Part shown: piece after piece, positions 1 through 58,259 of the stretch
Numbering within the stretch: the stretch's first letter is position 1
How the letters are laid out: each line of letters opens with the position of its first letter
Source of the DNA: Lachnospiraceae bacterium
GTDB taxonomy: Bacteria; Bacillota; Clostridia; Lachnospirales; Lachnospiraceae
DNA length: 58,259 nucleotides
Direction: 5' to 3'
Assembly: GCA_030524525.1 (NCBI GenBank)
Contig: JAUNGI010000010.1
Span: 1 to 58,259 of the forward strand
Program-made: the position numbers and the translations under genes
The notes under the pieces: generated by a model
Told to the model about the DNA's origin: nothing
The model's input: only the letters and a program-made list of their open reading frames with translations
The model's database searches: none

Positions 1-150
1 AATTGTGTCGCCAGAGCGACCCGCCGCAGGCGGAGAATCTCGCGAGCGAGATTCTATGTTCTTCTATAGGAAACTGCGTTTCCTATAGAACAAAAACGCT
101 CCGCTGAGGATCGCCCTGCGGCGGAAAGGAAGATGCCGCTGCGGCTCGGC
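1..150. repeat. Dispersed palindromic repeat, copy A (cut by window start)
   Basis: This is a unit of the intergenic repeat family that also occurs at 12494, 16054, 24660 and 57318. It has a hairpin of GAATCTCGC and GCGAGATTC around position 46, a second hairpin with arms TTCTATAGGAAA and TTTCCTATAGAA around 63-93, and the common segment starting ACGCTCCGC near 98. The beginning of the unit lies outside the window. No gene lies in 1-296 apart from this repeat and the promoter of the next gene. Confidence 0.85.
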
Positions 151-196
151 GCGCCCCAAGGGGGCTTGAGACGCCGAATCCCATGTCGAAAAGGGC

Positions 197-225
197 TTGT
201 CAAGTTGTTACGAAAATGTTACAAT
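197..225 (+). promoter_or_regulatory. Sigma-A-type promoter of the CdaR-like gene
   Basis: A TTGTCA box (197-202) and a TACAAT box (220-225) are separated by 17 bp, about 70 bp upstream of the ATG at 297. Confidence 0.6.
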
Positions 226-296
226 GGCTTATATAGCGGTAAAAAATTCAGCGTATTGGGTTACAAAACGGAACGACGGAAAGGTATGGTGAATAC

Positions 297-1376
297 ATGA
301 TTTCCAATCAGATTCTTCAGAATACCATTGATGGAATGAAGTCGATCGCAAGAGTCGATTTATGTGTTATGGATACGGAGGGGAAGCCCCTTGCAACAAC
401 GATGAACAACGCGGAAAGCTACGAGAGTCTTGTTTCCGCCTTTACGGATTCGCCTGCGGACAGTCAGGTGATTCAGGAGTATCACTTCTTCAAGGTGTAC
501 GACGAGCATCAGTTGGAGTATATTCTGCTTGCGAAGGGGGATTCGGAAGACGTTTATATGGTCGGCAAGCTGGCGACGTTTCAGATCCAGAATCTTCTGG
601 TGGCATATAAGGAACGCTTTGATAAGGACAACTTTATCAAAAACCTGCTGCTGGACAATCTGCTTCTGGTGGATATTTACAATCGTGCCAAAAAGCTCCA
701 TATTGAGACGGAAGCAAGGCGTGTGGTATACTTGATCGAGACCAAAAACGAAAAGGACACGAACGCGCTGGAAACCGTGCGGACGCTGTTCGCCGGAAAG
801 AACCGGGATTTTATTACGGCGGTGGATGAAAAGAACATCATTATCGTCAAGGAGCTGAAGCAGAACGAGAACTACGATGCTCTGATGCATACCGCACGCG
901 TGATCGTGGACATGCTCAACACGGAGGCGATGAGCAAGGTTCACGTTGCCTATGGAACGATCGTAAACGAGATCAAGGACATTTCCCGCTCTTACAAAGA
1001 AGCGAAGATGGCTTTGGACGTGGGCAGGATCTTTTACAGTGATCGCAAGGTGGTCGCCTACAACAATCTGGGGATCGGGCGTTTGATCTATCAGCTTCCG
1101 ATGCCTCTCTGCAAAATGTTTATCAAGGAAATCTTTGACGGAAAGTCCCCGGACGAGTTCGACGAGGAAACCTTGGTAACGATCAACAAGTTTTTTGAAA
1201 ACAGTCTGAACGTTTCGGAAACCTCAAGACAGCTCTATATTCATAGAAATACTCTTGTTTACCGTCTGGATAAATTGCAGAAAAGCACAAATCTGGATCT
1301 GCGGGTTTTTGAGGATGCGATCACGTTCAAAATTGCCCTGATGGTAGTGAAGTATATGGAAAATATCGAATATTAA
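297..1376 (+). CDS. PucR/CdaR-family transcriptional regulator
   Basis: This 359-residue protein is probably a DNA-binding regulator of the CdaR/PucR type. The C-terminal 55 residues fit the PucR helix-turn-helix (HTH_30), with the characteristic run YIHRNTLVYRLDKLQ. The middle (about 130-290) fits the GGDEF-like module usual in this family. The N-terminal 100 residues may be a sensory region, with no ligand motif I can name. The ATG at 297 follows an AAAGG/GGTG region and a well placed promoter. It lies 69 bp upstream of ftsE on the same strand, so read-through is possible, but there is no sign that it regulates division genes. Its effector is unknown. Confidence 0.8.
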   Translation: MISNQILQNTIDGMKSIARVDLCVMDTEGKPLATTMNNAESYESLVSAFTDSPADSQVIQEYHFFKVYDEHQLEYILLAKGDSEDVYMVGKLATFQIQNLLVAYKERFDKDNFIKNLLLDNLLLVDIYNRAKKLHIETEARRVVYLIETKNEKDTNALETVRTLFAGKNRDFITAVDEKNIIIVKELKQNENYDALMHTARVIVDMLNTEAMSKVHVAYGTIVNEIKDISRSYKEAKMALDVGRIFYSDRKVVAYNNLGIGRLIYQLPMPLCKMFIKEIFDGKSPDEFDEETLVTINKFFENSLNVSETSRQLYIHRNTLVYRLDKLQKSTNLDLRVFEDAITFKIALMVVKYMENIEY

Positions 1377-1445
1377 CACAAAAGCTTCCTGCCGGATGGA
1401 AGGGAAAAGTACAGGGTTAGTTTTAAGCAGGAATGGAATGAGAAC

Positions 1446-2258
1446 ATGAGTAATTGGAAAATGACGCCCGCTCCGGAACTGGAGGAGCAGGACACGGGAA
1501 TAGGCGGAGAAGAACCGGACGACTATACGGACGTTCCCCGCAGAGCGGTGACGAATCCCTTGGATGCGCCGGTCATTGTTCTGGAACATGTGTCCAAGGA
1601 ATATGATGGAACTACGGAAAGCCATGCGCTGAGCGATGTTTCCTTCAGCGTAAGGAAGGGAGAATTTGTTTTTATCGTGGGGCCGAGCGGCTCCGGAAAA
1701 TCGACGATGATCCGTCTGATGATGAAGGAGATTTCGCCCACCGAGGGCAGGATCTACGTTGCCGGAAAGGACTTGGCGGGACTTCGCAAGCGTCAGGTCT
1801 GCAAATACCGCAGAAGCATCGGGATCGTATTTCAGGACTTCCGGCTCTTACAGGATCGGAACGTATATGAAAACGTGGCGTTCGCCCAGCAGGTCATCGG
1901 CGCGCCGAAACGCCGCATTCCCAAAGAGGTCTCCAAGATGCTGAATCTGGTGGGACTGAACAATAAATATAAGAGCAAGCCAAACGAGCTTTCCGGAGGC
2001 GAGCAGCAGCGCGTGGCGCTGGCAAGAGCGTTGGTGAACAATCCGATGATCCTGCTTGCCGACGAGCCGACCGGCAATCTGGATCCTCAGAATTCTTGGG
2101 AGATCATGAACCTTCTGGAGGAGATCAACCGCAGAGGAACGACGGTAGTCGTAGTTACCCACAATCACGAGATCGTTGACAAGATGCAGAAACGGGTCAT
2201 TTCCGTGCAGAACGGAATTCTTGTCGAGGATAAGAAGGGGGGCTACGCATATGAATAG
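1446..2258 (+). CDS. ftsE: Cell-division ABC transporter ATP-binding protein FtsE
   Basis: FtsE is the cytoplasmic ATPase that works with FtsX to switch on peptidoglycan hydrolases at the septum. The 270-residue protein has a Walker A GPSGSGKST (79-87), Q-loop FQ (129-130), signature LSGGEQ (182-187) and Walker B MILLADEPTG (201-210). It is unusual in carrying an acidic extension of about 42 residues ahead of the ABC domain, rich in Glu and Asp. FtsE proteins are normally near 225-230 residues. The start used here has only a weak ribosome-binding site (GGAATGAG), so part of the extension could be annotation error. The stop overlaps the ftsX start by 8 bp, implying translational coupling. Confidence 0.93.
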   Translation: MSNWKMTPAPELEEQDTGIGGEEPDDYTDVPRRAVTNPLDAPVIVLEHVSKEYDGTTESHALSDVSFSVRKGEFVFIVGPSGSGKSTMIRLMMKEISPTEGRIYVAGKDLAGLRKRQVCKYRRSIGIVFQDFRLLQDRNVYENVAFAQQVIGAPKRRIPKEVSKMLNLVGLNNKYKSKPNELSGGEQQRVALARALVNNPMILLADEPTGNLDPQNSWEIMNLLEEINRRGTTVVVVTHNHEIVDKMQKRVISVQNGILVEDKKGGYAYE

Positions 2259-3168
2259 CTTCAGTTCCTTCACCTATTGCTTCCATCAAGGAATTAAAAA
2301 TATACGAAGAAATAAACTGTTTTCCGTTGCGTCGGTCGCAACGATGACCGCCTGCCTGTTTTTATTCGGCATTATGTATTTTTTGCTGATCAACGTGCAG
2401 CACATGCTGTTGGAGGCGGAGACCAACGTAGGCGTGACCGCTTTTTTTGACGAGGGCATTGAAGAGGATGCGATCGCTGCGCTGAAAGAAAAAATCGAAG
2501 CGATGGACGCGGTAAAATCGGTCACCTATAAGTCCGCCGCCGAGACATGGGAGGAGTATAAGGAAACGCATCTGACCGACGAGCTGGCGGAGACCTTTGG
2601 CACCGACAATCCTCTGGAGGATTCCGCTTCGTTTGCCATTTATTTTGAGTCGGTGGAGGCGCAGAAGGAGGCCGTTGCACAGATCGCATCGCTTTCCGGC
2701 ATCCGAAAGGTAAACGATACCGAGGACATGGTCAATACGCTGACGCGCTTTAACCGCATCCTAAGCGTCGGTTCCGTAATGATCATCGGACTGCTGCTCT
2801 GCATCGCCACCTTCCTGATTAGTACGACGGTTACGATGGGCGTTTCCATCCGCCGCAAGGAGATCTCGATCATGCACCTGATCGGCGCCACCGATATTTT
2901 CATCCGCGCGCCGTTCCTTGTGGAGGGCGTGATCATCGGTCTGCTCGGAGCCTGCATTCCGCTTTCGATCCTTTACGCGCTCTATTACAAGATCATTGAG
3001 CTGATCGCAAGCAAGTTCAGCAGCCTGTTCAGTACGCTGAATTTTGTCGATACCGCGGAGGTGTTCCGTGTTCTCGCGCCGGTATCTCTCTGCATCGGCG
3101 TGGGGATCGGTTTTTTGGGCAGTTACTTTACGTTGAATAAGCAGCTTCGGAATTTCCGACAGCTGTAA
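2251..3168 (+). CDS. ftsX: Cell-division permease-like protein FtsX
   Basis: FtsX is the membrane partner of FtsE and relays ATP hydrolysis to cell-wall hydrolases outside the membrane. The 305-residue protein has one membrane segment near 22-42, an extracellular domain of about 130 residues, then three further membrane segments, which is the family layout. I chose the ATG at 2251 because it is preceded by AAGGGGGG inside the end of ftsE and gives the canonical beginning MNSFSSFTYCFHQGIKNIRR. A longer frame open from 2176 runs through ftsE and has no support. The next two genes are likely the hydrolases that this complex controls. Confidence 0.94.
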   Translation: MNSFSSFTYCFHQGIKNIRRNKLFSVASVATMTACLFLFGIMYFLLINVQHMLLEAETNVGVTAFFDEGIEEDAIAALKEKIEAMDAVKSVTYKSAAETWEEYKETHLTDELAETFGTDNPLEDSASFAIYFESVEAQKEAVAQIASLSGIRKVNDTEDMVNTLTRFNRILSVGSVMIIGLLLCIATFLISTTVTMGVSIRRKEISIMHLIGATDIFIRAPFLVEGVIIGLLGACIPLSILYALYYKIIELIASKFSSLFSTLNFVDTAEVFRVLAPVSLCIGVGIGFLGSYFTLNKQLRNFRQL

Positions 3169-3209
3169 GCAGCTTGTCGTTTGACGGCTTGGAATTTAGG
3201 AGGAAGACC

Positions 3210-4577
3210 ATGAAGTTATGTCAGAAATACGCAGTGGCGGCTGTTTCGCTTGCGCTTTCGCTGGTGATCGTTCTTCCGGTCGTTTTTCTCGCAATGGAGG
3301 AAGACGCGAAGCCGGGAAAGCTCGTAGCCTATGCCGCTTTGGAGCAGAGGCTGGATACGCTGGGCGGCTCTGCCGTTCAGAAAAGCTCCTATGCCGATAC
3401 GATCGCCGAGGCGGAGCGGAAGAAGAAGGAGTATGAGGAGCAGAAAAAGCGCTTGGAAGCCGAACTGGCAGCCATGCAGAGCGATTACGACGATATTCTG
3501 GCTTATGTAGAGGAGATGGATCAGAAGCAGAACCAGATCATGCTCGATATGCTGGCGATCGAAGACGATCTGAAGCAGCTCAACCGCGAATACGAGCAGA
3601 TCCAAGCGGACTTGGAGGAGGCGGAGGCGATTGCCGCCGAGCAGTACGAGACGATGAAAAAGCGGCTGCAATATATATATGAAAACGGCAGCACGACGTA
3701 TTTGCAGATGATTTTTGACGCAAAGAGCCTGACCGATCTTCTGAATCAGGTCGAATATGTGGAGAAGATCACGGAGTATGACAATAATCTGCTGAACCGT
3801 TATCTGGAATCCAAGCAGCAGATCGCCGATTATAAGGTATATCTGGAAGCCAAGATCGAGGCGGTCAATAAGACGCAGGAGATGTATCAGGCGGATTATG
3901 AATTTGCGCAGGAGGTCATTGCAAAGAAACAAACGGCGCTCGCCGACTATGAAGCTAAAATGGGGCTGAACGAGGAGCTTCTGGAAGACTATATCGACAA
4001 GATCAATAAGCAGGAAATGACGGTCGAGGAGGCGAAAAAAGCGGCGGAGGAGGAAATCCGCAAGGCGGAGGAGGAAGCCAAGAAGAACCAGCAGACGTCC
4101 GGCGGCGACAAGGATTACAGCGACGTGCCGAACACGGGCTATGACAATGCCGCCAATATTCCGAAGCTTGACGTGACCGATCCCTCGAAGATGATCTGGC
4201 CGCTTCCGGGCGACGGCAGAGTCGGAGACGGCTTCGGACCGCGCATCCCTCCCATCGAGGGCGCGAGCAGCTTTCATAAGGGCGTCGATATCGGCGGAAA
4301 TTACGGGGCGCAGATCGTGGCGTCTCTGGCGGGAACCGTTTACGAGGCCGGCTGGAACAGCACCGGCGGTTATCATGTCTATATCGACCATGGAAACGGC
4401 TACATCACCCGCTACCTGCACCTGTCCAAGATCCTGTGCAATACGGGGGACTATGTTTTGCAGGGCGAGGTCATCGGTTTGGTCGGCTCTACCGGCGTAT
4501 CCACCGCGCCGCACCTGCATTTCAGCGTTTATAAAAACGGCACGGCGGTAGACCCGATGAATTATATCAAGTATTAG
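3210..4577 (+). CDS. M23-family peptidoglycan hydrolase with coiled coil (first tandem copy)
   Basis: This 455-residue secreted protein probably cleaves peptidoglycan cross-links under FtsEX control, like EnvC or pneumococcal PcsB in arrangement. It has an N-terminal signal or anchor segment (about 8-27), a long charged coiled coil (about 40-290), a short linker and a C-terminal LytM/M23 domain (about 330-453). The zinc ligands appear in HKGVDIGG and HLHFSV. The ATG at 3210 has a strong GGAGGA site. A neighbouring gene 26 bp downstream is a close paralogue. The catalytic motifs look intact, so it should be active unless held inhibited by the coiled coil. Confidence 0.9.
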   Translation: MKLCQKYAVAAVSLALSLVIVLPVVFLAMEEDAKPGKLVAYAALEQRLDTLGGSAVQKSSYADTIAEAERKKKEYEEQKKRLEAELAAMQSDYDDILAYVEEMDQKQNQIMLDMLAIEDDLKQLNREYEQIQADLEEAEAIAAEQYETMKKRLQYIYENGSTTYLQMIFDAKSLTDLLNQVEYVEKITEYDNNLLNRYLESKQQIADYKVYLEAKIEAVNKTQEMYQADYEFAQEVIAKKQTALADYEAKMGLNEELLEDYIDKINKQEMTVEEAKKAAEEEIRKAEEEAKKNQQTSGGDKDYSDVPNTGYDNAANIPKLDVTDPSKMIWPLPGDGRVGDGFGPRIPPIEGASSFHKGVDIGGNYGAQIVASLAGTVYEAGWNSTGGYHVYIDHGNGYITRYLHLSKILCNTGDYVLQGEVIGLVGSTGVSTAPHLHFSVYKNGTAVDPMNYIKY

Positions 4578-4603
4578 TTGCGTTAAGAAAAAGGAAATGG
4601 CTT

Positions 4604-5971
4604 ATGAAATTTAAGAAATATGCGGTGGCGGCCGCTTCTTTGATCCTGTCGCTGGTTCTCGTGCTTCCGGTCGTATTTCTTGCGGTGGGCGAGGACGCGA
4701 AGCCGAAAAAGCTCGTGGCATACGCCGCTTTGGAGCAGCGGCTCGACACGCTGGGAGGTTCAGCGGTTCACAACAGTTCGTATACCGAAACGATCGCCGA
4801 GGCGGAACGCCGGAGGAAAGAGTATGAGGAGCAGAAGGAGCGTTTGGAAGCCGAGCTGGCGGCTCTGCAGAGCGATTACGACGACATTCTGACTTACATC
4901 GACGAGATGGATCAGAAGCAGAACCAGATCATGCTCGATATGCTGGTGATCGAAGACGAGCTGAAGCAGCTCAACCGTGAATACGAGCAGATCCAAGCGG
5001 ACTTGGAGGAGGCGGAGGCGATTGCCGCCGAGCAGTACGAGACGATGAAACGGCGGCTGCAATATATTTACGAAAACGGCAGCACGACCTATTTGCAGAT
5101 GATCTTTGACGCCAAGAATCTGACCGATCTTCTGAATCAGGTCGAATATGTGGAGAAGATCACGGAGTACGACAACAATCTGCTGAACCGTTATCTGGAA
5201 TCCAAGCAGCAGATCGCCGATTATAAGACCTATTTGGAGGCAAAGATCGAGGCGGTCAACACGACGCAGGAGATGTATCAGGCGGATTATGAATTTGCGC
5301 AGGAGATCATTGCAAAGAAACAGGAGGCGCTCTCCAAGTACGAAACCCAGATCGGACTGAGTCAAGGCGTACTGGAAGAATACATCGACAAGATCAGCAA
5401 AGAGGAAATGACGATCGAGGAGGCGGTCGCGGCGGAGGCGGAGGAGATCCGCAGAGCGGAGGAGGAGGCTGCACAGCAGAAGCCGGAGACCGGCGGCTCC
5501 GATAACGATCAGGCCGACGTGCCGAGCACCGGCTACGACAACGCCGCCAACATTCCCAAGCTGGATGTGACCGATCCCTCGAAGATGATCTGGCCGCTTC
5601 CGGGCGACGGCAGAGTCGGAGACGGCTTCGGACCGCGGGTACCTCCGACGGCGGGGGCAAGCAGCTTCCACAAGGGCGTCGATATCGGCGGCAATTACGG
5701 GGCGCAGATCGTAGCGGCGCTGGCAGGCACCGTTTACGAAGCCGGCTATAACAGCACCGGCGGCTACCATGTCTATATCGACCACGGAAACGGCTACATT
5801 ACGCGGTATCTGCATATGTCCAAGATCCTGTGCAGCACGGGGGACTATGTGATGCAGGGGGAAGTGATCGGATTGGTAGGCGCTACGGGCGTTGCAACCG
5901 GGCCGCATCTGCATTTTACGGTCTATAAAAACGGTACGGCGGTAGATCCTATGGACTATATCAAATATTAA
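4604..5971 (+). CDS. M23-family peptidoglycan hydrolase with coiled coil (second tandem copy)
   Basis: This gene is a tandem duplicate of the one before it, again 455 residues. Both have a signal segment, coiled coil and M23 domain with HKGVDIGG and HLHFTV ligands. The coiled-coil middle is almost identical between copies at DNA as well as protein level, while the signal peptide, the end of the coiled coil and the linker (about 270-310) differ. That pattern fits either recent duplication or continuing gene conversion in the middle. The ATG at 4604 lies 26 bp after the first copy in the same operon, and its ribosome-binding site is AAAGGAAA. Confidence 0.9.
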   Translation: MKFKKYAVAAASLILSLVLVLPVVFLAVGEDAKPKKLVAYAALEQRLDTLGGSAVHNSSYTETIAEAERRRKEYEEQKERLEAELAALQSDYDDILTYIDEMDQKQNQIMLDMLVIEDELKQLNREYEQIQADLEEAEAIAAEQYETMKRRLQYIYENGSTTYLQMIFDAKNLTDLLNQVEYVEKITEYDNNLLNRYLESKQQIADYKTYLEAKIEAVNTTQEMYQADYEFAQEIIAKKQEALSKYETQIGLSQGVLEEYIDKISKEEMTIEEAVAAEAEEIRRAEEEAAQQKPETGGSDNDQADVPSTGYDNAANIPKLDVTDPSKMIWPLPGDGRVGDGFGPRVPPTAGASSFHKGVDIGGNYGAQIVAALAGTVYEAGYNSTGGYHVYIDHGNGYITRYLHMSKILCSTGDYVMQGEVIGLVGATGVATGPHLHFTVYKNGTAVDPMDYIKY

Positions 5972-6002
5972 ACGCAGTTTTTCAAAAACAGGAGGCCTTT
6001 AA

Positions 6003-7229
6003 TTGAAAGGGAAATTTTTATTGGGGATGTTTTCCGGAGTTTTGATGTCGCTGATGCTTTTCGGGCTGATCGCCTGCGGAAGCAGCGATGAGAACAAATT
6101 GTCTGTGCGGGAGCAGTACGGTACGGACGCCGGAGGGGAAATTCTCGAAGATCTGAACGAGCGCAAATATACGGATAAGATCGCCAACCTTTTGGCTCTG
6201 CTCGATTATTATTATATCGACGAGCTGGATGCGGACGCAATCGAGGAAGGCATTTATGCCGGGCTGGTAAACAGCTTGGGCGATATTTACACCACGTATT
6301 ATACGGCGGAGGAATTTGTCGAATTTAACGAATCCTCCACGGGCTCCTATGCGGGGCTTGGCTCCACGGTCACACAGGACGCCAACGGCAACATCACCTT
6401 TGTCAAGCCTTTCGTCAACGGTCCTGCCCATAAGGCGGGCATCCTGCCGGGCGACATCCTCGTGGAGATTGACGGGGAATCGACCGTGGATATGGATCTG
6501 ACGGAAGCCGTTTCCAAAATCAAGGGCGAGCCCGGAACCACGGTAGATATCAAGATCTATCGCGCCGGAGAATCGGATTATCTGTCGATGACGGTGGAAC
6601 GCGCGTTTGTCGAAGTGCCTACCGTGGAATACCAGATGCTCGACAACAAGATCGGCTATATTTACGTCATGGAATTTGACGAGGTGACCGAGCAGCAGTT
6701 TATCGACGCGGTTGACGATCTGGAGGCGCAGGGAATGCAGGGGATGATCGTGGATCTGCGCGACAATCCGGGCGGGCTGCTGAGCACGGTCTGCGGAATG
6801 CTCAGCCGGATCGTGCCGAAGGGCGATATGCTCGTCTACATGGAAGACAAATACGGCAGGACGGAAGAATACAAGTCCGACAGCGCCGAGACGGTCGATG
6901 TGCCGATCACGGTTTTGATCAATGAAAACAGCGCCAGCGCTTCGGAGGTTTTTGCGGGTGCCTTGCAGGATTACGGCATCGCAACCCTCGTAGGAACCCA
7001 GAGCTTCGGCAAGGGGATCGTACAGTCGATCGTTCCCTTGCAGGACGGCTCCGCCATTAAGGTAACGGTTTCCCGGTATTTTACGCCGAACGGCGTCTGC
7101 ATTCACGGAGTGGGTCTGACGCCCGATCTGGAGGTGGAGCTGGACGAGGAACTGAAGGGACAGCTTACGATCCCGATCGAGGACGACAATCAGATTCAGG
7201 CTGCGGTCGAATATTTGCTTGACCATTGA
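6003..7229 (+). CDS. S41-family C-terminal processing protease, lipoprotein
   Basis: This is a 408-residue CtpA/CtpB-like serine protease. The N-terminus is a lipoprotein signal with lipobox LIAC, so it should sit on the outer face of the membrane. A PDZ domain covers about 100-185. The S41 catalytic core carries the nucleophile in NENSASASEVF and the general-base lysine in SFGKGIVQ. The start is TTG at 6003, preceded by GGAGG. Its place after FtsEX and two M23 enzymes suggests that it processes or degrades cell-wall hydrolases or other envelope proteins. A terminator follows at 7244. Confidence 0.92.
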   Translation: MKGKFLLGMFSGVLMSLMLFGLIACGSSDENKLSVREQYGTDAGGEILEDLNERKYTDKIANLLALLDYYYIDELDADAIEEGIYAGLVNSLGDIYTTYYTAEEFVEFNESSTGSYAGLGSTVTQDANGNITFVKPFVNGPAHKAGILPGDILVEIDGESTVDMDLTEAVSKIKGEPGTTVDIKIYRAGESDYLSMTVERAFVEVPTVEYQMLDNKIGYIYVMEFDEVTEQQFIDAVDDLEAQGMQGMIVDLRDNPGGLLSTVCGMLSRIVPKGDMLVYMEDKYGRTEEYKSDSAETVDVPITVLINENSASASEVFAGALQDYGIATLVGTQSFGKGIVQSIVPLQDGSAIKVTVSRYFTPNGVCIHGVGLTPDLEVELDEELKGQLTIPIEDDNQIQAAVEYLLDH

Positions 7230-7243
7230 TTTTTGAAAATCAG

Positions 7244-7281
7244 AGGAGCATGTGCCAAAACAGGAACATGCTCCTTTTTTT
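7244..7281 (+). terminator. Rho-independent terminator of the ftsEX cluster
   Basis: The arms AGGAGCATGT and ACATGCTCCT form a 10-bp stem, followed by a run of seven T (7275-7281). Confidence 0.9.
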
Positions 7282-7282
7282 C

Positions 7283-7311
7283 TTGCAATTCCGGAATGCG
7301 TGTGATACAAT
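7283..7311 (+). promoter_or_regulatory. Promoter of the ACT-hom-PGM operon
   Basis: TTGCAA (7283-7288) and TACAAT (7306-7311) have a 17-bp spacer and directly follow the preceding terminator. Confidence 0.65.
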
Positions 7312-7372
7312 CCCTTCTGAACGGACAAATGTGTGCGGCTGAAAAACAGCCGCAAAGGGATGGGGAGGTCGT

Positions 7373-7813
7373 ATGGAATCGGAACAATATTATATTGTCA
7401 AGAAAAAAGCGCTTCCGGAAGTCCTCCTGAAAGTCGTGGAGGCAAAGCGGCTGCTGGACAGTGAAAAGGCGATCACCGTGCAGGAGGCGACGGAGCGGGT
7501 AGGATTGAGCCGGAGCTCGTTTTACAAGTATAAGGACGACGTGCTGCCTTTTCATGAAAACTCGCGCGGCAAGACGCTGAACGTGATCCTGCAGGTGGAC
7601 GACGAGACCGGCATCCTTTCGGCGATCCTGATGCAGATCGCCAAATGCAGGGCCAACGTGCTGACGATCCAGCAGAGCATTCCGATCGGCGGGATCGCTT
7701 CGATTGCGCTGGGCTTTGAAATTTTGCCGGAGTCGGCGGACGTCAACGCTTTGCTGGAGGGGATACGGTCGATTTCCGGGGTTCATTATTTGAAAATACT
7801 GGGACGCGAATAA
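7373..7813 (+). CDS. ACT domain-containing protein (PheB/UPF0735-like)
   Basis: The 146-residue protein has an N-terminal helix-turn-helix-like segment (about 30-55, with TERVGLSRSSFYKYK) and a C-terminal ACT domain (about 68-145). ACT domains usually bind amino acids. The layout fits the PheB/UPF0735 family. Only 16 bp separate it from homoserine dehydrogenase, so it probably senses threonine or a related amino acid and controls this operon or enzyme. That role is inferred from context. The ATG at 7373 has a GGGGAGG site. Confidence 0.85.
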   Translation: MESEQYYIVKKKALPEVLLKVVEAKRLLDSEKAITVQEATERVGLSRSSFYKYKDDVLPFHENSRGKTLNVILQVDDETGILSAILMQIAKCRANVLTIQQSIPIGGIASIALGFEILPESADVNALLEGIRSISGVHYLKILGRE

Positions 7814-7829
7814 AAAGATGGAGGAAACG

Positions 7830-9035
7830 ATGAAGGTTGCAATTTTAGGTTACGGAACGGTTGGTTCCGGAGTGTTTGACGTGCTTCAGGAAAATAAGGA
7901 GATCATAGCAAAGCGGGTCGGGGCGCCGATCGAGGTGAAGTATGTGCTGGACTTGCGGGAATTTCCCGGCGATCCGGTGGAAGAAGTGCTGACGCATGAT
8001 TTTCAGGAGATCATCAATGATCCGGAGGTCGCCATTCTGGTGGAGGTCATGGGCGGTCTGCATCCGGCCTATGAATTTTCCAAACAGGCGCTGCTGAGCG
8101 GTCGGAGCGTCTGCACGTCGAATAAGGAGCTGGTGGCAAAGCACGGCGCGGAGCTGATCCGCATCGCGCAGGAGCAGAAATGCAATTATCTGTTCGAGGC
8201 AAGCGTGGGCGGCGGCATTCCGGTCATTCGTCAGCTCATTCGTTCGATTACGGCGGACGAGGTCGAAAAGGTGTGCGGCATCCTGAACGGAACCACGAAC
8301 TATATGATGACGAAAATGCGGGAGCAGGGCGCCGCCTTTGACGAGGTGCTGAAAAGAGCGCAGGAAAAGGGCTATGCGGAGCGCAATCCCGCCGCGGATA
8401 TCGAGGGACACGACGCGTGCCGCAAGATCGCGATCCTGACGTCGCTGGCTTACGGCAGACAGGTCGATTACGAGGACATATACACCGAGGGGATCACCGA
8501 GATCTCCGACGTTGACGTGGCGTATGCGAACAAGCTCGGCATGGGGATCAAGCTTTTGGGCGAAAGCTATCGGAAGGACGGAACGGTCTATGCGATGGTT
8601 GCGCCGAAGATGCTGTATGCGGACAATCCGCTCTATCCGGTCAACGGCGTGTTCAACGCGATCCTGATCCGCGGCAACAAGCTGGACGACGTGATGTGCT
8701 ATGGGCGCGGAGCCGGAAAGCTTCCCACCGCCAGCGCCGTCGTATCGGACGTGATCGACGCGGCAAAGCATCCGAATGTGAACATTCCGATCCTCTGGGA
8801 GGAAGAAAAGCTGGAGCTTGGCAGCCGTGAGGCTATGGTGAACGCCTTCTTTGCCCGCGTGCCTGCGGAAGAAAAGCCGAAGGCGGAGGCAGCGCTTCCG
8901 ATCGCGCGGACCGTGGAACTTGCGGAGCATCCGGAGGAATTTGCCTTTGTGACCGAACCGATGACCGAGGGAGAATTTGCCCGGAAGACCGCCGAGCTTA
9001 CGGTGATCCATATGGTGCGCGTAGAAGTAAAATAA
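7830..9035 (+). CDS. hom: Homoserine dehydrogenase
   Basis: This enzyme reduces aspartate semialdehyde to homoserine, the branch point to threonine and methionine. The 401-residue protein has the nucleotide-binding motif GYGTVGSG at 8-15, CTSNKELVAKHG for substrate and cofactor contacts, and the family signature GILNGTTNYM. The C-terminal 80 residues take the place of a regulatory ACT domain but are short and divergent. I chose ATG 7830 because GGAGG (7820-7824) is 5 bp upstream. An ATG at 7818 overlaps that site. It is cotranscribed with an ACT protein upstream and a PGM-family enzyme downstream. Confidence 0.95.
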   Translation: MKVAILGYGTVGSGVFDVLQENKEIIAKRVGAPIEVKYVLDLREFPGDPVEEVLTHDFQEIINDPEVAILVEVMGGLHPAYEFSKQALLSGRSVCTSNKELVAKHGAELIRIAQEQKCNYLFEASVGGGIPVIRQLIRSITADEVEKVCGILNGTTNYMMTKMREQGAAFDEVLKRAQEKGYAERNPAADIEGHDACRKIAILTSLAYGRQVDYEDIYTEGITEISDVDVAYANKLGMGIKLLGESYRKDGTVYAMVAPKMLYADNPLYPVNGVFNAILIRGNKLDDVMCYGRGAGKLPTASAVVSDVIDAAKHPNVNIPILWEEEKLELGSREAMVNAFFARVPAEEKPKAEAALPIARTVELAEHPEEFAFVTEPMTEGEFARKTAELTVIHMVRVEVK

Positions 9036-9053
9036 TCGGGAGTTGAGAAAACC

Positions 9054-10256
9054 ATGAAATATCTTGTTGTTTTGGGCGACGGTATGGCGGATGAGCCGCT
9101 GGAAGCCTTGGGCGGCAAAACGCCGCTTGCATTTGCGAAGACGCCGGTCATGGACGAGCTGGCGAAAACCGGAGAGGTCGGGCTTGTGAAAACAATCCCG
9201 GACGGAATGAAGCCGGGCAGCGACACGGCGAACCTTGCCGTGCTGGGCTATGATCCAAAGCTTTATTACACGGGGCGCTCGCCGCTTGAGGCGCTGAGCA
9301 TCGGCGTGGCTATGAAGGATACGGACGTTGCGCTCCGCTGCAATCTGGTTACGTTGTCCGAGGAGGAGCCGTATGAGGAAAAAACGATCCTCGACCACAG
9401 CGCGTCGGAAATTACAACGGAGGAAGCCGCCGTTTTGCTTGACGCGGTCCGAAAGCAGCTGGAGTGGGAGGGCTATCACTTTTATGTGGGGGTCAGCTAC
9501 CGGCACCTGCTGATCCGGAATCGCGGCAGGATCGTGGAACTGACGCCGCCGCACGACATTCTGGAGCGAAAGATCGGGGCGTACCTGCCGGACGACGAGA
9601 CGCTGCTCGCCATGCAGAAGCGCAGCTTTGCGATCCTGAACGAGCATCCGGTCAATCTGGCGCGGGCGGCAAAGGGGCTGCATAAGGCGAACTCGCTTTG
9701 GTTCTGGGGCGCCGGCACAAGACCGTCTCTGCGCTCGTTTGAGGAGAAAAACGGCAAAAAGGGCGCGATGATCTCCGCCGTCGATCTGCTGAAGGGCATT
9801 GCCGTCGGCGCGGGAATGCGGAACATCGACGTTCCGGGCGCCACCGGCGGACTGGAAACGAACTATGAGGGAAAGGCGCAGGCGGCGGTCAAAACGCTGT
9901 TGGAAAACGGGGACGATTTCGTTTATATCCATCTGGAAGCGCCCGACGAGATGGGGCATCAGGGAAGCGCGGAGCGAAAGATCAAGGCGATCGAGTATCT
10001 GGATGCTCGCGTGCTGCGCGTGGTAAAAGAGGCGATGGACAAGAGCGGAGAGGATTATCGGCTGCTCGTTATGCCCGACCATCCGACGCCGGTGCGGCTT
10101 CGCACCCATACCCCCGATCCGATCCCCTATCTGCTTTACGACAGCAGAAGGGATATCCACACGGCAGCCGCTTATAATGAGGCGGAGGCAAAAAATACCG
10201 GGATCTGCCGGGAAGAGGGCTTTCGGCTGATGGACGTTTTACTGGAAAAGGAATAG
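9054..10256 (+). CDS. ApgM-like cofactor-independent phosphoglycerate mutase family; possible homoserine kinase
   Basis: The 400-residue protein belongs to the archaeal-type (ApgM) phosphoglycerate mutase family of the alkaline phosphatase superfamily. It shows the metal site VLGDGMAD (7-14), the phospho-acceptor serine in KPGSDTANLAVLGYD, and C-terminal metal ligands in HLEAPDEMGHQG and MPDHPTP. It lies 18 bp after hom. No GHMP-type homoserine kinase is visible nearby. PGM-family homoserine kinases have, to my recollection, been described in Bacteroides, and the linkage to hom makes that the better guess than glycolysis. Sequence alone cannot settle the substrate. Confidence 0.85.
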   Translation: MKYLVVLGDGMADEPLEALGGKTPLAFAKTPVMDELAKTGEVGLVKTIPDGMKPGSDTANLAVLGYDPKLYYTGRSPLEALSIGVAMKDTDVALRCNLVTLSEEEPYEEKTILDHSASEITTEEAAVLLDAVRKQLEWEGYHFYVGVSYRHLLIRNRGRIVELTPPHDILERKIGAYLPDDETLLAMQKRSFAILNEHPVNLARAAKGLHKANSLWFWGAGTRPSLRSFEEKNGKKGAMISAVDLLKGIAVGAGMRNIDVPGATGGLETNYEGKAQAAVKTLLENGDDFVYIHLEAPDEMGHQGSAERKIKAIEYLDARVLRVVKEAMDKSGEDYRLLVMPDHPTPVRLRTHTPDPIPYLLYDSRRDIHTAAAYNEAEAKNTGICREEGFRLMDVLLEKE

Positions 10257-10271
10257 GTACGGAACACAAAT

Positions 10272-10313
10272 AAAAAAGCGCCGCGTCTCGGTGAGAGCCG
10301 CAGCGCTTTTTTT
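10272..10313. terminator. Bidirectional terminator
   Basis: AAAAAAGCGC and GCGCTTTTTTT flank a GC-rich centre. The A-run and T-run allow the hairpin to end both the hom operon and the gene converging from the right. Confidence 0.85.
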
Positions 10314-10334
10314 CGTTTGCTTTAACGCCAAGCG

Positions 10335-10778
10335 TTATTCCGGATCGACCGCGTCGGTAAATGCAAACGTATCTTCCTTGATGTCGTCCGCGCTTTCCGT
10401 ATCCGATGTCTCGCCGGTTGCCTCCGCTGTTGTTTCGGAAGCCTTTTTCGCCATATAATCCTTCAGCTCGTCGGCTTTTTTCATGGCTGCCTTTGCCGCC
10501 TTGTTGGCGTTTTCGGCTACCACATGGCTCAGCTCCTCGGTTTTTTCCGCAGCGGTGCGGACCGCCTTTTCCGCTTTTTCGGTAAAGCTGTCGATCTTGG
10601 CGTCCCGGGAAGCCTGCGTGCTTTCGGTTTCGCAGAAGTCGTCGGAGATCTCGTCGTCGCAGAAAAGATCGGCTTCCTCAAATTCGTCCGTCTGCTTTTG
10701 CTGCTTGGTCTTTTGATACAGATAGTAGCCGCCGCCTGCAAGCGCAGCCAGCAAAGCGAATTTCGTTACTTTTTTCAT
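10335..10778 (-). CDS. Small membrane-anchored, charged helical protein of unknown function
   Basis: I do not recognise a family for this 147-residue protein. It begins MKKVTKFALLAALAGGGYYL, a short membrane segment, followed by a basic patch, an acidic stretch and a long Lys/Ala/Glu-rich helix (about 60-125) reminiscent of the apolipoprotein- or YtxH-like stress proteins. The start at 10778 is preceded on the reverse strand by AAAGGAGCG. A 16-bp perfect palindrome lies 44 bp upstream of the start and may be an operator. Confidence 0.75.
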   Translation of the reverse strand: MKKVTKFALLAALAGGGYYLYQKTKQQKQTDEFEEADLFCDDEISDDFCETESTQASRDAKIDSFTEKAEKAVRTAAEKTEELSHVVAENANKAAKAAMKKADELKDYMAKKASETTAEATGETSDTESADDIKEDTFAFTDAVDPE

Positions 10779-10821
10779 GGTGTATACGCTCCTTTCCGAA
10801 ATAGAATATGTGATTTGAAAA

Positions 10822-10837
10822 AAACCATGCATGGTTT
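10822..10837. promoter_or_regulatory. Perfect 16-bp palindrome upstream of the small membrane protein
   Basis: AAACCATGCATGGTTT reads the same on both strands. It lies in the leader of the leftward gene, between the likely -10 box (TATAAT on the reverse strand, about 10851-10856) and the start codon at 10778. It could be a repressor site. No regulator is identified. Confidence 0.4.
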
Positions 10838-10891
10838 GCGTTAAACTGTATTATACACGCTGTGCGGCAAAAAGGAAAGAGCAAATTTTTC

Positions 10892-10920
10892 TTGACAGCA
10901 TTTGAAGGATATGAGAAAAT
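10892..10920 (+). promoter_or_regulatory. Promoter upstream of the coiled-coil protein
   Basis: TTGACA (10892-10897), a 17-bp spacer and GAAAAT (10915-10920). If used, transcription starts near 10927, which rules out the GTG at 10862 as the gene's start. Confidence 0.6.
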
Positions 10921-11014
10921 AATTTCGGAGAGTGCCGCTCATAACAAAAAAGGGCAACGATTTACCGAACCGCGCGTAGGCGCGAAGTTAAAAAGGAAAG
11001 CGGGGAGGATACCC

Positions 11015-12211
11015 ATAACAAAAAACACGGATTTCAACGAAAAAAAGACCGTTCGCATCGTTGACGCGGACGGAAACGAAATTGGCCGGACTTACCCGAA
11101 GCGGGCAGCCGGTCTTGTAAAAAAGGGTCGGGCATGTTACATGAACGACTTCCAGATTCGTCTTAACACGTCCGATACCGAACAGAATTCGGAGGTACAT
11201 AAGATGGATGATAAAATGATGACCAATAAGGAAAGCGTAACGTTGTATTTTGACCCTCGGAGATGGAGCTTTAATCGGGACTGTCCGAAAAACGTCGGCT
11301 CGCGTTCTTTTATGCAGGGACCGGACGGAGAGCTTGCGGAAGCATATACGATCGGCGACTGGAAATATAATTGGACCGAGATCGTTTCGGAAACGCTGCT
11401 CTTAAAAAAGCGGACGACGCACAGATTCGTATTTTGGCTGAACGGCGGAGAAAACGACAGGAACGACGAGGTGTGCCGGTTTGAGGTGATCTACAATAAC
11501 GACGTCGAAAATCGCCGAACCTACAATCTGAACCGGAACTTTATCAAGCCGGCGCGGACGCTGAATAACTGGGAGCTGTACGAGATCCCGTTCACAACGG
11601 AGGACAACGAATACACGCAGCTCAAGTTTGCTGCGCAGGCCGCGTATATGACGGTCATGGCGGCAAAGGACAGCGGCGCTTACGAGGGGATCCCCGATCA
11701 GGAGGACCCGTATAAGAAGTGGAGGCCGCAGCGGCACAATCTGATCTTTGAAGACGGTTTTCCGGCAAACGGATGGTACAGCACGGAAAACCTTCGCCGC
11801 AGCCACGGTCATGAGCTTCGCGGTTCGCAGGGGAAAGCCGGAAACGACCGGAGCACGGGAAGCGCATCCGAAACGGTGCGGGGACTGGAGGAAAGCCGGC
11901 GGGCGCTGGAGGGCTTGAAGGAACAGCTTGAGGCGCTGTCCGCGGGAAGCATGGCGATTATGGCAGAGACCGTGGAGAAGCTCGATCCGCAGCATATCGC
12001 AAGGGAAGTCCGGAGCATGATGCCGCAGCTTGAGGAGGAAGACGTCGATATCGAAGACGTGATCTCCGATGCGGTGGACGAGGTGCGCGACGCGCTGGAG
12101 GAGATTCGGGACGCCATCGAAGAGGTCGGGGACCGGTTTGAAGAGGTTCGCGATACCATGGAAGAAGTCAACGAAACGCTCTGTGAGGAACAGGAATCAT
12201 CCGAATGGTAA
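11015..12211 (+). CDS. Unrecognised protein with short N-terminal module and C-terminal coiled coil
   Basis: I cannot name this protein. The reading frame is open from 10862, but a promoter at 10892-10920 puts the GTG there upstream of transcription. The only well placed site before the conserved module is ATA at 11015, with GGGGAGG 6 bp upstream, giving 398 residues. A second start, ATG at 11204 with GGAGG 8 bp upstream, would give 335 residues lacking the module. The module (KKTVRIVDADGNEIG, then YPKRAAGLVKKGRA) is followed by a domain of about 170 residues rich in aromatic and charged residues, then a regular acidic coiled coil (about 300-395) with heptads such as EEIRDAIEEVGDRFEEV. There is no signal peptide, so it is likely cytoplasmic. 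Confidence 0.7.
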   Translation: MTKNTDFNEKKTVRIVDADGNEIGRTYPKRAAGLVKKGRACYMNDFQIRLNTSDTEQNSEVHKMDDKMMTNKESVTLYFDPRRWSFNRDCPKNVGSRSFMQGPDGELAEAYTIGDWKYNWTEIVSETLLLKKRTTHRFVFWLNGGENDRNDEVCRFEVIYNNDVENRRTYNLNRNFIKPARTLNNWELYEIPFTTEDNEYTQLKFAAQAAYMTVMAAKDSGAYEGIPDQEDPYKKWRPQRHNLIFEDGFPANGWYSTENLRRSHGHELRGSQGKAGNDRSTGSASETVRGLEESRRALEGLKEQLEALSAGSMAIMAETVEKLDPQHIAREVRSMMPQLEEEDVDIEDVISDAVDEVRDALEEIRDAIEEVGDRFEEVRDTMEEVNETLCEEQESSEW

Positions 12212-12226
12212 ATAGCGACTAACCCT

Positions 12227-12259
12227 AAAAGCTCCCCTCCCAAGCGGCGGGGAGCTTTT
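12227..12259 (+). terminator. Rho-independent terminator
   Basis: AAAAGCTCCCC and GGGGAGCTTTT form an 11-bp stem just after the coiled-coil gene, with T-rich sequence following. Confidence 0.85.
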
Positions 12260-12291
12260 GAAATTTTTTCAAAAAAGATGGAATTTCCCTC

Positions 12292-12320
12292 TTGCTTTTT
12301 TGGAGAGGTATGTGTATAAT
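12292..12320 (+). promoter_or_regulatory. Promoter of tRNA-Gln
   Basis: TTGCTT (12292-12297) and a perfect TATAAT (12315-12320) are 17 bp apart, 44 bp upstream of the tRNA. Confidence 0.7.
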
Positions 12321-12364
12321 AGCCATTGTTGTTGGGAAACCTCTAAAAAAGGGGACTCCTGTAT

Positions 12365-12436
12365 TGGGCTATCGCCAAACGGTAAGGCAACGGACTCTGA
12401 CTCCGTCATTTCAAGGTTCGAATCCTTGTAGCCCAG
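12365..12436 (+). tRNA. tRNA-Gln (anticodon CTG)
   Basis: The 72-nt sequence folds as a tRNA: acceptor arms TGGGCTA and TAGCCCA, anticodon stem ACGGA/TCCGT around a loop with CTG at positions 34-36, and a T-arm with GGTTCGAATCC. The discriminator base is G and the CCA end is not encoded. It has its own promoter and terminator, so it is a single-gene transcript. Confidence 0.93.
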
Positions 12437-12444
12437 TTGAGAAA

Positions 12445-12493
12445 GGCTGTTGAAATATAGATCGGAGAATCTATAGTTTTCAACAGCTTTTTT
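12445..12493 (+). terminator. Terminator after tRNA-Gln
   Basis: A long two-part hairpin: outer arms GCTGTTGAAA and TTTTCAACAGC, inner arms TATAGAT and ATCTATA, followed by seven T. Confidence 0.9.
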
Positions 12494-12760
12494 GTTCTAT
12501 AGGAAACGCAGTTTCCTATAGAACAAAAAACGCTCCGCGGGGATCGCACTGCGGCGAAGAGGAACCGTGTCGCTGGAGCGACCCGCCGCAGGCGGAGAAT
12601 CTCGCAAGCGAGATTCTTTGTTCTTCTATAGGAAAATGCGTCCTATGAAACAAAAAACGCTCCGCGGGGATCGCGCTGCGGCGAAGAGGAACCGTGTCGC
12701 TAGAGCGACCCGCCGCAGGCGGAGAATCTTGCAAGCGAGATTCTTTGTTCTTTCATGGGA
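12494..12760. repeat. Dispersed palindromic repeat, copy B (two tandem units)
   Basis: Two units of 127-129 bp stand head to tail (units begin near 12495 and 12624; the start of a third is visible at 12751). Each has a first hairpin, the segment ACGCTCCGCGGGGATCGC, a CCGCCGCAGGCGG block and a hairpin GAATCTCGC/GCGAGATTC. In unit one the first hairpin is TTCTATAGGAAA/TTTCCTATAGAA. The second unit has one T in place of C in the last hairpin, which would still pair with G in RNA. Confidence 0.9.
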
Positions 12761-12798
12761 AATTTTGCTCTTGGAATGAAGAATGGAGGAGAACCAAT

Positions 12799-13563
12799 AT
12801 GATCGGGGAAAAGCTTCAAGTCGAGGCGGTTGCCGGAAAGCGGCTTTCGCTGCTGCTGTGCGACGACGAAAAAGCGCAGCTGGACGAGCTGCGGCGGCTG
12901 CTGGAGGAGGCGGGGGAAACCGCCGACAGCATTGCGGAAAGCACGTGTCCGGAGAGCCTGCTGCCGGAGCTGCTGCGGCGGGCGGAATGCGGAGAGTCCA
13001 TGCCGGACGTGCTCTTTTTGGACATCCGCATGCCGGAGGTGGACGGGATCGCCTTCGGGAAAAAACTGCGGAGCGCCGCGCCGGATCTTTACATCGTCTT
13101 TACCACCGCTTATGAGGAATACGCGGTGGCAGGCTATGAGGCGAGAGCCTTCCGTTATCTGCTGAAGCCGTTAAAAACGGAGACGCTGCAAGCGCTGCTC
13201 ATGGAAATTCGGAACGACATGAGCCGACGGAGAAGGCCGGTCGTTCGGCTTACGGAGGGAGAGCGGCTTGTGCCGGTGGACGAATTGATCTATCTAAGCG
13301 CGGAAAACAAATATACGGTTCTGTATACCGCCGACGGGTATTTCCTTGACCGTACCCCCTTGTCGGAGTACGAAGCGCTTTTGAGGCCCTACGGCTTTTC
13401 GCGGATACACCGGAAGTATCTGGTCAATCTGCGGCATCATAAAAGTCTCGAAAAGGGCTGGGTGACGCTGAACGGCGGTTTCCGCCTACCCGTCAGCAGA
13501 AGGCGGGAGGCGGCGTATTTTACGGAGCTGTTCGACAGCTTGGGAAAGGGAGTGCTTCCGTGA
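12799..13563 (+). CDS. LytTR-family response regulator
   Basis: This 254-residue protein is a response regulator of the AgrA/LytR class. The receiver domain (about 15-135) has acidic residues CDDE at 21-24, phospho-acceptor Asp75 in DVLFLDIRMPEVDG, a TTAYEEYAV switch region and the lysine in LLKPL. A LytTR DNA-binding domain covers about 148-248. I chose ATG 12799 because it has GGAGGAG at 12785-12791. A longer frame begins in the upstream repeat and is not credible. The cognate kinase gene begins 30 bp downstream. Its likely targets are the two lipoprotein promoters in this region. Confidence 0.93.
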   Translation: MIGEKLQVEAVAGKRLSLLLCDDEKAQLDELRRLLEEAGETADSIAESTCPESLLPELLRRAECGESMPDVLFLDIRMPEVDGIAFGKKLRSAAPDLYIVFTTAYEEYAVAGYEARAFRYLLKPLKTETLQALLMEIRNDMSRRRRPVVRLTEGERLVPVDELIYLSAENKYTVLYTADGYFLDRTPLSEYEALLRPYGFSRIHRKYLVNLRHHKSLEKGWVTLNGGFRLPVSRRREAAYFTELFDSLGKGVLP

Positions 13564-13593
13564 TCGAAGCGGAAGGGAAAGGAAGCCGACAAA

Positions 13594-14874
13594 GTGAAGG
13601 GGTTGCAGTTTGCTTATTTTATTACGAATACGATCACCGTATATGAACTGATGCTCGTGCTTCACGTTATCTTTGCCGTGCCGTTTTGCCGAAAGCCGTA
13701 CCGTTACGTCCTCGTGGGTTTGGGCAATCTGCTTCTTCACATTGTTTTGTGCGGTTTTCCGGAGCTGGCTTGGTGGGAAATAAGCTGCGCGGAGGTGGTG
13801 TACGGTCTTCTGGCGGTCGTTTTTGTCGCTGAAAGAAAGGGGCGGGCGTTTCTATTTTGGCTGCCGTCCCTGAATCTTTATCTTCAGTGGAGCACGGTTC
13901 TTTCGGTGGTTTTCTCGGTGCTTGACGATCTTTTTTCTTTGAAAAAAAGTGAGGTGGAAATTGGCGGAAAGCTTGTGACGATGGGGACTTTGGGCTGGTT
14001 GACGGACATTCTGCTGCTTCTTTTGCTGCTTCTGCTTGCGAGCCGCACAAGCTGGAACCCGACCGCTTCGGAAACTGCTTTTATGGTCGTTTTTGGTCTG
14101 CTCTGCCCCGTTCTGAAAACAAACCTGAACAATACCGTGTATTCCATTACTTGGTGCATGTCCGTCATTCTCTTGAATGCAGCCGTTTTTTATGGAATTC
14201 GGCATCGAAAAGGCGAACGGCATTATCGGGAGGTATCTCAGAATCAGAAACTCCAGTTCAATGAAGAATATCAATACTTTAAGGATTATAAGCAGGAACA
14301 GAGGGAGATGGCAGGCCTCCGGCATGACTGGAACAATCACCTGCTTTTGCTGAGCTCGCTCTTTGAGCGCGGAGAATATGAAAAGGCAAAAGCGTACTTT
14401 TTGGAGCTTTCCGGACGCTATCAGAGCGGCGGCAAGGGGATCCTGACCGGAAACGAGCTGGTCGATATTATTCTGAACGCAAAGGCGGAGCGGCTGGAGC
14501 AGGGGAGGATCGCAGTTTCCTGCTCCGGCGGCTTGGAGGCGCTGGGCTTTATGGAGCCTGTGGACTGCTGCATTCTGTTTGCCAATCTGATCGACAATGC
14601 CATCGAAGCAAACGAAAAATGCGAGGGAGAGCGTTATATCCGCATCGCTTTGTCGGAAAACGCCGGAAATATTATGCTTTCCATAGAAAATCAGTGGAAC
14701 GGAGACTGGAAATTGGCGGACGGGAAACCGATCAGCACCAAGGACAACGCGGAGACCCACGGCGTCGGAACCCGAAACGCGTTTGCCGTCGTTGAAAAAT
14801 ACCACGGAACCTATCGCTTGCTGACAAGGAAGGAGGGCTTTGCCGTTCAAATGATATTCTCCGGCGAAAAATAA
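13594..14874 (+). CDS. GHKL-type sensor histidine kinase (AgrC-like)
   Basis: The 426-residue protein has six or seven hydrophobic segments in its first 205 residues, then a cytoplasmic kinase part. The phospho-acceptor is likely His244 in GLRHDWNNHL, and the ATPase has an N-box NLIDNAIEA (about 335-345) and a G-box HGVGTRN. This layout is that of peptide-sensing kinases such as AgrC. No peptide precursor or AgrB-like protease is visible nearby, so the signal is unknown. The start is GTG at 13594 after AAAGGAAG. It is cotranscribed with the LytTR regulator. Confidence 0.9.
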   Translation: MKGLQFAYFITNTITVYELMLVLHVIFAVPFCRKPYRYVLVGLGNLLLHIVLCGFPELAWWEISCAEVVYGLLAVVFVAERKGRAFLFWLPSLNLYLQWSTVLSVVFSVLDDLFSLKKSEVEIGGKLVTMGTLGWLTDILLLLLLLLLASRTSWNPTASETAFMVVFGLLCPVLKTNLNNTVYSITWCMSVILLNAAVFYGIRHRKGERHYREVSQNQKLQFNEEYQYFKDYKQEQREMAGLRHDWNNHLLLLSSLFERGEYEKAKAYFLELSGRYQSGGKGILTGNELVDIILNAKAERLEQGRIAVSCSGGLEALGFMEPVDCCILFANLIDNAIEANEKCEGERYIRIALSENAGNIMLSIENQWNGDWKLADGKPISTKDNAETHGVGTRNAFAVVEKYHGTYRLLTRKEGFAVQMIFSGEK

Positions 14875-14880
14875 ATCCGT

Positions 14881-14946
14881 CGTTCGTCACCTCAAACCCG
14901 CCGTTTGTCGCGTGTTCCCCCAAAATCCCCCCTTTTATGCTATGCT
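14881..14946 (+). promoter_or_regulatory. Predicted LytTR operator and promoter of lipoprotein 1
   Basis: Direct repeats CGTTCGTCAC (14881) and CGTTTGTCGC (14902) are 21 bp apart start to start, that is two helical turns. The sequence ATGCTATGCT, with a -10-like TATGCT at 14941, lies 39 bp after the second repeat, and no good -35 box is seen. The same arrangement stands before the paralogous lipoprotein 2. Confidence 0.7.
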
Positions 14947-14977
14947 TTGGTTACGCTTATTTTGGGGGAGAGGAAAG

Positions 14978-15949
14978 ATGAAAAAGAAAATCGCATTATA
15001 TTTTGTCTTGGGGGCGCTTTTGCTGTTTTGTATGACGGCATGTGAAAAGGACGGGGAGAAAAGCTCGTCGGGGACGGAGAACGGAACAACAGCCGCCGTC
15101 AGCGGTAAGCCCGAGGAAAACAAACCGTCGGACGATGATAAAAGCGGTGAAAACGGCGCGGACGACGAACAGCAGCCGACAGCCGATTCGCCAGTTTTTT
15201 GGTTCAATCAGCAGGAATGGACCGAGCCGAACGGAAGCTTTGAGGGCGGGCTGTTTCATGAGGCGATCGGGCTTCCGATCGACTTGCGGGAGCTGGACGA
15301 CATTGCGGCGCCCTATCGAATGTTTGCCGGTGGGATCTACCAGCTCTTTGATTATATCGACACCGACAAAATCGGCGAGCTGCTGGAAAGCGAGGAGGAA
15401 GTGCTTCCGGGAAAGGAAGCGGTCATTGCCGTGCTGACGGATTCCGATTTGTCCGAGGAAGAAGAAAAAGAGCTTTTTGAGCGGCAAAAGGAGTACGGCA
15501 TCGACACGATTGAGATCTGTAATTTCAGTGAACATAGGCTTTCCATAAAAAGCTGCTATGAGAACGGCTGGTGGAGAGTGAAGGCATATGACGCCAATGC
15601 GTTGAGAACGGAGGCTCCGGAAAGCGACGACGAGTATCCGAAGGCGCTGCTGGATTCCATCGTTCAGAAATTCGGTTCGCCGACCTATCTTTTCTGCGCG
15701 CAGACAGAGGACGATTTTTATAACGATATTCAGGGGAATGAGTCCATGGTTGCCTATACGTTGGTATACGAATATCCGGAATATGCCCTGTTGATCGGTA
15801 TGCAGGAATATATCCTGAAGGAATCTGACGGAAAAACGTATAATCATCATTCCGCGGAAATTACCGAGGTGTATTATTATTCGGCAAAGTGCTGGGAAGC
15901 GATGAAAGAAACGACTGCCGATCACTATCTGTTTGAAACGAGAAAATAA
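14978..15949 (+). CDS. Lipoprotein of unknown function, paralogue 1
   Basis: I do not recognise the family of this 323-residue lipoprotein. It has a signal peptide with lipobox MTAC, a low-complexity acidic linker (about 25-75) containing NGTTAAVS, and a globular part of about 240 residues beginning near VFWFNQQEW. It is clearly a paralogue of the gene at 18560: both share the lipid-attachment region, ACEKDG, the GSFEGGLFHE block and the ending LFETRK. I chose ATG 14978 for its GGGGGAGAGG site. It follows the LytTR two-component pair and has matching LytTR-type repeats in its promoter, so it is probably a target. Confidence 0.8.
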   Translation: MKKKIALYFVLGALLLFCMTACEKDGEKSSSGTENGTTAAVSGKPEENKPSDDDKSGENGADDEQQPTADSPVFWFNQQEWTEPNGSFEGGLFHEAIGLPIDLRELDDIAAPYRMFAGGIYQLFDYIDTDKIGELLESEEEVLPGKEAVIAVLTDSDLSEEEEKELFERQKEYGIDTIEICNFSEHRLSIKSCYENGWWRVKAYDANALRTEAPESDDEYPKALLDSIVQKFGSPTYLFCAQTEDDFYNDIQGNESMVAYTLVYEYPEYALLIGMQEYILKESDGKTYNHHSAEITEVYYYSAKCWEAMKETTADHYLFETRK

Positions 15950-15997
15950 GAGCATGTGATCGGCGATTATACAACCTCCATAAATCCGAAAAGAAAC

Positions 15998-16054
15998 AGC
16001 TCCGCTTGGGATAAACGGCTGAAACGCCGGTATCGCAATGCGGAGCTCTTTTCG
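15998..16054 (+). terminator. Structured terminator-like element, twin 1
   Basis: AGCTCCGC and GCGGAGCT enclose a branched inner part (GATA/TATC and CGGC/GCCG), followed by CTTTTCG. A close relative with altered but still paired inner stems follows the LRR gene at 20848. Confidence 0.6.
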
Positions 16055-16132
16055 TTTCATCGGAAAGAGCGTCCTATGAAACAAAAAACGCTCCACGGTG
16101 ACCGCGCTGCGGCGGAGAGGAATTGTGTCGCC
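16054..16132. repeat. Dispersed palindromic repeat, copy C (partial)
   Basis: It includes the first hairpin (arms TTTCATCGGA and TCCTATGAAA, here imperfect) and the segment ACGCTCCACGGTGACCGC, and stops after TGTGTCGCC, 15 bp before the 3' end of the leftward gene. The second half of the unit is missing. Confidence 0.75.
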
Positions 16133-16146
16133 GATGAAGAAGTGTT

Positions 16147-18285
16147 TTACAGGGCGGGCTCGCCCTCCGGGGGTGTCTCGTTACCGTTGCCGTCTCGTCC
16201 CGTGTCGGGAGCCGTCTCGTCGCTGTTCCGTCCCGTGTCGGGAGCCGTGCCGTCGTTATCTCGTCCTTCGCCGGGAGCCGTGCCGTCGTCTCGTCCCATG
16301 TCGGGAGCCGTTCCGTTGTCATCTCGTCCTCCGCCGGGAGCCGTCCCGTCGCCGCCCCGTCCTCCGCCGGGGCGCATGCCGCCGTTGCCCATGCCCATGC
16401 CGCCGCTGTAGGCGCTTCCGTCGGAGGAGATGGAGGTCAGCTCGCCGCTGATGGTGAATTCGCATTGTTTTTCCGAGCCGGAGTAGAGAACATAGTCGGC
16501 GGCTGTCAGATCGGGCGTGCAGATCACGATACTGTTATAGGTCTTTTCGGGAGCGAACGAGAATATTTCGGTTCCGCTGTCGTCGGTCAGGCGCACCTCG
16601 GTGCCGGCGGAGAGCATGGAGGGCCATGTGATCATCAGGGCATAGCAGCCGGAGGGCGTTACGGACTGCGCCATACCGGAGGAGCCTGCCGCGATCAGCG
16701 TACCGCCGGTCATTTGGAAGCTTCCGGCGTAGTCGAGCGCGCCGTTCCCGTTGTTGGTGGGGCCGTTGACCACCACATAGCCCCCCGACATCGAAACGTT
16801 TCCGTTGGAATCCAAGCCGTCGCCGTCGGCCAAAACGGTCAGCGAGCCGCCCGTAATGGTCAGCATGGTGGAAGCGGAAACCGCGTCAAAGCCCATGCCG
16901 CCGTAGAAGCTGTCGTCGCTGTTGCAGTTGATGCCGTCGTCGCTTGCGGCGATCGTTCCTTCGCCGCCGCTGACGGTAATGACAACGCTTTCCAGACCTT
17001 CGTAGCTTTTTTGAATATCGTAAACGCCTCCGCTGACGGTCAGCGAGCTGTCGGCGTGGATGCCGTCGTCTCCGGTCGAAAGCGTCCATTTCCCGCCGGA
17101 CAGCACCACGGTTCCGTTGGAATGCACGGAGTCGTCGGCGCTGTCGATCACGGCGCTGCCGTCGGACAGGAAGATCTGATAGTCGGATTTGATCCCCTTT
17201 TGGCTGACGGAATCTGCCGTCTCCGTGGAAGAGGAACCGAAGCCCCAGCCGCCGTGTTCAAAATCGGAGGTATGGGCGGGAGCCGCCGCGCTGCCGCCGC
17301 CCGTGGTAATGTCCAGCTCGCCGCCCCGAACGTCCACCATATATTCGCCGTGGATCCCGTCGCCGGAGGCGACCACGGTGACGGAGCCGCCGCGGACGGT
17401 CACAAAGCCGCAGGTCGCTTCGTTGCTTGTGTAGGACTTGATGCCGTCGTTTCCGGCGGTCACGGTGATGCTGCCGTCGTAAACGGCAAGGCATTCGTTT
17501 CCGCGGACGCCGTTGTTGCCCGCCGTAATGTGCAGCGTGCCGGAAAGGATCTTCAGCTTATCCTTGGTGACGATGCCGTTGGTGTTCCCTTCGACGGTCA
17601 GCGTGCCGGTCCCGCCGATCGTCAGGTCGTCGCGGCTGTAGATCCCGGCGGGAGCGGGGGCTTCGGAAGCGTTGTCCTCCGTCGTTTCGGAGGCGCTTTC
17701 CGCCGTGCCGGAGGAGCCGCTTTCCGTATCGGAGCCGTCCGGCGTGGTATCGGTGATCCGGTTCTCGGAGCCGTCGGCAAGGGTCAGCAGAACCTTCTTG
17801 GCATTTTCCACATAGATCGGAGCGCCGTTGGAGGAGGAGAGCGTTACGCCGTCAAGGATGAGACGGACATGCTCGTCGTCGCCGACGTTGACATAGAGCT
17901 GCCCTTCGGAGCAGCTTCCGCTGACACGGTATACGCCCTCTGCGGAGATCGTGACCCGGCTTCCCTCGACAGCCGCGCCGGAGCCGGAGATTTCGGCGCC
18001 GGAATCGGAAAGGACGATGGCGGTCTCCTCCATATCGGCAAACCCGCTGCCGTCGTCCCATTGACCCACCGTGAGATCGGTGTCCACGGTCATGGAGGCA
18101 TATACGGAGTCCTCCGTACCGGAAACCGTCTGTCCGCCGCTTCCCGACGGTGTGACCGACGTCGCCGCGTTTTCCTCGGCGTCGTCCTTTGAGGAGTTAT
18201 CGGAGCAGCCTGCGAATGCGCCTGCAAGCAGGCAAAGCAGCAGAAAAAGAAGTCCGGTTTTTTTGAGGCGGTATTTGATCGACAT
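16147..18285 (-). CDS. Cthe_2159-like carbohydrate-binding lipoprotein (DUF4353)
   Basis: The 712-residue protein has a lipoprotein signal with lipobox FAGC and a Ser/Thr/Glu-rich linker. It then shows the repetitive beta-helix typical of the Cthe_2159 family, with many turns such as TAGNDGIKSYT, SGDGIHGE, SADDSVHSNG and ASDDGINCNSDD. The founding family member binds polygalacturonic acid, so adhesion to plant or host polysaccharide is a reasonable guess. The last 70 residues are a degenerate repeat built on GRD(D/N)GTAPD. The ATG at 18285 has AGGGGGAT upstream. It sits between the two LytTR-linked lipoproteins but on the other strand, with a separate promoter. Confidence 0.85.
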   Translation of the reverse strand: MSIKYRLKKTGLLFLLLCLLAGAFAGCSDNSSKDDAEENAATSVTPSGSGGQTVSGTEDSVYASMTVDTDLTVGQWDDGSGFADMEETAIVLSDSGAEISGSGAAVEGSRVTISAEGVYRVSGSCSEGQLYVNVGDDEHVRLILDGVTLSSSNGAPIYVENAKKVLLTLADGSENRITDTTPDGSDTESGSSGTAESASETTEDNASEAPAPAGIYSRDDLTIGGTGTLTVEGNTNGIVTKDKLKILSGTLHITAGNNGVRGNECLAVYDGSITVTAGNDGIKSYTSNEATCGFVTVRGGSVTVVASGDGIHGEYMVDVRGGELDITTGGGSAAAPAHTSDFEHGGWGFGSSSTETADSVSQKGIKSDYQIFLSDGSAVIDSADDSVHSNGTVVLSGGKWTLSTGDDGIHADSSLTVSGGVYDIQKSYEGLESVVITVSGGEGTIAASDDGINCNSDDSFYGGMGFDAVSASTMLTITGGSLTVLADGDGLDSNGNVSMSGGYVVVNGPTNNGNGALDYAGSFQMTGGTLIAAGSSGMAQSVTPSGCYALMITWPSMLSAGTEVRLTDDSGTEIFSFAPEKTYNSIVICTPDLTAADYVLYSGSEKQCEFTISGELTSISSDGSAYSGGMGMGNGGMRPGGGRGGDGTAPGGGRDDNGTAPDMGRDDGTAPGEGRDNDGTAPDTGRNSDETAPDTGRDGNGNETPPEGEPAL

Positions 18286-18462
18286 TGCAGATCCCCCTTT
18301 GTTTTTATATGATCGCTGCAGTTTCTTTCGAGCTTTAATCTACAACGGAAATGTGAAAAAGATATGTAAAAAAATGGGCTTTTCTTTGAAGCTTTTTACA
18401 CGGCAGCGCAGCGGACATCCGTTTTTCGGATCGGTTCGAGGGCTGCCTTCAATCGGCTGCGC

Positions 18463-18529
18463 CGTTGGTCGCGCCCATGACGCCGTTGGTCGCATGCCGC
18501 TCCCAATTCTTTGACGCCCATGCTATGCT
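18463..18529 (+). promoter_or_regulatory. Predicted LytTR operator and promoter of lipoprotein 2
   Basis: Two identical direct repeats CGTTGGTCGC start at 18463 and 18484, 21 bp apart. A -10-like TATGCT stands at 18524, 40 bp after the second repeat, in the same ATGCTATGCT context as at 14937. No proper -35 box is present, as expected of an activator-dependent promoter. Confidence 0.7.
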
Positions 18530-18559
18530 GTGGGAGAAAACGGAAAAGGAGGGGAAGGA

Positions 18560-19510
18560 TTGAAAAAAATTGGTATTTTTCTCTTGGCAACGCTTCTGCT
18601 GCTGTGTACGGCAGCCTGCGAAAAGGACGGGGCGGACGACCCCAAAACACCTGACACGGAGAACGGAACAACAGCCGCCGTCAGTGTCAGTCCCGAGGGC
18701 AATGAGCCGGAGGAGGGGAACGTCGGCGAGAAGGACCCGGAGGACGTGAAGGACCCGGAGGAAGAGAAGGACCCTTCGGACGGCGAAAAGGTATTTTGGT
18801 TTCGGCAGCAGAGCTGGGAAGAACAAGAAGGAAGCTTTGAGGGAGGCCTGTTTCATGAAGAACTGGGACTTCCGCTGGATTTTGCACAGCTCGACGAACT
18901 CGTGGCCGATCGGCTGGAAAATGCGTCGTTTAGTCTGCCGAAGGACGGTATGGAGGATCTGCCGCAAAGAATCTCGTCGGAAAGCATCAGCGAGCTTCTG
19001 AATTTGGAAGATAAAGTAAAGTCAAAATGGAATGCCGATATCAACATGGATTCCGAAATAAAGGAATTGACCGGAATGAACCGGCTCCGTTTCCAGAACT
19101 ATGGGAACGATTCGCTTCCGATCAGCACTCTTTACGAAGACGGCTGGTGGTGGATCGAATGCTGGGACGCCTCCTGTCTGCTGTTGGAATATGAAGAGGA
19201 TGAGGGTCTGTACAAGCAGAATTTGCTGTCTGCGCTGGCGGAGAAATTCGGAAAACCCGCATGGATCGCTTATTATAACTCGGAAGACGATTTTTACGAG
19301 ATCCTTTCCGAAAACAGCGGGTATCTGGAATACAGCATGATCTATACCTATCCGGGCTATGTTCTGGAAGTGCAGATGTACGAGGAAATTTACGGTGACG
19401 ATACCCCGTCCAAGGCGTATGTCCGGGGCGTTCGCTATTATTCGGAAACCGGCTGGGAAGTATATGCTCAAAAAACGATAGGTTTATATGTGTTTGAAAC
19501 AAGAAAGTAG
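18560..19510 (+). CDS. Lipoprotein of unknown function, paralogue 2
   Basis: The 316-residue lipoprotein is a paralogue of the one at 14978, with lipobox CTAAC, a shared NGTTAAVSVS linker, GSFEGGLFHEELGLP and the same LFETRK end. The start is probably TTG at 18560 with AGGAGGGG 4 bp upstream. A GTG at 18530 lies too close to the predicted -10 box to be translated. The acidic linker has been rebuilt as an EKDPED-type repeat. The next gene starts 13 bp later, so lipoprotein 2 and the LRR surface protein form an operon. The function is unknown, but an external role with the LRR protein is likely. Confidence 0.8.
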   Translation: MKKIGIFLLATLLLLCTAACEKDGADDPKTPDTENGTTAAVSVSPEGNEPEEGNVGEKDPEDVKDPEEEKDPSDGEKVFWFRQQSWEEQEGSFEGGLFHEELGLPLDFAQLDELVADRLENASFSLPKDGMEDLPQRISSESISELLNLEDKVKSKWNADINMDSEIKELTGMNRLRFQNYGNDSLPISTLYEDGWWWIECWDASCLLLEYEEDEGLYKQNLLSALAEKFGKPAWIAYYNSEDDFYEILSENSGYLEYSMIYTYPGYVLEVQMYEEIYGDDTPSKAYVRGVRYYSETGWEVYAQKTIGLYVFETRK

Positions 19511-19523
19511 GAGGAGCGAGAAA

Positions 19524-20825
19524 ATGAAACTGAAACAGAAGCTCGTGGGGCTGGCTGTCGGAGCCGTGCTGAGCATTGCGGTTTTTGGCATGCATACGGC
19601 GGCAGAGGCGTCCGCGCCGGTTACGATCGATGAGGAGCATTTCCCGGACGCGGTTTTTCGAGAGTATGTGGCAAATTTTGATACGGACGGGGACGGCGTT
19701 TTGTCGGTTCCGGAAATGGATGCCGTGTGGAAGATCGAGATCAGAAACACGGAGCTTGCAGATGTGACGGGAGTCGAGTATTTTTCCAAATTGACTAATC
19801 TATATATTTCTGGGAATCACAATCTGACTGAGTTGGATGTGAGCAAGAATACCAAGTTATATCGTCTTGACTGCAGCTTGTGTGATCTGAGCCGTTTGGA
19901 TGTTCGGGCAAATACCGAATTGGAGCGTTTGTCTTGCAGCGGGAATCGTCTGAGCGAATTGGATCTCAGTCAAAATTCTGCATTAGAGTTTTTGTATTGC
20001 GGAAACAACGAGCTGACGAGCTTGGATGTGAGCGCAAACACAAAATTAGAGATCATTCACTGTGCGGAAAATCAGCTGAAAAGCTTGGATGTGAGCGCGA
20101 ATACGGAGCTGGAGCAGCTTTATTGCACCGAAAATGAGCTGACCGGTTTGGATGTGAGCGCAAATGCAAAGCTGGGCATCCTCCAGTGTACTCATAATCA
20201 TATAACGAGTCTGGATCTCAGTCAGAATACGAAGCTGGGAACGAAAATTCCGGACTGTGACGGCGGCGGATTACAGGATATTACCCTGCCCCTTTACCGA
20301 GACGACGAGAAGGAAATCTATTATATTGATCTTTCCGCATACGATTTGGACGCGGAAAAGATTTCCACCGTAAGGCGGGGAACGTATAACGCCGCAAACG
20401 GAAGGATCGAGCTTTCGAAGGAGGACGCGGATTATCTTTCCGAGCATACCGGCTTTATCGGTTACGGCGAATATCAGCAGCACTATGCATATCTGACCGG
20501 ATGGCGGCACGGGTATGAGGGTTATCTGGCGGATTACTATGACAATATGTGGGTCGGCATTATCATCTCTAAGGTGATCGACGTTAACGCAGAGCCGATG
20601 CCGACCGGAACGCCGATGCCGACGGGAACGCCCGAACCGACGGGAACACCGGAGCCGACCAAGGCAACCGATGCTCCGACCGTCAGCCCGACCGGAGGCG
20701 CAGCGTCGGAGGACGTGCCGCAGACCGGTGATACCGGGATGCCGCTTCTGCTTACCGTGGTCGGGATGGCCGGCGCGGTCTGCGTATTTGCGGCAAAACG
20801 AAGATCCGACGCAGAGGAAAACTAA
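19524..20825 (+). CDS. Leucine-rich-repeat surface protein with sortase signal
   Basis: The 433-residue protein has a signal peptide, a cap region with an EF-hand-like FDTDGDGVLSVPEM (about 50-63), and seven or eight internalin-like repeats of about 21 residues built on LDVSANTKLE.L.C..N.L. A domain of about 100 residues follows, then a PTGTPEPTG-rich spacer. The C-terminus is a sorting signal: VPQTGD, a hydrophobic stretch and KRRSDAEEN. The motif differs from LPXTG only by V for L. It is probably anchored to the cell wall and mediates adhesion. The ATG at 19524 has GGAGGAG. It is cotranscribed with lipoprotein 2 and so probably under LytTR control. Confidence 0.88.
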   Translation: MKLKQKLVGLAVGAVLSIAVFGMHTAAEASAPVTIDEEHFPDAVFREYVANFDTDGDGVLSVPEMDAVWKIEIRNTELADVTGVEYFSKLTNLYISGNHNLTELDVSKNTKLYRLDCSLCDLSRLDVRANTELERLSCSGNRLSELDLSQNSALEFLYCGNNELTSLDVSANTKLEIIHCAENQLKSLDVSANTELEQLYCTENELTGLDVSANAKLGILQCTHNHITSLDLSQNTKLGTKIPDCDGGGLQDITLPLYRDDEKEIYYIDLSAYDLDAEKISTVRRGTYNAANGRIELSKEDADYLSEHTGFIGYGEYQQHYAYLTGWRHGYEGYLADYYDNMWVGIIISKVIDVNAEPMPTGTPMPTGTPEPTGTPEPTKATDAPTVSPTGGAASEDVPQTGDTGMPLLLTVVGMAGAVCVFAAKRRSDAEEN

Positions 20826-20847
20826 ATAGGAAGAACGGAAAGGAAGG

Positions 20848-20903
20848 ACTCCGCTTACGATATCCGGTTTTGAACGCCCGGGATCGCAGGCGGAGCTTTT
20901 TCC
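20848..20903 (+). terminator. Structured terminator-like element, twin 2
   Basis: ACTCCGC and GCGGAG enclose GAT(AT)CCGG and CCGGGATC, followed by CTTTTTCC. The outer sequence matches twin 1 at 15998 almost base for base. The inner stem differs but still pairs. Confidence 0.65.
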
Positions 20904-21018
20904 GATATAGGACTGGACTTTTTTTGGAAAATCCGGTAAGATACAGGGAAAATACACAGGACATGGCGGCAAGAGTGAAAAATCAGGCGCGAGAACACGT
21001 TCCGCTATCGGGGGGAAT

Positions 21019-21705
21019 ATGAAACACACTTATAAGATTTTGCTCATGGATCTGGACGATACGATCCTTGATTTTAAGAAAACCGAGAGGGAGGCGCTGC
21101 GGAAGGCGTTCGGCGGATACGGTCTGGAGCTTGACGAGGCGCAGATCCATGCTTACAGCGCGATCAATCTGCGGTGCTGGAAGCGGCTGGAGCGTAAGGA
21201 GATCAATAAGGAGGAGCTGAAGACGCTGCGCTTTTCGGAATTTCTGGGGACGCTTCCAAAGGCTCCGCCGGTAAGCGTGGAGCAGGTCAACCGCGATTAC
21301 ATGGAGGCGCTCGGCAGCTTTGTGTTCCCGCTTCCGGGGGCGGAGGAAGCCGTCCGAACGCTTGCGCAAAGCTATCGGCTTGCGGTGATCACAAACGGCA
21401 CGACTTGGGTGCAGGAGCGGCGGTTCGCCGGATTGTCCGTCCGCGGCTGCTTTGAGCGGATGTTCATTTCCGACGAGCTGGGCGTGCAGAAGCCCGACCC
21501 GCGTTTTTTTGAGCAGGTAAGGGAGGCGATGGGAGAGGCGGACGCTTCGCGTTATCTTGTGATCGGCGACAGCCTGACCTCGGACATTTTGGGCGGTATC
21601 TGGGCGGGAATGGACACCTGTCTCGTCAGCCCGGAACCGGTTCCGGACTGCCCCGCCAACTATTGGGCGCCCTCCCTTTCGGAGGTCCTAAAGATACTTT
21701 TGTAG
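21019..21705 (+). CDS. YjjG-family HAD nucleotidase
   Basis: This 228-residue haloacid dehalogenase-like phosphatase fits the YjjG subgroup, which removes phosphate from non-canonical pyrimidine nucleotides. The nucleophile motif is MDLDDTILDF with Asp11 and Asp13. Motif II is VITNGTTW, and motif III/IV is KPDPRFF with VIGDSLTSDILGG. The helical cap follows motif I, as in this subgroup. The ATG at 21019 has GGGGGGA upstream. Its last 18 bp overlap the 3' end of ylmH, which converges on it. Confidence 0.85.
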   Translation: MKHTYKILLMDLDDTILDFKKTEREALRKAFGGYGLELDEAQIHAYSAINLRCWKRLERKEINKEELKTLRFSEFLGTLPKAPPVSVEQVNRDYMEALGSFVFPLPGAEEAVRTLAQSYRLAVITNGTTWVQERRFAGLSVRGCFERMFISDELGVQKPDPRFFEQVREAMGEADASRYLVIGDSLTSDILGGIWAGMDTCLVSPEPVPDCPANYWAPSLSEVLKILL

Positions 21706-22443
21706 GACGATCGGAAGCCTGTCCTTGCGCGTCCTTCCCTCCGCGCCGTCAAAGCGGAATTTGCCGAGCCCGCGGATCACAAGGAGATCTCCGGGCTTTA
21801 GCTGCGTCGAGGACTGACGGAGCTCCCTGCCGTTAAGGAAGATCCTTCCGGCGGCAAACAGCTCGAGCGCCTTGCTGCGGGAAAGCCGGCTCAGTCCGGA
21901 AACCACGACGTCCGCCCGGAGCGAGGCGACGATCAGGCGAAGCTCGGAAAGCACGGGGCGGACGTGGTCGAGCGCAAGGGTGCTTTCGGTGCAGACGACC
22001 GGCGTATGCTTTACCGTCGTCAGCTCCTCCGTCAGAAACGGCGCGATGGAGTCCAAGCAGTAAACATAGGCGAGCGGCGGCCGGCATACGATATCTCCCA
22101 GCACGCTGCGCTCCACGCCGAGATGCAAAAGCGCGCCGAGATAATCCCGATGCGTCAGCTCGTCGGCGAATTTTTCCGCCCGCGGTGCAATTTCCAGCAG
22201 CCGGATCGGAAGCGTGGGCGGATAGCCAAAGGCTTCTTCGGAGCCGAAGACCGCCAGACGGCGCTCGGCGGAGGGACTGCCGCCGCAAAGCCGGCAGCCC
22301 GCATAGGAGATTTCCGGCAGGCAGCGCAGCAGCAGCGACTGCTCGTTCAGGTCGAGAAACCCGGTGGTCACATAAGTATTGGTCGCATAGGCGCGCTCCG
22401 CCAGCTCCAAAAAACGTTTTTTCAGTAATTCGTCGGAATTCAT
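21688..22443 (-). CDS. ylmH: YlmH-like S4-domain RNA-binding protein
   Basis: The 251-residue protein matches YlmH, an S4-domain protein linked in Gram-positive bacteria to division-site placement and, more recently, to rescue of stalled ribosomes. The first 170 residues form the YlmH-specific region with YVTTGFLDLNEQ. The C-terminal S4 domain covers about 178-235, including SRLSRSKALELFAAGRIFLN. In most Firmicutes ylmH lies in the ylm cluster downstream of ftsZ. Here it stands alone. The 3' end overlaps the convergent phosphatase gene by 18 bp. Confidence 0.88.
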   Translation of the reverse strand: MNSDELLKKRFLELAERAYATNTYVTTGFLDLNEQSLLLRCLPEISYAGCRLCGGSPSAERRLAVFGSEEAFGYPPTLPIRLLEIAPRAEKFADELTHRDYLGALLHLGVERSVLGDIVCRPPLAYVYCLDSIAPFLTEELTTVKHTPVVCTESTLALDHVRPVLSELRLIVASLRADVVVSGLSRLSRSKALELFAAGRIFLNGRELRQSSTQLKPGDLLVIRGLGKFRFDGAEGRTRKDRLPIVLQKYL

Positions 22444-22520
22444 GGAAAGCCTCGCAAAAGGAATGGATTTGTTCTTTCCTCTAGGTTACTATGTTTGGAC
22501 GGGAAAGTAAAGAAAATTGG

Positions 22521-22550
22521 TTGACAACTTTCCCGAAGGTGGGATATAAT
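22521..22550 (+). promoter_or_regulatory. Promoter of greA-lysS
   Basis: Perfect TTGACA (22521-22526) and TATAAT (22545-22550), with an 18-bp spacer, 38 bp upstream of greA. Confidence 0.8.
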
Positions 22551-22587
22551 CAGCAGATAGTGTTTGTGTAAGGAGGATGTCATCAAA

Positions 22588-23085
22588 ATGGCACGAAAAA
22601 ATACAGAAAAGAAAGTTATCACCACACAGGGGTTAAAGAAATTGGAAGACGAGCTTCTGGAGCTGAAGATCGTCCGCAGAAAAGACGTGGCGCAGAAAAT
22701 TAAGGAAGCCAGAGAGCAGGGCGACCTTTCGGAAAATGCGGAATATGACGCCGCGAAGGAAGAACAGCGGGAGATCGAAGCCAGAATCGAGGAGCTGGAG
22801 GATCTTTTGAAAAATATCGACGTGGTTGACGAGGACGACGTGGATCTGGAGATGGTCAATGTGGGCTGCGAGGTCAAGCTGCAGAATACCGAGAACGGCA
22901 AGGAGCTGAAATATAAGATCGTCGGCTCCACGGAGGCGAACGCGCTCAAGGGCAAAATTTCCAACGAATCGCCGGTGGGCCGTGCTCTGATGGGAGCAAG
23001 GATCGGCGAGGACGTGAAGGTGGAACTGCCGGCGGGCAGCGTGGTTTATACGGTTTTGAGTATTCACAGATCTACGGAACACTAA
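22588..23085 (+). CDS. greA: Transcription elongation factor GreA
   Basis: GreA rescues backtracked RNA polymerase by promoting transcript cleavage. The 165-residue protein has the coiled-coil N-terminal arm with acidic tip residues in [13 protein letters not shown] and the C-terminal globular domain ending [16 protein letters not shown]. The ATG at 22588 lies 10 bp after AAGGAGG. An in-frame GTG further up would add eight residues and overlaps that site. It forms an operon with lysS 13 bp downstream, a common arrangement in Clostridia. Confidence 0.96.
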
Positions 23086-23098
23086 GGAGGATGTGCTT

Positions 23099-24601
23099 GT
23101 GGAAGAGCAGAAGAATCAGGGACAGCCGCAGCAGGATGTGAGCGAGCTGATTCGGGTGCGCCGCCAGAAGCTTGCGGATCTGCAGGCGGCGGGAAAGGAT
23201 CCGTTTCAGATCACCAAGTATGAGGTGAGCAATCATACGACGGATATTAAAAACGATTATGCGGCGTTTGAGGGAAAGGACGTCAGCCTTGCCGGCCGTT
23301 TGATGGCAAAGCGTGTGATGGGAAAGGCTTCCTTTATCAATATTGCGGATAAGCTCGGCAACATTCAGTGCTATGTTTCCCGCGACGATCTGGGGGTCGA
23401 TGAATATACGGCGTTCAAAAAGCTGGACATCGGCGATATCATCGGCGTGAAGGGTTTTGTATTTACGACGCAGAAGGGCGAGATCAGCGTGCATCTCAAA
23501 GAGGTCACGCTGCTGTCCAAGAGCTTGCAGGTGCTTCCGGAGAAGTATCATGGGCTGACCGATACCGATATGCGCTATCGGCAGCGCTATGTCGATCTTA
23601 TTATGAATCCGGAGGTTCGCGACACGTTTATCAAGCGTTCGCAGATTTTGAAGGAGATCCGGAATTTCCTTGACGGACGGGGCTTTATGGAGGTGGAAAC
23701 GCCGATGCTCGTATCCAACGCGGGCGGTGCGGCGGCAAGACCGTTTGAGACGCATTACAATGCGCTGGACGAGGACGTGAAGCTCCGCATTTCGCTGGAG
23801 CTGTATCTGAAACGATTGATCGTCGGCGGCTTGGAGCGGGTCTATGAGATCGGGCGCGTGTTCCGGAACGAGGGCGTGGATACCCGCCACAACCCGGAAT
23901 TTACGCTGATGGAGCTGTATCAGGCATATACGGATTACGAGGGCATGATGGAGCTGACCGAGAGCATGTTCCGCTATCTTGCCGAGAAGGTGTGCGGCAG
24001 CGCGGTCATCACCTACTGCGGGACAGAAATCGACATGTCGAAGCCCTTTGCACGCATTACCATGACCGACGCGGTAAAGCAGTATGCGGGCGTGGATTTC
24101 TCCAAGGTGGAGACTGACGAGGAAGCAAAGCGGCTTGCCAAGGAGCATCACGTTGCCTATGAGGAGCGCCACAAAAAGGGCGATATCCTCAACCTGTTCT
24201 TCGACGAGTTCTGCGAAGAGAAGATGATCCAGCCGACCTTTGTCTGCGACCATCCGATCGAGATATCGCCGCTGACAAAGAAAAAGCCCTCCGACCCGTC
24301 TTTGGTGGAGCGGTTTGAGCTGTATATTTACGGGCGCGAAATGTGCAACGCTTATTCCGAGCTGAACGACCCGCTCGATCAGAGAGCGCGCTTTGCCGCG
24401 CAGGAGGAGGCGCTGGCAGCGGGCGACGAGGAGGCGAACCATACGGACGAGGACTTCCTGAACGCGCTGGAGATCGGCATGCCGCCGACCGGCGGAATCG
24501 GCTACGGCATCGACCGTTTGGTGATGCTGCTGACCGACAGCCCGGCGATCCGGGACGTGCTGCTGTTCCCGACGATGAAGAGTTTGCCGAGCGACAAATA
24601 A
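23099..24601 (+). CDS. lysS: Lysyl-tRNA synthetase, class II
   Basis: The enzyme charges tRNA-Lys. The 500-residue protein has the N-terminal OB-fold anticodon-binding domain (about 55-165) and a class II core. Motif 2 is [15 protein letters not shown] and motif 3 is [14 protein letters not shown] prefer GTG 23099 because AAGGAGG ends 8 bp upstream. A GTG at 23093 sits 2 bp from that site. It follows greA in one operon and ends before a strong terminator at 24621. Confidence 0.96.
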
Positions 24602-24620
24602 GAAAATCAACGGTTTCCAA

Positions 24621-24659
24621 AACGGAACCTCAATCCTGCGGTTGAGGTTCCGTTTTTTT
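24621..24659 (+). terminator. Terminator of greA-lysS
   Basis: AACGGAACCTCAA and TTGAGGTTCCGTT make a 13-bp perfect stem followed by seven T. Confidence 0.93.
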
Positions 24660-24870
24660 GTTTCATAGGAAAGAGGGTCCTATGAAACAAAAACGCTCCG
24701 CGGGGATCGCACTGCGGCGGAAAGGAAAATGCCGCTGACGCGGCCCGCCGCAGGCGGAGAATCTCGCAGCGCGAGATTCTTTCTTCTTTCCTAGGAAAGA
24801 GCGTCCTATGAAACAAAAAAAACGCTCCGCGGGGATCGCACTGCGGCGGAAAGAAGCGATATCGCTTTCC
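24660..24870. repeat. Dispersed palindromic repeat, copy D (two tandem units, second partial)
   Basis: In both units the first hairpin has arms of the TTTCATAGGA and TCCTATGAAAC type (the 5' arm of the second unit is changed to TTTCCTAGGA). Here the arm sequence differs from copies A and B, yet the two arms of unit one still match each other. The segment ACGCTCCGCGGGGATCGC is shared. The first unit ends with GAATCTCGC/GCGAGATTC. The second is cut after GCGATATCGC. The copy begins in the last base of the lysS terminator. Confidence 0.88.
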
Positions 24871-24985
24871 CGCATGCGCCGGCGCGGAACTCAGAGCAGC
24901 TTCTGCTATCATAATTTGGGATGAGCCCAATATAATTTACCGAGGCAGCAGGGACCTCAGAAATGTAAATAAGGAGGTATTTTAT

Positions 24986-26440
24986 ATGCCATCGGTTATC
25001 CCGTTTGATTCCTCGATCGCTTTGGGGAACATCGTTGACCCTCGGAAGCTGGAGCGGCTGGAACAGATCAGCGAATTGCAGGCGCCGGCGGACAACGCCG
25101 AGGACGAGCTGAATTCACTGATCGCATTGAAGCGCAGCATCGATACGACGGTTCAGGAGCTGGCGAACCTGCGGATCGATACGACCGAGCTGGTGCAGGA
25201 AAGCAGGGCCGTCGGCGAGGAGATTCAGCAGGCAGCGGTCAATTATGCAAAGGTGAAGGTCAACGCCAAAAAAGAGATCCAGAAGCTGCGGGCGGAACCG
25301 CTTGTGAGCGCAAGCTGGGAAAGCCCGCTGGATTACAACCGCACCGAGATCAAGAAAATGCCGCTCTCATCGGATTCCATGAATATGAACGTGCAGTTTT
25401 TCTCGGTCGACCAGAACAGTCAGAGCTCCAGAACGCAGAGCGAGCATATTCAGGAATTTATCAGCAGCGAGTTCAAATTTCTGGGCGACGATTTTTCCGA
25501 TCAGGCGAGCAAGGCGGCCGCTTGTCAGGTGAACAGTCAGTATTCCCGGCACAACATTATGGGAACGCTTGTCATTGCCGTGAGCTGTACCCATAAGAAT
25601 GCGGCGCTGCTGGCTCCGTGCGTGATCGACGTTGACAAGGCGATCCGGGTATGGAACCACATGCATACCGACGATATGCTGAAAACGGACGATCCCTCCG
25701 GCATCATCGAAACGGCGCGGAACGCCCAGACGGAAAAGGAAGCGTCGCTGACGATCGTATCGGGCGCGACCTACGGCTCCTGCTTTGTCGGGATGGTACA
25801 TATTCTGAACAATACCAGTACGGTAAGCTCGGAGAGAATGAACTCGCTTGCGGAGAGCATTCAGTCCCAGTGCAGGATGAATTCGTGGTTTGGAACGGCG
25901 TCGGGCGGCTTTGGTCTGAGCAAGCAGGTTACCAACGACATCAAAAATCTTTTCAGTACGCAGAACATCACCTCGCACTGTACCATTACGACCCGGGGCG
26001 CCATTCCGTCGATCAAATCCAATCAGGTCAAGCTTGCCGTTCAGCAGTTCACCAACTTTGACGGCAAGGCGGCGATGGAAAATATTGCGGCGCTCCAGAA
26101 CGCGGTCGCGTCGGATAAGGATTCGATCGATGCTTCCGCAGAGGCGGCAAGACTTGGTCAGCAGATGATCTCCTTGAAAAACGCCCAGATCAGCGGTGTG
26201 CTGTCCGGCTTGAGCGAGATCGACGACGGCAGCAACAAGGTCTTGGACATCAATTCCATGATGACCGCGTTTGAGGATTATGTGGACAAAGCGCTCGGCG
26301 GCGAGCTGGGAATGCCGGTCAACTACTATCTGAAGCCCATTACCAAGTCCCAGCTTGCGCAGATGTGGGTCGATAAGTATTTCCCGAACAAATTCCTCAA
26401 GGTATCCACAAGCGAGGGAGAGGAGCAGACAACGGCATAA
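24986..26440 (+). CDS. Unrecognised 484-residue protein
   Basis: I do not recognise this protein. Residues 25-115 are helical and probably coiled coil (ERLEQISELQ onward). The remainder (about 150-440) is a single mixed domain with distinctive runs such as CTHKNAALLAPCVIDVDK, SGATYGSCFVGMVHILNN and GAIPSIKSNQVKLAV. There is no signal peptide or membrane segment. The cysteines and the Ser/Thr-rich beta character recall proteins of fungal type more than typical bacterial enzymes, but this is an impression only. The ATG at 24986 has AAGGAGG. It is a single-gene unit between a repeat copy and a terminator, and a TATAAT at 24931 lies in the right place for its promoter. Confidence 0.7.
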   Translation: MPSVIPFDSSIALGNIVDPRKLERLEQISELQAPADNAEDELNSLIALKRSIDTTVQELANLRIDTTELVQESRAVGEEIQQAAVNYAKVKVNAKKEIQKLRAEPLVSASWESPLDYNRTEIKKMPLSSDSMNMNVQFFSVDQNSQSSRTQSEHIQEFISSEFKFLGDDFSDQASKAAACQVNSQYSRHNIMGTLVIAVSCTHKNAALLAPCVIDVDKAIRVWNHMHTDDMLKTDDPSGIIETARNAQTEKEASLTIVSGATYGSCFVGMVHILNNTSTVSSERMNSLAESIQSQCRMNSWFGTASGGFGLSKQVTNDIKNLFSTQNITSHCTITTRGAIPSIKSNQVKLAVQQFTNFDGKAAMENIAALQNAVASDKDSIDASAEAARLGQQMISLKNAQISGVLSGLSEIDDGSNKVLDINSMMTAFEDYVDKALGGELGMPVNYYLKPITKSQLAQMWVDKYFPNKFLKVSTSEGEEQTTA

Positions 26441-26450
26441 AGCGTTTGGG

Positions 26451-26490
26451 AACCCGAATGGGGCGTATCCTGCCCCAATTCGGGTTTTTT
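26451..26490 (+). terminator. Rho-independent terminator
   Basis: Nested stems AACCCGAAT/ATTCGGGTT and GGGGC/GCCCC are followed by six T. Confidence 0.93.
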
Positions 26491-26501
26491 CTGCATAGCG
26501 C

Positions 26502-26530
26502 TTGAATCCGGACAGCAAAAATGTTATAAT
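26502..26530 (+). promoter_or_regulatory. Promoter of the EAL gene and possibly the matrix operon
   Basis: TTGAAT (26502-26507), a 17-bp spacer and a perfect TATAAT (26525-26530). It is the only clear promoter I see before the matrix gene cluster. Confidence 0.7.
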
Positions 26531-26597
26531 AATTGAATACTAAGAGAGTATTTTCGGTTTGGATGGAACAGTTTATGTTCCGAAATGAGGTGATTTT

Positions 26598-28271
26598 ATG
26601 AACGACGAGCTTGTGGGGATCACCGTTGAAGAATTCAAAAGAATCATCGATGTTTTGGATCCGTGCATGGACGATTATTTATATATTATGGACATACCGA
26701 GCGACGGCTACTGTATTTCGGAAGATGCGGTAAAGCGTTTCCGCCTGCCGGCCAGTCGGCTCGAACACGCGCAGGAGCATTTTGACCGGTTGGTATATCC
26801 GGAGGATCGCGAGCTTTTGAATGCGGATCTGGAGCGGATCGTTAAGCACGGGCAGAGCTTTCACAATTTGCAGTACCGTTGGCTGGGAAAGGACGGCAAG
26901 CCGATCTGGATCAACTGCCGGGGACGCGTCCTCTTTGACGCAGAAGGAAAAGCAAAATTTCTGGTGGGCTGCATCAACGAGATCGGCGTCAAGCAGAAGG
27001 CGGACAATCTGAGCGGGCTGTTGAATGCGGAAAGCCTGCAAAAGGAGCTGGCAGCCTCCGAGGCAGGAAGGCTCGGCGGTTTCCTGATCCGTTTCGGGAT
27101 TGATAATTTTAAGGATATAAATGAAAACAAAGGGCTGGACTACGGCGACATGATCATTGCCAAGACGGCGGAGTGCATACAGGAGGAGCTGCTTCCCGAA
27201 CAGAAGCTGTATCGGGTCGTGGCGGACGAGTACATCCTTCTGGATACCGGAAACCGGGGCGCGGAGGAGGCCGCCGCGCTGTACGACAGAGTGCAGCATA
27301 AGCTGGAGCGGTTTATCAAGGAACGGTATTACGAGGTCTTTTATACGATATCCGCCGGTATTCTGGAGCTGGAGCAGATCGAAAATCAGGAGTATCATAA
27401 TCTGATGAAGCTGTCGGAATTTGCGCTGAATGAGGCGAAGGGCCGCGGCAGGAACCAGTGCTATTTTTATAAACGTGAGGATTATCGGGCGTTTTTGTAT
27501 CGAAACGAGCTGACCAGCCAGCTTCTTCTGGCGGTCAACCACGGCTTTGAGGGCTTCGAGGCTTATTTTCAGCCCATCGTCGATCATAAGAAAAATCGGC
27601 TGTGCCGCGCCGAGACGCTGCTTCGTTTTCACAGTCGGGCGCTGGGGAGGATCTCTCCTGCGGAGTTCATTCCGGTTTTGGAGGAGAGCAGCCTCATTAT
27701 CCCGGTGGGGCGCTGGGTCTTGGAACAGGCAATGGCGGCGTGCGCGCGTTTTCAGCAGCGCGTCCCGGACTTTCGTGTTTCCGTGAATCTTTCCTATGTT
27801 CAGGTGCTGAAAAGCAACGTGCTGGAGGACATTCTGAACGGGCTGAAAAAATACGGGCTTCGCTCGGACAGCATTGCCATCGAGCTGACCGAGAGCGGCT
27901 TTCTGGAGACGAACGCCTTTCTTGTGAGCTTCTGCAAGGGCTTGAAGGAGCATGGCATTCCGCTTGTGCTGGACGATTTTGGAACCGGCTACTCCAATTT
28001 TCATTACTTATATCACCTCAATGTTCATACGGTCAAGATTGACCGGAGCTTTACGGCGAGCGCGCTCCGCAATTCCTACGAGCGCAGCCTGCTGCGGCAT
28101 ATGTCCGCCATGGTTCATGACATCGACCTGAAGCTGTGCGTTGAGGGGATCGAAACGGAAGAAGAGCTGGAACGCATCTGCAGGATCGAGCCGGATTACA
28201 TACAGGGCTATTATTACGGACGTCCGTGTCCGTTTGACGAATTTTGGGAGCGTTACGTTGCGGAAAAATAG
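26598..28271 (+). CDS. PAS-GGDEF-EAL protein, probable c-di-GMP phosphodiesterase
   Basis: The 557-residue protein has a PAS-like sensor (about 20-135), a GGDEF-like domain (about 140-295) and an EAL domain (about 305-550). In the GGDEF domain the signature is replaced by VADEYILL, so cyclase activity is unlikely. The EAL domain is intact: AETLLRF supplies the catalytic Glu, followed by NLSYVQV, ELTESGFLE, LDDFGTGYSNFHYL, KIDRSF, VEGIETEEE and QGYYYGRP. It should hydrolyse c-di-GMP or sense it. No signal or membrane segment is seen, so it acts in the cytoplasm. The giant secreted protein begins 37 bp downstream, without an intervening terminator. Confidence 0.9.
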   Translation: MNDELVGITVEEFKRIIDVLDPCMDDYLYIMDIPSDGYCISEDAVKRFRLPASRLEHAQEHFDRLVYPEDRELLNADLERIVKHGQSFHNLQYRWLGKDGKPIWINCRGRVLFDAEGKAKFLVGCINEIGVKQKADNLSGLLNAESLQKELAASEAGRLGGFLIRFGIDNFKDINENKGLDYGDMIIAKTAECIQEELLPEQKLYRVVADEYILLDTGNRGAEEAAALYDRVQHKLERFIKERYYEVFYTISAGILELEQIENQEYHNLMKLSEFALNEAKGRGRNQCYFYKREDYRAFLYRNELTSQLLLAVNHGFEGFEAYFQPIVDHKKNRLCRAETLLRFHSRALGRISPAEFIPVLEESSLIIPVGRWVLEQAMAACARFQQRVPDFRVSVNLSYVQVLKSNVLEDILNGLKKYGLRSDSIAIELTESGFLETNAFLVSFCKGLKEHGIPLVLDDFGTGYSNFHYLYHLNVHTVKIDRSFTASALRNSYERSLLRHMSAMVHDIDLKLCVEGIETEEELERICRIEPDYIQGYYYGRPCPFDEFWERYVAEK

Positions 28272-28308
28272 AACATGCGCGAAAAATATTTTGGAGGGAG
28301 ACGAAGCG

Positions 28309-31300
28309 ATGAAGCACAGAAGAAAAAACAGAAAAATACGATCCGTGCTTTCGCTGCTGTTGGCAGGGATCATGGCGGTCAACACCATCGTCCTCTCCGA
28401 TTTTTTTACGGAGCCGGAGACGGCGGAGGCGGCGGGCGAAGCGCTGGATGCGGCGGAGATCACAAGACTCTGGGAAGCCAAGCGGGACAGCCTCGGATGG
28501 TGCGACGAAAACAACGAACCGCTTGCCGCCATGTGGAAGGATACTTCGGAGCTGTCCACGGCGTGGATCGCGACCACGGAGGACGCGGGAAAGCCGGGCG
28601 TCAATAAAACGGCGGAGCCCAAGGAGGCGATCGCCGGTTCGCTTGGGCAGCGCATCGAATTGGAGGACGGCGCTTCGCTTTCCGATTATGTTTATGAGGA
28701 TGCGGACCGCAGGGTATCGGACTATTCGTTCGGCGGCGTGAGCGTCGCGTTTTCCGACGAGGCGTACGCAAATGTTCCGACCACCCCGGACGAGCTGCAG
28801 ACATGGGAGGGCTGGAACGACGAAAACGCCTATGACGCCGAAACCAATCCGTCGCCGACGGCGTGGAAAATCAGAAAAGGAAATGACGACGTTGTAAAAT
28901 ACATAGACATGTCTGATGCTTATGTCTTTACGCAGAACGAAACCGACGTGCCGGCGCTGTATTACACGATCGAATACGACGCGGGGCTGGAGGGCTGCTA
29001 TCGGAATTATTATGTCAGCACGGCGGATCAGCTTGCGTTCCTTTTGAACGCCTATCAGAGCAATTCCGGTTCGCTGACGGTAAGTTCCGGGGAGCTGCCC
29101 GCAGGCAAAGCGGCGGCAAAGAAGGTCGGCGTTTTGCTTTTGTGCGATCTCGATCTGGGCGGAGTGGACAGAAGCCGTTGGTACGGCTACAAAAATCCCT
29201 CGTTTGCGCTGGAGCTGAACGGCAACGGGCACTCCATATGTAATGCTTATTTTGCTGACCTTTCCTTGCTGAAAGAAGTAAAGTACTATGTGGAAAGCAC
29301 GACGGCGAGTCGGGTCGGTACGGCGGTGGTTACGAAGACGGCTTACGGCGCTTTTTTGAATGAGGATGCCTGTTTTGTGATCGAAGACGTCACCTTCTCG
29401 CATCTGTTTCTCGCGCATGCGGGCGGGGCGTTTGGAAGCGGCGTTTCGAAGGCGTATTTTTCCAATGTGGATTTTACGCGCTGTATGGCAAACGGGACGG
29501 GCGGCGGCACGGCGGTCGTCTTGGGTTTCAATTACCGCCTTGTATATTTTCAGAATTGTACGGTGAGTGACAGCTATGTTAAGGGGCAGGGCCATACGGG
29601 GCTGTTTGCCTCCTACAACGGTCCGCAGACGCCTCTGACCGTTGCAAACGGAGAACTGAGCTCTTATGCGACCTATCTGGGAGATCCGACCGAGGACAGT
29701 CGCATTACGGGATATTATTTTACGGAGGTCCCTTCAATCGAAAATGCGGAAAGGGCGTGGTATGGGAAAACCGTGGAGATCGAGGGCGAGACGGTCAAGC
29801 TTCACGACATCTATCCGTCGATCTATGAAAACTGCGCCGTGCTGGATTCCGAGGTCTACGACACGTCCGAGCATTCGGGTACCTTTGTTTCCTGCTATCA
29901 GGGTTCGATCCTGTTCCGGGAGTGCTTTACAAACTGCAATATATATGCAAATTCTAAGATCGGCAGCTTTGTGGGCTGCGCGATCGGAAGCGGCGACGGC
30001 TTTTATTATCCGGTGGAGGGAAAGCGGACCCTCGTCAATTCCGTCTTTGAAAGCTGCTATGCCTCCGGAGCCGCGGAAGGGAAGAACTACATCGGCGGCT
30101 TTATCGGCTCGATCTACAACGACACGCGTTCTTCGCAATCCGATTACCGGGGACAGGTGGTGTTTGAAAACTGCTATTCGACGGCGTCCGCCGGCATGCA
30201 GTATTCGGGCAATTACGTGGGCGGCTTTGTCGGACTGGTGCACGCCAATCAGGGAACGGCGCTCGACGCGCTGGAGGAGGAAGAACAGCAGCATCTGTTT
30301 GTCAACTGCTACGCGGCGGGAGAGGTCGGCGGCATTACGACCGACACGGCGGCGGAAGGGAACCAGAATACGATCGGCGGCTTTTTGGGCGCTTATGAGT
30401 GGTCCTTTTCCGACAGCCAGATTTTGCCGCTTCGCCTGAAAAATTGCTATTACGACCGGCAGACGACCGCCATGCGCGAGCGGGAGATCGGCGGCGGTCT
30501 GCACGGCATGCTTTCGGGGCTGACCGGCGTATACACGCAGAGCTCGGAGCAGAAGGGGATCGCGGGACTGACCGACACGGTCGAGATGAACGCCGGATTC
30601 GCCGCGGGGGAGAAGTGGAGCTGCTTTTCCGGGCAGTTCTATCCGCAGCTCCTTGCGTGGACAACCGAGCCGGAGCGAAGCGCCTACCCGGAGGGGCTGG
30701 CGGGAGACATGCTCTATGAGCGTCAGCTAAAATATTATTACTATTCGCTCGCCTCCACGGCGGCGGTATTTCTTGACCATTACGACAATATGCTGGACGA
30801 GACGGGCGCGGAGGTTCCTGCCGGGACCGAGGTCTACGATACGGTGCGCGACATTACGAGAAAATTCACCTTTACGACCGACGACGGCAACGGGATCGCA
30901 TGGAAAAACGACAATACGGACGGAAGCAGGAACGACCTGAACGGTTTTGTGGAAAAAATGGGGCAGCAGGGCGCGGGCAGCGAAGAAAAGACGGGCTTTG
31001 CTCTTTCCTACGACAGCGATCTTGACGGAGCCGAGGACGTGAGCCAGAGCTTTGATCCGAACGTCCTTGTGATCGGCGAATACGACGGCGTTTATAAATG
31101 TCTGGACTTTGCGCCCGGAAAGCAGTGGGTGACCGTCACCGCTTCAAAGACGACGGCGGACGGGGACGGACAGAACGCCGGTGTTACGGGCAAACGGGAG
31201 CTTCGTCTGCTTCCTACGGCGTATCTGAACGCGGGCAACATCATCCATATCAACGTCGCCAAGGACGAAAGCGACGGGGAAACGGACAATGCGGTGACCT

Positions 31301-34230
31301 TTACCGACGACAACAACAACGAGATTTTGCTGAACGGGCTGTTCAATCATTCGGTGGGCGTGGCATATGCCATCAGCGACCGCTACCGCATGGGAACGAC
31401 GAGCGTGTACGGGGCGCAGCAGCTTTCGCTTTACGAGGCGGGCGGCTCCAAAACGGAAACGAGCAGCTTTGCGTTTTACGCGCCCTATTCGGTCACCGAC
31501 CCCGCAAGCCGGAATCTGCTGGGGACCAATACGGTCGGCGAAAACGGCGCGGTCATATCGGGAATGCTGGAGCAGAATATCGCCGTAAAAGCCACGGACA
31601 GCATTTACAACCTTTCCTATTCGGGCAAGACGATGGTCAAGGTGTACAAGGCGGTTCCGAAAAAATCCGGCGATTCCACCGAGCTTGTCAAGACCGACGA
31701 GGTGGATTACACGGCGAACAACAACCTTGCCAAATGGCAGGGGGAGACGCCGTTTACGTTGGACGACGTGGGGTATTATTACCTTGACTATTACTGGCGG
31801 CTGGACGACGGCAGATATCTGACCGATTCCCGCCTTGTCCGCATTACGGCGAATTCTTACAGCGTCGAGGTGATCACGGGCATTTTGGATAACGAGCATA
31901 CGGTGGACGAAAACGGCGCGCCGAGAACGCCGATCGACCAGTACGTTACGGACGAGGTGACGCGGCTCAGCGGCGAAGGAGAGGCTGCGGGCAATTACCG
32001 CTGGACGCCGAATTTTCCCTCCATTCGTTTGCAGGGCGCGGACTATGTGGATAACGACGACTTTTCTTCGGAAACCGCGGCGTCGTATTATAATACCTAC
32101 AACGAGCCGATGGAATATAACGGCGATATCTATTACACGAAAAGCCTCAAGCAGACCACCGTCTCCCCGGTGACCGCCGTTGGCTGGTACCGGAACAACG
32201 ATTATAAGCTGACGACGCTGATCATCGAGGCGATCGACCAATACGGCGTGGCGCATGAAATGGCGCGTGTGGACAGCAGCGCGGACGAGCAGTTCAATTT
32301 CAGCAACGCCGAGTACAGCTATGACTTTACGACCTATACGGTAACGCAGGACAAGGAAACGAAGCTGTATACGATCACGGAAAATTCCTCCGTGCCGATC
32401 AACTTTAAGATCGAGGCGGCTTCCCGCAATGCCACGAACAGCGTTACCAAGTATGTGATATTCGACTTCTCGACGACCGGGGACAATCAGGAGGGCTATA
32501 CGCAGATCAACGACAGTCTGCGGGTGACCGCGCTGTTCCGGGAAAATACCGCGAACATCAAAGCGGAAAAGACGGTGCTTCTGGAGCCCGACGAGGAGCT
32601 TTTGCCGGACGCCTCGGAACCGGCCTATTACGAGTCGCTTTCGGAGCACAACCGGGAGTCGGAGGTGGACAATTCCGCGCTTTCGGAGGAAGAAGCCGCA
32701 GACGACCGGAACCGGAAAGCCGTGCTTGCCGGGGATGTCCTGACCTATCGCGTTAAGCTGCACAATGCCGGTTACTTCGATTCGGACAGGGTGCAGGTGC
32801 AGGATACGGTTCCGGAGGGCTGCGCCTATGTGCCGGGTTCCATGAAGCTGTACCGCCAAAGCGTCCACCTTTCGGACGGCGTGTCGAAATACGGCAGGCT
32901 GGAGGAGCTGGGGAGCGAGAACGGCTGTGAGTTAAAAGAGCCGACCGAGGAAGACCCGGCTTTGGAGTGGACGATCCCGAGCGTCTCCCTTGAGTATGAA
33001 TATTATGCGGAATTTCAGGTGACGGTCGGCGAGCTTCGCGCCTGCGACCTCAAACAGGTGCTGACGAACACCGCCACATGGGATTTTATCTGCCGGAACG
33101 GCGACGTTACGGGCGATTACAACGCTCCCGATCTGGAAACGCTGAAGCGGGACTCGATCTTCAGCATGGATATGGACGTGGAGGAGGACGACGAGGAAAC
33201 GCAGAAGCGGACCTATACGATCGAATTCTCACAAAAAGATACCGAAAACCTTTATACGAATATCGTGTTTCTGAACAACTTCCCGGACAAGGGTTTCCGC
33301 CTGCTGGAGGACGGGGACGGGGAGCCGATCAAGCTTTACAAGGCGGAGCTGCAGCCGGACGGAAGCACGGCGTGGGTTCTGCAGGAAACAAACGCCGACG
33401 GACAGCCGGAGCTGACGGTCGTTTACGACGAGGGAGAAGCCAGTTATTTTTCGTTGAAGAATCTGGATTTTGCGAATAAGGACGAGCGGTACCGGATCGT
33501 GTTCAGCGGAACGCAGGTACTGCTTGGCAACGAGGGCATTACCGAGATCTCCAATAAGGCTTCGATCACCTTTACGAAATTTCTTGCGGAGGGCGGCAAT
33601 ATCCAATCCGACCGGCAGGGGAATTCGATCTCCAAGGTGGAGCGCATTTCCAATGAAGTCTCGACCGACGTGACGCATCTGTATCTGCAGGTGCGGAAGG
33701 AGATCGCGGCGGAGGACCTCGGACAGTCGTTCCTGTTCCGGGTAACGTATTTTGCGGACGAGGAAGCGGCGGAGAGCGGCGCGGAGGGAGAAGTCTCCTA
33801 TGTGCGGGTCAACTGCACCGAGAGCGCCGCGGAGAAAAACGGAGAGCCTGTCTTTGTGGGAAGCCGTCTGTTCCAGTGCGGAAAACGCGGCGTTTACCGC
33901 GTGGAGGAGCTTGCCGAGTGGTCGGCTTCGGATTATGATTTCGGCGGGGCTGCGGCATATGCGCTGCCCACGCGGGAAAACGGTCTGCGGCTTTATCCGA
34001 CGGGCGCGGTCGGAAACGGCGGGGCTGTGGTAAACGGCAGAACGGTCACGCTGACGCTGCCGGGCGTCGCCTATTCGTCGGGCGCCTTTCCGACCTCTCT
34101 CGGTACCGTTCTTACGGAGGTTCCGACTGCGGAATTTGTAAATACGGAAAGCGAATACGCATATCTTTCCGGACAGTCCTATGCGGAAAACAACTTTTCC
34201 CGCGCTGAAAATGGGGGTGCGGGAAATTGA
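28309..34230 (+). CDS. Giant secreted surface protein with GLUG-like and DUF11-like regions
   Basis: The 1973-residue protein starts with a long signal peptide (VLSLLLAGIMAVNTIVLS, cleavage after AEAA). Residues about 200-750 hold parallel beta-helix features with GLUG-like motifs (GGFIGSIYN, GGFVGLVHAN, GGFLGAYEW). Residues about 1490-1640 resemble a DUF11 domain (VLAGDVLTYRVKLHNAGYF, DTVPEGCAYVPGS), and 1640-1930 look like further Cna-B-type beta domains. No LPXTG or membrane tail is visible, so attachment must be by other means. I chose ATG 28309 with GGAGGGAG. The stop overlaps the TTG start of the next gene. It is probably the main structural or adhesive component of the matrix operon. 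Confidence 0.8.
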   Translation: MKHRRKNRKIRSVLSLLLAGIMAVNTIVLSDFFTEPETAEAAGEALDAAEITRLWEAKRDSLGWCDENNEPLAAMWKDTSELSTAWIATTEDAGKPGVNKTAEPKEAIAGSLGQRIELEDGASLSDYVYEDADRRVSDYSFGGVSVAFSDEAYANVPTTPDELQTWEGWNDENAYDAETNPSPTAWKIRKGNDDVVKYIDMSDAYVFTQNETDVPALYYTIEYDAGLEGCYRNYYVSTADQLAFLLNAYQSNSGSLTVSSGELPAGKAAAKKVGVLLLCDLDLGGVDRSRWYGYKNPSFALELNGNGHSICNAYFADLSLLKEVKYYVESTTASRVGTAVVTKTAYGAFLNEDACFVIEDVTFSHLFLAHAGGAFGSGVSKAYFSNVDFTRCMANGTGGGTAVVLGFNYRLVYFQNCTVSDSYVKGQGHTGLFASYNGPQTPLTVANGELSSYATYLGDPTEDSRITGYYFTEVPSIENAERAWYGKTVEIEGETVKLHDIYPSIYENCAVLDSEVYDTSEHSGTFVSCYQGSILFRECFTNCNIYANSKIGSFVGCAIGSGDGFYYPVEGKRTLVNSVFESCYASGAAEGKNYIGGFIGSIYNDTRSSQSDYRGQVVFENCYSTASAGMQYSGNYVGGFVGLVHANQGTALDALEEEEQQHLFVNCYAAGEVGGITTDTAAEGNQNTIGGFLGAYEWSFSDSQILPLRLKNCYYDRQTTAMREREIGGGLHGMLSGLTGVYTQSSEQKGIAGLTDTVEMNAGFAAGEKWSCFSGQFYPQLLAWTTEPERSAYPEGLAGDMLYERQLKYYYYSLASTAAVFLDHYDNMLDETGAEVPAGTEVYDTVRDITRKFTFTTDDGNGIAWKNDNTDGSRNDLNGFVEKMGQQGAGSEEKTGFALSYDSDLDGAEDVSQSFDPNVLVIGEYDGVYKCLDFAPGKQWVTVTASKTTADGDGQNAGVTGKRELRLLPTAYLNAGNIIHINVAKDESDGETDNAVTFTDDNNNEILLNGLFNHSVGVAYAISDRYRMGTTSVYGAQQLSLYEAGGSKTETSSFAFYAPYSVTDPASRNLLGTNTVGENGAVISGMLEQNIAVKATDSIYNLSYSGKTMVKVYKAVPKKSGDSTELVKTDEVDYTANNNLAKWQGETPFTLDDVGYYYLDYYWRLDDGRYLTDSRLVRITANSYSVEVITGILDNEHTVDENGAPRTPIDQYVTDEVTRLSGEGEAAGNYRWTPNFPSIRLQGADYVDNDDFSSETAASYYNTYNEPMEYNGDIYYTKSLKQTTVSPVTAVGWYRNNDYKLTTLIIEAIDQYGVAHEMARVDSSADEQFNFSNAEYSYDFTTYTVTQDKETKLYTITENSSVPINFKIEAASRNATNSVTKYVIFDFSTTGDNQEGYTQINDSLRVTALFRENTANIKAEKTVLLEPDEELLPDASEPAYYESLSEHNRESEVDNSALSEEEAADDRNRKAVLAGDVLTYRVKLHNAGYFDSDRVQVQDTVPEGCAYVPGSMKLYRQSVHLSDGVSKYGRLEELGSENGCELKEPTEEDPALEWTIPSVSLEYEYYAEFQVTVGELRACDLKQVLTNTATWDFICRNGDVTGDYNAPDLETLKRDSIFSMDMDVEEDDEETQKRTYTIEFSQKDTENLYTNIVFLNNFPDKGFRLLEDGDGEPIKLYKAELQPDGSTAWVLQETNADGQPELTVVYDEGEASYFSLKNLDFANKDERYRIVFSGTQVLLGNEGITEISNKASITFTKFLAEGGNIQSDRQGNSISKVERISNEVSTDVTHLYLQVRKEIAAEDLGQSFLFRVTYFADEEAAESGAEGEVSYVRVNCTESAAEKNGEPVFVGSRLFQCGKRGVYRVEELAEWSASDYDFGGAAAYALPTRENGLRLYPTGAVGNGGAVVNGRTVTLTLPGVAYSSGAFPTSLGTVLTEVPTAEFVNTESEYAYLSGQSYAENNFSRAENGGAGN

Positions 34231-35117
34231 AAAAAACGATGACAAGGAACAGAAAAAAGAAGATCGGCGCTGCTTCGGCGCTCTGTGTGTGCGTTCTGTG
34301 CGCGCTCGGCGCGGCGATCGCCGCACACTATCGGAATACGCGCCAGCAAAAGGCTGCCGAGAATCCGTTCGTTCCCGCCAAGATCCGCCTTGCGGTACAG
34401 GAGGACGCAGGTACGCCGGGCGCCGGCGCGCCGGAGGACGCCGATTCGGAAAATACGGCTGAGCGGCTGATAAAGGAATTCTCATGGACGAGTTCCGCCG
34501 GGGAAGCGAATGCTTCCGCCGTTAAGCGGGTGCGAATTCTGAATGTAAACGGCGAAGACGAGAACAATGCGGCGGCATATATCCGTCTCTGTATCGTTCC
34601 GCGCTGGGTAACGGAGGTCGCGGTTCCGGCTGCGGACGATGGGGAAGCGACGGTGACGCAGGACGTGGATGTGACGACGTATTATCTGGGAGAGGCCGAG
34701 GACGGCAGTCCGCTTTTCCTCTCCGATTTCGGCAGGCTGACCGACGTGGGGCAGATCCCCGGAACGGTTTATTCGCTTGGCGATCTGACCCTTACGCTTG
34801 ACGGCGCGTGGGCGGATTCGTGGATCTTTAATCCGACGGACGGCTGGTTCTATTATCGGCGGCCGGTGCAGCCCGGAACGGCGACGGAATGGCTTCTGGA
34901 AAGCGTTTCACTGCCGCAGGAGCTGCTTGACGCCGCGGAAGCCGCAGGAATTTCGCTTCGGCTCGATATTCTTGCCGATTCGATCCAGACCGAGGCGGAC
35001 GCCCTCGGCGAACGCTGGGGCGCGCCGGAAACGCTTGGCATTGCGATCGGAGCGGACGGAAGCCTACGGCTGACCTCGGCTCCGGAGGGAAACGAAGGAG
35101 GTGCTGCCGGTGGATGA
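34227..35117 (+). CDS. SipW-operon secreted protein, TasA/CalY-like
   Basis: This 296-residue exported protein has a signal or anchor segment (about 14-34). Its C-terminal half carries features common to TasA/camelysin-like proteins of SipW operons: DGWFYYRRPVQPGTATEWLL followed by LRLDILADSIQ. The start is TTG at 34227, overlapping the stop of the giant protein, with GGGGGTG 7 bp upstream. The next ATG, at 34239, lacks its own site. The stop overlaps the signal peptidase start by 8 bp. A fibre or matrix subunit or adaptor is the likely role, inferred from neighbours and weak motifs. Confidence 0.7.
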   Translation: MKKTMTRNRKKKIGAASALCVCVLCALGAAIAAHYRNTRQQKAAENPFVPAKIRLAVQEDAGTPGAGAPEDADSENTAERLIKEFSWTSSAGEANASAVKRVRILNVNGEDENNAAAYIRLCIVPRWVTEVAVPAADDGEATVTQDVDVTTYYLGEAEDGSPLFLSDFGRLTDVGQIPGTVYSLGDLTLTLDGAWADSWIFNPTDGWFYYRRPVQPGTATEWLLESVSLPQELLDAAEAAGISLRLDILADSIQTEADALGERWGAPETLGIAIGADGSLRLTSAPEGNEGGAAGG

Positions 35118-35700
35118 CGCAAACGAAACGATGTCGAAGAGCGGACGGATCTTCGCGGTCGTCCGAACGATCTTTATTTATTTGCTTTCGGCGTGTATCG
35201 TTCTGGCGGCGCTGCTGTTCGCCGCCGATAAGAGCCCGCGGAAATCGCTGTTCGGCTTTCGGTATTACACGGTGCTGACGCCGTCCATGGAGCCGGAGCT
35301 TTCGGTGGGCGATCTTGTGATCGTGCGGCTTGCAAACGCCGAGGAGGTGGAGGAGGGCGATATCATCACCTTTAACCCCTCCGAGGACAGCGAAGCCTAT
35401 CTGACCCACCGCGTTACGCAGAAGCTGGAAAACTATCAGGGGACGGGCGTTACCTGCTTTCGAACAAAGGGCGACGCCAACGAGACGGAGGACGGCTTTG
35501 TGCTGGACAGCAGCCGACTGATCGGGAAGGTGAGCTTTCACATCCCGAAGCTGGGCTATCTGATCCGTTTCGTGCAGCTCAGGTGGTATTTCGTGATACC
35601 GCTGGTATTGCTTTTGATCGTGTTCTTTGAGCTTTTGAAGATCTACTTCAAAGCCGGGGACGAACAAGAGCCCCAGCCGGAGGCGCCGGACAAAACATGA
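35110..35700 (+). CDS. sipW: SipW-type (ER-type) signal peptidase I
   Basis: The 196-residue protein is a signal peptidase of the archaeal/ER type. It has a membrane anchor (about 20-40), the catalytic serine in VLTPSMEPELSVGD (Ser59) and histidine in place of the bacterial lysine (YLTHRV, His100), then a C-terminal membrane segment (about 160-185). In Bacillus, SipW processes the biofilm proteins TasA and TapA. Here it lies among three exported proteins with SipW-type or TasA-like features. GTG 35110 is the probable start, 8 bp after AGGAGG. A GTG at 35101 overlaps that site. Confidence 0.92.
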   Translation: MDDANETMSKSGRIFAVVRTIFIYLLSACIVLAALLFAADKSPRKSLFGFRYYTVLTPSMEPELSVGDLVIVRLANAEEVEEGDIITFNPSEDSEAYLTHRVTQKLENYQGTGVTCFRTKGDANETEDGFVLDSSRLIGKVSFHIPKLGYLIRFVQLRWYFVIPLVLLLIVFFELLKIYFKAGDEQEPQPEAPDKT

Positions 35701-35771
35701 ATTTTATTATGGAAACATAATGAAAGAATACATAACAGAGCACCAGAAAATAAAAAAGAGGAGTGTATGCT

Positions 35772-36884
35772 ATGAAAAAAAGAAAATCCAATTTGCAAAG
35801 AAAAGTGCTGATCGTTTCGATCGTACTTGCGCTGCTGATCGTGGCGGGCGGAACCTTTGCATGGTTTACCTCTAAGGACGAGGTAACGAACAAACTGACG
35901 GCTTCCAACAATTACGGCGTATCCATCGTCGAGAGCTTTACCCCGCCGGAAAACTGGACACCGGGGCAGGAAGTCAACAAGGACGTATTTGTGACCAACA
36001 CCGGCAACATTGACGCCTTTGTTAAGGCTTCGATTTCTTCGGCTATGGCTTTGACGACGGAGGACGCGCCTTTGGAAATCTCTGCAGACAACGCAGCCGA
36101 TGTTTCCAAGCTTGTGGAGCTCAGCCGGTCGGAGGACGCCGACAGCATGGTCGATGAGGTGAAGGCGATTCAGGCGGGCGGCCGTCTGGTGTATAAGGAG
36201 ACCGAAGGAAATGCGTCCCAGCTCTGGGTGAACGGCGAAAGCGAGAGCTTGGTAGGTACGGATTACACGCCGGACACGACCGGACTTTATATCTTTGAAA
36301 GAAGCCTCGGCTCCGCCGTGGAATATACGGGCTACTACTATAACGCGGATACTGCAAAATACTATGCTCTTGCATCCGTAACGGCGGTGAAAGACGGGGA
36401 CGATGCGATCACCGGCTTTGAAGCAACGCTGAGAGCAAAGAAGCAGGTCGAGGCGGCGGATACCGATCTTGCATATGATTTTACGAATATTGAGGACGCC
36501 GCCGATCCCCGGATCGTTGTTACATACAACAACGGAACGGCTGACGACGCGTCGGACGACGTTATGATCAACATTCGTTTGGCGGCGGGCTGGACGGACG
36601 ACTGGACATGGGACGCGGACGAGAAGGCTTTCTATTATAACCATACGCTGAAGGCAGGTGAGGCGACCGCAAAGCTGATCGACGCGCTGGAGCTGGACGA
36701 GGCGGTAACGAACGCCGCATACATAAGCTTTGAGTATGATCTGACGATCACCGCAGACAGCGTTCAGGTTACGACGGATGCGGCAGGAACGCAGACCGCC
36801 GAAGCGGTAAGCTGGGCTTTGACGCCGACGCTTACCTATGACGCGGACAACGTGACCATTGCCTCGATCGCATGGGCGCGGTAG
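35772..36884 (+). CDS. TasA-like matrix protein with SipW-type signal peptide
   Basis: The 370-residue protein opens with the classic SipW-type signal: basic residues, a hydrophobic core (VLIVSIVLALLIVAGG), then TFAWFTSKDEVTN. The mature part begins with NKLTASNNYGVSIVE and FVTNTGNIDAFVKASI, as in TasA/camelysin-like proteins. It ends with the WTWDADEKAFYYN and LTITADSVQ blocks that also occur in the 34227 gene. It is the best candidate for the fibre-forming subunit. I chose ATG 35772 with GAGGAG 8 bp upstream. A 71-bp gap separates it from sipW, with no clear promoter. Confidence 0.85.
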   Translation: MKKRKSNLQRKVLIVSIVLALLIVAGGTFAWFTSKDEVTNKLTASNNYGVSIVESFTPPENWTPGQEVNKDVFVTNTGNIDAFVKASISSAMALTTEDAPLEISADNAADVSKLVELSRSEDADSMVDEVKAIQAGGRLVYKETEGNASQLWVNGESESLVGTDYTPDTTGLYIFERSLGSAVEYTGYYYNADTAKYYALASVTAVKDGDDAITGFEATLRAKKQVEAADTDLAYDFTNIEDAADPRIVVTYNNGTADDASDDVMINIRLAAGWTDDWTWDADEKAFYYNHTLKAGEATAKLIDALELDEAVTNAAYISFEYDLTITADSVQVTTDAAGTQTAEAVSWALTPTLTYDADNVTIASIAWAR

Positions 36885-36925
36885 TACAGCCATAAAGGGA
36901 AAAAACGGCGGAAAGGAGAAGGACG

Positions 36926-37699
36926 ATGACAAAAGCGGTTTGGAAAACGGAAATCTCGGTGTTTTTGGCGCTCCTTCTCCTTTTCTGCGGTTTTACAACG
37001 GTTTTTGCGGAAGCCGTACTGCCCGAAGGAGCGGTGGCAGGGCTTCCGGAGAAACTGACGGTTATGGACAGCGACGGAAATTCCGTCAGCAGCGAGACGG
37101 GAGAATATTTCTTCCGTGTGGAAAATATGACGCCCGGCGAGGTCTATACAAAACAGATCTCCGTCATGAACCTCCGGGAGGACAAGGCGTATCATATTTA
37201 TTTCTATGCGCAGCCCATAAGCAGCGAGGGCGAGATCCGTTTGGACGAGGAATGTACGGCTTCCTTCCTGCTGAACGGCGAACCGATCTACGAAGGTAAG
37301 GTGACCGGCGAGGGGGAGCCCGACATGAGAGAGACGCCGCTCGACCTTGGACTTTTTGAGCCGGGAGCGTCCGCGACCTTGCAGTGCAGCGTCGTGTGGA
37401 GCGGAACCGACGCAGGCGGTCTGATCGACTACGGGCACAGGGTCGTTGACGGCAGCGGTACGGAGGTCATACGGGAAGGCAGCGGAGACGCGTCGATCTA
37501 CGGCGAGACCACGTTTCGCTGGATCTTCTATGCGGTCGTCGATGAGAGCTACGAGCCTCCGCGTACCGGCATTTTGGCGGCGGACAATCGGCTCTATGCC
37601 GGTGTGCTGGCGGCGGTCGGTCTGACAACGCTGCTCCTTTTTCTGCTGACCGTGAAAAAACGGCGGGAAAAGGAAGCGGAGAAAGGAGCGTCGGCATGA
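36926..37699 (+). CDS. Secreted protein with C-terminal PRTG sorting-like tail
   Basis: The 257-residue protein has a normal signal peptide (about 8-28), a beta-rich ectodomain, and a C-terminus composed of PPRTGI, a short polar stretch, a hydrophobic segment (about 222-243) and KKRREKEAEK. This is the plan of a sortase substrate, with PRTG in place of LPXTG. The sortase gene two positions downstream is an obvious partner. It may anchor the TasA-like fibres to the wall, as TapA-type accessory proteins do in Bacillus, but there is no sequence similarity that I can claim. The stop overlaps the next start in an ATGA. Confidence 0.78.
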   Translation: MTKAVWKTEISVFLALLLLFCGFTTVFAEAVLPEGAVAGLPEKLTVMDSDGNSVSSETGEYFFRVENMTPGEVYTKQISVMNLREDKAYHIYFYAQPISSEGEIRLDEECTASFLLNGEPIYEGKVTGEGEPDMRETPLDLGLFEPGASATLQCSVVWSGTDAGGLIDYGHRVVDGSGTEVIREGSGDASIYGETTFRWIFYAVVDESYEPPRTGILAADNRLYAGVLAAVGLTTLLLFLLTVKKRREKEAEKGASA

Positions 37700-38397
37700 G
37701 CGGTCGGAAAAGAAAAACAAGCCGGAGAAGGCTGCCCTATGTGCTGGGAGCGCTTCTGCTTGCCGCAGGTCTGCTGATTATGGGCGGTACGCTGGCGTAT
37801 TTTCGCGGACGGGACGTCGTTACCAACCGGACCGCGTCAAAAACGATCGAGATACTGCTGACGGAGCTTCGCTGGCAGGAGAGCGGCAGGGAAAAGGCGG
37901 CGAGAATGGAGCCGGGCATGGTCATTGAAAAAGACCCGTGCGTGTACAATAACGGCGAGACGTCCGTGTACGTTCGGATGAAGCTCGTTCTGGAGGACGC
38001 GGAGGGAAACGAGATCGTCTCCGGCGAGTCCGAACGATATGAAAGTCTGCTTGCCGCGATCTACTGCGGAAGCGTCGGGGGAGCCGCGGAGAAGCCGCTT
38101 TTGGCGTTGTCCGGGGAAGCGCCCGTTTCGCAGAATCCGGCGTTTGAATATGAGGACGGCTGGTTCTATTACAGAACCGACGGGGTCTATACGGTGCTTG
38201 CGCCGGAGGAGGCGACGCCGACTCTGTTTGATTTTGTGAAGGTGCCGGTCAAAAAGGCGGAGTACAACGGGGTTTTCGATCAGGGCTATCGGATCGTTGT
38301 TGTGGCGCAGGCGGTTTCGTCGGAGCTGGCGGGAGAGGAAGCCGTCAGGCAGGCGTTTGAAGACGCGACCAGCGTTGCGGAGCAGGACGCGCCGTAG
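37696..38397 (+). CDS. TasA-like protein with SipW-type signal peptide, second
   Basis: The 233-residue protein has a SipW-type signal: arginine-rich start, hydrophobic stretch (about 14-31), then GGTLAYFRGRDVVTNR. The mature part includes VYNNGETSVYVRMKLVLED, which parallels the TNTGNIDAFVKA block of the larger TasA-like protein, and a YEDGWFYYRTDG motif as in the other members. It is probably a minor matrix subunit or assembly factor. Translation is coupled by a 4-bp overlap to the PRTG protein, and the sortase follows after 11 bp. Confidence 0.82.
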   Translation: MSGRKRKTSRRRLPYVLGALLLAAGLLIMGGTLAYFRGRDVVTNRTASKTIEILLTELRWQESGREKAARMEPGMVIEKDPCVYNNGETSVYVRMKLVLEDAEGNEIVSGESERYESLLAAIYCGSVGGAAEKPLLALSGEAPVSQNPAFEYEDGWFYYRTDGVYTVLAPEEATPTLFDFVKVPVKKAEYNGVFDQGYRIVVVAQAVSSELAGEEAVRQAFEDATSVAEQDAP

Positions 38398-38408
38398 AAA
38401 GATAGGAT

Positions 38409-39245
38409 ATGAGAGCGAAAAAAAAGAAAAAGCAGCCGAAGGGCTTGAAAATTTTGATCGGAGCGACCGCAGCGTCGCTCCTTTGCGTATTTGTCTGGAT
38501 TGGTTTTCGCCTGTTCCGGGAGGTTCGGGAGGAAAACGCATATGAGACGGAAAACGAAAATTTACAGCGGCTGCGGCCGCAGCTTCCGACGGGAGCGGGC
38601 GGAACGACGGAGCCGGCAGGCGGAAACGAGGGAACTCCTTCCGACCCGGAACCTGCGGAGCCGGTCAATTATCTGGCGGAGCTGCAGGAGAGCAATCCGG
38701 ATGTCGCCGCATGGCTGACGGTTCCGGGTACGGCGATCGATTTTCCGGTCGTGCAGGGAGGGGACAATAAATATTACCTGAATCACGATCTGGCGGGAGA
38801 GAGCTCCAAGCTTGGCGTGCCGTTTCTTGACGTGCGCTGCCGCCGGGATTTTACGGATTTCAATTCGATTGTCTACGGGCACCACATTTCGGGCGGCCGC
38901 ATGTTTTCCGAGCTTGACAAATTTCGGGAGGAGGCGTTCTTTTTTGAGCACCCGGAGGCGACGCTTATTACGGAGACGCATGTCTATACCGTGCGCCTGC
39001 TGGCATGCCTGATCACGCCCAGCGACGGCTTTGTTTATCATACGGTTTTTTTGTCGGAGGACGACCGGCGGATCTTCCTGCGGGACGTGAGGGCGAACGC
39101 GCTTTGGCTGCGGGACTTTTCGGAGGAGGAGCTGCTTTCCGGCAGCCTGCTGACGCTTTCCACCTGTGCCTACGAGTACGAGGGCGCCAGAACCGTGCTG
39201 ATCGGGGCACTGGAAGAGGGCAGTACGAAACAAGGGCAGCCGTGA
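38409..39245 (+). CDS. Class B sortase
   Basis: The 278-residue membrane-anchored transpeptidase has an N-terminal membrane segment (about 14-36), a Pro/Glu-rich spacer and a sortase domain of class B type. The catalytic residues are His in YGHH (158/159), Cys253 in LSTCAYEYEGAR and Arg261. Class B enzymes often anchor haem-uptake proteins or pilins at NPQTN-like motifs. No such motif is seen here, and the nearest candidate substrate is the PRTG protein of the same operon. It is the last gene of the operon; a new promoter begins 10 bp after its stop. Confidence 0.92.
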   Translation: MRAKKKKKQPKGLKILIGATAASLLCVFVWIGFRLFREVREENAYETENENLQRLRPQLPTGAGGTTEPAGGNEGTPSDPEPAEPVNYLAELQESNPDVAAWLTVPGTAIDFPVVQGGDNKYYLNHDLAGESSKLGVPFLDVRCRRDFTDFNSIVYGHHISGGRMFSELDKFREEAFFFEHPEATLITETHVYTVRLLACLITPSDGFVYHTVFLSEDDRRIFLRDVRANALWLRDFSEEELLSGSLLTLSTCAYEYEGARTVLIGALEEGSTKQGQP

Positions 39246-39254
39246 TTGGGGTTC

Positions 39255-39283
39255 TTGACAAAAAACTGTCGTTAGCATATACT
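39255..39283 (+). promoter_or_regulatory. Promoter of the DUF6110-ATPase pair
   Basis: Perfect TTGACA (39255-39260), 17-bp spacer and TATACT (39278-39283), 44 bp before the next ATG. Confidence 0.85.
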
Positions 39284-39326
39284 AATTTCAGAATAACGCC
39301 AACGAGAACGAAGGAGGAAACGAACG

Positions 39327-39596
39327 ATGTTAAAGTGCTTAAAATGTGTGGATTGGAAGAAGACGGGAATCTTTGCCGCCGGAGTTGCGTTTGGAACGGC
39401 GGGGATCAAGCTGTTGTCGAGCAAGGACGCGAAAAAGGTGTATACAAGCTGCACGGCGGCGTTTTTGAGAGCAAAGGACAGTGTTATGAAGACCGTAACG
39501 ACGGTTCAGGAAAACGCCGAGGATATTCTTGCCGACGCCAAGCAGATCAACGAGGAGCGGGCAGAGAAGGAAGCGGCGGCGCAGTTTGAGGAATAG
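39327..39596 (+). CDS. Small DUF6110-like protein
   Basis: The 89-residue protein begins with KCLKCVDWKK, followed by a short hydrophobic glycine-rich segment (about 14-30) and a charged helix ending EEKEAAAQFEE-like. It resembles the DUF6110 family found beside P-type ATPases in Clostridia. It may assist metal delivery or stabilise the transporter. The CLKC pair near the N-terminus could bind a metal, but that is only suggested by the residues. GGAGG lies 10 bp before the ATG, and the ATPase starts 20 bp downstream. Confidence 0.75.
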   Translation: MLKCLKCVDWKKTGIFAAGVAFGTAGIKLLSSKDAKKVYTSCTAAFLRAKDSVMKTVTTVQENAEDILADAKQINEERAEKEAAAQFEE

Positions 39597-39616
39597 CCGG
39601 GAAAGAGCGGAAGCAG

Positions 39617-41731
39617 ATGAATTTTTGTATTAAGCATGAGTCGAGAGGACGGCTTCGCATCCATGTAAAACAGTATCGGATGAGCTTTGAACAGGCCGAT
39701 ACGCTGCTCTATTACCTGCAAAATCAGAGCTTCGTTACGGACGCAAAGGTTTACGAGCGGACCTGCGACGCGGTGATCGTCTATCAGGGAGGTCGGGAAC
39801 GCCTGTTGACTGCGCTCCGGGAGTTTGTCTATGCGGAGGTCGCCGTGCCTGCGGAGATTCTTGAAAATTCCGGAAGGGCGCTGAACCATGCGTATGAGGA
39901 AAAGCTTGCGGGAAGCGTTGCGCTCCACTATGCGCGAAAGTGGCTTCTGCCCTATCCGATCCGTGCGGCGATAACGTTCTGCAGCGCGATGCGCTACATA
40001 AAAAAAGGCGTCGAATGTCTCCTGCGCCGAAGGATCGAGGTGCCTGTGCTTGACGCGGCGGCCATTACGGTTTCCATGCTGCGCGGGGACACTGCCTCCG
40101 CCGGTTCCGTTATGTTTTTGCTCGGCGTGGGCGAGCTGCTGGAGGAATGGACGCACAAAAAGTCGGTCGGCGACCTTGCCAGAAGCATGTCGCTGCAGTT
40201 TGGAAACGTTTGGGTGCAGCGAGGAGAACAGCAGATGCTTGTACCGGGGGCTGAGGTGTGCGCCGGCGACCTTGTGATCGTCCGTATGGGAAACGTCGTT
40301 CCGTTCGACGGAACGGTGGTGGAGGGCGAGGCGTTGGTAAACGAGGCGTCTCTGACCGGCGAATCGCTTCCCGTGCGTAAGGCGCAGGGCGGCTCGGTCT
40401 ATGCGGGCAGCGTTTTGGAGGAGGGCGAGCTGACCGTTCTTGTCAAGGAGATCGGAGGCGCGAGCCGTTATGATAAGATCGTCCGGATGATCGAGGAATC
40501 CGAGAAGCTGAAATCCGCCTTGGAAAGCCGGGCGGAGCATCTGGCGGATCGGCTTGTGCCTTTCAGTCTCGGCGGCACGCTGCTTGTCTGGCTGCTGACA
40601 AGAAATACGACGAAGGCGCTTTCGGTCCTGATGGTGGATTTCTCCTGCGCGCTCAAGCTTGCCATGCCGATATCGGTGCTCTCCGCCATCCGCGAGGCAG
40701 GAGCCTATCGGATCACCGTCAAGGGCGGAAAATATTTGGAGGCGGTGGCAGAGGCGGATACGATCGTCTTTGACAAGACCGGTACTCTTACGAAAGCGCG
40801 TCCGACGGTGGCAAAGGTGCTCTCGTTCAACGGAGAGGATCCGGACGAGCTGCTCCGAATTGCGGCGTGCATGGAAGAGCATTTTCCGCATTCCATGGCA
40901 AAGGCGGTTATTCAGGCCGCAAAGGACAAGGGGCTCGATCATGAGGAAATGCATTCCAAGGTCGAGTATGTGGTCGCCCACGGAATTTCTACCATGATCG
41001 GAGAACGGAAGGCGATTATCGGAAGCTATCATTTTGTATTTGAAGACGAGGGCTGTAGGATCGACGAGGAGCGGCGCGCGGATTTTGAGCGGTTGCCGCA
41101 GGAGTACTCCCACCTGTATCTTGCGATCGACAATCGGCTTGCCGCGGTGATCTGTATCGAAGATCCGCTTCGGGAGGAGGCTCCGGAGGCGGTGGCCCTG
41201 CTGAGAAAGGCAGGACTGTCCCGCATCGTGATGATGACCGGAGACGGAGAGCGGACGGCGGCTGCCATTGCGCAAAAGGTCGGCGTGGACGCCTATTTTT
41301 CCGAGGTGCTGCCGGAGGACAAGGCAGAATTTGTGAAAAAGGCAAAAGCGGAGGGCAGAAGGGTCATCATGATCGGAGACGGCATTAACGACTCGCCTGC
41401 CCTGTCGGCTGCGGATGTTGGGATTGCCGTCAGCAACGGCGCGGAGCTTGCCAGAGAGATCGCCGATATTACAATCGGGGCGGACAACCTGCTTCCGGTT
41501 GTGACTCTGCGGATGCTGAGTGCTGCGCTCATGAAGCGGATCGAAAAAAATTACCGTGCCATCATTGGGATCAACGCCCTGCTGATCGCGCTTGGTGTGG
41601 GGGGTGTGGTGCAGCCGACGGTTTCGGCGCTGCTGCATAACGCCGCAACGATCGCCATCGGCGTAAAGAGTATGGAGCGTCTGCTTGACGGCGAAGCTTC
41701 GGAGGGAGACGGCGCTATTTCACAGAATTAG
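39617..41731 (+). CDS. Heavy-metal translocating P1B-type ATPase with SCA motif
   Basis: The 704-residue protein is a P-type transporter. The phosphorylated Asp is Asp386 in DKTGTLT, the actuator motif is SLTGES (245-250) and the hinge is GDGINDSPALSAADVG. The usual CPC metal motif in the sixth membrane helix is replaced by SCALKLAMP (343-351). The N-terminal 65 residues look like a metal-binding fold (RGRLRIHV) without a CxxC pair. Both features set it apart from copper and zinc exporters. Variants of this kind are found in manganese or iron-related pumps, so I would not name the ion. It is cotranscribed with the DUF6110-like protein. Confidence 0.88.
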   Translation: MNFCIKHESRGRLRIHVKQYRMSFEQADTLLYYLQNQSFVTDAKVYERTCDAVIVYQGGRERLLTALREFVYAEVAVPAEILENSGRALNHAYEEKLAGSVALHYARKWLLPYPIRAAITFCSAMRYIKKGVECLLRRRIEVPVLDAAAITVSMLRGDTASAGSVMFLLGVGELLEEWTHKKSVGDLARSMSLQFGNVWVQRGEQQMLVPGAEVCAGDLVIVRMGNVVPFDGTVVEGEALVNEASLTGESLPVRKAQGGSVYAGSVLEEGELTVLVKEIGGASRYDKIVRMIEESEKLKSALESRAEHLADRLVPFSLGGTLLVWLLTRNTTKALSVLMVDFSCALKLAMPISVLSAIREAGAYRITVKGGKYLEAVAEADTIVFDKTGTLTKARPTVAKVLSFNGEDPDELLRIAACMEEHFPHSMAKAVIQAAKDKGLDHEEMHSKVEYVVAHGISTMIGERKAIIGSYHFVFEDEGCRIDEERRADFERLPQEYSHLYLAIDNRLAAVICIEDPLREEAPEAVALLRKAGLSRIVMMTGDGERTAAAIAQKVGVDAYFSEVLPEDKAEFVKKAKAEGRRVIMIGDGINDSPALSAADVGIAVSNGAELAREIADITIGADNLLPVVTLRMLSAALMKRIEKNYRAIIGINALLIALGVGGVVQPTVSALLHNAATIAIGVKSMERLLDGEASEGDGAISQN

Positions 41732-41845
41732 CCCATCAAACACACAGTTTGTTCATATTTGCATGGTACTCTAGGGTCATCAAAGGGAAGCAAAGGCATT
41801 TCCCTAAAAAAGTTTCTTGTTTTTGAAATGAACCGGAGGTTTATC

Positions 41846-43378
41846 ATGTCAGAATTTTGGGATGAAGAAAAGGCGACCGTTGAAGAATCAACGGAGGCGG
41901 AAAACGATAAGAAGGAGTTGGAAACCAGAGATTACGAGGCAGATCCTTGGGCGGAGGGCGAAACGGCTTCCACCGCTGAAAATGCAGGAGGCGCGGAAAC
42001 GGCGGAAGGAACGGAGAGCGCAGAAAATGCGGCTGCCGGCGAGCCGGTCGTGGACGTCTATCTTGCGAATCTGGAAGCAAGACCGTCGGAGACCGCGAAG
42101 CCGAAAAAGCGGCGCTCGTTCTTGCAGAAGGCGTCTCTGTTTCTGGTAAGCGCGATTCTGTTCGGCGCAATTGCCGGAGGCGTTTTTGTCGGCGTCAAGG
42201 CGGTGAACGATCACTTCAGCGACAAAGAGGAAAGCAATCAGAAGGTGCTGGAGGGGAAGAGCGAGACCGATGATCTTCCGCGCGGCGAGACCGGGGATTA
42301 TAAGCTGGACACGACCGGAACCGTGAACGACAACACGGAAACGGGGGAGGACGGAGAGAGCGGAAGCGCCACCGCAGTCGATGTTTCCGAAATTGTGGAA
42401 AGCGTAATGCCTTCCGTAGTCGCCATCAACTGCTACACGCAGAATTCCTACACGAACCCTTTCTTCGGCGGTTCTTCGGAGGATTCCTCGCTGGTGCTGG
42501 CAGGTTCGGGATCGGGCATCATTATCGGACAGAACGACAGCGAGGTGCTGGTCGTTACCAATAACCATGTAATCGACGGCGCAGCCATGATCTCGCTGGA
42601 GTTTGTTGACGGAACCACGGCGGAGGCTTCCGTAAAGGGTACCGAGCCGTCCTCTGACTTGGCGGTCGTATCGGTTCCGTTCTCCAGCCTTTCCGAAAGC
42701 ACGATCGCAAGCATCCGCATTGCGCGGCTGGGCAATTCCGACGATGTGAAGATCGGACAGATGGCGATCGCCATCGGCAATGCGCTCGGCTACGGACAGT
42801 CCGTGACCGTGGGCTACATCAGCGCGAAGGAACGTCAGGTAACGGTAGATAACGTGACCTATACGCTGATCCAGACCGACGCCGCCATCAATCCCGGAAA
42901 CAGCGGCGGCGCGCTTCTGAACATAAAGGGCGAGGTCATCGGCATCAACTCGGTCAAATACAGCGACAGCAGCGTTGAGGGCATGGGCTTTGCCATTCCC
43001 ATCAGCAATATTGCGGATCTGATCGAGGAGCTGAGCAATCGGGAGGAGCTGAGCGAGGACGAGTACGGCTTCTTGGGAATCTCCAACGGGAAGGATATTA
43101 CTTCGGAATATGCGAATATGCTTGGCATCAGTCAGGGCGTTTATGTTCGTCAGATCGTAGAGGATTCGCCTGCGGAGGAAGCCGGAATGTTTGCCGGGGA
43201 TATTATTACCAAGGTGGATAATACCGTGATCACCTGCATGAGCGATTTACAGAATTTTCTGAGCTACACCAAGGCGGGAACGACCGTTACAATTACCGTG
43301 CAGCGAATGACGCAGGGCGAATACCGGGAAGTGGAGCTGTCGGTTACCTTGGGGCATCGTCCGAGCGATGCAAAATAA
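41846..43378 (+). CDS. HtrA/DegP-family serine protease with PDZ domain
   Basis: The 510-residue protein has an acidic cytoplasmic N-terminus of about 90 residues, a single membrane segment (95-118) and a trypsin-like protease domain facing outward. The catalytic triad is His241 (TNNHVID), Asp271 (SSDLAVV) and Ser353 (NPGNSGGAL). One PDZ domain covers about 410-505. It degrades or refolds damaged exported proteins. I chose ATG 41846 with GGAGG 6 bp upstream. Earlier in-frame starts lie upstream of that site. The 114 bp before it hold no gene. Confidence 0.93.
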   Translation: MSEFWDEEKATVEESTEAENDKKELETRDYEADPWAEGETASTAENAGGAETAEGTESAENAAAGEPVVDVYLANLEARPSETAKPKKRRSFLQKASLFLVSAILFGAIAGGVFVGVKAVNDHFSDKEESNQKVLEGKSETDDLPRGETGDYKLDTTGTVNDNTETGEDGESGSATAVDVSEIVESVMPSVVAINCYTQNSYTNPFFGGSSEDSSLVLAGSGSGIIIGQNDSEVLVVTNNHVIDGAAMISLEFVDGTTAEASVKGTEPSSDLAVVSVPFSSLSESTIASIRIARLGNSDDVKIGQMAIAIGNALGYGQSVTVGYISAKERQVTVDNVTYTLIQTDAAINPGNSGGALLNIKGEVIGINSVKYSDSSVEGMGFAIPISNIADLIEELSNREELSEDEYGFLGISNGKDITSEYANMLGISQGVYVRQIVEDSPAEEAGMFAGDIITKVDNTVITCMSDLQNFLSYTKAGTTVTITVQRMTQGEYREVELSVTLGHRPSDAK

Positions 43379-43464
43379 AAATCGAACGGCGTCGAAAGCG
43401 TGACAAGCACGAAAGAAAAACTCTCTGTGTATACTGAAATCAGCAGGAACACAGGGAGTTTTTT

Positions 43465-44484
43465 ATGCGAAAACGGATTGGAATCGTACTTTGTCTCGTC
43501 CTTTGTGCGCTGGCGCTGACCGGCTGCAAGGAGGAAAAAGACAAGAATAAGATCGTATTGAACGAAGTGGCCCATTCGATCTTCTACGCGCCTCAGTATG
43601 TCGCCTACGAGCTGGGGTATTTTGAGGACGAGGGGCTGGATGTTACGATCGTAAACGGAGCCGGAGCGGACAATACGATGACGGCGGTGCTTGCGGGCGA
43701 GGCGGAGATCGGCTTTATGGGCTCGGAGCAGAGTATTTTCGTTTACAATCAGGGCGCGGAGGATTATGTTGTGAACTTTGCGCAGCTCACGCAGCGGGCG
43801 GGGAATTTCCTTGTCGTGCGTTCCGAGCTTTTGGAAAACGGCAGCGTTCAGGCAAAAAAGAATGCGGACGGAACCTATGAATTTGACTGGAACCAGCTCA
43901 AAGGAAAAACGGTGGTCGGCGGCCGCAAGGGCGGTATGCCGCAGATGGTGTTTGAGTATATTTTGAAGCAGAAGGGGATCGCCGCTTCGGATATGGAGAT
44001 GATCCAGAACATCGACTTCGGACTGACCGGGCAGGCGTTTGCTGCCGGAACCGGGGATTTTACCGTGGAATTTGAACCGGCAGCATCTTCCTTGGAAGCG
44101 GAGGGCGTCGGAACGGTAGTCGCTTCCTGCGGCGTCGAGAGCGGCTATGTTCCCTATACGGCGTATTGTGCGAGAGGCAGCTACATCAAGGAAAATCCGG
44201 AGATCATCGAGGCGTTTACAAGAGCTATTCAGAAGGGATTGGACTATGTGAACAGCCATACGCCTGCGGAGATCGCCGAGGTGATCCTGCCGCAGTTTGA
44301 GGGCTATACCGTGGAGCAGCTGACCGTGATCGTGGAGCGGTATCAGGTGCAGGATACATGGAAAGAAAATCTGGTGTTTGAGAAAGAGAGCTTCGAGCTG
44401 CTGCAGGATATTCTGGACGAGGCGGGAGAGCTTGAGAAACGCGCCCCCTACGAAGAGCTTGTTACGACAGAGTATGTAAAATAA
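43465..44484 (+). CDS. ABC transporter substrate-binding lipoprotein (NMT1/THI5-like), orphan
   Basis: The 339-residue lipoprotein (lipobox LTGC) belongs to the NMT1/THI5-like group that includes ThiY and SsuA. It shows the typical start VLNEVAHSIFYAPQYVAYE, with LGYFEDEGLDV, then MGSEQSI and GGRKGGMPQMV. Substrates in this group range from thiamine precursors to sulfonates and nitrate. No permease or ATPase gene accompanies it, so it must use a transporter encoded elsewhere, or it has another binding role. A -10-like TATACT lies near 43430 without a clear -35 box. Confidence 0.88.
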   Translation: MRKRIGIVLCLVLCALALTGCKEEKDKNKIVLNEVAHSIFYAPQYVAYELGYFEDEGLDVTIVNGAGADNTMTAVLAGEAEIGFMGSEQSIFVYNQGAEDYVVNFAQLTQRAGNFLVVRSELLENGSVQAKKNADGTYEFDWNQLKGKTVVGGRKGGMPQMVFEYILKQKGIAASDMEMIQNIDFGLTGQAFAAGTGDFTVEFEPAASSLEAEGVGTVVASCGVESGYVPYTAYCARGSYIKENPEIIEAFTRAIQKGLDYVNSHTPAEIAEVILPQFEGYTVEQLTVIVERYQVQDTWKENLVFEKESFELLQDILDEAGELEKRAPYEELVTTEYVK

Positions 44485-44494
44485 CTTTTATCGC

Positions 44495-44537
44495 TAAAAA
44501 AAGTGGGAGAGCGTTTCCGCGCTCTCCCGTTTGGATT
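44495..44537. terminator. Bidirectional terminator
   Basis: GGGAGAGCG (44505-44513) pairs with CGCTCTCCC (44520-44528). An A-run precedes and a T-rich stretch follows, serving the converging genes on both sides. Confidence 0.85.
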
Positions 44538-44538
44538 T

Positions 44539-44775
44539 TTATTCCTCAGCGGCTCCGTCCGCTGCGTTTACGGCTTCCGGACTCAAGGTGATGGTCTCGC
44601 CTGCTTCCTCGTCCTCCAGCTCGTCTTTGTCCATATCGTCGAACTCGTCAAGATAGTCCGGAGTGCAGTAACGGTATACGGCGTACGCGATACCGGCTAC
44701 AACGGCAACGAATCCGACAATGGCAAAGATCCAGTACAGCTTCTTGCTGCATTTTTCTTCACAACATTTTTTCAT
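44539..44775 (-). CDS. Small single-pass membrane protein
   Basis: I do not recognise a function for this 78-residue protein. It has a Cys/Lys-rich start (MKKCCEEKCSKK), one membrane segment (about 13-34) and an acidic tail. The start at 44775 has AAGGAGGAA upstream on the reverse strand. Small proteins of this plan are common in Lachnospiraceae. The region 44776-44899 holds no other gene. Confidence 0.75.
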   Translation of the reverse strand: MKKCCEEKCSKKLYWIFAIVGFVAVVAGIAYAVYRYCTPDYLDEFDDMDKDELEDEEAGETITLSPEAVNAADGAAEE

Positions 44776-44899
44776 GGGTCATTCCTCCTTAAGCCTTTCA
44801 GTCTTTTCATTTCTTTTACAATAGGATAACCTAATTATAGCATTCTATTTCCGGCTTTTCCACCCATTTCTTGAATTTTCACAGGAAAATCATGAAATT

Positions 44900-47296
44900 T
44901 TATCCAATTTTAACGAGTCTTGCAAAGGACGCCAGCATCCGTTTCGTTCCGGAAGGGAAGTCAACCGTTACCTCAAAATCCTTGCCGCCGCGCCGGATGT
45001 CCGTCACGGTTCCGGTACCGAATTTCAGGTGTTTTACGGTATCGCCCACCTGATAGCCCAGACCGTCGGTCCCCAAAGGCCGGGGAAGGGGGCTGCTGAC
45101 GGCGGCGTAAGCCGGAATACTGCCGGTTCTTGCGGAGCTGCCTGCCGTGCCGCTGCCGGTCCTTGCGGGGCTGCCCGCCGCGCCGGAAGCGGTCAAGCCG
45201 CTCGGCGTACGGCTGTTTCCTGCGTATCCGCCGTTCCCTGCCTGTCTGCGCTCCTTCTGTCGGTTCAGGAAGGTATACAGGTCGGTTCCCGCGGCAGCCG
45301 AGGAGGCTTTGTTTAAGTAGTCGTTTGCCTTTCCCGAGGCACTTTTCCGGAGCAGGTGCCTTGGGATCTCGTTCAGGAAGCGGGACGGGTGGTTATATTG
45401 CAGTTCTCCGCGCATCATCCTGCTTTTGGCGGAGCTGAGCGAGAGCGTCTGCTTGGCCCGCGTGATCCCCACATAGCAGAGCCGACGTTCCTCCTCCAGC
45501 TCCTGCTCCGGATCGTCCGCCGCGAGGGACATGCAGCTCGGAAACAGCCCCTCCTCCATTCCGCACAGATACACATGGTCAAATTCCAGCCCCTTGGCGC
45601 TGTGCAGGGTCATCAACAGCGCGCAGTCCGTATCCGCGTCCACGGAGTCGATGTCGGCAACGAGGGCGATCTCCGAGAGAAAAGCGCTGAGAGAAGGGTC
45701 TTCCGCATCTTTTTCAAAGCCGACCGCCTTGTTGATGAACTCGTCGATGTTGGCAAGACGATCCTCCGCCGTTTCCGACTCCTGTTCGCGCAGATCCTCC
45801 CGATAGCCGGTCGCTTCGAGAATATCCTCGATCAGCTCCTTGAGAGAGTAGCCCGGCTGTGCCAGCCTGCTGCGCAGCCCCTCGATCAGCGCGACAAAGC
45901 TCTCGATCTTGGAGAGGGCTCTGCCGATGGAGGGAACGGAGCTTGCACAGACAAGCGCGTCGTAAAAGCTGACGGCGCTTCGGAACGCATAATCCTCGAC
46001 GCGTTCGATGGTCGTCTGTCCGATGCCGCGCCGAGGAACGTTCAGGATCCGCTTTACCGCCATGCCGTCAAGACCGTTGTCGATGGTTTTCAGATATGCC
46101 ATCAGGTCTTTGATCTCCTTGCGCTGATAGAAGTTGACGCCTCCGACCAGACGATAGGGAACGCCCCGGTAAATGAACTGCTCCTCAAGAACGCGGGACT
46201 GCGCGTTGGTGCGGTAGAGTACCGCGTGATCGGCATAGCGCGAACGCCCCTTTTCCACGTCGTCGCCGATCTCTCCGGCGATCGTCCGGGCCTCCTCCCG
46301 GTCGTTTTCAAACAGCGTATAGGCGATCGGCGCGCCCTCCGGACTCTGCGTCCAGAGCGCCTTCGGCTTCCGCCCCAGATTGTGGGCAATGACTTCGTTT
46401 GCCGCCGCGAGGATGTTTCCGGTGGAACGGTAGTTCTGCTCAAGCTTGATGACCATCGCCTCCGGGTAATGCCGCTCAAAATCCAGAATGTTGCGGATGT
46501 TCGCGCCGCGGAATTTGTAGATCGACTGATCGTCGTCGCCTACGACGCAGAGATTGTGCTCGATCTCTCCGTCGTCGTTCGTGTAATTGGCAAGCAGACG
46601 GATCAGCTCAAACTGCGCGGTGTTCGTGTCCTGATATTCATCCACAAGAATATATTCAAAACGGCGCTGATAGTACGAAAGCGCCTCACCGCTTGCGCGG
46701 AAAAGCTCCACGGTCTTTACAAGCAGGTCGTCGAAGTCAAAGGCGTTGTTTGCGCGCAGCGCCTCCTGATATTCGGCGTAGACCTTGGCCTGCATCGAGG
46801 CGATATAGTCCCGCCCGGCGGCATGCGCAAATTCTTCGGGGGAAATCAGCTCGTTTTTGGCGGCGGAAATGACCGAAAGAAAGCTCTTGTCCCGGAACTT
46901 TTTCGGGTCCAGATCCAGCCTTTTGATGATGTTCCGGATGAGCGCCTTCTGGTCGTCCGTGTCGTAGATCGAAAAATTGCGGTTAAAACCGATCCGGTCG
47001 CAGAAGCGGCGCAGGATGCGTACGCAGGTTGAATGAAACGTGGAGACCCAGATGCTTTCTGCGCCGTAGTCCACCAAGGCGTCCACGCGGTCGCGCATTT
47101 CCTTGGCGGCTTTATTTGTAAAGGTGATCGCCAAGATCCGGTAAGGGCTTACGTCCAAGTCCTGAATCAAATGGGCGATCCGGTGGGTGATAACGCGGGT
47201 CTTGCCGGAACCGGCTCCGGCGAGGATCAGGAGCGGCCCCTTGTCGTGAAAGACAGCCTGACGCTGCTCCGGATTTAACGTGTCGTAAATACTCAT
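44900..47296 (-). CDS. pcrA: ATP-dependent DNA helicase PcrA/UvrD
   Basis: This is a 798-residue superfamily 1A 3'-5' helicase for DNA repair and replication-fork maintenance. It has motif I GAGSGKTRV (about 29-37), motif II LVDEYQDTN, motif III GDDDQSIYKFRGA, motif IV EQNYRST and motif V/VI TLHSAKGLEFDHVY and YVGITRAKQ. After a low-complexity Gly/Ser/Ala-rich linker (about 690-740) comes the C-terminal Tudor-like RNA-polymerase-binding module (VGDTVKHLKFGTGTV) typical of PcrA. The ATG at 47296 gives the canonical start (M)SIYDTLNPEQRQAV. A promoter with 17-bp spacing is seen upstream. Confidence 0.95.
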   Translation of the reverse strand: MSIYDTLNPEQRQAVFHDKGPLLILAGAGSGKTRVITHRIAHLIQDLDVSPYRILAITFTNKAAKEMRDRVDALVDYGAESIWVSTFHSTCVRILRRFCDRIGFNRNFSIYDTDDQKALIRNIIKRLDLDPKKFRDKSFLSVISAAKNELISPEEFAHAAGRDYIASMQAKVYAEYQEALRANNAFDFDDLLVKTVELFRASGEALSYYQRRFEYILVDEYQDTNTAQFELIRLLANYTNDDGEIEHNLCVVGDDDQSIYKFRGANIRNILDFERHYPEAMVIKLEQNYRSTGNILAAANEVIAHNLGRKPKALWTQSPEGAPIAYTLFENDREEARTIAGEIGDDVEKGRSRYADHAVLYRTNAQSRVLEEQFIYRGVPYRLVGGVNFYQRKEIKDLMAYLKTIDNGLDGMAVKRILNVPRRGIGQTTIERVEDYAFRSAVSFYDALVCASSVPSIGRALSKIESFVALIEGLRSRLAQPGYSLKELIEDILEATGYREDLREQESETAEDRLANIDEFINKAVGFEKDAEDPSLSAFLSEIALVADIDSVDADTDCALLMTLHSAKGLEFDHVYLCGMEEGLFPSCMSLAADDPEQELEEERRLCYVGITRAKQTLSLSSAKSRMMRGELQYNHPSRFLNEIPRHLLRKSASGKANDYLNKASSAAAGTDLYTFLNRQKERRQAGNGGYAGNSRTPSGLTASGAAGSPARTGSGTAGSSARTGSIPAYAAVSSPLPRPLGTDGLGYQVGDTVKHLKFGTGTVTDIRRGGKDFEVTVDFPSGTKRMLASFARLVKIG

Positions 47297-47328
47297 AAGT
47301 ACCTCAATGCCTCCCTCAATGTGTTTTG

Positions 47329-47357
47329 ATTTTATCACAAAAAGGGAATCGGCTCAA
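47329..47357 (-). promoter_or_regulatory. Promoter of pcrA
   Basis: On the reverse strand TTGAGC and TAAAAT are 17 bp apart, 32 bp before the start codon. Confidence 0.6.
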
Positions 47358-47402
47358 CACCCAAACTACGGTTTGAAAAACCGCGTTTTTGAGAGGATTT
47401 CA

Positions 47403-47431
47403 TTGACATGCGGTTTTCTGTACTATATACT
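47403..47431 (+). promoter_or_regulatory. Promoter of the DUF1836 gene
   Basis: Perfect TTGACA (47403-47408), 17-bp spacer, TATACT (47426-47431). Confidence 0.85.
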
Positions 47432-47461
47432 GAAGGCAGAGCTTCGGATTGGAGGAGACCA

Positions 47462-48088
47462 ATGAAAACACTTTGGAAAAATTATTTGCGGGAGCTGCTT
47501 GCGGGGATGGAGAAGACCAACTATGTAAAGCCGCACGACATTCCCGATATTGATTTATATATGGATCAGGTCACGACGTTTATGGACGAGCATCTGGAGA
47601 CGACGAAGCGGTTTGAAAGCGACAAGCTGCTGACCAAGACCATGATAAATAACTATACGAAAAATGATCTGCTGCCCAGTCCCAACAAGAAGAAGTACAG
47701 CAAGGATCATATGTACCTGCTCGTATTTATCTATTATCTGAAAAACGTGCTCTCCATGAGCGATATCAAGCAGATCGTTACGCCGATGACCGAGATGTTT
47801 TTCGGAGAGGGCAAGGAGATTTCTCTGGAAGAGATCTACAGCGAGGTCTTTGCCACGATGGAGGGACAGGCAACGGAAAACACCGTAAAGGATGTTATGA
47901 ACAAATTTACCCAGTCAAAACGTACCTTTGCAAACGTGCAGGGCGAGAAGGAACGGGAGTTTCTGCATATTTTCAGTTTTATCAGTATGCTGAGCTTTGA
48001 CGTTTACATGAAAAAGCAGATGATCGAGAAGATCATTGACGATCTGCTTCAAAATGAAGCAGAGGAAAGCGAGGAAGCAAAAAAGTAA
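47462..48088 (+). CDS. DUF1836 domain-containing protein, probable regulator
   Basis: The 208-residue protein matches the DUF1836 family, thought to be DNA-binding because of a MerR-like helix-turn-helix. The conserved block is DKLLTKTMINNYTKNDLLP followed by KKYSKDHMYLLVFIYYLK (about 53-95). The C-terminal half is helical. There is no signal peptide. Its targets are unknown. I chose ATG 47462 with GGAGGAG upstream; the promoter at 47403-47431 excludes the earlier in-frame ATG. Confidence 0.85.
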   Translation: MKTLWKNYLRELLAGMEKTNYVKPHDIPDIDLYMDQVTTFMDEHLETTKRFESDKLLTKTMINNYTKNDLLPSPNKKKYSKDHMYLLVFIYYLKNVLSMSDIKQIVTPMTEMFFGEGKEISLEEIYSEVFATMEGQATENTVKDVMNKFTQSKRTFANVQGEKEREFLHIFSFISMLSFDVYMKKQMIEKIIDDLLQNEAEESEEAKK

Positions 48089-48100
48089 TCGGGAGAAGGA

Positions 48101-48130
48101 AAGCGCGGAGGCAAACGCCTCCGCGTTTTT
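48101..48130 (+). terminator. Rho-independent terminator
   Basis: CGCGGAGGC and GCCTCCGCG form a 9-bp stem with an AAAC loop, followed by five T. Confidence 0.9.
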
Positions 48131-48712
48131 AGCGAATGGGGGAAAGCTCCGCAAACACATCTTTGGAAAACTGTGTCCACTCTTTTTCCGGCAGAAGGTC
48201 GTGCAGGGAAAGAAGGTATTCCTGTACGCGCGGCAAGATATTCAGCGTCTCCAAAAGCTCGTTGTAGTCGTCAAGAAACGGCTGGTAGCGTTCGCGTGCG
48301 CGGCTCAGAAAAAGTTCTTTATACTCGATTCCCCAAGGCCCCTGCGTCTCGTGTCCGGTGAAGGGATCTATAATTTTCGGGGTATAGCAGAGGTTCCAAG
48401 GCGCTTCAAACAGGAAAATGTTTTTGGTACGTCCCCAGATATGCGATACTTGATAATTATACACATTATAATTCCGTTTCAAGCCGGTCAACTGCCGGAT
48501 CAGACGGTGTGGCTGCGTATTGTTGGAGGCGTCTTTTTCAACGTGGGAGTTATGAAAAAGATACTTGTATAGCTCCAGATACAATTTTGTTCCATGCGCG
48601 TCCCGTCCGTAACCTCGGATATGTACCGTTTGATCTTTTTGTATCCGTTCTTTGAGATTTTCCCATAACGTAAGAATTCGTCATACGAATCCTGCTTTAC
48701 ATGAGGCTTCAT
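48129..48712 (-). pseudogene. Frameshifted gene downstream of yerC (family unknown)
   Basis: Two overlapping open frames form one damaged gene. The first starts with ATG at 48712, overlapping the yerC stop in an ATGA, and reads MKPHVKQDSYDEF. The second frame then continues with TLWENLKERIQKDQTVHIRG, YGRDAHGTKLYLELYKYLFH and on to the stop at 48129, where it holds NYQVSHIWGRTKN, FEAPWNLCYTPKIIDPFTGHE and a helical end. A one-step frame change near 48670-48680 (around GAATTCTTACG on the coding strand) would join them into about 190 residues. The SHIWGRTKN...APWN pattern recalls HNH-like nucleases, but I would not assign one. It may be a sequencing error or a real lesion. Confidence 0.7.
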
Positions 48713-49005
48713 TTCTTGTCCTTATTCAGACGTTCGAGAACGAGCTCATAGCCGTCGTTGCCGTAGGTCAGCGCGCGGTTGACCCGGCTGATCGTGGCGG
48801 TGGAGGCTCCGGTCTCGTCTACGATCTCAACATAGGTTTTTTGCTCCTTGAGCATGGTCGCAACCTGAAAGCGCTGCGACATGGCAAGCATTTCATTGAT
48901 CGTGCAGACATCCTCAAAAAAACGGTAGCATTCGTCAACGGTTTTTAACGTCAGGACGCCTTCAAACAGGTGGTCGGCGGCGGGGGAGTGCAGGGATTTG
49001 CTCAT
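48709..49005 (-). CDS. yerC: YerC/YecD family TrpR-like regulator
   Basis: The 98-residue protein belongs to the TrpR-like YerC family. The helix-turn-helix is VEIVDETGASTATISRVNRAL (about 58-78), preceded by CTINEMLAMSQRFQVATML. In many Firmicutes yerC is close to pcrA, as here. It is likely a transcriptional regulator, with unknown ligand. The promoter faces that of rlmD across a 134-bp gap. Its stop overlaps the start of the frameshifted gene. Confidence 0.9.
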   Translation of the reverse strand: MSKSLHSPAADHLFEGVLTLKTVDECYRFFEDVCTINEMLAMSQRFQVATMLKEQKTYVEIVDETGASTATISRVNRALTYGNDGYELVLERLNKDKK

Positions 49006-49039
49006 ATTGGAATCTTCCTTTCCGTAAAAATTTACCCCT

Positions 49040-49068
49040 ATTCTAACACTCTAAACAATTAAAGTAAA
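49040..49068 (-). promoter_or_regulatory. Promoter of yerC
   Basis: On the reverse strand TTTACT and TAGAAT are 17 bp apart, about 35 bp before the start codon. Confidence 0.6.
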
Positions 49069-49072
49069 GGGC

Positions 49073-49101
49073 TTTTCAAAAAATTGGTTTTATGTTATGA
49101 T
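49073..49101 (+). promoter_or_regulatory. Promoter of rlmD
   Basis: TTTTCA (49073-49078) and TATGAT (49096-49101) are 17 bp apart. The -35 box is weak. Confidence 0.5.
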
Positions 49102-49139
49102 GAGAGCAATGGAAATAAGCTTGGGAAAGGCGGCGTCAA

Positions 49140-50510
49140 GTGAAAAAGGGAGAGATCGTGACCGGAATCGTGGAACATACGACATTTCCGGCAAAAGGAA
49201 GCCTGTATATTGAAGGTGAAAAAGTAACGGTGAAGGGCGTGCTGCCCGGACAAAAGGTGGAGGCACGCATTGTCAGGACCCGAAAGGATAAGGCGGAGGC
49301 CACGCTTCTGAGAGTCGTGGAGCCGTCTCCGGAAGAAACGCAGGAGCCGCCCTGTCCGCATTTTGGCGTCTGCGGCGGCTGCAGCTTGCAGACTCTGTCC
49401 TATGAGGCGCAGCTTCGTTTGAAGGAGCGGCAGGTAAAGGAACTGCTTGCGCCCGTCATGCTTGCGGGAGAAGAGGTCTGGGAGCCGATCGCCGGGAGTC
49501 CCGCCGTCTGGGAATATCGGAACAAGATGGAATTTTCCTTCGGAGACGAATATAAGGGCGGGCCGTTGGCACTCGGCCTTCACAAGAAGGGCAGCTTTTA
49601 TGACCTTGTGACGACCGACCAATGCCGGATCGTGGATGCGGATATCCGCGCGATTCTGACGGCGACGCTTCAATATGCAAGGGAGGCGGGGCTGCCTTAT
49701 TATCACAAGATGCGCCGGGAGGGATTCCTTCGGCACCTGCTTGTGCGCAAGGCGCAGAAGACCGGCAAGATCCTTGTTGTGCTTGTGACGACTACGGAAC
49801 GCGAACACGATTTCTCCGCATGGGTACGGGCGCTTCGCGGTCTGCCGTTTACCGGGGAGCTTGCGGGCGTGCTGCATACGCAGAACGACGCCGTGGGCGA
49901 TACGATCCGCAACGATCATACGGAGCTGCTGTTCGGAGAAGCCTTTTTTACGGAGGAGCTGCTGGGGCTTTCGTTCCGCATCAGCCCGTTCTCCTTTTTC
50001 CAGACCAATTCGCTCGGCGCCGAGACGCTCTATTCCATTGTCCGCGATATGGTGGGGAACACGAGGGAGCAGGTGATCTTTGATCTGTACAGCGGAACCG
50101 GCACCATCGGACAGCTGCTTGCGCCGGTGGCAAAACAGGTCGTCGGTGTGGAGCTGATTCCGGAAGCCGTCGAAGCGGCGAAGGCCAACGCCGCGCTGAA
50201 CGGGCTTACCAACTGCCGCTTTTTGGCGGGCGACGTGCTGAAAATGCTTGACAAGATCCCCGAACGTCCGGATTTTATCGTTCTCGATCCGCCCAGAGAC
50301 GGAATTCATCCGAAGGCGCTGCAAAAGATTCTGGATTACGGCGTGGAGCAGATGATCTATATTTCCTGCAAGCCGACCTCGCTTGCGCGGGATCTGGCGG
50401 TTTTGCAGGAGCGGGGGTACCGGGTGGAGAAGGTGCGGTGCGTGGATATGTTTGCGTGGAATAATAATGTGGAGACGGTTGTGTTGATGTCACGGGTGGA
50501 AGGAAAATAG
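49140..50510 (+). CDS. rlmD: 23S rRNA (uracil-5)-methyltransferase RlmD/RumA family
   Basis: This 456-residue enzyme puts a methyl group on a uracil of 23S rRNA. A TRAM domain covers about 1-58. The iron-sulfur cysteines are in CPHFGVCGGCS with a fourth in TTDQCRIVD. The SAM-binding fold has FDLYSGTGTIGQLLA, and DPPRDGIHPKAL precedes the catalytic Cys in YISCKPTSLARDL. The start is GTG at 49140. The last 44 bp are of interest because a 31-bp copy recurs at 52268, which marks this 3' end as a likely integration site. Confidence 0.93.
   Translation: MKKGEIVTGIVEHTTFPAKGSLYIEGEKVTVKGVLPGQKVEARIVRTRKDKAEATLLRVVEPSPEETQEPPCPHFGVCGGCSLQTLSYEAQLRLKERQVKELLAPVMLAGEEVWEPIAGSPAVWEYRNKMEFSFGDEYKGGPLALGLHKKGSFYDLVTTDQCRIVDADIRAILTATLQYAREAGLPYYHKMRREGFLRHLLVRKAQKTGKILVVLVTTTEREHDFSAWVRALRGLPFTGELAGVLHTQNDAVGDTIRNDHTELLFGEAFFTEELLGLSFRISPFSFFQTNSLGAETLYSIVRDMVGNTREQVIFDLYSGTGTIGQLLAPVAKQVVGVELIPEAVEAAKANAALNGLTNCRFLAGDVLKMLDKIPERPDFIVLDPPRDGIHPKALQKILDYGVEQMIYISCKPTSLARDLAVLQERGYRVEKVRCVDMFAWNNNVETVVLMSRVEGK
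50467..50497 (+). repeat. Left copy of the rlmD-end direct repeat (att-like)
   Basis: The 31 bp from ATGTGGAGACGGT to TCACGGGT inside the rlmD 3' end match 52268-52298 at 29 positions, in the same orientation and reading as VETVVLMSRV in both. Confidence 0.8.
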
Positions 50511-50840
50511 GCTCAAAAGTCAAGTATTACTGCGTTTTTCGGGCAATTGAGACCAAGATGAAAGCTCCAGAGGCAGCTTGCAATGAAAAAATAAGGAATG
50601 CTTTACAATAACTGGAATCATACTTTAATGAGTACAGAAGCATTTTCTCAGCTGGAAGAGCAGGATTATATCATTGATCATGGAACTGTAGATTCGCTTT
50701 GCCGAGAAAGAGGGCTTTGAAGGGTAGCACTTAAGGAACTTTTGAAGCGAATTTAGTAAAGGCGGGGAGAAATTTATGTATGATGAGAGCAGTGAGGTGA
50801 TAGATTGAAAAATCACACTGATGTGCTGATTTTTTAATCG
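50511..50840 (+). other. Gene-poor junction with decayed fragments
   Basis: No intact gene is present. The composition shifts to AT-rich directly after rlmD. A 30-codon open frame (50628-50720, MSTEAFSQLEEQDY onward) ends quickly and may be a remnant of a mobile-element gene. No function can be given. Confidence 0.45.
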
Positions 50841-50937
50841 GCTATTTGTTTCTGAGCGAAAACAAATAGCTCTGATGGCAGATGAGAAACCGCCTGCGCG
50901 GATTTCTCATCGCCTCTTTGCGACAAGGTCGCTCAGA
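50841..50937 (+). promoter_or_regulatory. Three-hairpin leader of the Fic gene with possible pseudoknot
   Basis: Hairpin 1 pairs GCTATTTGTTT (50841-50851) with AAACAAATAGC (50860-50870). Hairpin 2 pairs GATGAGAAA with TTTCTCATC (50881-50911). Hairpin 3 pairs GCGAC with GTCGC (50920-50932). The loop of hairpin 1, CTGAGCGA (50852-50859), is fully complementary to TCGCTCAG (50929-50936), which lies next to the ribosome-binding site and competes with hairpin 3. Confidence 0.55.
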
Positions 50938-50950
50938 AATGAGGATTAGA

Positions 50951-52045
50951 GTGAATAAAGATCCATTCAAGACATATATCAAGGAGCATGAGCCGGACAA
51001 GCGGGACAAAGGGTATGCGTGGCATACAGCTATTGGTCTGCAGGCGGTTGATGGACTCAAAACATCCGAATATTTAATTCGAACTGCAGTTCGTAATATT
51101 GAGGGAGAGATATCATTTGAAGAAGCAAATGCACTTTTGCAGAGCTACTACGAGGAAAATCCTGCCTGCAATACCGGAGACCGCACGGAAGAAGCCGACA
51201 AGGTTTCTGCGCGGATAGCAGCTCTTCTATCCGAGCGTGCCTTCAGTTTCACGCCGAATGAGTATCTTTCCATCCACAGAAAGTTGTTTGCCGGTATCTA
51301 TTCTCATGCTGGGTACATCCGGGATTACAACATCACAAAGAAGGAATGGGTTCTGAATGGAGAGACCGTGCTCTACTGCAGCGCTACGGAACTGCGTGCA
51401 ACATTGGATTACGATTTCTCAGAAGAAAAAAAATTCTCTTATAAAAATCTCTCGATGGATGAGATTGTTCACCACCTAGCGGTATTTGTTTCTAAACTGT
51501 GGCAGATCCATGCATTTGGCGAGGGAAACACCAGAACGACAGCAGTGTTTTTTATCAAGTATTTGCGTACATTGGGCTTCGATGTGACGAACGATATTTT
51601 TGCCAAGAACGCATGGTATTTTCGGAATTCACTGGTCAGAGCAAACTATAACGATCTAAAAAACGGCATTTGTGAAACGACGGAGTACCTTGAAGTATTT
51701 CTTCGTAATCTCCTGTTGAATGAGGACCATCCGCTTCATAACCGGACATTGCACATCAGCGGAACCTTCAATGGACCGAAAAAACCGGACATTGAAACAA
51801 AAAAAACGGACATTGACAAAATAAAAGCGGATATTGAAAAGATGTTTCAACCGAAAACGACAAGTCATGTTTTGAAGCTCCGCGAGGCATTCTCAGATCA
51901 GACAATCTTTGGGCGTTTGGATGTGATGAGAGTGATTGATATTAAAGCATCCAGAGCTTCTGAGCTTTTAAGAGAACTGACGGAGTACGGAATCATCGAG
52001 CCGGTGTCCGGGCACGGAAAAGGAAAGTACCGGTTTCGACAGTAA
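50951..52045 (+). CDS. Fic-domain protein (AMP transferase family)
   Basis: The 364-residue protein has a Fic domain with active-site run HAFGEGNTRTT (about 191-201), the histidine and the anion-binding GN present, and the last Arg of the usual HPFxxGNGRxxR replaced. Fic enzymes transfer AMP or related groups to proteins. The preceding region (about 110-130) holds HRKLFAGIYSHAGYIRD. After the Fic fold a charged spacer (PDIETKKTDIDKIKADIEK) leads to a C-terminal winged-helix (about 315-364). I chose GTG 50951 because GAGG lies 6 bp upstream and homologues typically begin near KDPFKTYIKEHEPDKRDKGY. An ATG at 50939 is the alternative. It stands alone inside the rlmD-bounded segment. Confidence 0.88.
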   Translation: MNKDPFKTYIKEHEPDKRDKGYAWHTAIGLQAVDGLKTSEYLIRTAVRNIEGEISFEEANALLQSYYEENPACNTGDRTEEADKVSARIAALLSERAFSFTPNEYLSIHRKLFAGIYSHAGYIRDYNITKKEWVLNGETVLYCSATELRATLDYDFSEEKKFSYKNLSMDEIVHHLAVFVSKLWQIHAFGEGNTRTTAVFFIKYLRTLGFDVTNDIFAKNAWYFRNSLVRANYNDLKNGICETTEYLEVFLRNLLLNEDHPLHNRTLHISGTFNGPKKPDIETKKTDIDKIKADIEKMFQPKTTSHVLKLREAFSDQTIFGRLDVMRVIDIKASRASELLRELTEYGIIEPVSGHGKGKYRFRQ

Positions 52046-52184
52046 GTATGTTGTGGCATGAATTTTCAGACTTGTTCTCTCATAGAGCGGTCTTGAGGCA
52101 GCTGGAGAAAATGTCTATTTTTGCAATAATTAAGTATGCCTAAGCTTGTTGACCTGTTTCCACATACGCACAAAATGTAAAAAA

Positions 52185-52269
52185 GGTACTTTTTAGGTCG
52201 AAACAGCCTTTGACATATTTCCGCAAACGACTGAAAAATTCTGACATCAATCTGGAGTAATCGAGCCAT
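52185..52269 (+). repeat. Island repeat R1, first copy
   Basis: The segment resembles 54865-54949, most clearly in ATTTCCG(C/A)AAACG, GACATCAA and TGGAG(T/C)AAT(C/T)GAGCCAT. Translated, the copies read YFRKRLKNSDINLE and FPKTLKEADIKMEQ, which suggests two remnants of the same coding sequence. Confidence 0.6.
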
Positions 52270-52298
52270 GTGGAGACGGTAGTCTTGATGTCACGGGT
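52268..52298 (+). repeat. Right copy of the rlmD-end direct repeat (att-like)
   Basis: This 31-bp copy of the rlmD 3' end (29 of 31 identical) is not attached to any methyltransferase gene. With the copy at 50467 it flanks the 1.8-kb Fic segment. Confidence 0.8.
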
Positions 52299-52310
52299 AA
52301 AAGCTGACCA

Positions 52311-52347
52311 CCGAAAAAGTGCCGTATTTACGGGCTTTCCGGGCATT
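52311..52347 (+). repeat. Island 37-bp shared segment, first copy
   Basis: CCGAAAAAGTGCCGTATTTA and the following GGGCTTTCC resemble 54781-54817, where the same bases read CCGAAAAAGTCCCATTTTAC and GGGTTTCC. Confidence 0.5.
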
Positions 52348-52422
52348 AAGCCGTCAGCGGCAATGAGCGAAAAAGGCCGCAAAAATCCCTCCGTGGGAAC
52401 ATATCAAAGCAAATGTTCGGAG

Positions 52423-52513
52423 GGTTGAGTAGGCGGTTTAGATGTCGGCAGGTTGAGTTAGTGGTTTAGATGTTTTTGTTATAGGTTTGAAGCTGTGATT
52501 TAGATGCCGGGCA
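52423..52513 (+). repeat. Three imperfect direct repeats upstream of the GNAT gene
   Basis: Units start at 52423, 52451 and 52484 and share GGTTGAGT or GGTTTGA followed by GTTTAGATG or GATTTAGATG. They end just before the ribosome-binding site of the next gene and might be protein-binding sites. Confidence 0.5.
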
Positions 52514-52526
52514 GATTGGAGAATGC

Positions 52527-53015
52527 ATGCAAGTTGAAACAAGAATGCTCAGAAACGATGAAGTCTCTCTATTAAAAGAGTTTCTTTATGAGGCTATATT
52601 CATACCAGAAGGTATGACACCTCCGCCAAGAGATATAGTCGAAAAACCTGAGCTGCGGATATATACAGATGATTTTGGAACACGGCGGGGAGACAACTGC
52701 CTTGTCGCAGTAAGTAATAATCAAATTGTCGGTGCAGTCTGGACGCGGATCATGAACGATTATGGACATGTGGATGATGATGCACCGTCCTTCGCAATTT
52801 CGCTTTACAAGGATTATCGTGGTCAGGGCATCGGCACGAGGCTTATGGAAGAAATGCTTTCTCTTCTCCAGATGCAAGGTTTCAACAAAGCATCTCTGGC
52901 TGTACAAAAAGCAAACTATGCTGTGCGCTTGTATGAGAAGGTTGGCTTTCAGACGGTAGAAGAGAACGACGAAGAGTACATAATGGTTTGTGAATTACAG
53001 GAGACGACAGCTTGA
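52527..53015 (+). CDS. GNAT-family N-acetyltransferase
   Basis: The 162-residue protein has the GNAT fold, with the acetyl-CoA loop in YRGQGIGTRLMEEMLSLL (about 92-110) and the usual ending LYEKVGFQTVEENDEEY. The substrate is unknown. The ATG at 52527 has TGGAGA. It overlaps the HEAT-repeat gene by 4 bp. The AT-rich codon use matches the other island genes and differs from the host genes around it. Confidence 0.87.
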   Translation: MQVETRMLRNDEVSLLKEFLYEAIFIPEGMTPPPRDIVEKPELRIYTDDFGTRRGDNCLVAVSNNQIVGAVWTRIMNDYGHVDDDAPSFAISLYKDYRGQGIGTRLMEEMLSLLQMQGFNKASLAVQKANYAVRLYEKVGFQTVEENDEEYIMVCELQETTA

Positions 53016-53617
53016 ACGAATCGGAGTTATATAAAGAACTTGGAGTGTTGACAAAAGACAAGGATAAATGGGAAGAAAGCATCCCGTATGTTTCATCGCT
53101 CCTTGGCCATGAATCTGTAAAGATAAAAGCAAAGGCGCTATGGCTTATTGGTGAGATGGGCCTTGTATATCCGCTGTTAGTGCAGGATGCGGTTCCTGAA
53201 ATAGCTTCTTTCTGTGATAGCTCAGATTCGCTTTTACGCGAACGGGCAGTTAATGCTCTTGGCAGGATCGGACGAGGCAACTATCAGGTTATCGAAGCGT
53301 ATTGGACCGGTCTGTTCCGTTTTGCCTCTGATGAAGAGCCAAAGGTAAGGCTGAGTTTTATCTGGGCATCAGAAAACATCGCCACGAACACTCCCGACAT
53401 TTATGAGAATTACATGACGATGTTTGAAACGCTTCTGCACGACGCAGATGACAAGGTAAGGATGGAAGCTCCCGAAATCTTCCGCGTTCTTGGGAAGCGC
53501 AGACCGGAGTTTGTCAGACCTTATGTGGAGCAGTTGCAACGCATATCTGAAACCGACGAAAACCGTGTCGTAAGGATACACTGTCTGGGTGCAATCAAGG
53601 CAACGACATCAAAATAG
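53012..53617 (+). CDS. HEAT-repeat protein
   Basis: The 201-residue protein is all-helical with four to five HEAT-like repeats, for example IKAKALWLIGEMG, LLRERAVNALGRIG, PKVRLSFIWASENI and DKVRMEAPEIFRVLG. Such proteins usually act as scaffolds for protein contacts. The start is TTG at 53012, overlapping the stop of the GNAT gene, with AGGAG upstream, so the two are probably translated together. No catalytic motif is present. Confidence 0.8.
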   Translation: MNESELYKELGVLTKDKDKWEESIPYVSSLLGHESVKIKAKALWLIGEMGLVYPLLVQDAVPEIASFCDSSDSLLRERAVNALGRIGRGNYQVIEAYWTGLFRFASDEEPKVRLSFIWASENIATNTPDIYENYMTMFETLLHDADDKVRMEAPEIFRVLGKRRPEFVRPYVEQLQRISETDENRVVRIHCLGAIKATTSK

Positions 53618-53629
53618 TCATTAGACAGA

Positions 53630-54703
53630 GTGAGGTTCCCACACTTCAATCATGACGGTGAATATCATTATCGCAGCGGCAGTACGAAGCAGCAGCTCCG
53701 TGGTAATGCCCTGACAAATTTTCTGATGTCGAAGACCGGAATAAAGTGGGATGCGGCGACGGTATCTAATATCACGGTTGACGATTTAGACAAAGAGAGT
53801 TTTGATATTTTCCGCCGCGAGGCGCTTCGCAGTGGACGCATGACAAAAGAGGATTTGAATATACCAAATGCAGAGCTTTTAGATAAGCTCGACCTACTGG
53901 TTGATGACAAACTGAAAAGGGCCGGAGCGCTCTGTTTCTATCGTAATGCGGAGAAGATCATCAGCGGCTGTTATGTAAAAATTGGGAAATTTGAGGGCAG
54001 CGAGCTTTTGTATCAAGACGAAGTACATGGGTCACTACTGCTGATGGCAGATAGAGTGATTGACTTGATTTATTTGAAATATCTGAAAGCAGCAGTTTCT
54101 TATCATAAAGAAACAAGGGTGGAAACCTAGCCCTTTGCCCGAGATGCAGTGCGCGAGGCAGTTTATAACGCTCTGATTCATTGCAATTGGGCTGACAATA
54201 ATCCGATTCAAATTCGTATTGATGAGGATGCAATGTATATCAGCAACGGCAGTCTGCTTCCTTTTGGTTGGACGGCAGAAACTTTGCTGGAGGCCCATTC
54301 CTCAAAGCCTTTTAATCCGGATATCGCGAGAGTATTTTACCGCGCAGGTTATATTGAAAGCTGGGGGCGTGGAATTCAGAAAATTTGTGATGCCTGTAAA
54401 AATCTTGGCGCTGATGAGCCGGAGTACATTGTGCACGGTGAGGATATCATGGTAAAGTTTAATGCACTCCAAAGCACCAAAGTGCCAAATCCCAAATTGC
54501 CAAATGGCAGTTTGAATGGCAGTTTAGAATGTGAAATTTTGAAACTCATTCATGATAATCCGGCATCAACAGCATCCGAAATGGCAAAGAGTTTGAATGC
54601 TGGACTAAGAACTGTTTATCGTGTACTGGATAAATTGAAGAATGAGGGAAAAATTGAGCGCATCGGCGGGAAACGATATGGCCACTGGCAGATCCATGAC
54701 TAA
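53630..54703 (+). pseudogene. Schlafen/RecG-like ATP-binding regulator, truncated and interrupted by TAG
   Basis: Two open stretches in the same frame (53630-54130 and 54149-54703) belong to one gene of the family with an N-terminal Schlafen AlbA_2 domain and a RecG-like ATP-binding part. The N-terminal AlbA_2 domain is missing and the fragment starts at DGEYHYRSGSTKQQL. A single TAG at 54128-54130 stands where relatives have an aromatic residue, between RVET and PFARDAVREAVYNAL. Downstream, FYRAGYIESWGRGIQKI and a C-terminal winged helix (ASEMAKSLNAGLRTVYRVLD) are well kept. It has thus lost its start and gained a stop, most likely as part of island decay. Confidence 0.8.
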
Positions 54704-55017
54704 AGATCGACGGGGTGAGACGATGAAATCCCATGCACTCGCGGAGCCGATCAGGGTTGGGCGATGGGCTTGCCCGATTCCCGAAAAAGTCCCATTTTAC
54801 GCGGGTTTCCTGAAATCGTGGATATGTTCCCGCTAACGAATGGACTTGAAGCGGACGAGGCAAATTTCGATATTTTTAGATGAAATCGGCTAGATTTATT
54901 TCCGAAAACGTTGAAAGAAGCCGACATCAAAATGGAGCAATTGAGCCATATTGAGCCAATAACGATAATGTCATAAATAAAAAATGAGAATGATATCATT
55001 TTTTAGTTGAAGTTAAA
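54704..55017 (+). other. Gene-free segment with island repeats
   Basis: No gene is seen. It contains the second copies of the 37-bp segment (54781-54817) and of R1 (54865-54949), then an AT-rich inverted repeat with arms AAAAAATGA and TCATTTTTT (54977-55002) just before the next gene. Confidence 0.55.
54865..54949 (+). repeat. Island repeat R1, second copy
   Basis: Relative of 52185-52269, with the same order of conserved blocks up to GAGCCAT. It is not followed by an rlmD-end repeat. Confidence 0.6.
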
Positions 55018-55764
55018 ATGAACAATAAAAATAACATTATCGAATCCGTACAACATCTCATACAAGCCTATAACATGGGGCTGCTTGGCGGAGAAAAAAT
55101 GCCTGAACATAAAAACCCTAATCTGAAGATTTCCTTAAAAGAGAACTATATGTACTTTACGCTTCCTATGGCTCTGAATTACCAGCGTGATTCTTATGCT
55201 CTTTGGAAATGTGCCAACAAAATGTATTCGGAGTTTCCAAACATATTCGACAGTCATATGGTATGCGCCATGGAACCAGAGGAGATAAAGAATATCCTTG
55301 TAAGATATAAGGTTGCCCTTCAGCCGAATAAGCAGCCTGTTATATGGTCTACACTATGCCGCACGATAGAACAGGACTTTGCGGGGGATATTCGAAACCT
55401 GTTTTCGGTTATGGAGTATAATGTTTCTTCTATAAAAAATTATATACAGGGGAATAAAAAGAAGTTCCCATACCTTGGCGGGAATAAGATCTGCAATTAT
55501 TGGTTGTATGTAATGGAACAGTATACAGATGTGAAATTTCAGGATCGAGAGAATATAACTGTAGCGCCTGACACGCATGTGATTCAAGCCAGCACAAAAC
55601 TGGGGCTTATCACGGAAAAGGAGGCGCAGCAAGCTGAGGCTCAGACACTTGTTACGGAACGCTGGGAAAGGGTTCTTGCTCACACAGATATCGTGCCGAT
55701 TGATATTCATACACCGATGTGGCTATGGAGCAGAGGAAAATTTCAAGTTCCTTTGGAGAAATAG
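55018..55764 (+). CDS. Unrecognised 248-residue protein
   Basis: I cannot name this protein with confidence. It is mostly helical, with no signal peptide or membrane segment. The C-terminal half contains YLGGNKICNYWLYVM, APDTHVIQASTKLGLI and PIDIHTPMWLWSRG. The combination of a helix-rich fold, an early GGNK run and conserved late Asp and Trp residues makes a helix-hairpin-helix DNA glycosylase relative conceivable, but this is weak. It has AT-rich island-like codon use. A stub of a P-loop gene starts directly after its stop. Confidence 0.65.
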   Translation: MNNKNNIIESVQHLIQAYNMGLLGGEKMPEHKNPNLKISLKENYMYFTLPMALNYQRDSYALWKCANKMYSEFPNIFDSHMVCAMEPEEIKNILVRYKVALQPNKQPVIWSTLCRTIEQDFAGDIRNLFSVMEYNVSSIKNYIQGNKKKFPYLGGNKICNYWLYVMEQYTDVKFQDRENITVAPDTHVIQASTKLGLITEKEAQQAEAQTLVTERWERVLAHTDIVPIDIHTPMWLWSRGKFQVPLEK

Positions 55765-55818
55765 ATGAAGAAAATTATTGTTATCATTGGACTTAATGGT
55801 GCGGGAGCAAGAATATGA
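55765..55818 (+). pseudogene. Stub of a P-loop NTPase gene
   Basis: Seventeen codons read MKKIIVIIGLNGAGARI then stop. The start is a typical nucleoside- or nucleotide-kinase P-loop (GLNGAG, normally followed by KST). The gene is cut inside the P-loop and joined to the next gene, which marks the right edge of the island near 55.8 kb. Confidence 0.6.
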
Positions 55819-56645
55819 GTGAAACCAACAAGCAAGCAGACCGCGCGGCGGCAGCGGAACCGGAAAACAGAGAGCGCGCGATCCAAAGCATGCTTTCGGC
55901 AATCAAGCGGATCCTTGCGGAAAATCAGCCGTCGGTCTACCTATACGGTTCCTCGGTTTTGCGGGATTTTCGACTGGGATGGAGCGATATCGACATTCTC
56001 GTGCTGACGCAGAAACGAATATCGGAAGGGCAGGCGCAGGAGCTTTTACTGCTGCGGCAGAAAATGCTGGAAAATGAGCCGGATAATCCGTATTATCGCT
56101 CTTTTGAGGGCGGGATGCTGACATTGTCCGCGTTTCTTTCCAAAGAGCCCGACCGTGTCGTATATTGGGGAACCAGCGGTCAGCGAATTACCGAGACCTA
56201 TTTGTTTGACAGCTTTTGTATGGTGGAGCTGCTGCGGAGCGGGAAATTGCTATTGGGAGCGGACGTTCGGGAGCAACTAAAAATGCCGGAATATGCGGAA
56301 CTTTATGACGATGTACAAAAGCACTATGAAAGCATCCGACGATATGCGCAGACGACCGGCCGCAGTCTATACACCTTCGGCTGGCTCTTGGATATTGCCA
56401 GAGGCATTTACACGCTTCGCGAAGGGGCGGTCATATCCAAGACGGAGGCGGCGCAGTGGGCGTTGGAGCAGCATTTATGCCCGGTTCCCGAAGCGCTTGA
56501 AACCGCGCTGCGGGTGCGAAAAGCTCCGATGGCATACCGCTGCGATCCGGCAATCGGGGACTATGCGGAAACGCTTGCTCCGAAGATTCAGCGCTTTGCG
56601 GACGTCTTGGAAAAAGAATTGGAAAAATGGAGGGAAAGAAAATGA
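55815..56645 (+). CDS. Nucleotidyltransferase-domain protein
   Basis: The 276-residue protein has a polymerase-beta-type nucleotidyltransferase domain with LYGSSVLRDF and SDIDILVL (about 37-63), and a C-terminal helical domain resembling DUF4111 of aminoglycoside adenylyltransferases (AadA-like). It could modify a small molecule, but resistance cannot be claimed. Codon use returns to the host style. The ATG at 55815 overlaps the end of the P-loop stub. The nitroreductase start overlaps its stop, so those two are coupled. Confidence 0.8.
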   Translation: MSETNKQADRAAAAEPENRERAIQSMLSAIKRILAENQPSVYLYGSSVLRDFRLGWSDIDILVLTQKRISEGQAQELLLLRQKMLENEPDNPYYRSFEGGMLTLSAFLSKEPDRVVYWGTSGQRITETYLFDSFCMVELLRSGKLLLGADVREQLKMPEYAELYDDVQKHYESIRRYAQTTGRSLYTFGWLLDIARGIYTLREGAVISKTEAAQWALEQHLCPVPEALETALRVRKAPMAYRCDPAIGDYAETLAPKIQRFADVLEKELEKWRERK

Positions 56646-57166
56646 GCGATGTTTTGGAAAAGATCAAAACAAGGAGAAGCATTCGGAAATACAAACCCGA
56701 TGCGGTGCCGAAGGAGCTGATTGACCGGATCACGGAGGCAGGATTATACGCTGCAAGCGGCAGGGGCAGCCAGAGTACGATCATCATTCAGGTGACCGAC
56801 AAGGAGCTGCGGGATAGGATCGCAAGAATGAATTGCGAGATCGGCGGCTGGAACGAAGGCTTCGACCCGTTTTACGGCGCGCCCGTTATGCTGATCGTAC
56901 TTGCAAAGAAGGATTGGCCCACCCGGGTTTACGACGGAAGTCTTGTAATGGGAAATCTGATGCTTGCGGCGCATGAGCTGGGGCTTGGAAGCTGCTGGAT
57001 CCACCGGGCGAAGGAGGAGTTCGAGACGGAGTGGGGAAAGGAATTTTTGCGGTCGCTCGGAGTGGAAGGCGAATATGAAGGGATCGGGCACTGTGCCTTG
57101 GGCTATGCGGAGGGAAGCGCGCCCGACGCCGCTCCGCGCAAGGAAAATCGCGTCTTTGCCCTGTAG
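56642..57166 (+). CDS. Nitroreductase-family flavoprotein
   Basis: The 174-residue protein fits the nitroreductase family, FMN-dependent oxidoreductases of small substrates. The FMN contacts are typified by KTRRSIRKYKPDAVPKELI at the start, SGRGSQSTIII and the late GLGSCWIHRAKEE. It lacks the ferredoxin domain found in some relatives. The ATG at 56642 overlaps the preceding stop in ATGA, and GGAGG lies 14 bp upstream. A terminator follows at 57283. Confidence 0.9.
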   Translation: MSDVLEKIKTRRSIRKYKPDAVPKELIDRITEAGLYAASGRGSQSTIIIQVTDKELRDRIARMNCEIGGWNEGFDPFYGAPVMLIVLAKKDWPTRVYDGSLVMGNLMLAAHELGLGSCWIHRAKEEFETEWGKEFLRSLGVEGEYEGIGHCALGYAEGSAPDAAPRKENRVFAL

Positions 57167-57282
57167 AAAACCTTGCTTCCACATCGTTAACACGACGCTC
57201 TGCTCGGAACCTGTATTTGTATGAAGCGGAAATGTGCCGCAGAGGCGCGTTCGAAGCGAGAATTCCGGCAAACGTAACAGAT

Positions 57283-57315
57283 GGGCAGGATGACTTTTCG
57301 CATCCTGCCCTTTTT
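57283..57315 (+). terminator. Rho-independent terminator
   Basis: GGGCAGGATG and CATCCTGCCC form a perfect 10-bp stem, followed by five T. Confidence 0.92.
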
Positions 57316-57317
57316 GA

Positions 57318-57450
57318 TTTCATAGGAAAGAGCGTCGCCTGAAACACAGAAAGCTCTGCTGGGATTGCCCTGCAGCGGAATGGAACGGTGTCGCCGGAGC
57401 GACCCGCCGCAGGCGGAGAATCTCGCTTGTGAGATTCTTGGTTCTGCATG
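57318..57450. repeat. Dispersed palindromic repeat, copy E
   Basis: A single, more diverged unit begins three bases after the terminator: TTTCATAGGA without an exact second arm (GCGTCGCCTGAAAC), the core block with substitutions, CCGCCGCAGGCGGAG and a hairpin GAATCTC/GAGATTC. The decay of both ends suggests that this is an older copy. Confidence 0.8.
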
Positions 57451-57462
57451 GCATTAGCGGCT

Positions 57463-57819
57463 TTACAGTAAATCCTCAATAAACAACAAGATATGCTCCT
57501 GCTGCTTTTCCGGCAGGCGGGCGAACTTGTCGTAGAAATGCTGGTTCTTGGAATCCTCCGGGAAAAAGGTGAAAAATTCCTCCGGCGTAACGTCAAGATA
57601 GTTGCAGATGTAGAAGAAATTCTGCATGGACGGCAGCGTTTTTCCGTTTTCGATCTTGTTGATATAGCCCTCGCTTTGACCAAGCGCCAAGCTCATCTCC
57701 CGACAGGAGACCTTGGTCAGCAGTCGAAGCTGTGTCAAACGCTCTGCAAACTTGGCTTCGTAATCAATAAATTCTGTTTGCTTTTTCTTTTTCTGACCAT
57801 GTGTTTTTTGCGTCCCCAT
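57463..57819 (-). CDS. XRE-family transcriptional regulator
   Basis: The 118-residue protein has a lambda-repressor-type helix-turn-helix (about 23-78) with SCREMSLALGQSEGYINKIE. A short C-terminal segment (FARLPEKQQEHILLFIEDLL) resembles that of other Firmicutes regulators and may serve dimerisation. The ATG at 57819 has AGGGAGG upstream on the reverse strand. A longer frame to 57876 has no such support. An inverted repeat GACAAT/ATTGTC about 100 bp upstream may be its own operator. Confidence 0.87.
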   Translation of the reverse strand: MGTQKTHGQKKKKQTEFIDYEAKFAERLTQLRLLTKVSCREMSLALGQSEGYINKIENGKTLPSMQNFFYICNYLDVTPEEFFTFFPEDSKNQHFYDKFARLPEKQQEHILLFIEDLL

Positions 57820-57917
57820 ACGATCCTCCCTTTTCGCGGCAGAAATAAATTGGCTGAAAGATCGGCTCCTTAGCATGACTTTTCAACCTAATTCTTTTTG
57901 ATATGTCGATACACTAG

Positions 57918-57934
57918 GACAATAGAAAATTGTC
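57918..57934. promoter_or_regulatory. Inverted repeat, possible operator of the XRE gene
   Basis: GACAAT (57918-57923) and ATTGTC (57929-57934) are separated by AGAAA. Confidence 0.4.
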
Positions 57935-58096
57935 GTATGTAATAATTATCATCATTATATTCTATATAAATGGAAATACGGGGCATCTTGAACGCTATTA
58001 CTTGGAGCGCAGGGCGAGAAACACCTTGTTTTCCAATTTTTGTAAAAAAGAAAAGTACAGCAGCTTTTGAAGATGACAGTTGGTAAAAGGCTGTGG

Positions 58097-58172
58097 TATA
58101 ATGTGCAAAATGCTTCGCATTTAGCACTTCTGAATTAAGTGTGCGCTAAAGCGCACGGGAACAAGGTATAAT
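58097..58172 (+). promoter_or_regulatory. Two repeated GGTATAATGTGC boxes
   Basis: GGTATAATGTGC occurs at 58095 and 58165, 70 bp apart. The first is an extended -10 (TGGTATAAT). Between them lie two small palindromes, AAATGC/GCATTT (58108-58122) and GTGCGC/GCGCAC (58141-58156). They may start a transcript that runs out of the window. No gene is seen in 57935-58259. Confidence 0.5.
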
Positions 58173-58194
58173 GTGCGGTAAAGGCAAAGCAAGT

Positions 58195-58259
58195 AAGGGA
58201 TAACGGCGGGGGGCATGGAGACATGTTTTTCGTCTCCGCTGCCCCCGCCGTTATCCCTT
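58195..58259. repeat. Long inverted repeat at window end
   Basis: Arms of 28 bp (58195-58222 and 58232-58259) begin AAGGGATAACGGCGGGGG and end GTTATCCCTT, pairing at 24 of 28 positions around a 9-nt T-rich loop. It has no T-tail inside the window. It could extend further, since it runs to the last base. Confidence 0.8.

Follow-up and report, generated by a model that had tools for sequence, protein, structure and literature searches.

Fibres of the TasA/BsaA type are known as matrix polymers. Two further classes of surface fibre combine a tip adhesin, a polymer and a base: chaperone-usher pili, whose subunits are joined by donor strands, and sortase-built (SpaA-type) pili, which are anchored to the wall and carry CnaB-type adhesin domains. 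In Bacillus subtilis, the N-terminal strand of TasA completes the next subunit (PMC9674648), and TapA, which has a similar N-terminus, has been proposed to provide the first donor strand (PMC10151520) and placed near the cell surface (PMC9674648). In Clostridium perfringens, srtB lies 5' of sipW in the sipW-bsaABCRSD locus, and its deletion leaves BsaA polymers and the pellicle unaffected (PMC7395162). The class B sortase SrtB of C. difficile cleaves PPKTG (PMC4155245) and anchors CD2831 to mDAP (PMC4591827).

The DNA analyzed in this study belongs to a Lachnospiraceae bacterium (GCA_030524525.1, contig JAUNGI010000010.1); the window is the whole stretch of 58,259 nucleotides, positions 1-58,259 of the forward strand. 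The features considered are as follows.

26445..26495, + strand: terminator-type hairpin from RNA folding, 3' of the upstream gene 24986-26440
26502..26530, + strand: promoter-like site from a consensus scan, 10/12, TG before the -10, ahead of the EAL gene
26598..28271, + strand: PAS-GGDEF(degenerate)-EAL protein, 557 aa
28309..34230, + strand: secreted giant, 1973 aa when counted from its ATG, proposed tip adhesin
34159..34200, + strand: AYLSGQSYAENNFS, giant residues 1951-1964, its C-terminal tail and candidate mimic of a pilin donor strand
34227..35117, + strand: minor SipW-type pilin, TTG start, 4-nt overlap with the giant gene, possible adaptor
35101..35700, + strand: SipW-type signal peptidase, 199 aa, GTG start
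35772..36884, + strand: BsaA-family fibre subunit, 370 aa
36926..37699, + strand: proposed wall-anchored base protein (PRTG protein), 257 aa
37556..37570, + strand: sorting motif PPRTG, then a hydrophobic stretch and a basic tail
37696..38397, + strand: second minor SipW-type pilin
38409..39245, + strand: class B sortase (SrtB), 278 aa

Compared with chaperone-usher and SpaA-type pili, neither an usher nor a class C sortase was seen in the operon, whose sortase is of class B, and the C-terminal end of the BsaA protein has no sorting signal. The likeness to tapA-sipW-tasA of B. subtilis would lie in TasA-superfamily subunits cut by SipW, a donor strand at the mature N-terminus, and a separate protein providing the first donor. 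However, TapA as described in the available sections donates its N-terminus, whereas the donor proposed here is the C-terminus of the giant, and those sections name no sortase step (PMC9674648, PMC10151520). The TasA/CalY/CapP system of Bacillus cereus is similar in that a heteropolymer of the TasA family is accompanied by an accessory protein associated with the wall, but it is described as sortase-independent, and CapP has a DUF4047 region, predicted as a helical bundle, with no PPxTG signal mentioned in the available text (PMC13082335). C. difficile offers a class B sortase acting on (S/P)PXTG and a PPKTG substrate controlled by c-di-GMP (PMC4155245, PMC4591827); in the accessible parts of these papers, however, CD2831 is a lone adhesin rather than the base of a fibre, and the substrates are encoded outside the SrtB operon.

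With C. perfringens the locus shares SipW, a BsaA-family fibre protein, further secreted proteins and srtB beside the fibre genes. According to the sections available, the C. perfringens operon has a two-component pair (bsaRS) and srtB was dispensable there; the PPxTG base, the two minor pilins and the giant with a donor-strand-like tail set the studied operon apart. No bsaRS-like pair was found among the genes of 26598-39596. A LytTR/GHKL pair is located farther off, ~12 kb ahead of the EAL gene. The first-pass annotation knew of no description of such an operon, which was only partly right, given the published sipW-bsaABCRSD locus with srtB (PMC7395162). What goes beyond that annotation is the predicted identity of the PPxTG base and the pilin-like tail of the giant.

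Gene layout and the SipW-dependent fibre genes

The eight genes described earlier as lying on one strand with overlaps are all real + strand open reading frames. They are separated by 37, -4, -17, 71, 41, -4 and 11 nt; three of the seven junctions overlap, since their gaps are negative. The hairpin ahead of the run (-26.4 kcal/mol, z -4.25) was not equalled by any of 200 shuffles, and the promoter-like site is a consensus match that says nothing on function. No terminator or promoter-like site was listed between the EAL gene and the giant gene (28271-28309, + strand) by a scan whose sensitivity is incomplete, since the strong hairpin at 26445-26495 escaped it.

The peptidase gene sits between two pilin-type genes, and its product scored 87.3 bits against TIGR02228 (cut-off 51.85), which agrees with its earlier assignment as SipW-type; it is not the Bacillus equivalog, since NF046067 gave 81.8 bits, under the cut-off of 190. 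The protein encoded at 35772-36884 passed TIGR04090 (102.9 bits, cut-off 60), TIGR04088 (34.2 bits, cut-off 19) and Pfam M73 (29.5 bits, cut-off 22.5). The description of several proteins of the operon as TasA-like therefore stood in full for this subunit, whereas the minor pilins 34227-35117 and 37696-38397 remained below the TIGR04090 cut-off (27.5 and 27.7 bits), yet were tied to BsaA by profile comparison, the former through its C-terminal half (97.9% probability, 3e-13) and the latter through its N-terminal part (99% probability, 2e-18). Relatives of the minor pilin at 34227-35117 are present in several module loci. Seven of the eight genes form a SipW-dependent (TasA/BsaA-type) fibre module, with the EAL gene as a local neighbour.

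The predicted sortase substrate and the distribution of the module

The sortase passed TIGR03064 narrowly (154.2 bits, cut-off 153.75), matched class B sortases in the PDB (best 7e-44), and has H158, C253 and R261, which we take to be the catalytic residues, invariant across the studied locus and two relatives; the earlier class B assignment is thus confirmed. Its candidate substrate, the PRTG protein, had zero Pfam or NCBIfam matches over cut-off. It carries a signal peptide, PPRTG, a hydrophobic stretch and the basic tail KKRREK, a layout conserved in the 33 rows of the family alignment, where the T and G of the motif are invariant. Over 34 readable loci, the motif was PPxTG in 24, another xPxTG in nine and SVKTG in one. 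By its conserved motif the PRTG protein is a PPxTG-type sortase substrate, of the motif class cleaved by C. difficile SrtB, and it is probably the wall-anchored base of the fibre.

Among the best matches to a broad base profile, a pilin gene was nearby or a pilin domain in frame in 42 of 44 distinct loci; in-frame fusions of base and pilin accounted for 14 of these 44, and one base relative is fused to SipW itself. In addition, 38 of 43 base-positive genomes were SipW-positive, with ~15 expected (p 1e-15). At 19 of the 52 sites where the base occurs, SipW is absent within 5 kb; of eight distant base matches, one (G152) belongs to a pilin-free locus. Profile comparison of the base domain with pilins gave probabilities of 2-16%, which are not significant, so any TasA-like groove in the base is hypothetical, and homology of the two domains was dropped. 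A PG..K..N-like register recurs in base and pilin domains despite this result.

The base protein was used as the marker of the module because unrelated sortases are too many (46/61 genomes) for the sortase to serve alone. The giant alone was rejected as a marker, as too few relatives were matched: a search of 22 same-genus genomes yielded one relative and no more, matched over 120 residues at the C-terminus, and phmmer matched only L110 and L116 among the open reading frames of 35 loci plus L059 and L062. The base marker gave 35 named-record loci, mostly from Ruminococcus, including Ruminococcus flavefaciens, and other rumen-type Clostridia. BsaA exceeded 100 bits in 30 of them and SipW 150 bits in 25; a same-strand class B sortase was present in 27, and a local SrtB was missing in six, a number to be read with the caveat that locus L115 breaks off directly behind the base gene. 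The sortase-anchored SipW/TasA fibre operon suggested by the first-pass annotation is supported by the conserved PPxTG substrate and the frequent same-strand SrtB. Conservation of the whole gene set was borne out for the fibre module, which recurs in the 35 loci, but not for the EAL gene.

The giant protein and its C-terminal tail

By eye, the giant starts with a hydrophobic signal sequence and lacks a sorting signal at its C-terminus. One DUF11-type repeat was detected (TIGR01451, 34 bits), and among four relatives' giants searched for domains, SpaA was found in two, Cna_B in one and none in one. The proposal that the giant is a beta-helix gained no backing from its sequence and was set aside, as nothing in Pfam, NCBIfam or PDB sequences (residues 1-1064 for the PDB) pointed to such a fold. 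The giant of a same-genus relative reads as beta-helix-like by eye; Pfam gave no match to it.

At its C-terminus the giant looks like the N-terminal end of mature SipW pilins, which in TasA is the strand linking one subunit to the next: the giant's tail, AYLSGQSYAENNFS, scored 8.1 and 8.7 bits when compared with matrices derived from the N-termini of pilins. Such a tail occurs in 11 of the 16 module giants with a readable C-terminal end, the studied one included, at three places in the tree, and is lacking in the other five; it is a short 14-mer, and inside the module its presence reflects common descent. Tails from other SipW operons (L068 and L121) also match. When the pilin matrix was run over 231,550 non-pilin windows, nine of the top 19 ended within 10 aa of a C-terminus; the single top window lies 51 aa from the C-end and so is not terminal. 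The tail was found in 6/12 large proteins of SipW operons vs 1/26 controls in a first held-out set, and in 4/11 vs 0/28 in a second, for which a refined matrix scored 1/28 controls and left four of the 11 giants outside the top 5%. Tails above 4 bits numbered 8/35, a count reached by none of 500 column-permuted matrices, and in the same test 2/127 large proteins away from pilins scored. A sequence pattern, written after the tails had been seen and thus descriptive only, occurs in 24/65 near cases, 1/257 far cases and 21/1150 internal blocks. Co-variation of the tail with the N-terminus of the minor pilin, looked at by eye, was not established. Based on this similarity, we propose that the giant is a tip adhesin plugged in through donor-strand complementation.

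A pilus model and competing readings

We consider it rather probable that 28309-39245 encodes a donor-strand-type, SipW-dependent pilus with a polymer, a PPRTG base anchored by SrtB and a giant tip adhesin plugged in by its tail. The SipW of the operon would cut BsaA (35772) and the two minor pilins (34227 and 37696), which would then assemble into a polymer by way of the N-terminal strands so released, in the manner of TasA. SrtB (38409) would cleave the PPRTG base (36926) between T and G and link it to peptidoglycan, so that the base would end the fibre at the wall. The giant (28309), which lacks a wall anchor, would sit at the distal tip as an adhesin; since its tail imitates a pilin donor strand, it could occupy the groove left open in the first subunit. 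The sequence itself shows the gene set and how often it recurs, the sorting signal, and the pilin-like tail with its enrichment, whereas fibre formation, the identity of the tail-accepting subunit, the polarity and adhesion are inferred. The position proposed for the giant is at the opposite end from that reported for TapA, near the cell surface in the available description of B. subtilis (PMC9674648).

The giant could instead be an ordinary co-expressed secreted adhesin, with a tail that serves as a linker or as the final strand in the giant's own CnaB/SpaA-like domain and that resembles pilin N-termini by chance or by convergence on a beta-strand. By eye, the tail does follow a CnaB-like final strand in many such giants, the 14-mer is short, and some giants are tail-free; however, the permuted matrices never matched the observed tail count, large proteins distant from pilins rarely scored (2/127, 1/26, and 0/28 or, with the refined matrix, 1/28), and the tails of L068 and L121 come from other SipW operons, so we hold this explanation to be unlikely. 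A matrix operon like that of C. perfringens, with released, self-polymerising BsaA fibres and the sortase and PPxTG substrate as a dispensable side system, would fit the loci missing SrtB, the normal BsaA polymers and pellicle of the C. perfringens srtB mutant, and, in the sections available, a BsaA there that lacks an LPXTG-like motif and forms mainly extracellular polymers (PMC7395162). The fusion of base to pilin domains in 14/44 loci and to SipW in one, and the excess of SipW-positive genomes among base-positive ones, argue against a side system and make this alternative improbable in our assessment.

The remaining reading is that of the first-pass annotation, a c-di-GMP-controlled extracellular matrix operon with the EAL protein as its integral regulator. 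A gap of 37 nt separates the EAL gene from the giant gene downstream, and no terminator or promoter-like site is listed within it. Its product matches Pfam EAL (205 bits, 1.4e-60) as well as GGDEF and PAS_3, and contains ETLLR, DDFGTGYS, VKID, EGIE and QG, presumably the residues that matter for EAL function; the GGDEF site reads VADEY, so the domain is degenerate, as had been noted. The protein is thus probably an active c-di-GMP phosphodiesterase, judging from these motifs. However, an EAL-type gene was on the same strand in only one of the 35 module loci and on the opposite strand in one more, none was seen near the module of the same-genus relative (L063/L084), the host genome has six EAL genes, and a search ahead of the operon found no c-di-GMP riboswitch, on which ground riboswitch control was rejected. 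A c-di-GMP input as part of the system is therefore not upheld, and the integral-regulator reading appears very unlikely; as an unconserved neighbour, the EAL protein may tune expression in this lineage.

Beyond this locus, our judgement is evenly balanced on whether the module represents a widespread, undescribed class of Gram-positive adhesive pilus, with SipW donor-strand fibres, a base that is a sortase substrate and a C-terminally tailed giant tip. In such a class, the donor-strand anchor would replace the LPXTG signal on CnaB-type surface proteins. If the model is true, many gut and rumen Clostridia would build donor-strand pili that are anchored to the wall and carry giant, exchangeable adhesins, and the short C-terminal tail would allow such adhesins to be found by sequence. 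Adhesion to plant fibre or to neighbouring cells would be the obvious candidate role in Ruminococcus flavefaciens and the other rumen-type bacteria that have the module.

Gene content and recurrence of the operon

The window belongs to one contig of a 2.65-Mb draft genome, and all eight genes listed by the first-pass annotation are present on its plus strand:

26598-28271, +, EAL protein
28309-34230, +, giant protein
34227-35117, +, putative minor pilin
35101-35700, +, SipW-type peptidase
35772-36884, +, BsaA
36926-37699, +, PRTG protein (putative base)
37696-38397, +, second putative minor pilin
38409-39245, +, class B sortase (SrtB)

Family searches assigned a PAS-GGDEF-EAL architecture to the EAL protein, a DUF11-type repeat to the giant protein, and SipW-type peptidase, BsaA-family, and class B sortase membership to the products at 35101, 35772, and 38409. 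Of the proteins called TasA-like, only the BsaA-family protein exceeds the BsaA cut-off; for those encoded at 34227 and 37696, which fall below it, profile comparison gives the link to BsaA (98% and 99%, respectively). A terminator-type hairpin (26445-26495, RNA folding) and a promoter-like site (26502-26530, consensus scan) lie 5' of the EAL gene. Co-transcription of the EAL and giant genes is plausible: no terminator or separate promoter of the kind that would divide the proposed operon before 28309 was listed by the scan in the 37-nt plus-strand gap, a silence that is weak evidence because the same scan also overlooked the 26445 hairpin. Beyond the sortase gene, a DUF6110 protein and a P-type (E1-E2) ATPase (39327-41731) stand behind a good promoter-like site (39255-39283, 11/12 in the scan). 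The window also encodes a 484-aa protein 5' of the hairpin with no above-cut-off match in Pfam or NCBIfam (24986-26440), a LytTR response regulator with a GHKL sensor kinase and, after them, a lipoprotein-like gene lacking a Pfam match (12694-15949), and a Fic-domain protein (50882-52045).

Profile searches, proposed earlier as a check on conservation of the gene set, recovered a recurrent module. A scan with the PRTG-protein alignment A1 across a collection of one genome per species (84,980 species) gave 73 pattern matches, 35 of which were confirmed as loci, a lower bound because the scan requires short exact patterns. These loci are mostly from Ruminococcus, including R. flavefaciens strains, and also from Oscillospiraceae, Lachnospiraceae, and Clostridia (names per sequence record), with rumen or other forestomach samples as the stated origin of many. 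Among the 35, several of which are interrupted by contig ends, a same-strand BsaA exceeds 100 bits in 30 and is weak in two more, SipW exceeds 150 bits in 25, and SrtB shares the strand in 27, is encoded on the opposite one in two, and is absent in six. A same-strand ORF of at least 1000 aa occurs in 20, a count that includes large ORFs of locus L102 which, by our own reading, are RNA polymerase subunits. In samples drawn evenly within taxa, where related loci are not independent, the A1 profile matched 8 of 397 genomes of the family at E ≤ 0.001 (three at 1e-90 or better) and 3 of 398 genomes of the phylum, own genome counted. In a 33-row tree, the Lachnospiraceae rows are interspersed among those of Oscillospiraceae in three separate positions (names per sequence record), and the window falls within a five-row clade (100/98) with L084, L097, L110, and L100; we read the tree as pointing to horizontal spread of the module.

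Some genomes showed further features. G129 contains ten SipW-type matches in 2.5 Mb, an unusual expansion. In the R. flavefaciens locus L092, SrtB is followed by an apparent ECF sigma factor and an anti-sigma-like membrane protein (11638-13363, by eye), standing where the minor pilins and giant would be expected; ORFs in L094, L095, and L117 begin alike. The same locus encodes on the minus strand, divergent from the pilus operon, a large secreted protein with a dockerin-like repeat at its end (4632-7667, by eye), with similar ends in L093-L096 and L117, which suggests a cellulosome neighbour.

The first-pass annotation had made a c-di-GMP input part of the system, and this was not supported. 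An EAL-type protein is encoded on the same strand in one of the 35 loci (L089) and on the opposite strand in one other (L111), the upstream genes of a same-genus relative are transporter-like by our own reading with no EAL gene among them, and the window genome has six EAL genes. On this evidence, the link to the fibre genes characterises this lineage rather than the system. Sequence inspection found EAL motifs and a GGDEF site reading VADEY, in agreement with the "dead GGDEF" described earlier; the protein is therefore probably a phosphodiesterase.

The PRTG protein as a probable wall-anchored base

The sorting motif of the PRTG protein has an invariant T and G across 33 aligned rows, comprising the window and 32 loci (all of the 35 except L096, L115, and L116). 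Among 34 readable loci the motif is PPxTG in 24, another xPxTG in nine, and SVKTG in one; the L116 gene is fragmentary. C. difficile SrtB joins CD2831 via PPKTG to diaminopimelate (PMC4591827). Judged from its sequence, the PRTG protein is a probable wall anchor.

Whole-genome searches for this base found eight distant matches. Seven (G210, G367, G283, G203, two in G681, and G756) adjoin genes for SipW-dependent TasA/BsaA-type subunits (SipW pilins) and end in PPKTG, SPKTG, LPKTN, LPQTG, MPKTG, or VKTG signals; two of them are fusions, one of pilin and base domains (L122) and one of SipW peptidase and base domain in a single 630-aa protein (L064, 10570-12462). The eighth, a 589-aa protein in G152 (E 3.5e-4), has a transporter-like neighbour and no pilins beside it, and probably matched by chance. 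A broader profile from 12 diverse base rows (A10) was positive in 43 of 250 family genomes and 14 of 196 order genomes, own genome in both sets. The best 30 of 54 family places, together with the order-search places, gave 46 loci with 44 distinct genes, four of which belonged to A10 itself and which represent the stronger family places. For 42 of the 44, either a pilin gene lies no more than 750 bases away or a pilin domain is encoded in frame; in-frame fusions account for 14, a C-terminal hydrophobic stretch is present in 41, and T-G occurs within the last 60 residues in 37 (a loose pattern, without background rate). SipW was found in 38 of the 43 base-positive family genomes vs about 15 expected (p 1.3e-15; 250 genomes), and it lies within 5 kb of the base at 33 of 52 places and not so at 19. 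Profile comparison of base and pilins gave no significant similarity, which speaks against a TasA-like fold.

The C-terminal tail of the giant proteins

A phmmer search of the ORFs of the 35 loci, L059, and L062 with the window giant gave only two matches, L110 (146 bits) and L116 (30 bits); despite this, most module giants share a C-terminal stretch like FxNxExEYAYLSxQAYAENxI. This tail is present in 11 module giants with a readable C-end (window, L062, L086, L087, L089, L090, L091, L109, L110, L115, and L116, those of L089, L115, and L116 being near-identical) and absent in five (L099, L103, L104, L114, and L105, the last read in L059); L084, whose C-end is masked residues, was left out. Two large ORFs of uncertain membership (L118, 3890-7081; L062, 7033-9573) also have no tail. 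The L062 giant (3-6863), on a second contig of a same-genus genome, shares the last domain and tail of the window giant (AWRSAQAYSENNIK).

The tail (AYLSGQSYAENNFS in the window giant) is similar to the N-termini of mature SipW pilins, such as window BsaA (AWFTSKDEVTNKLT) and the 37696 protein (AYFRGRDVVTNRTA). In TasA fibres this N-terminal strand completes the next subunit. On the basis of a comparable resemblance, the authors of PMC9674648 proposed that TapA supplies the first donor strand, a role at the filament start that PMC10151520 supports. In many tailed proteins a CnaB-like last strand precedes the tail (by eye). This is the position where LPXTG proteins bear their sorting signal. 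Domain searches of four module giants found SpaA in two (PA14 below cut-off), Cna_B in one (L105, without tail), and nothing in one. Six held-out tailed proteins comprised one choice-of-anchor A and one fibro-slime match, both above cut-off, two with SpaH/EbpB-pilin similarity below cut-off, and two with no notable match; none of their NCBIfam matches spans the tail.

The tail match is short, and a 14-column matrix built solely from pilin N-termini was used to score it. Nineteen of 231,550 sequence windows from 598 non-pilin ORFs exceeded 8 bits, nine of which, not all independent, end within 10 aa of the C-terminus. Of these nine, six belong to module giants and the other three to further SipW operons (one in L068, two in L121). 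The top-scoring non-pilin window (L125) is 51 aa away from the C-end. In 40 newly fetched SipW loci, with each tail ranked against its own protein's 40-aa blocks, the tail was in the top 5% for 6 of 12 near ORFs (intact, at least 700 aa long, and no more than two same-strand ORFs away from a pilin; KS p 0.004) and for 1 of 26 large ORFs elsewhere (p 0.62). In 39 further loci, some from previously used genomes at different places, scored with 60-aa blocks (a size picked after earlier tails were seen), the counts were 4/11 vs 0/28 with the pilin-only matrix (Fisher p 0.004) and 7/11 vs 1/28 with a matrix including tails from earlier loci (p 0.00015). After similar tails were removed, 8 of 35 near tails exceeded 4 bits, as did 2 of 127 far tails; none of 500 column-permuted matrices reached the 8/35 count (mean 0.3, maximum 2).

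Proposed assembly and relation to known systems

With functions assigned by homology, SipW would release the N-termini of BsaA and the minor pilins; the giant, with a ready donor strand and no recognised pilin domain, would start the filament at its eventual distal end, BsaA would polymerise behind it, and the base protein, whose mature N-terminus is not donor-strand-like (by eye), would terminate the filament and be linked to the wall by SrtB. The orientation of the filament and the subunit that accepts the giant tail are inferred, and the reverse arrangement of giant and base may apply instead, because the B. subtilis donor protein TapA is positioned near the cell surface (PMC9674648).

The system is similar to chaperone-usher pili in the logic of its layout and to sortase pili in anchoring, although membership tests place it in neither class. 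SipW, BsaA, and an adjacent, dispensable srtB are described for C. perfringens (PMC7395162), and B. cereus TasA/CalY/CapP are described as sortase-independent (PMC13082335). Neither a sortase-anchored base nor C-terminal donor-strand tails were found described for SipW systems in an open-access collection that takes in few subscription papers and no bioRxiv preprints. The architecture is a coherent, testable surprise assembled from known parts.
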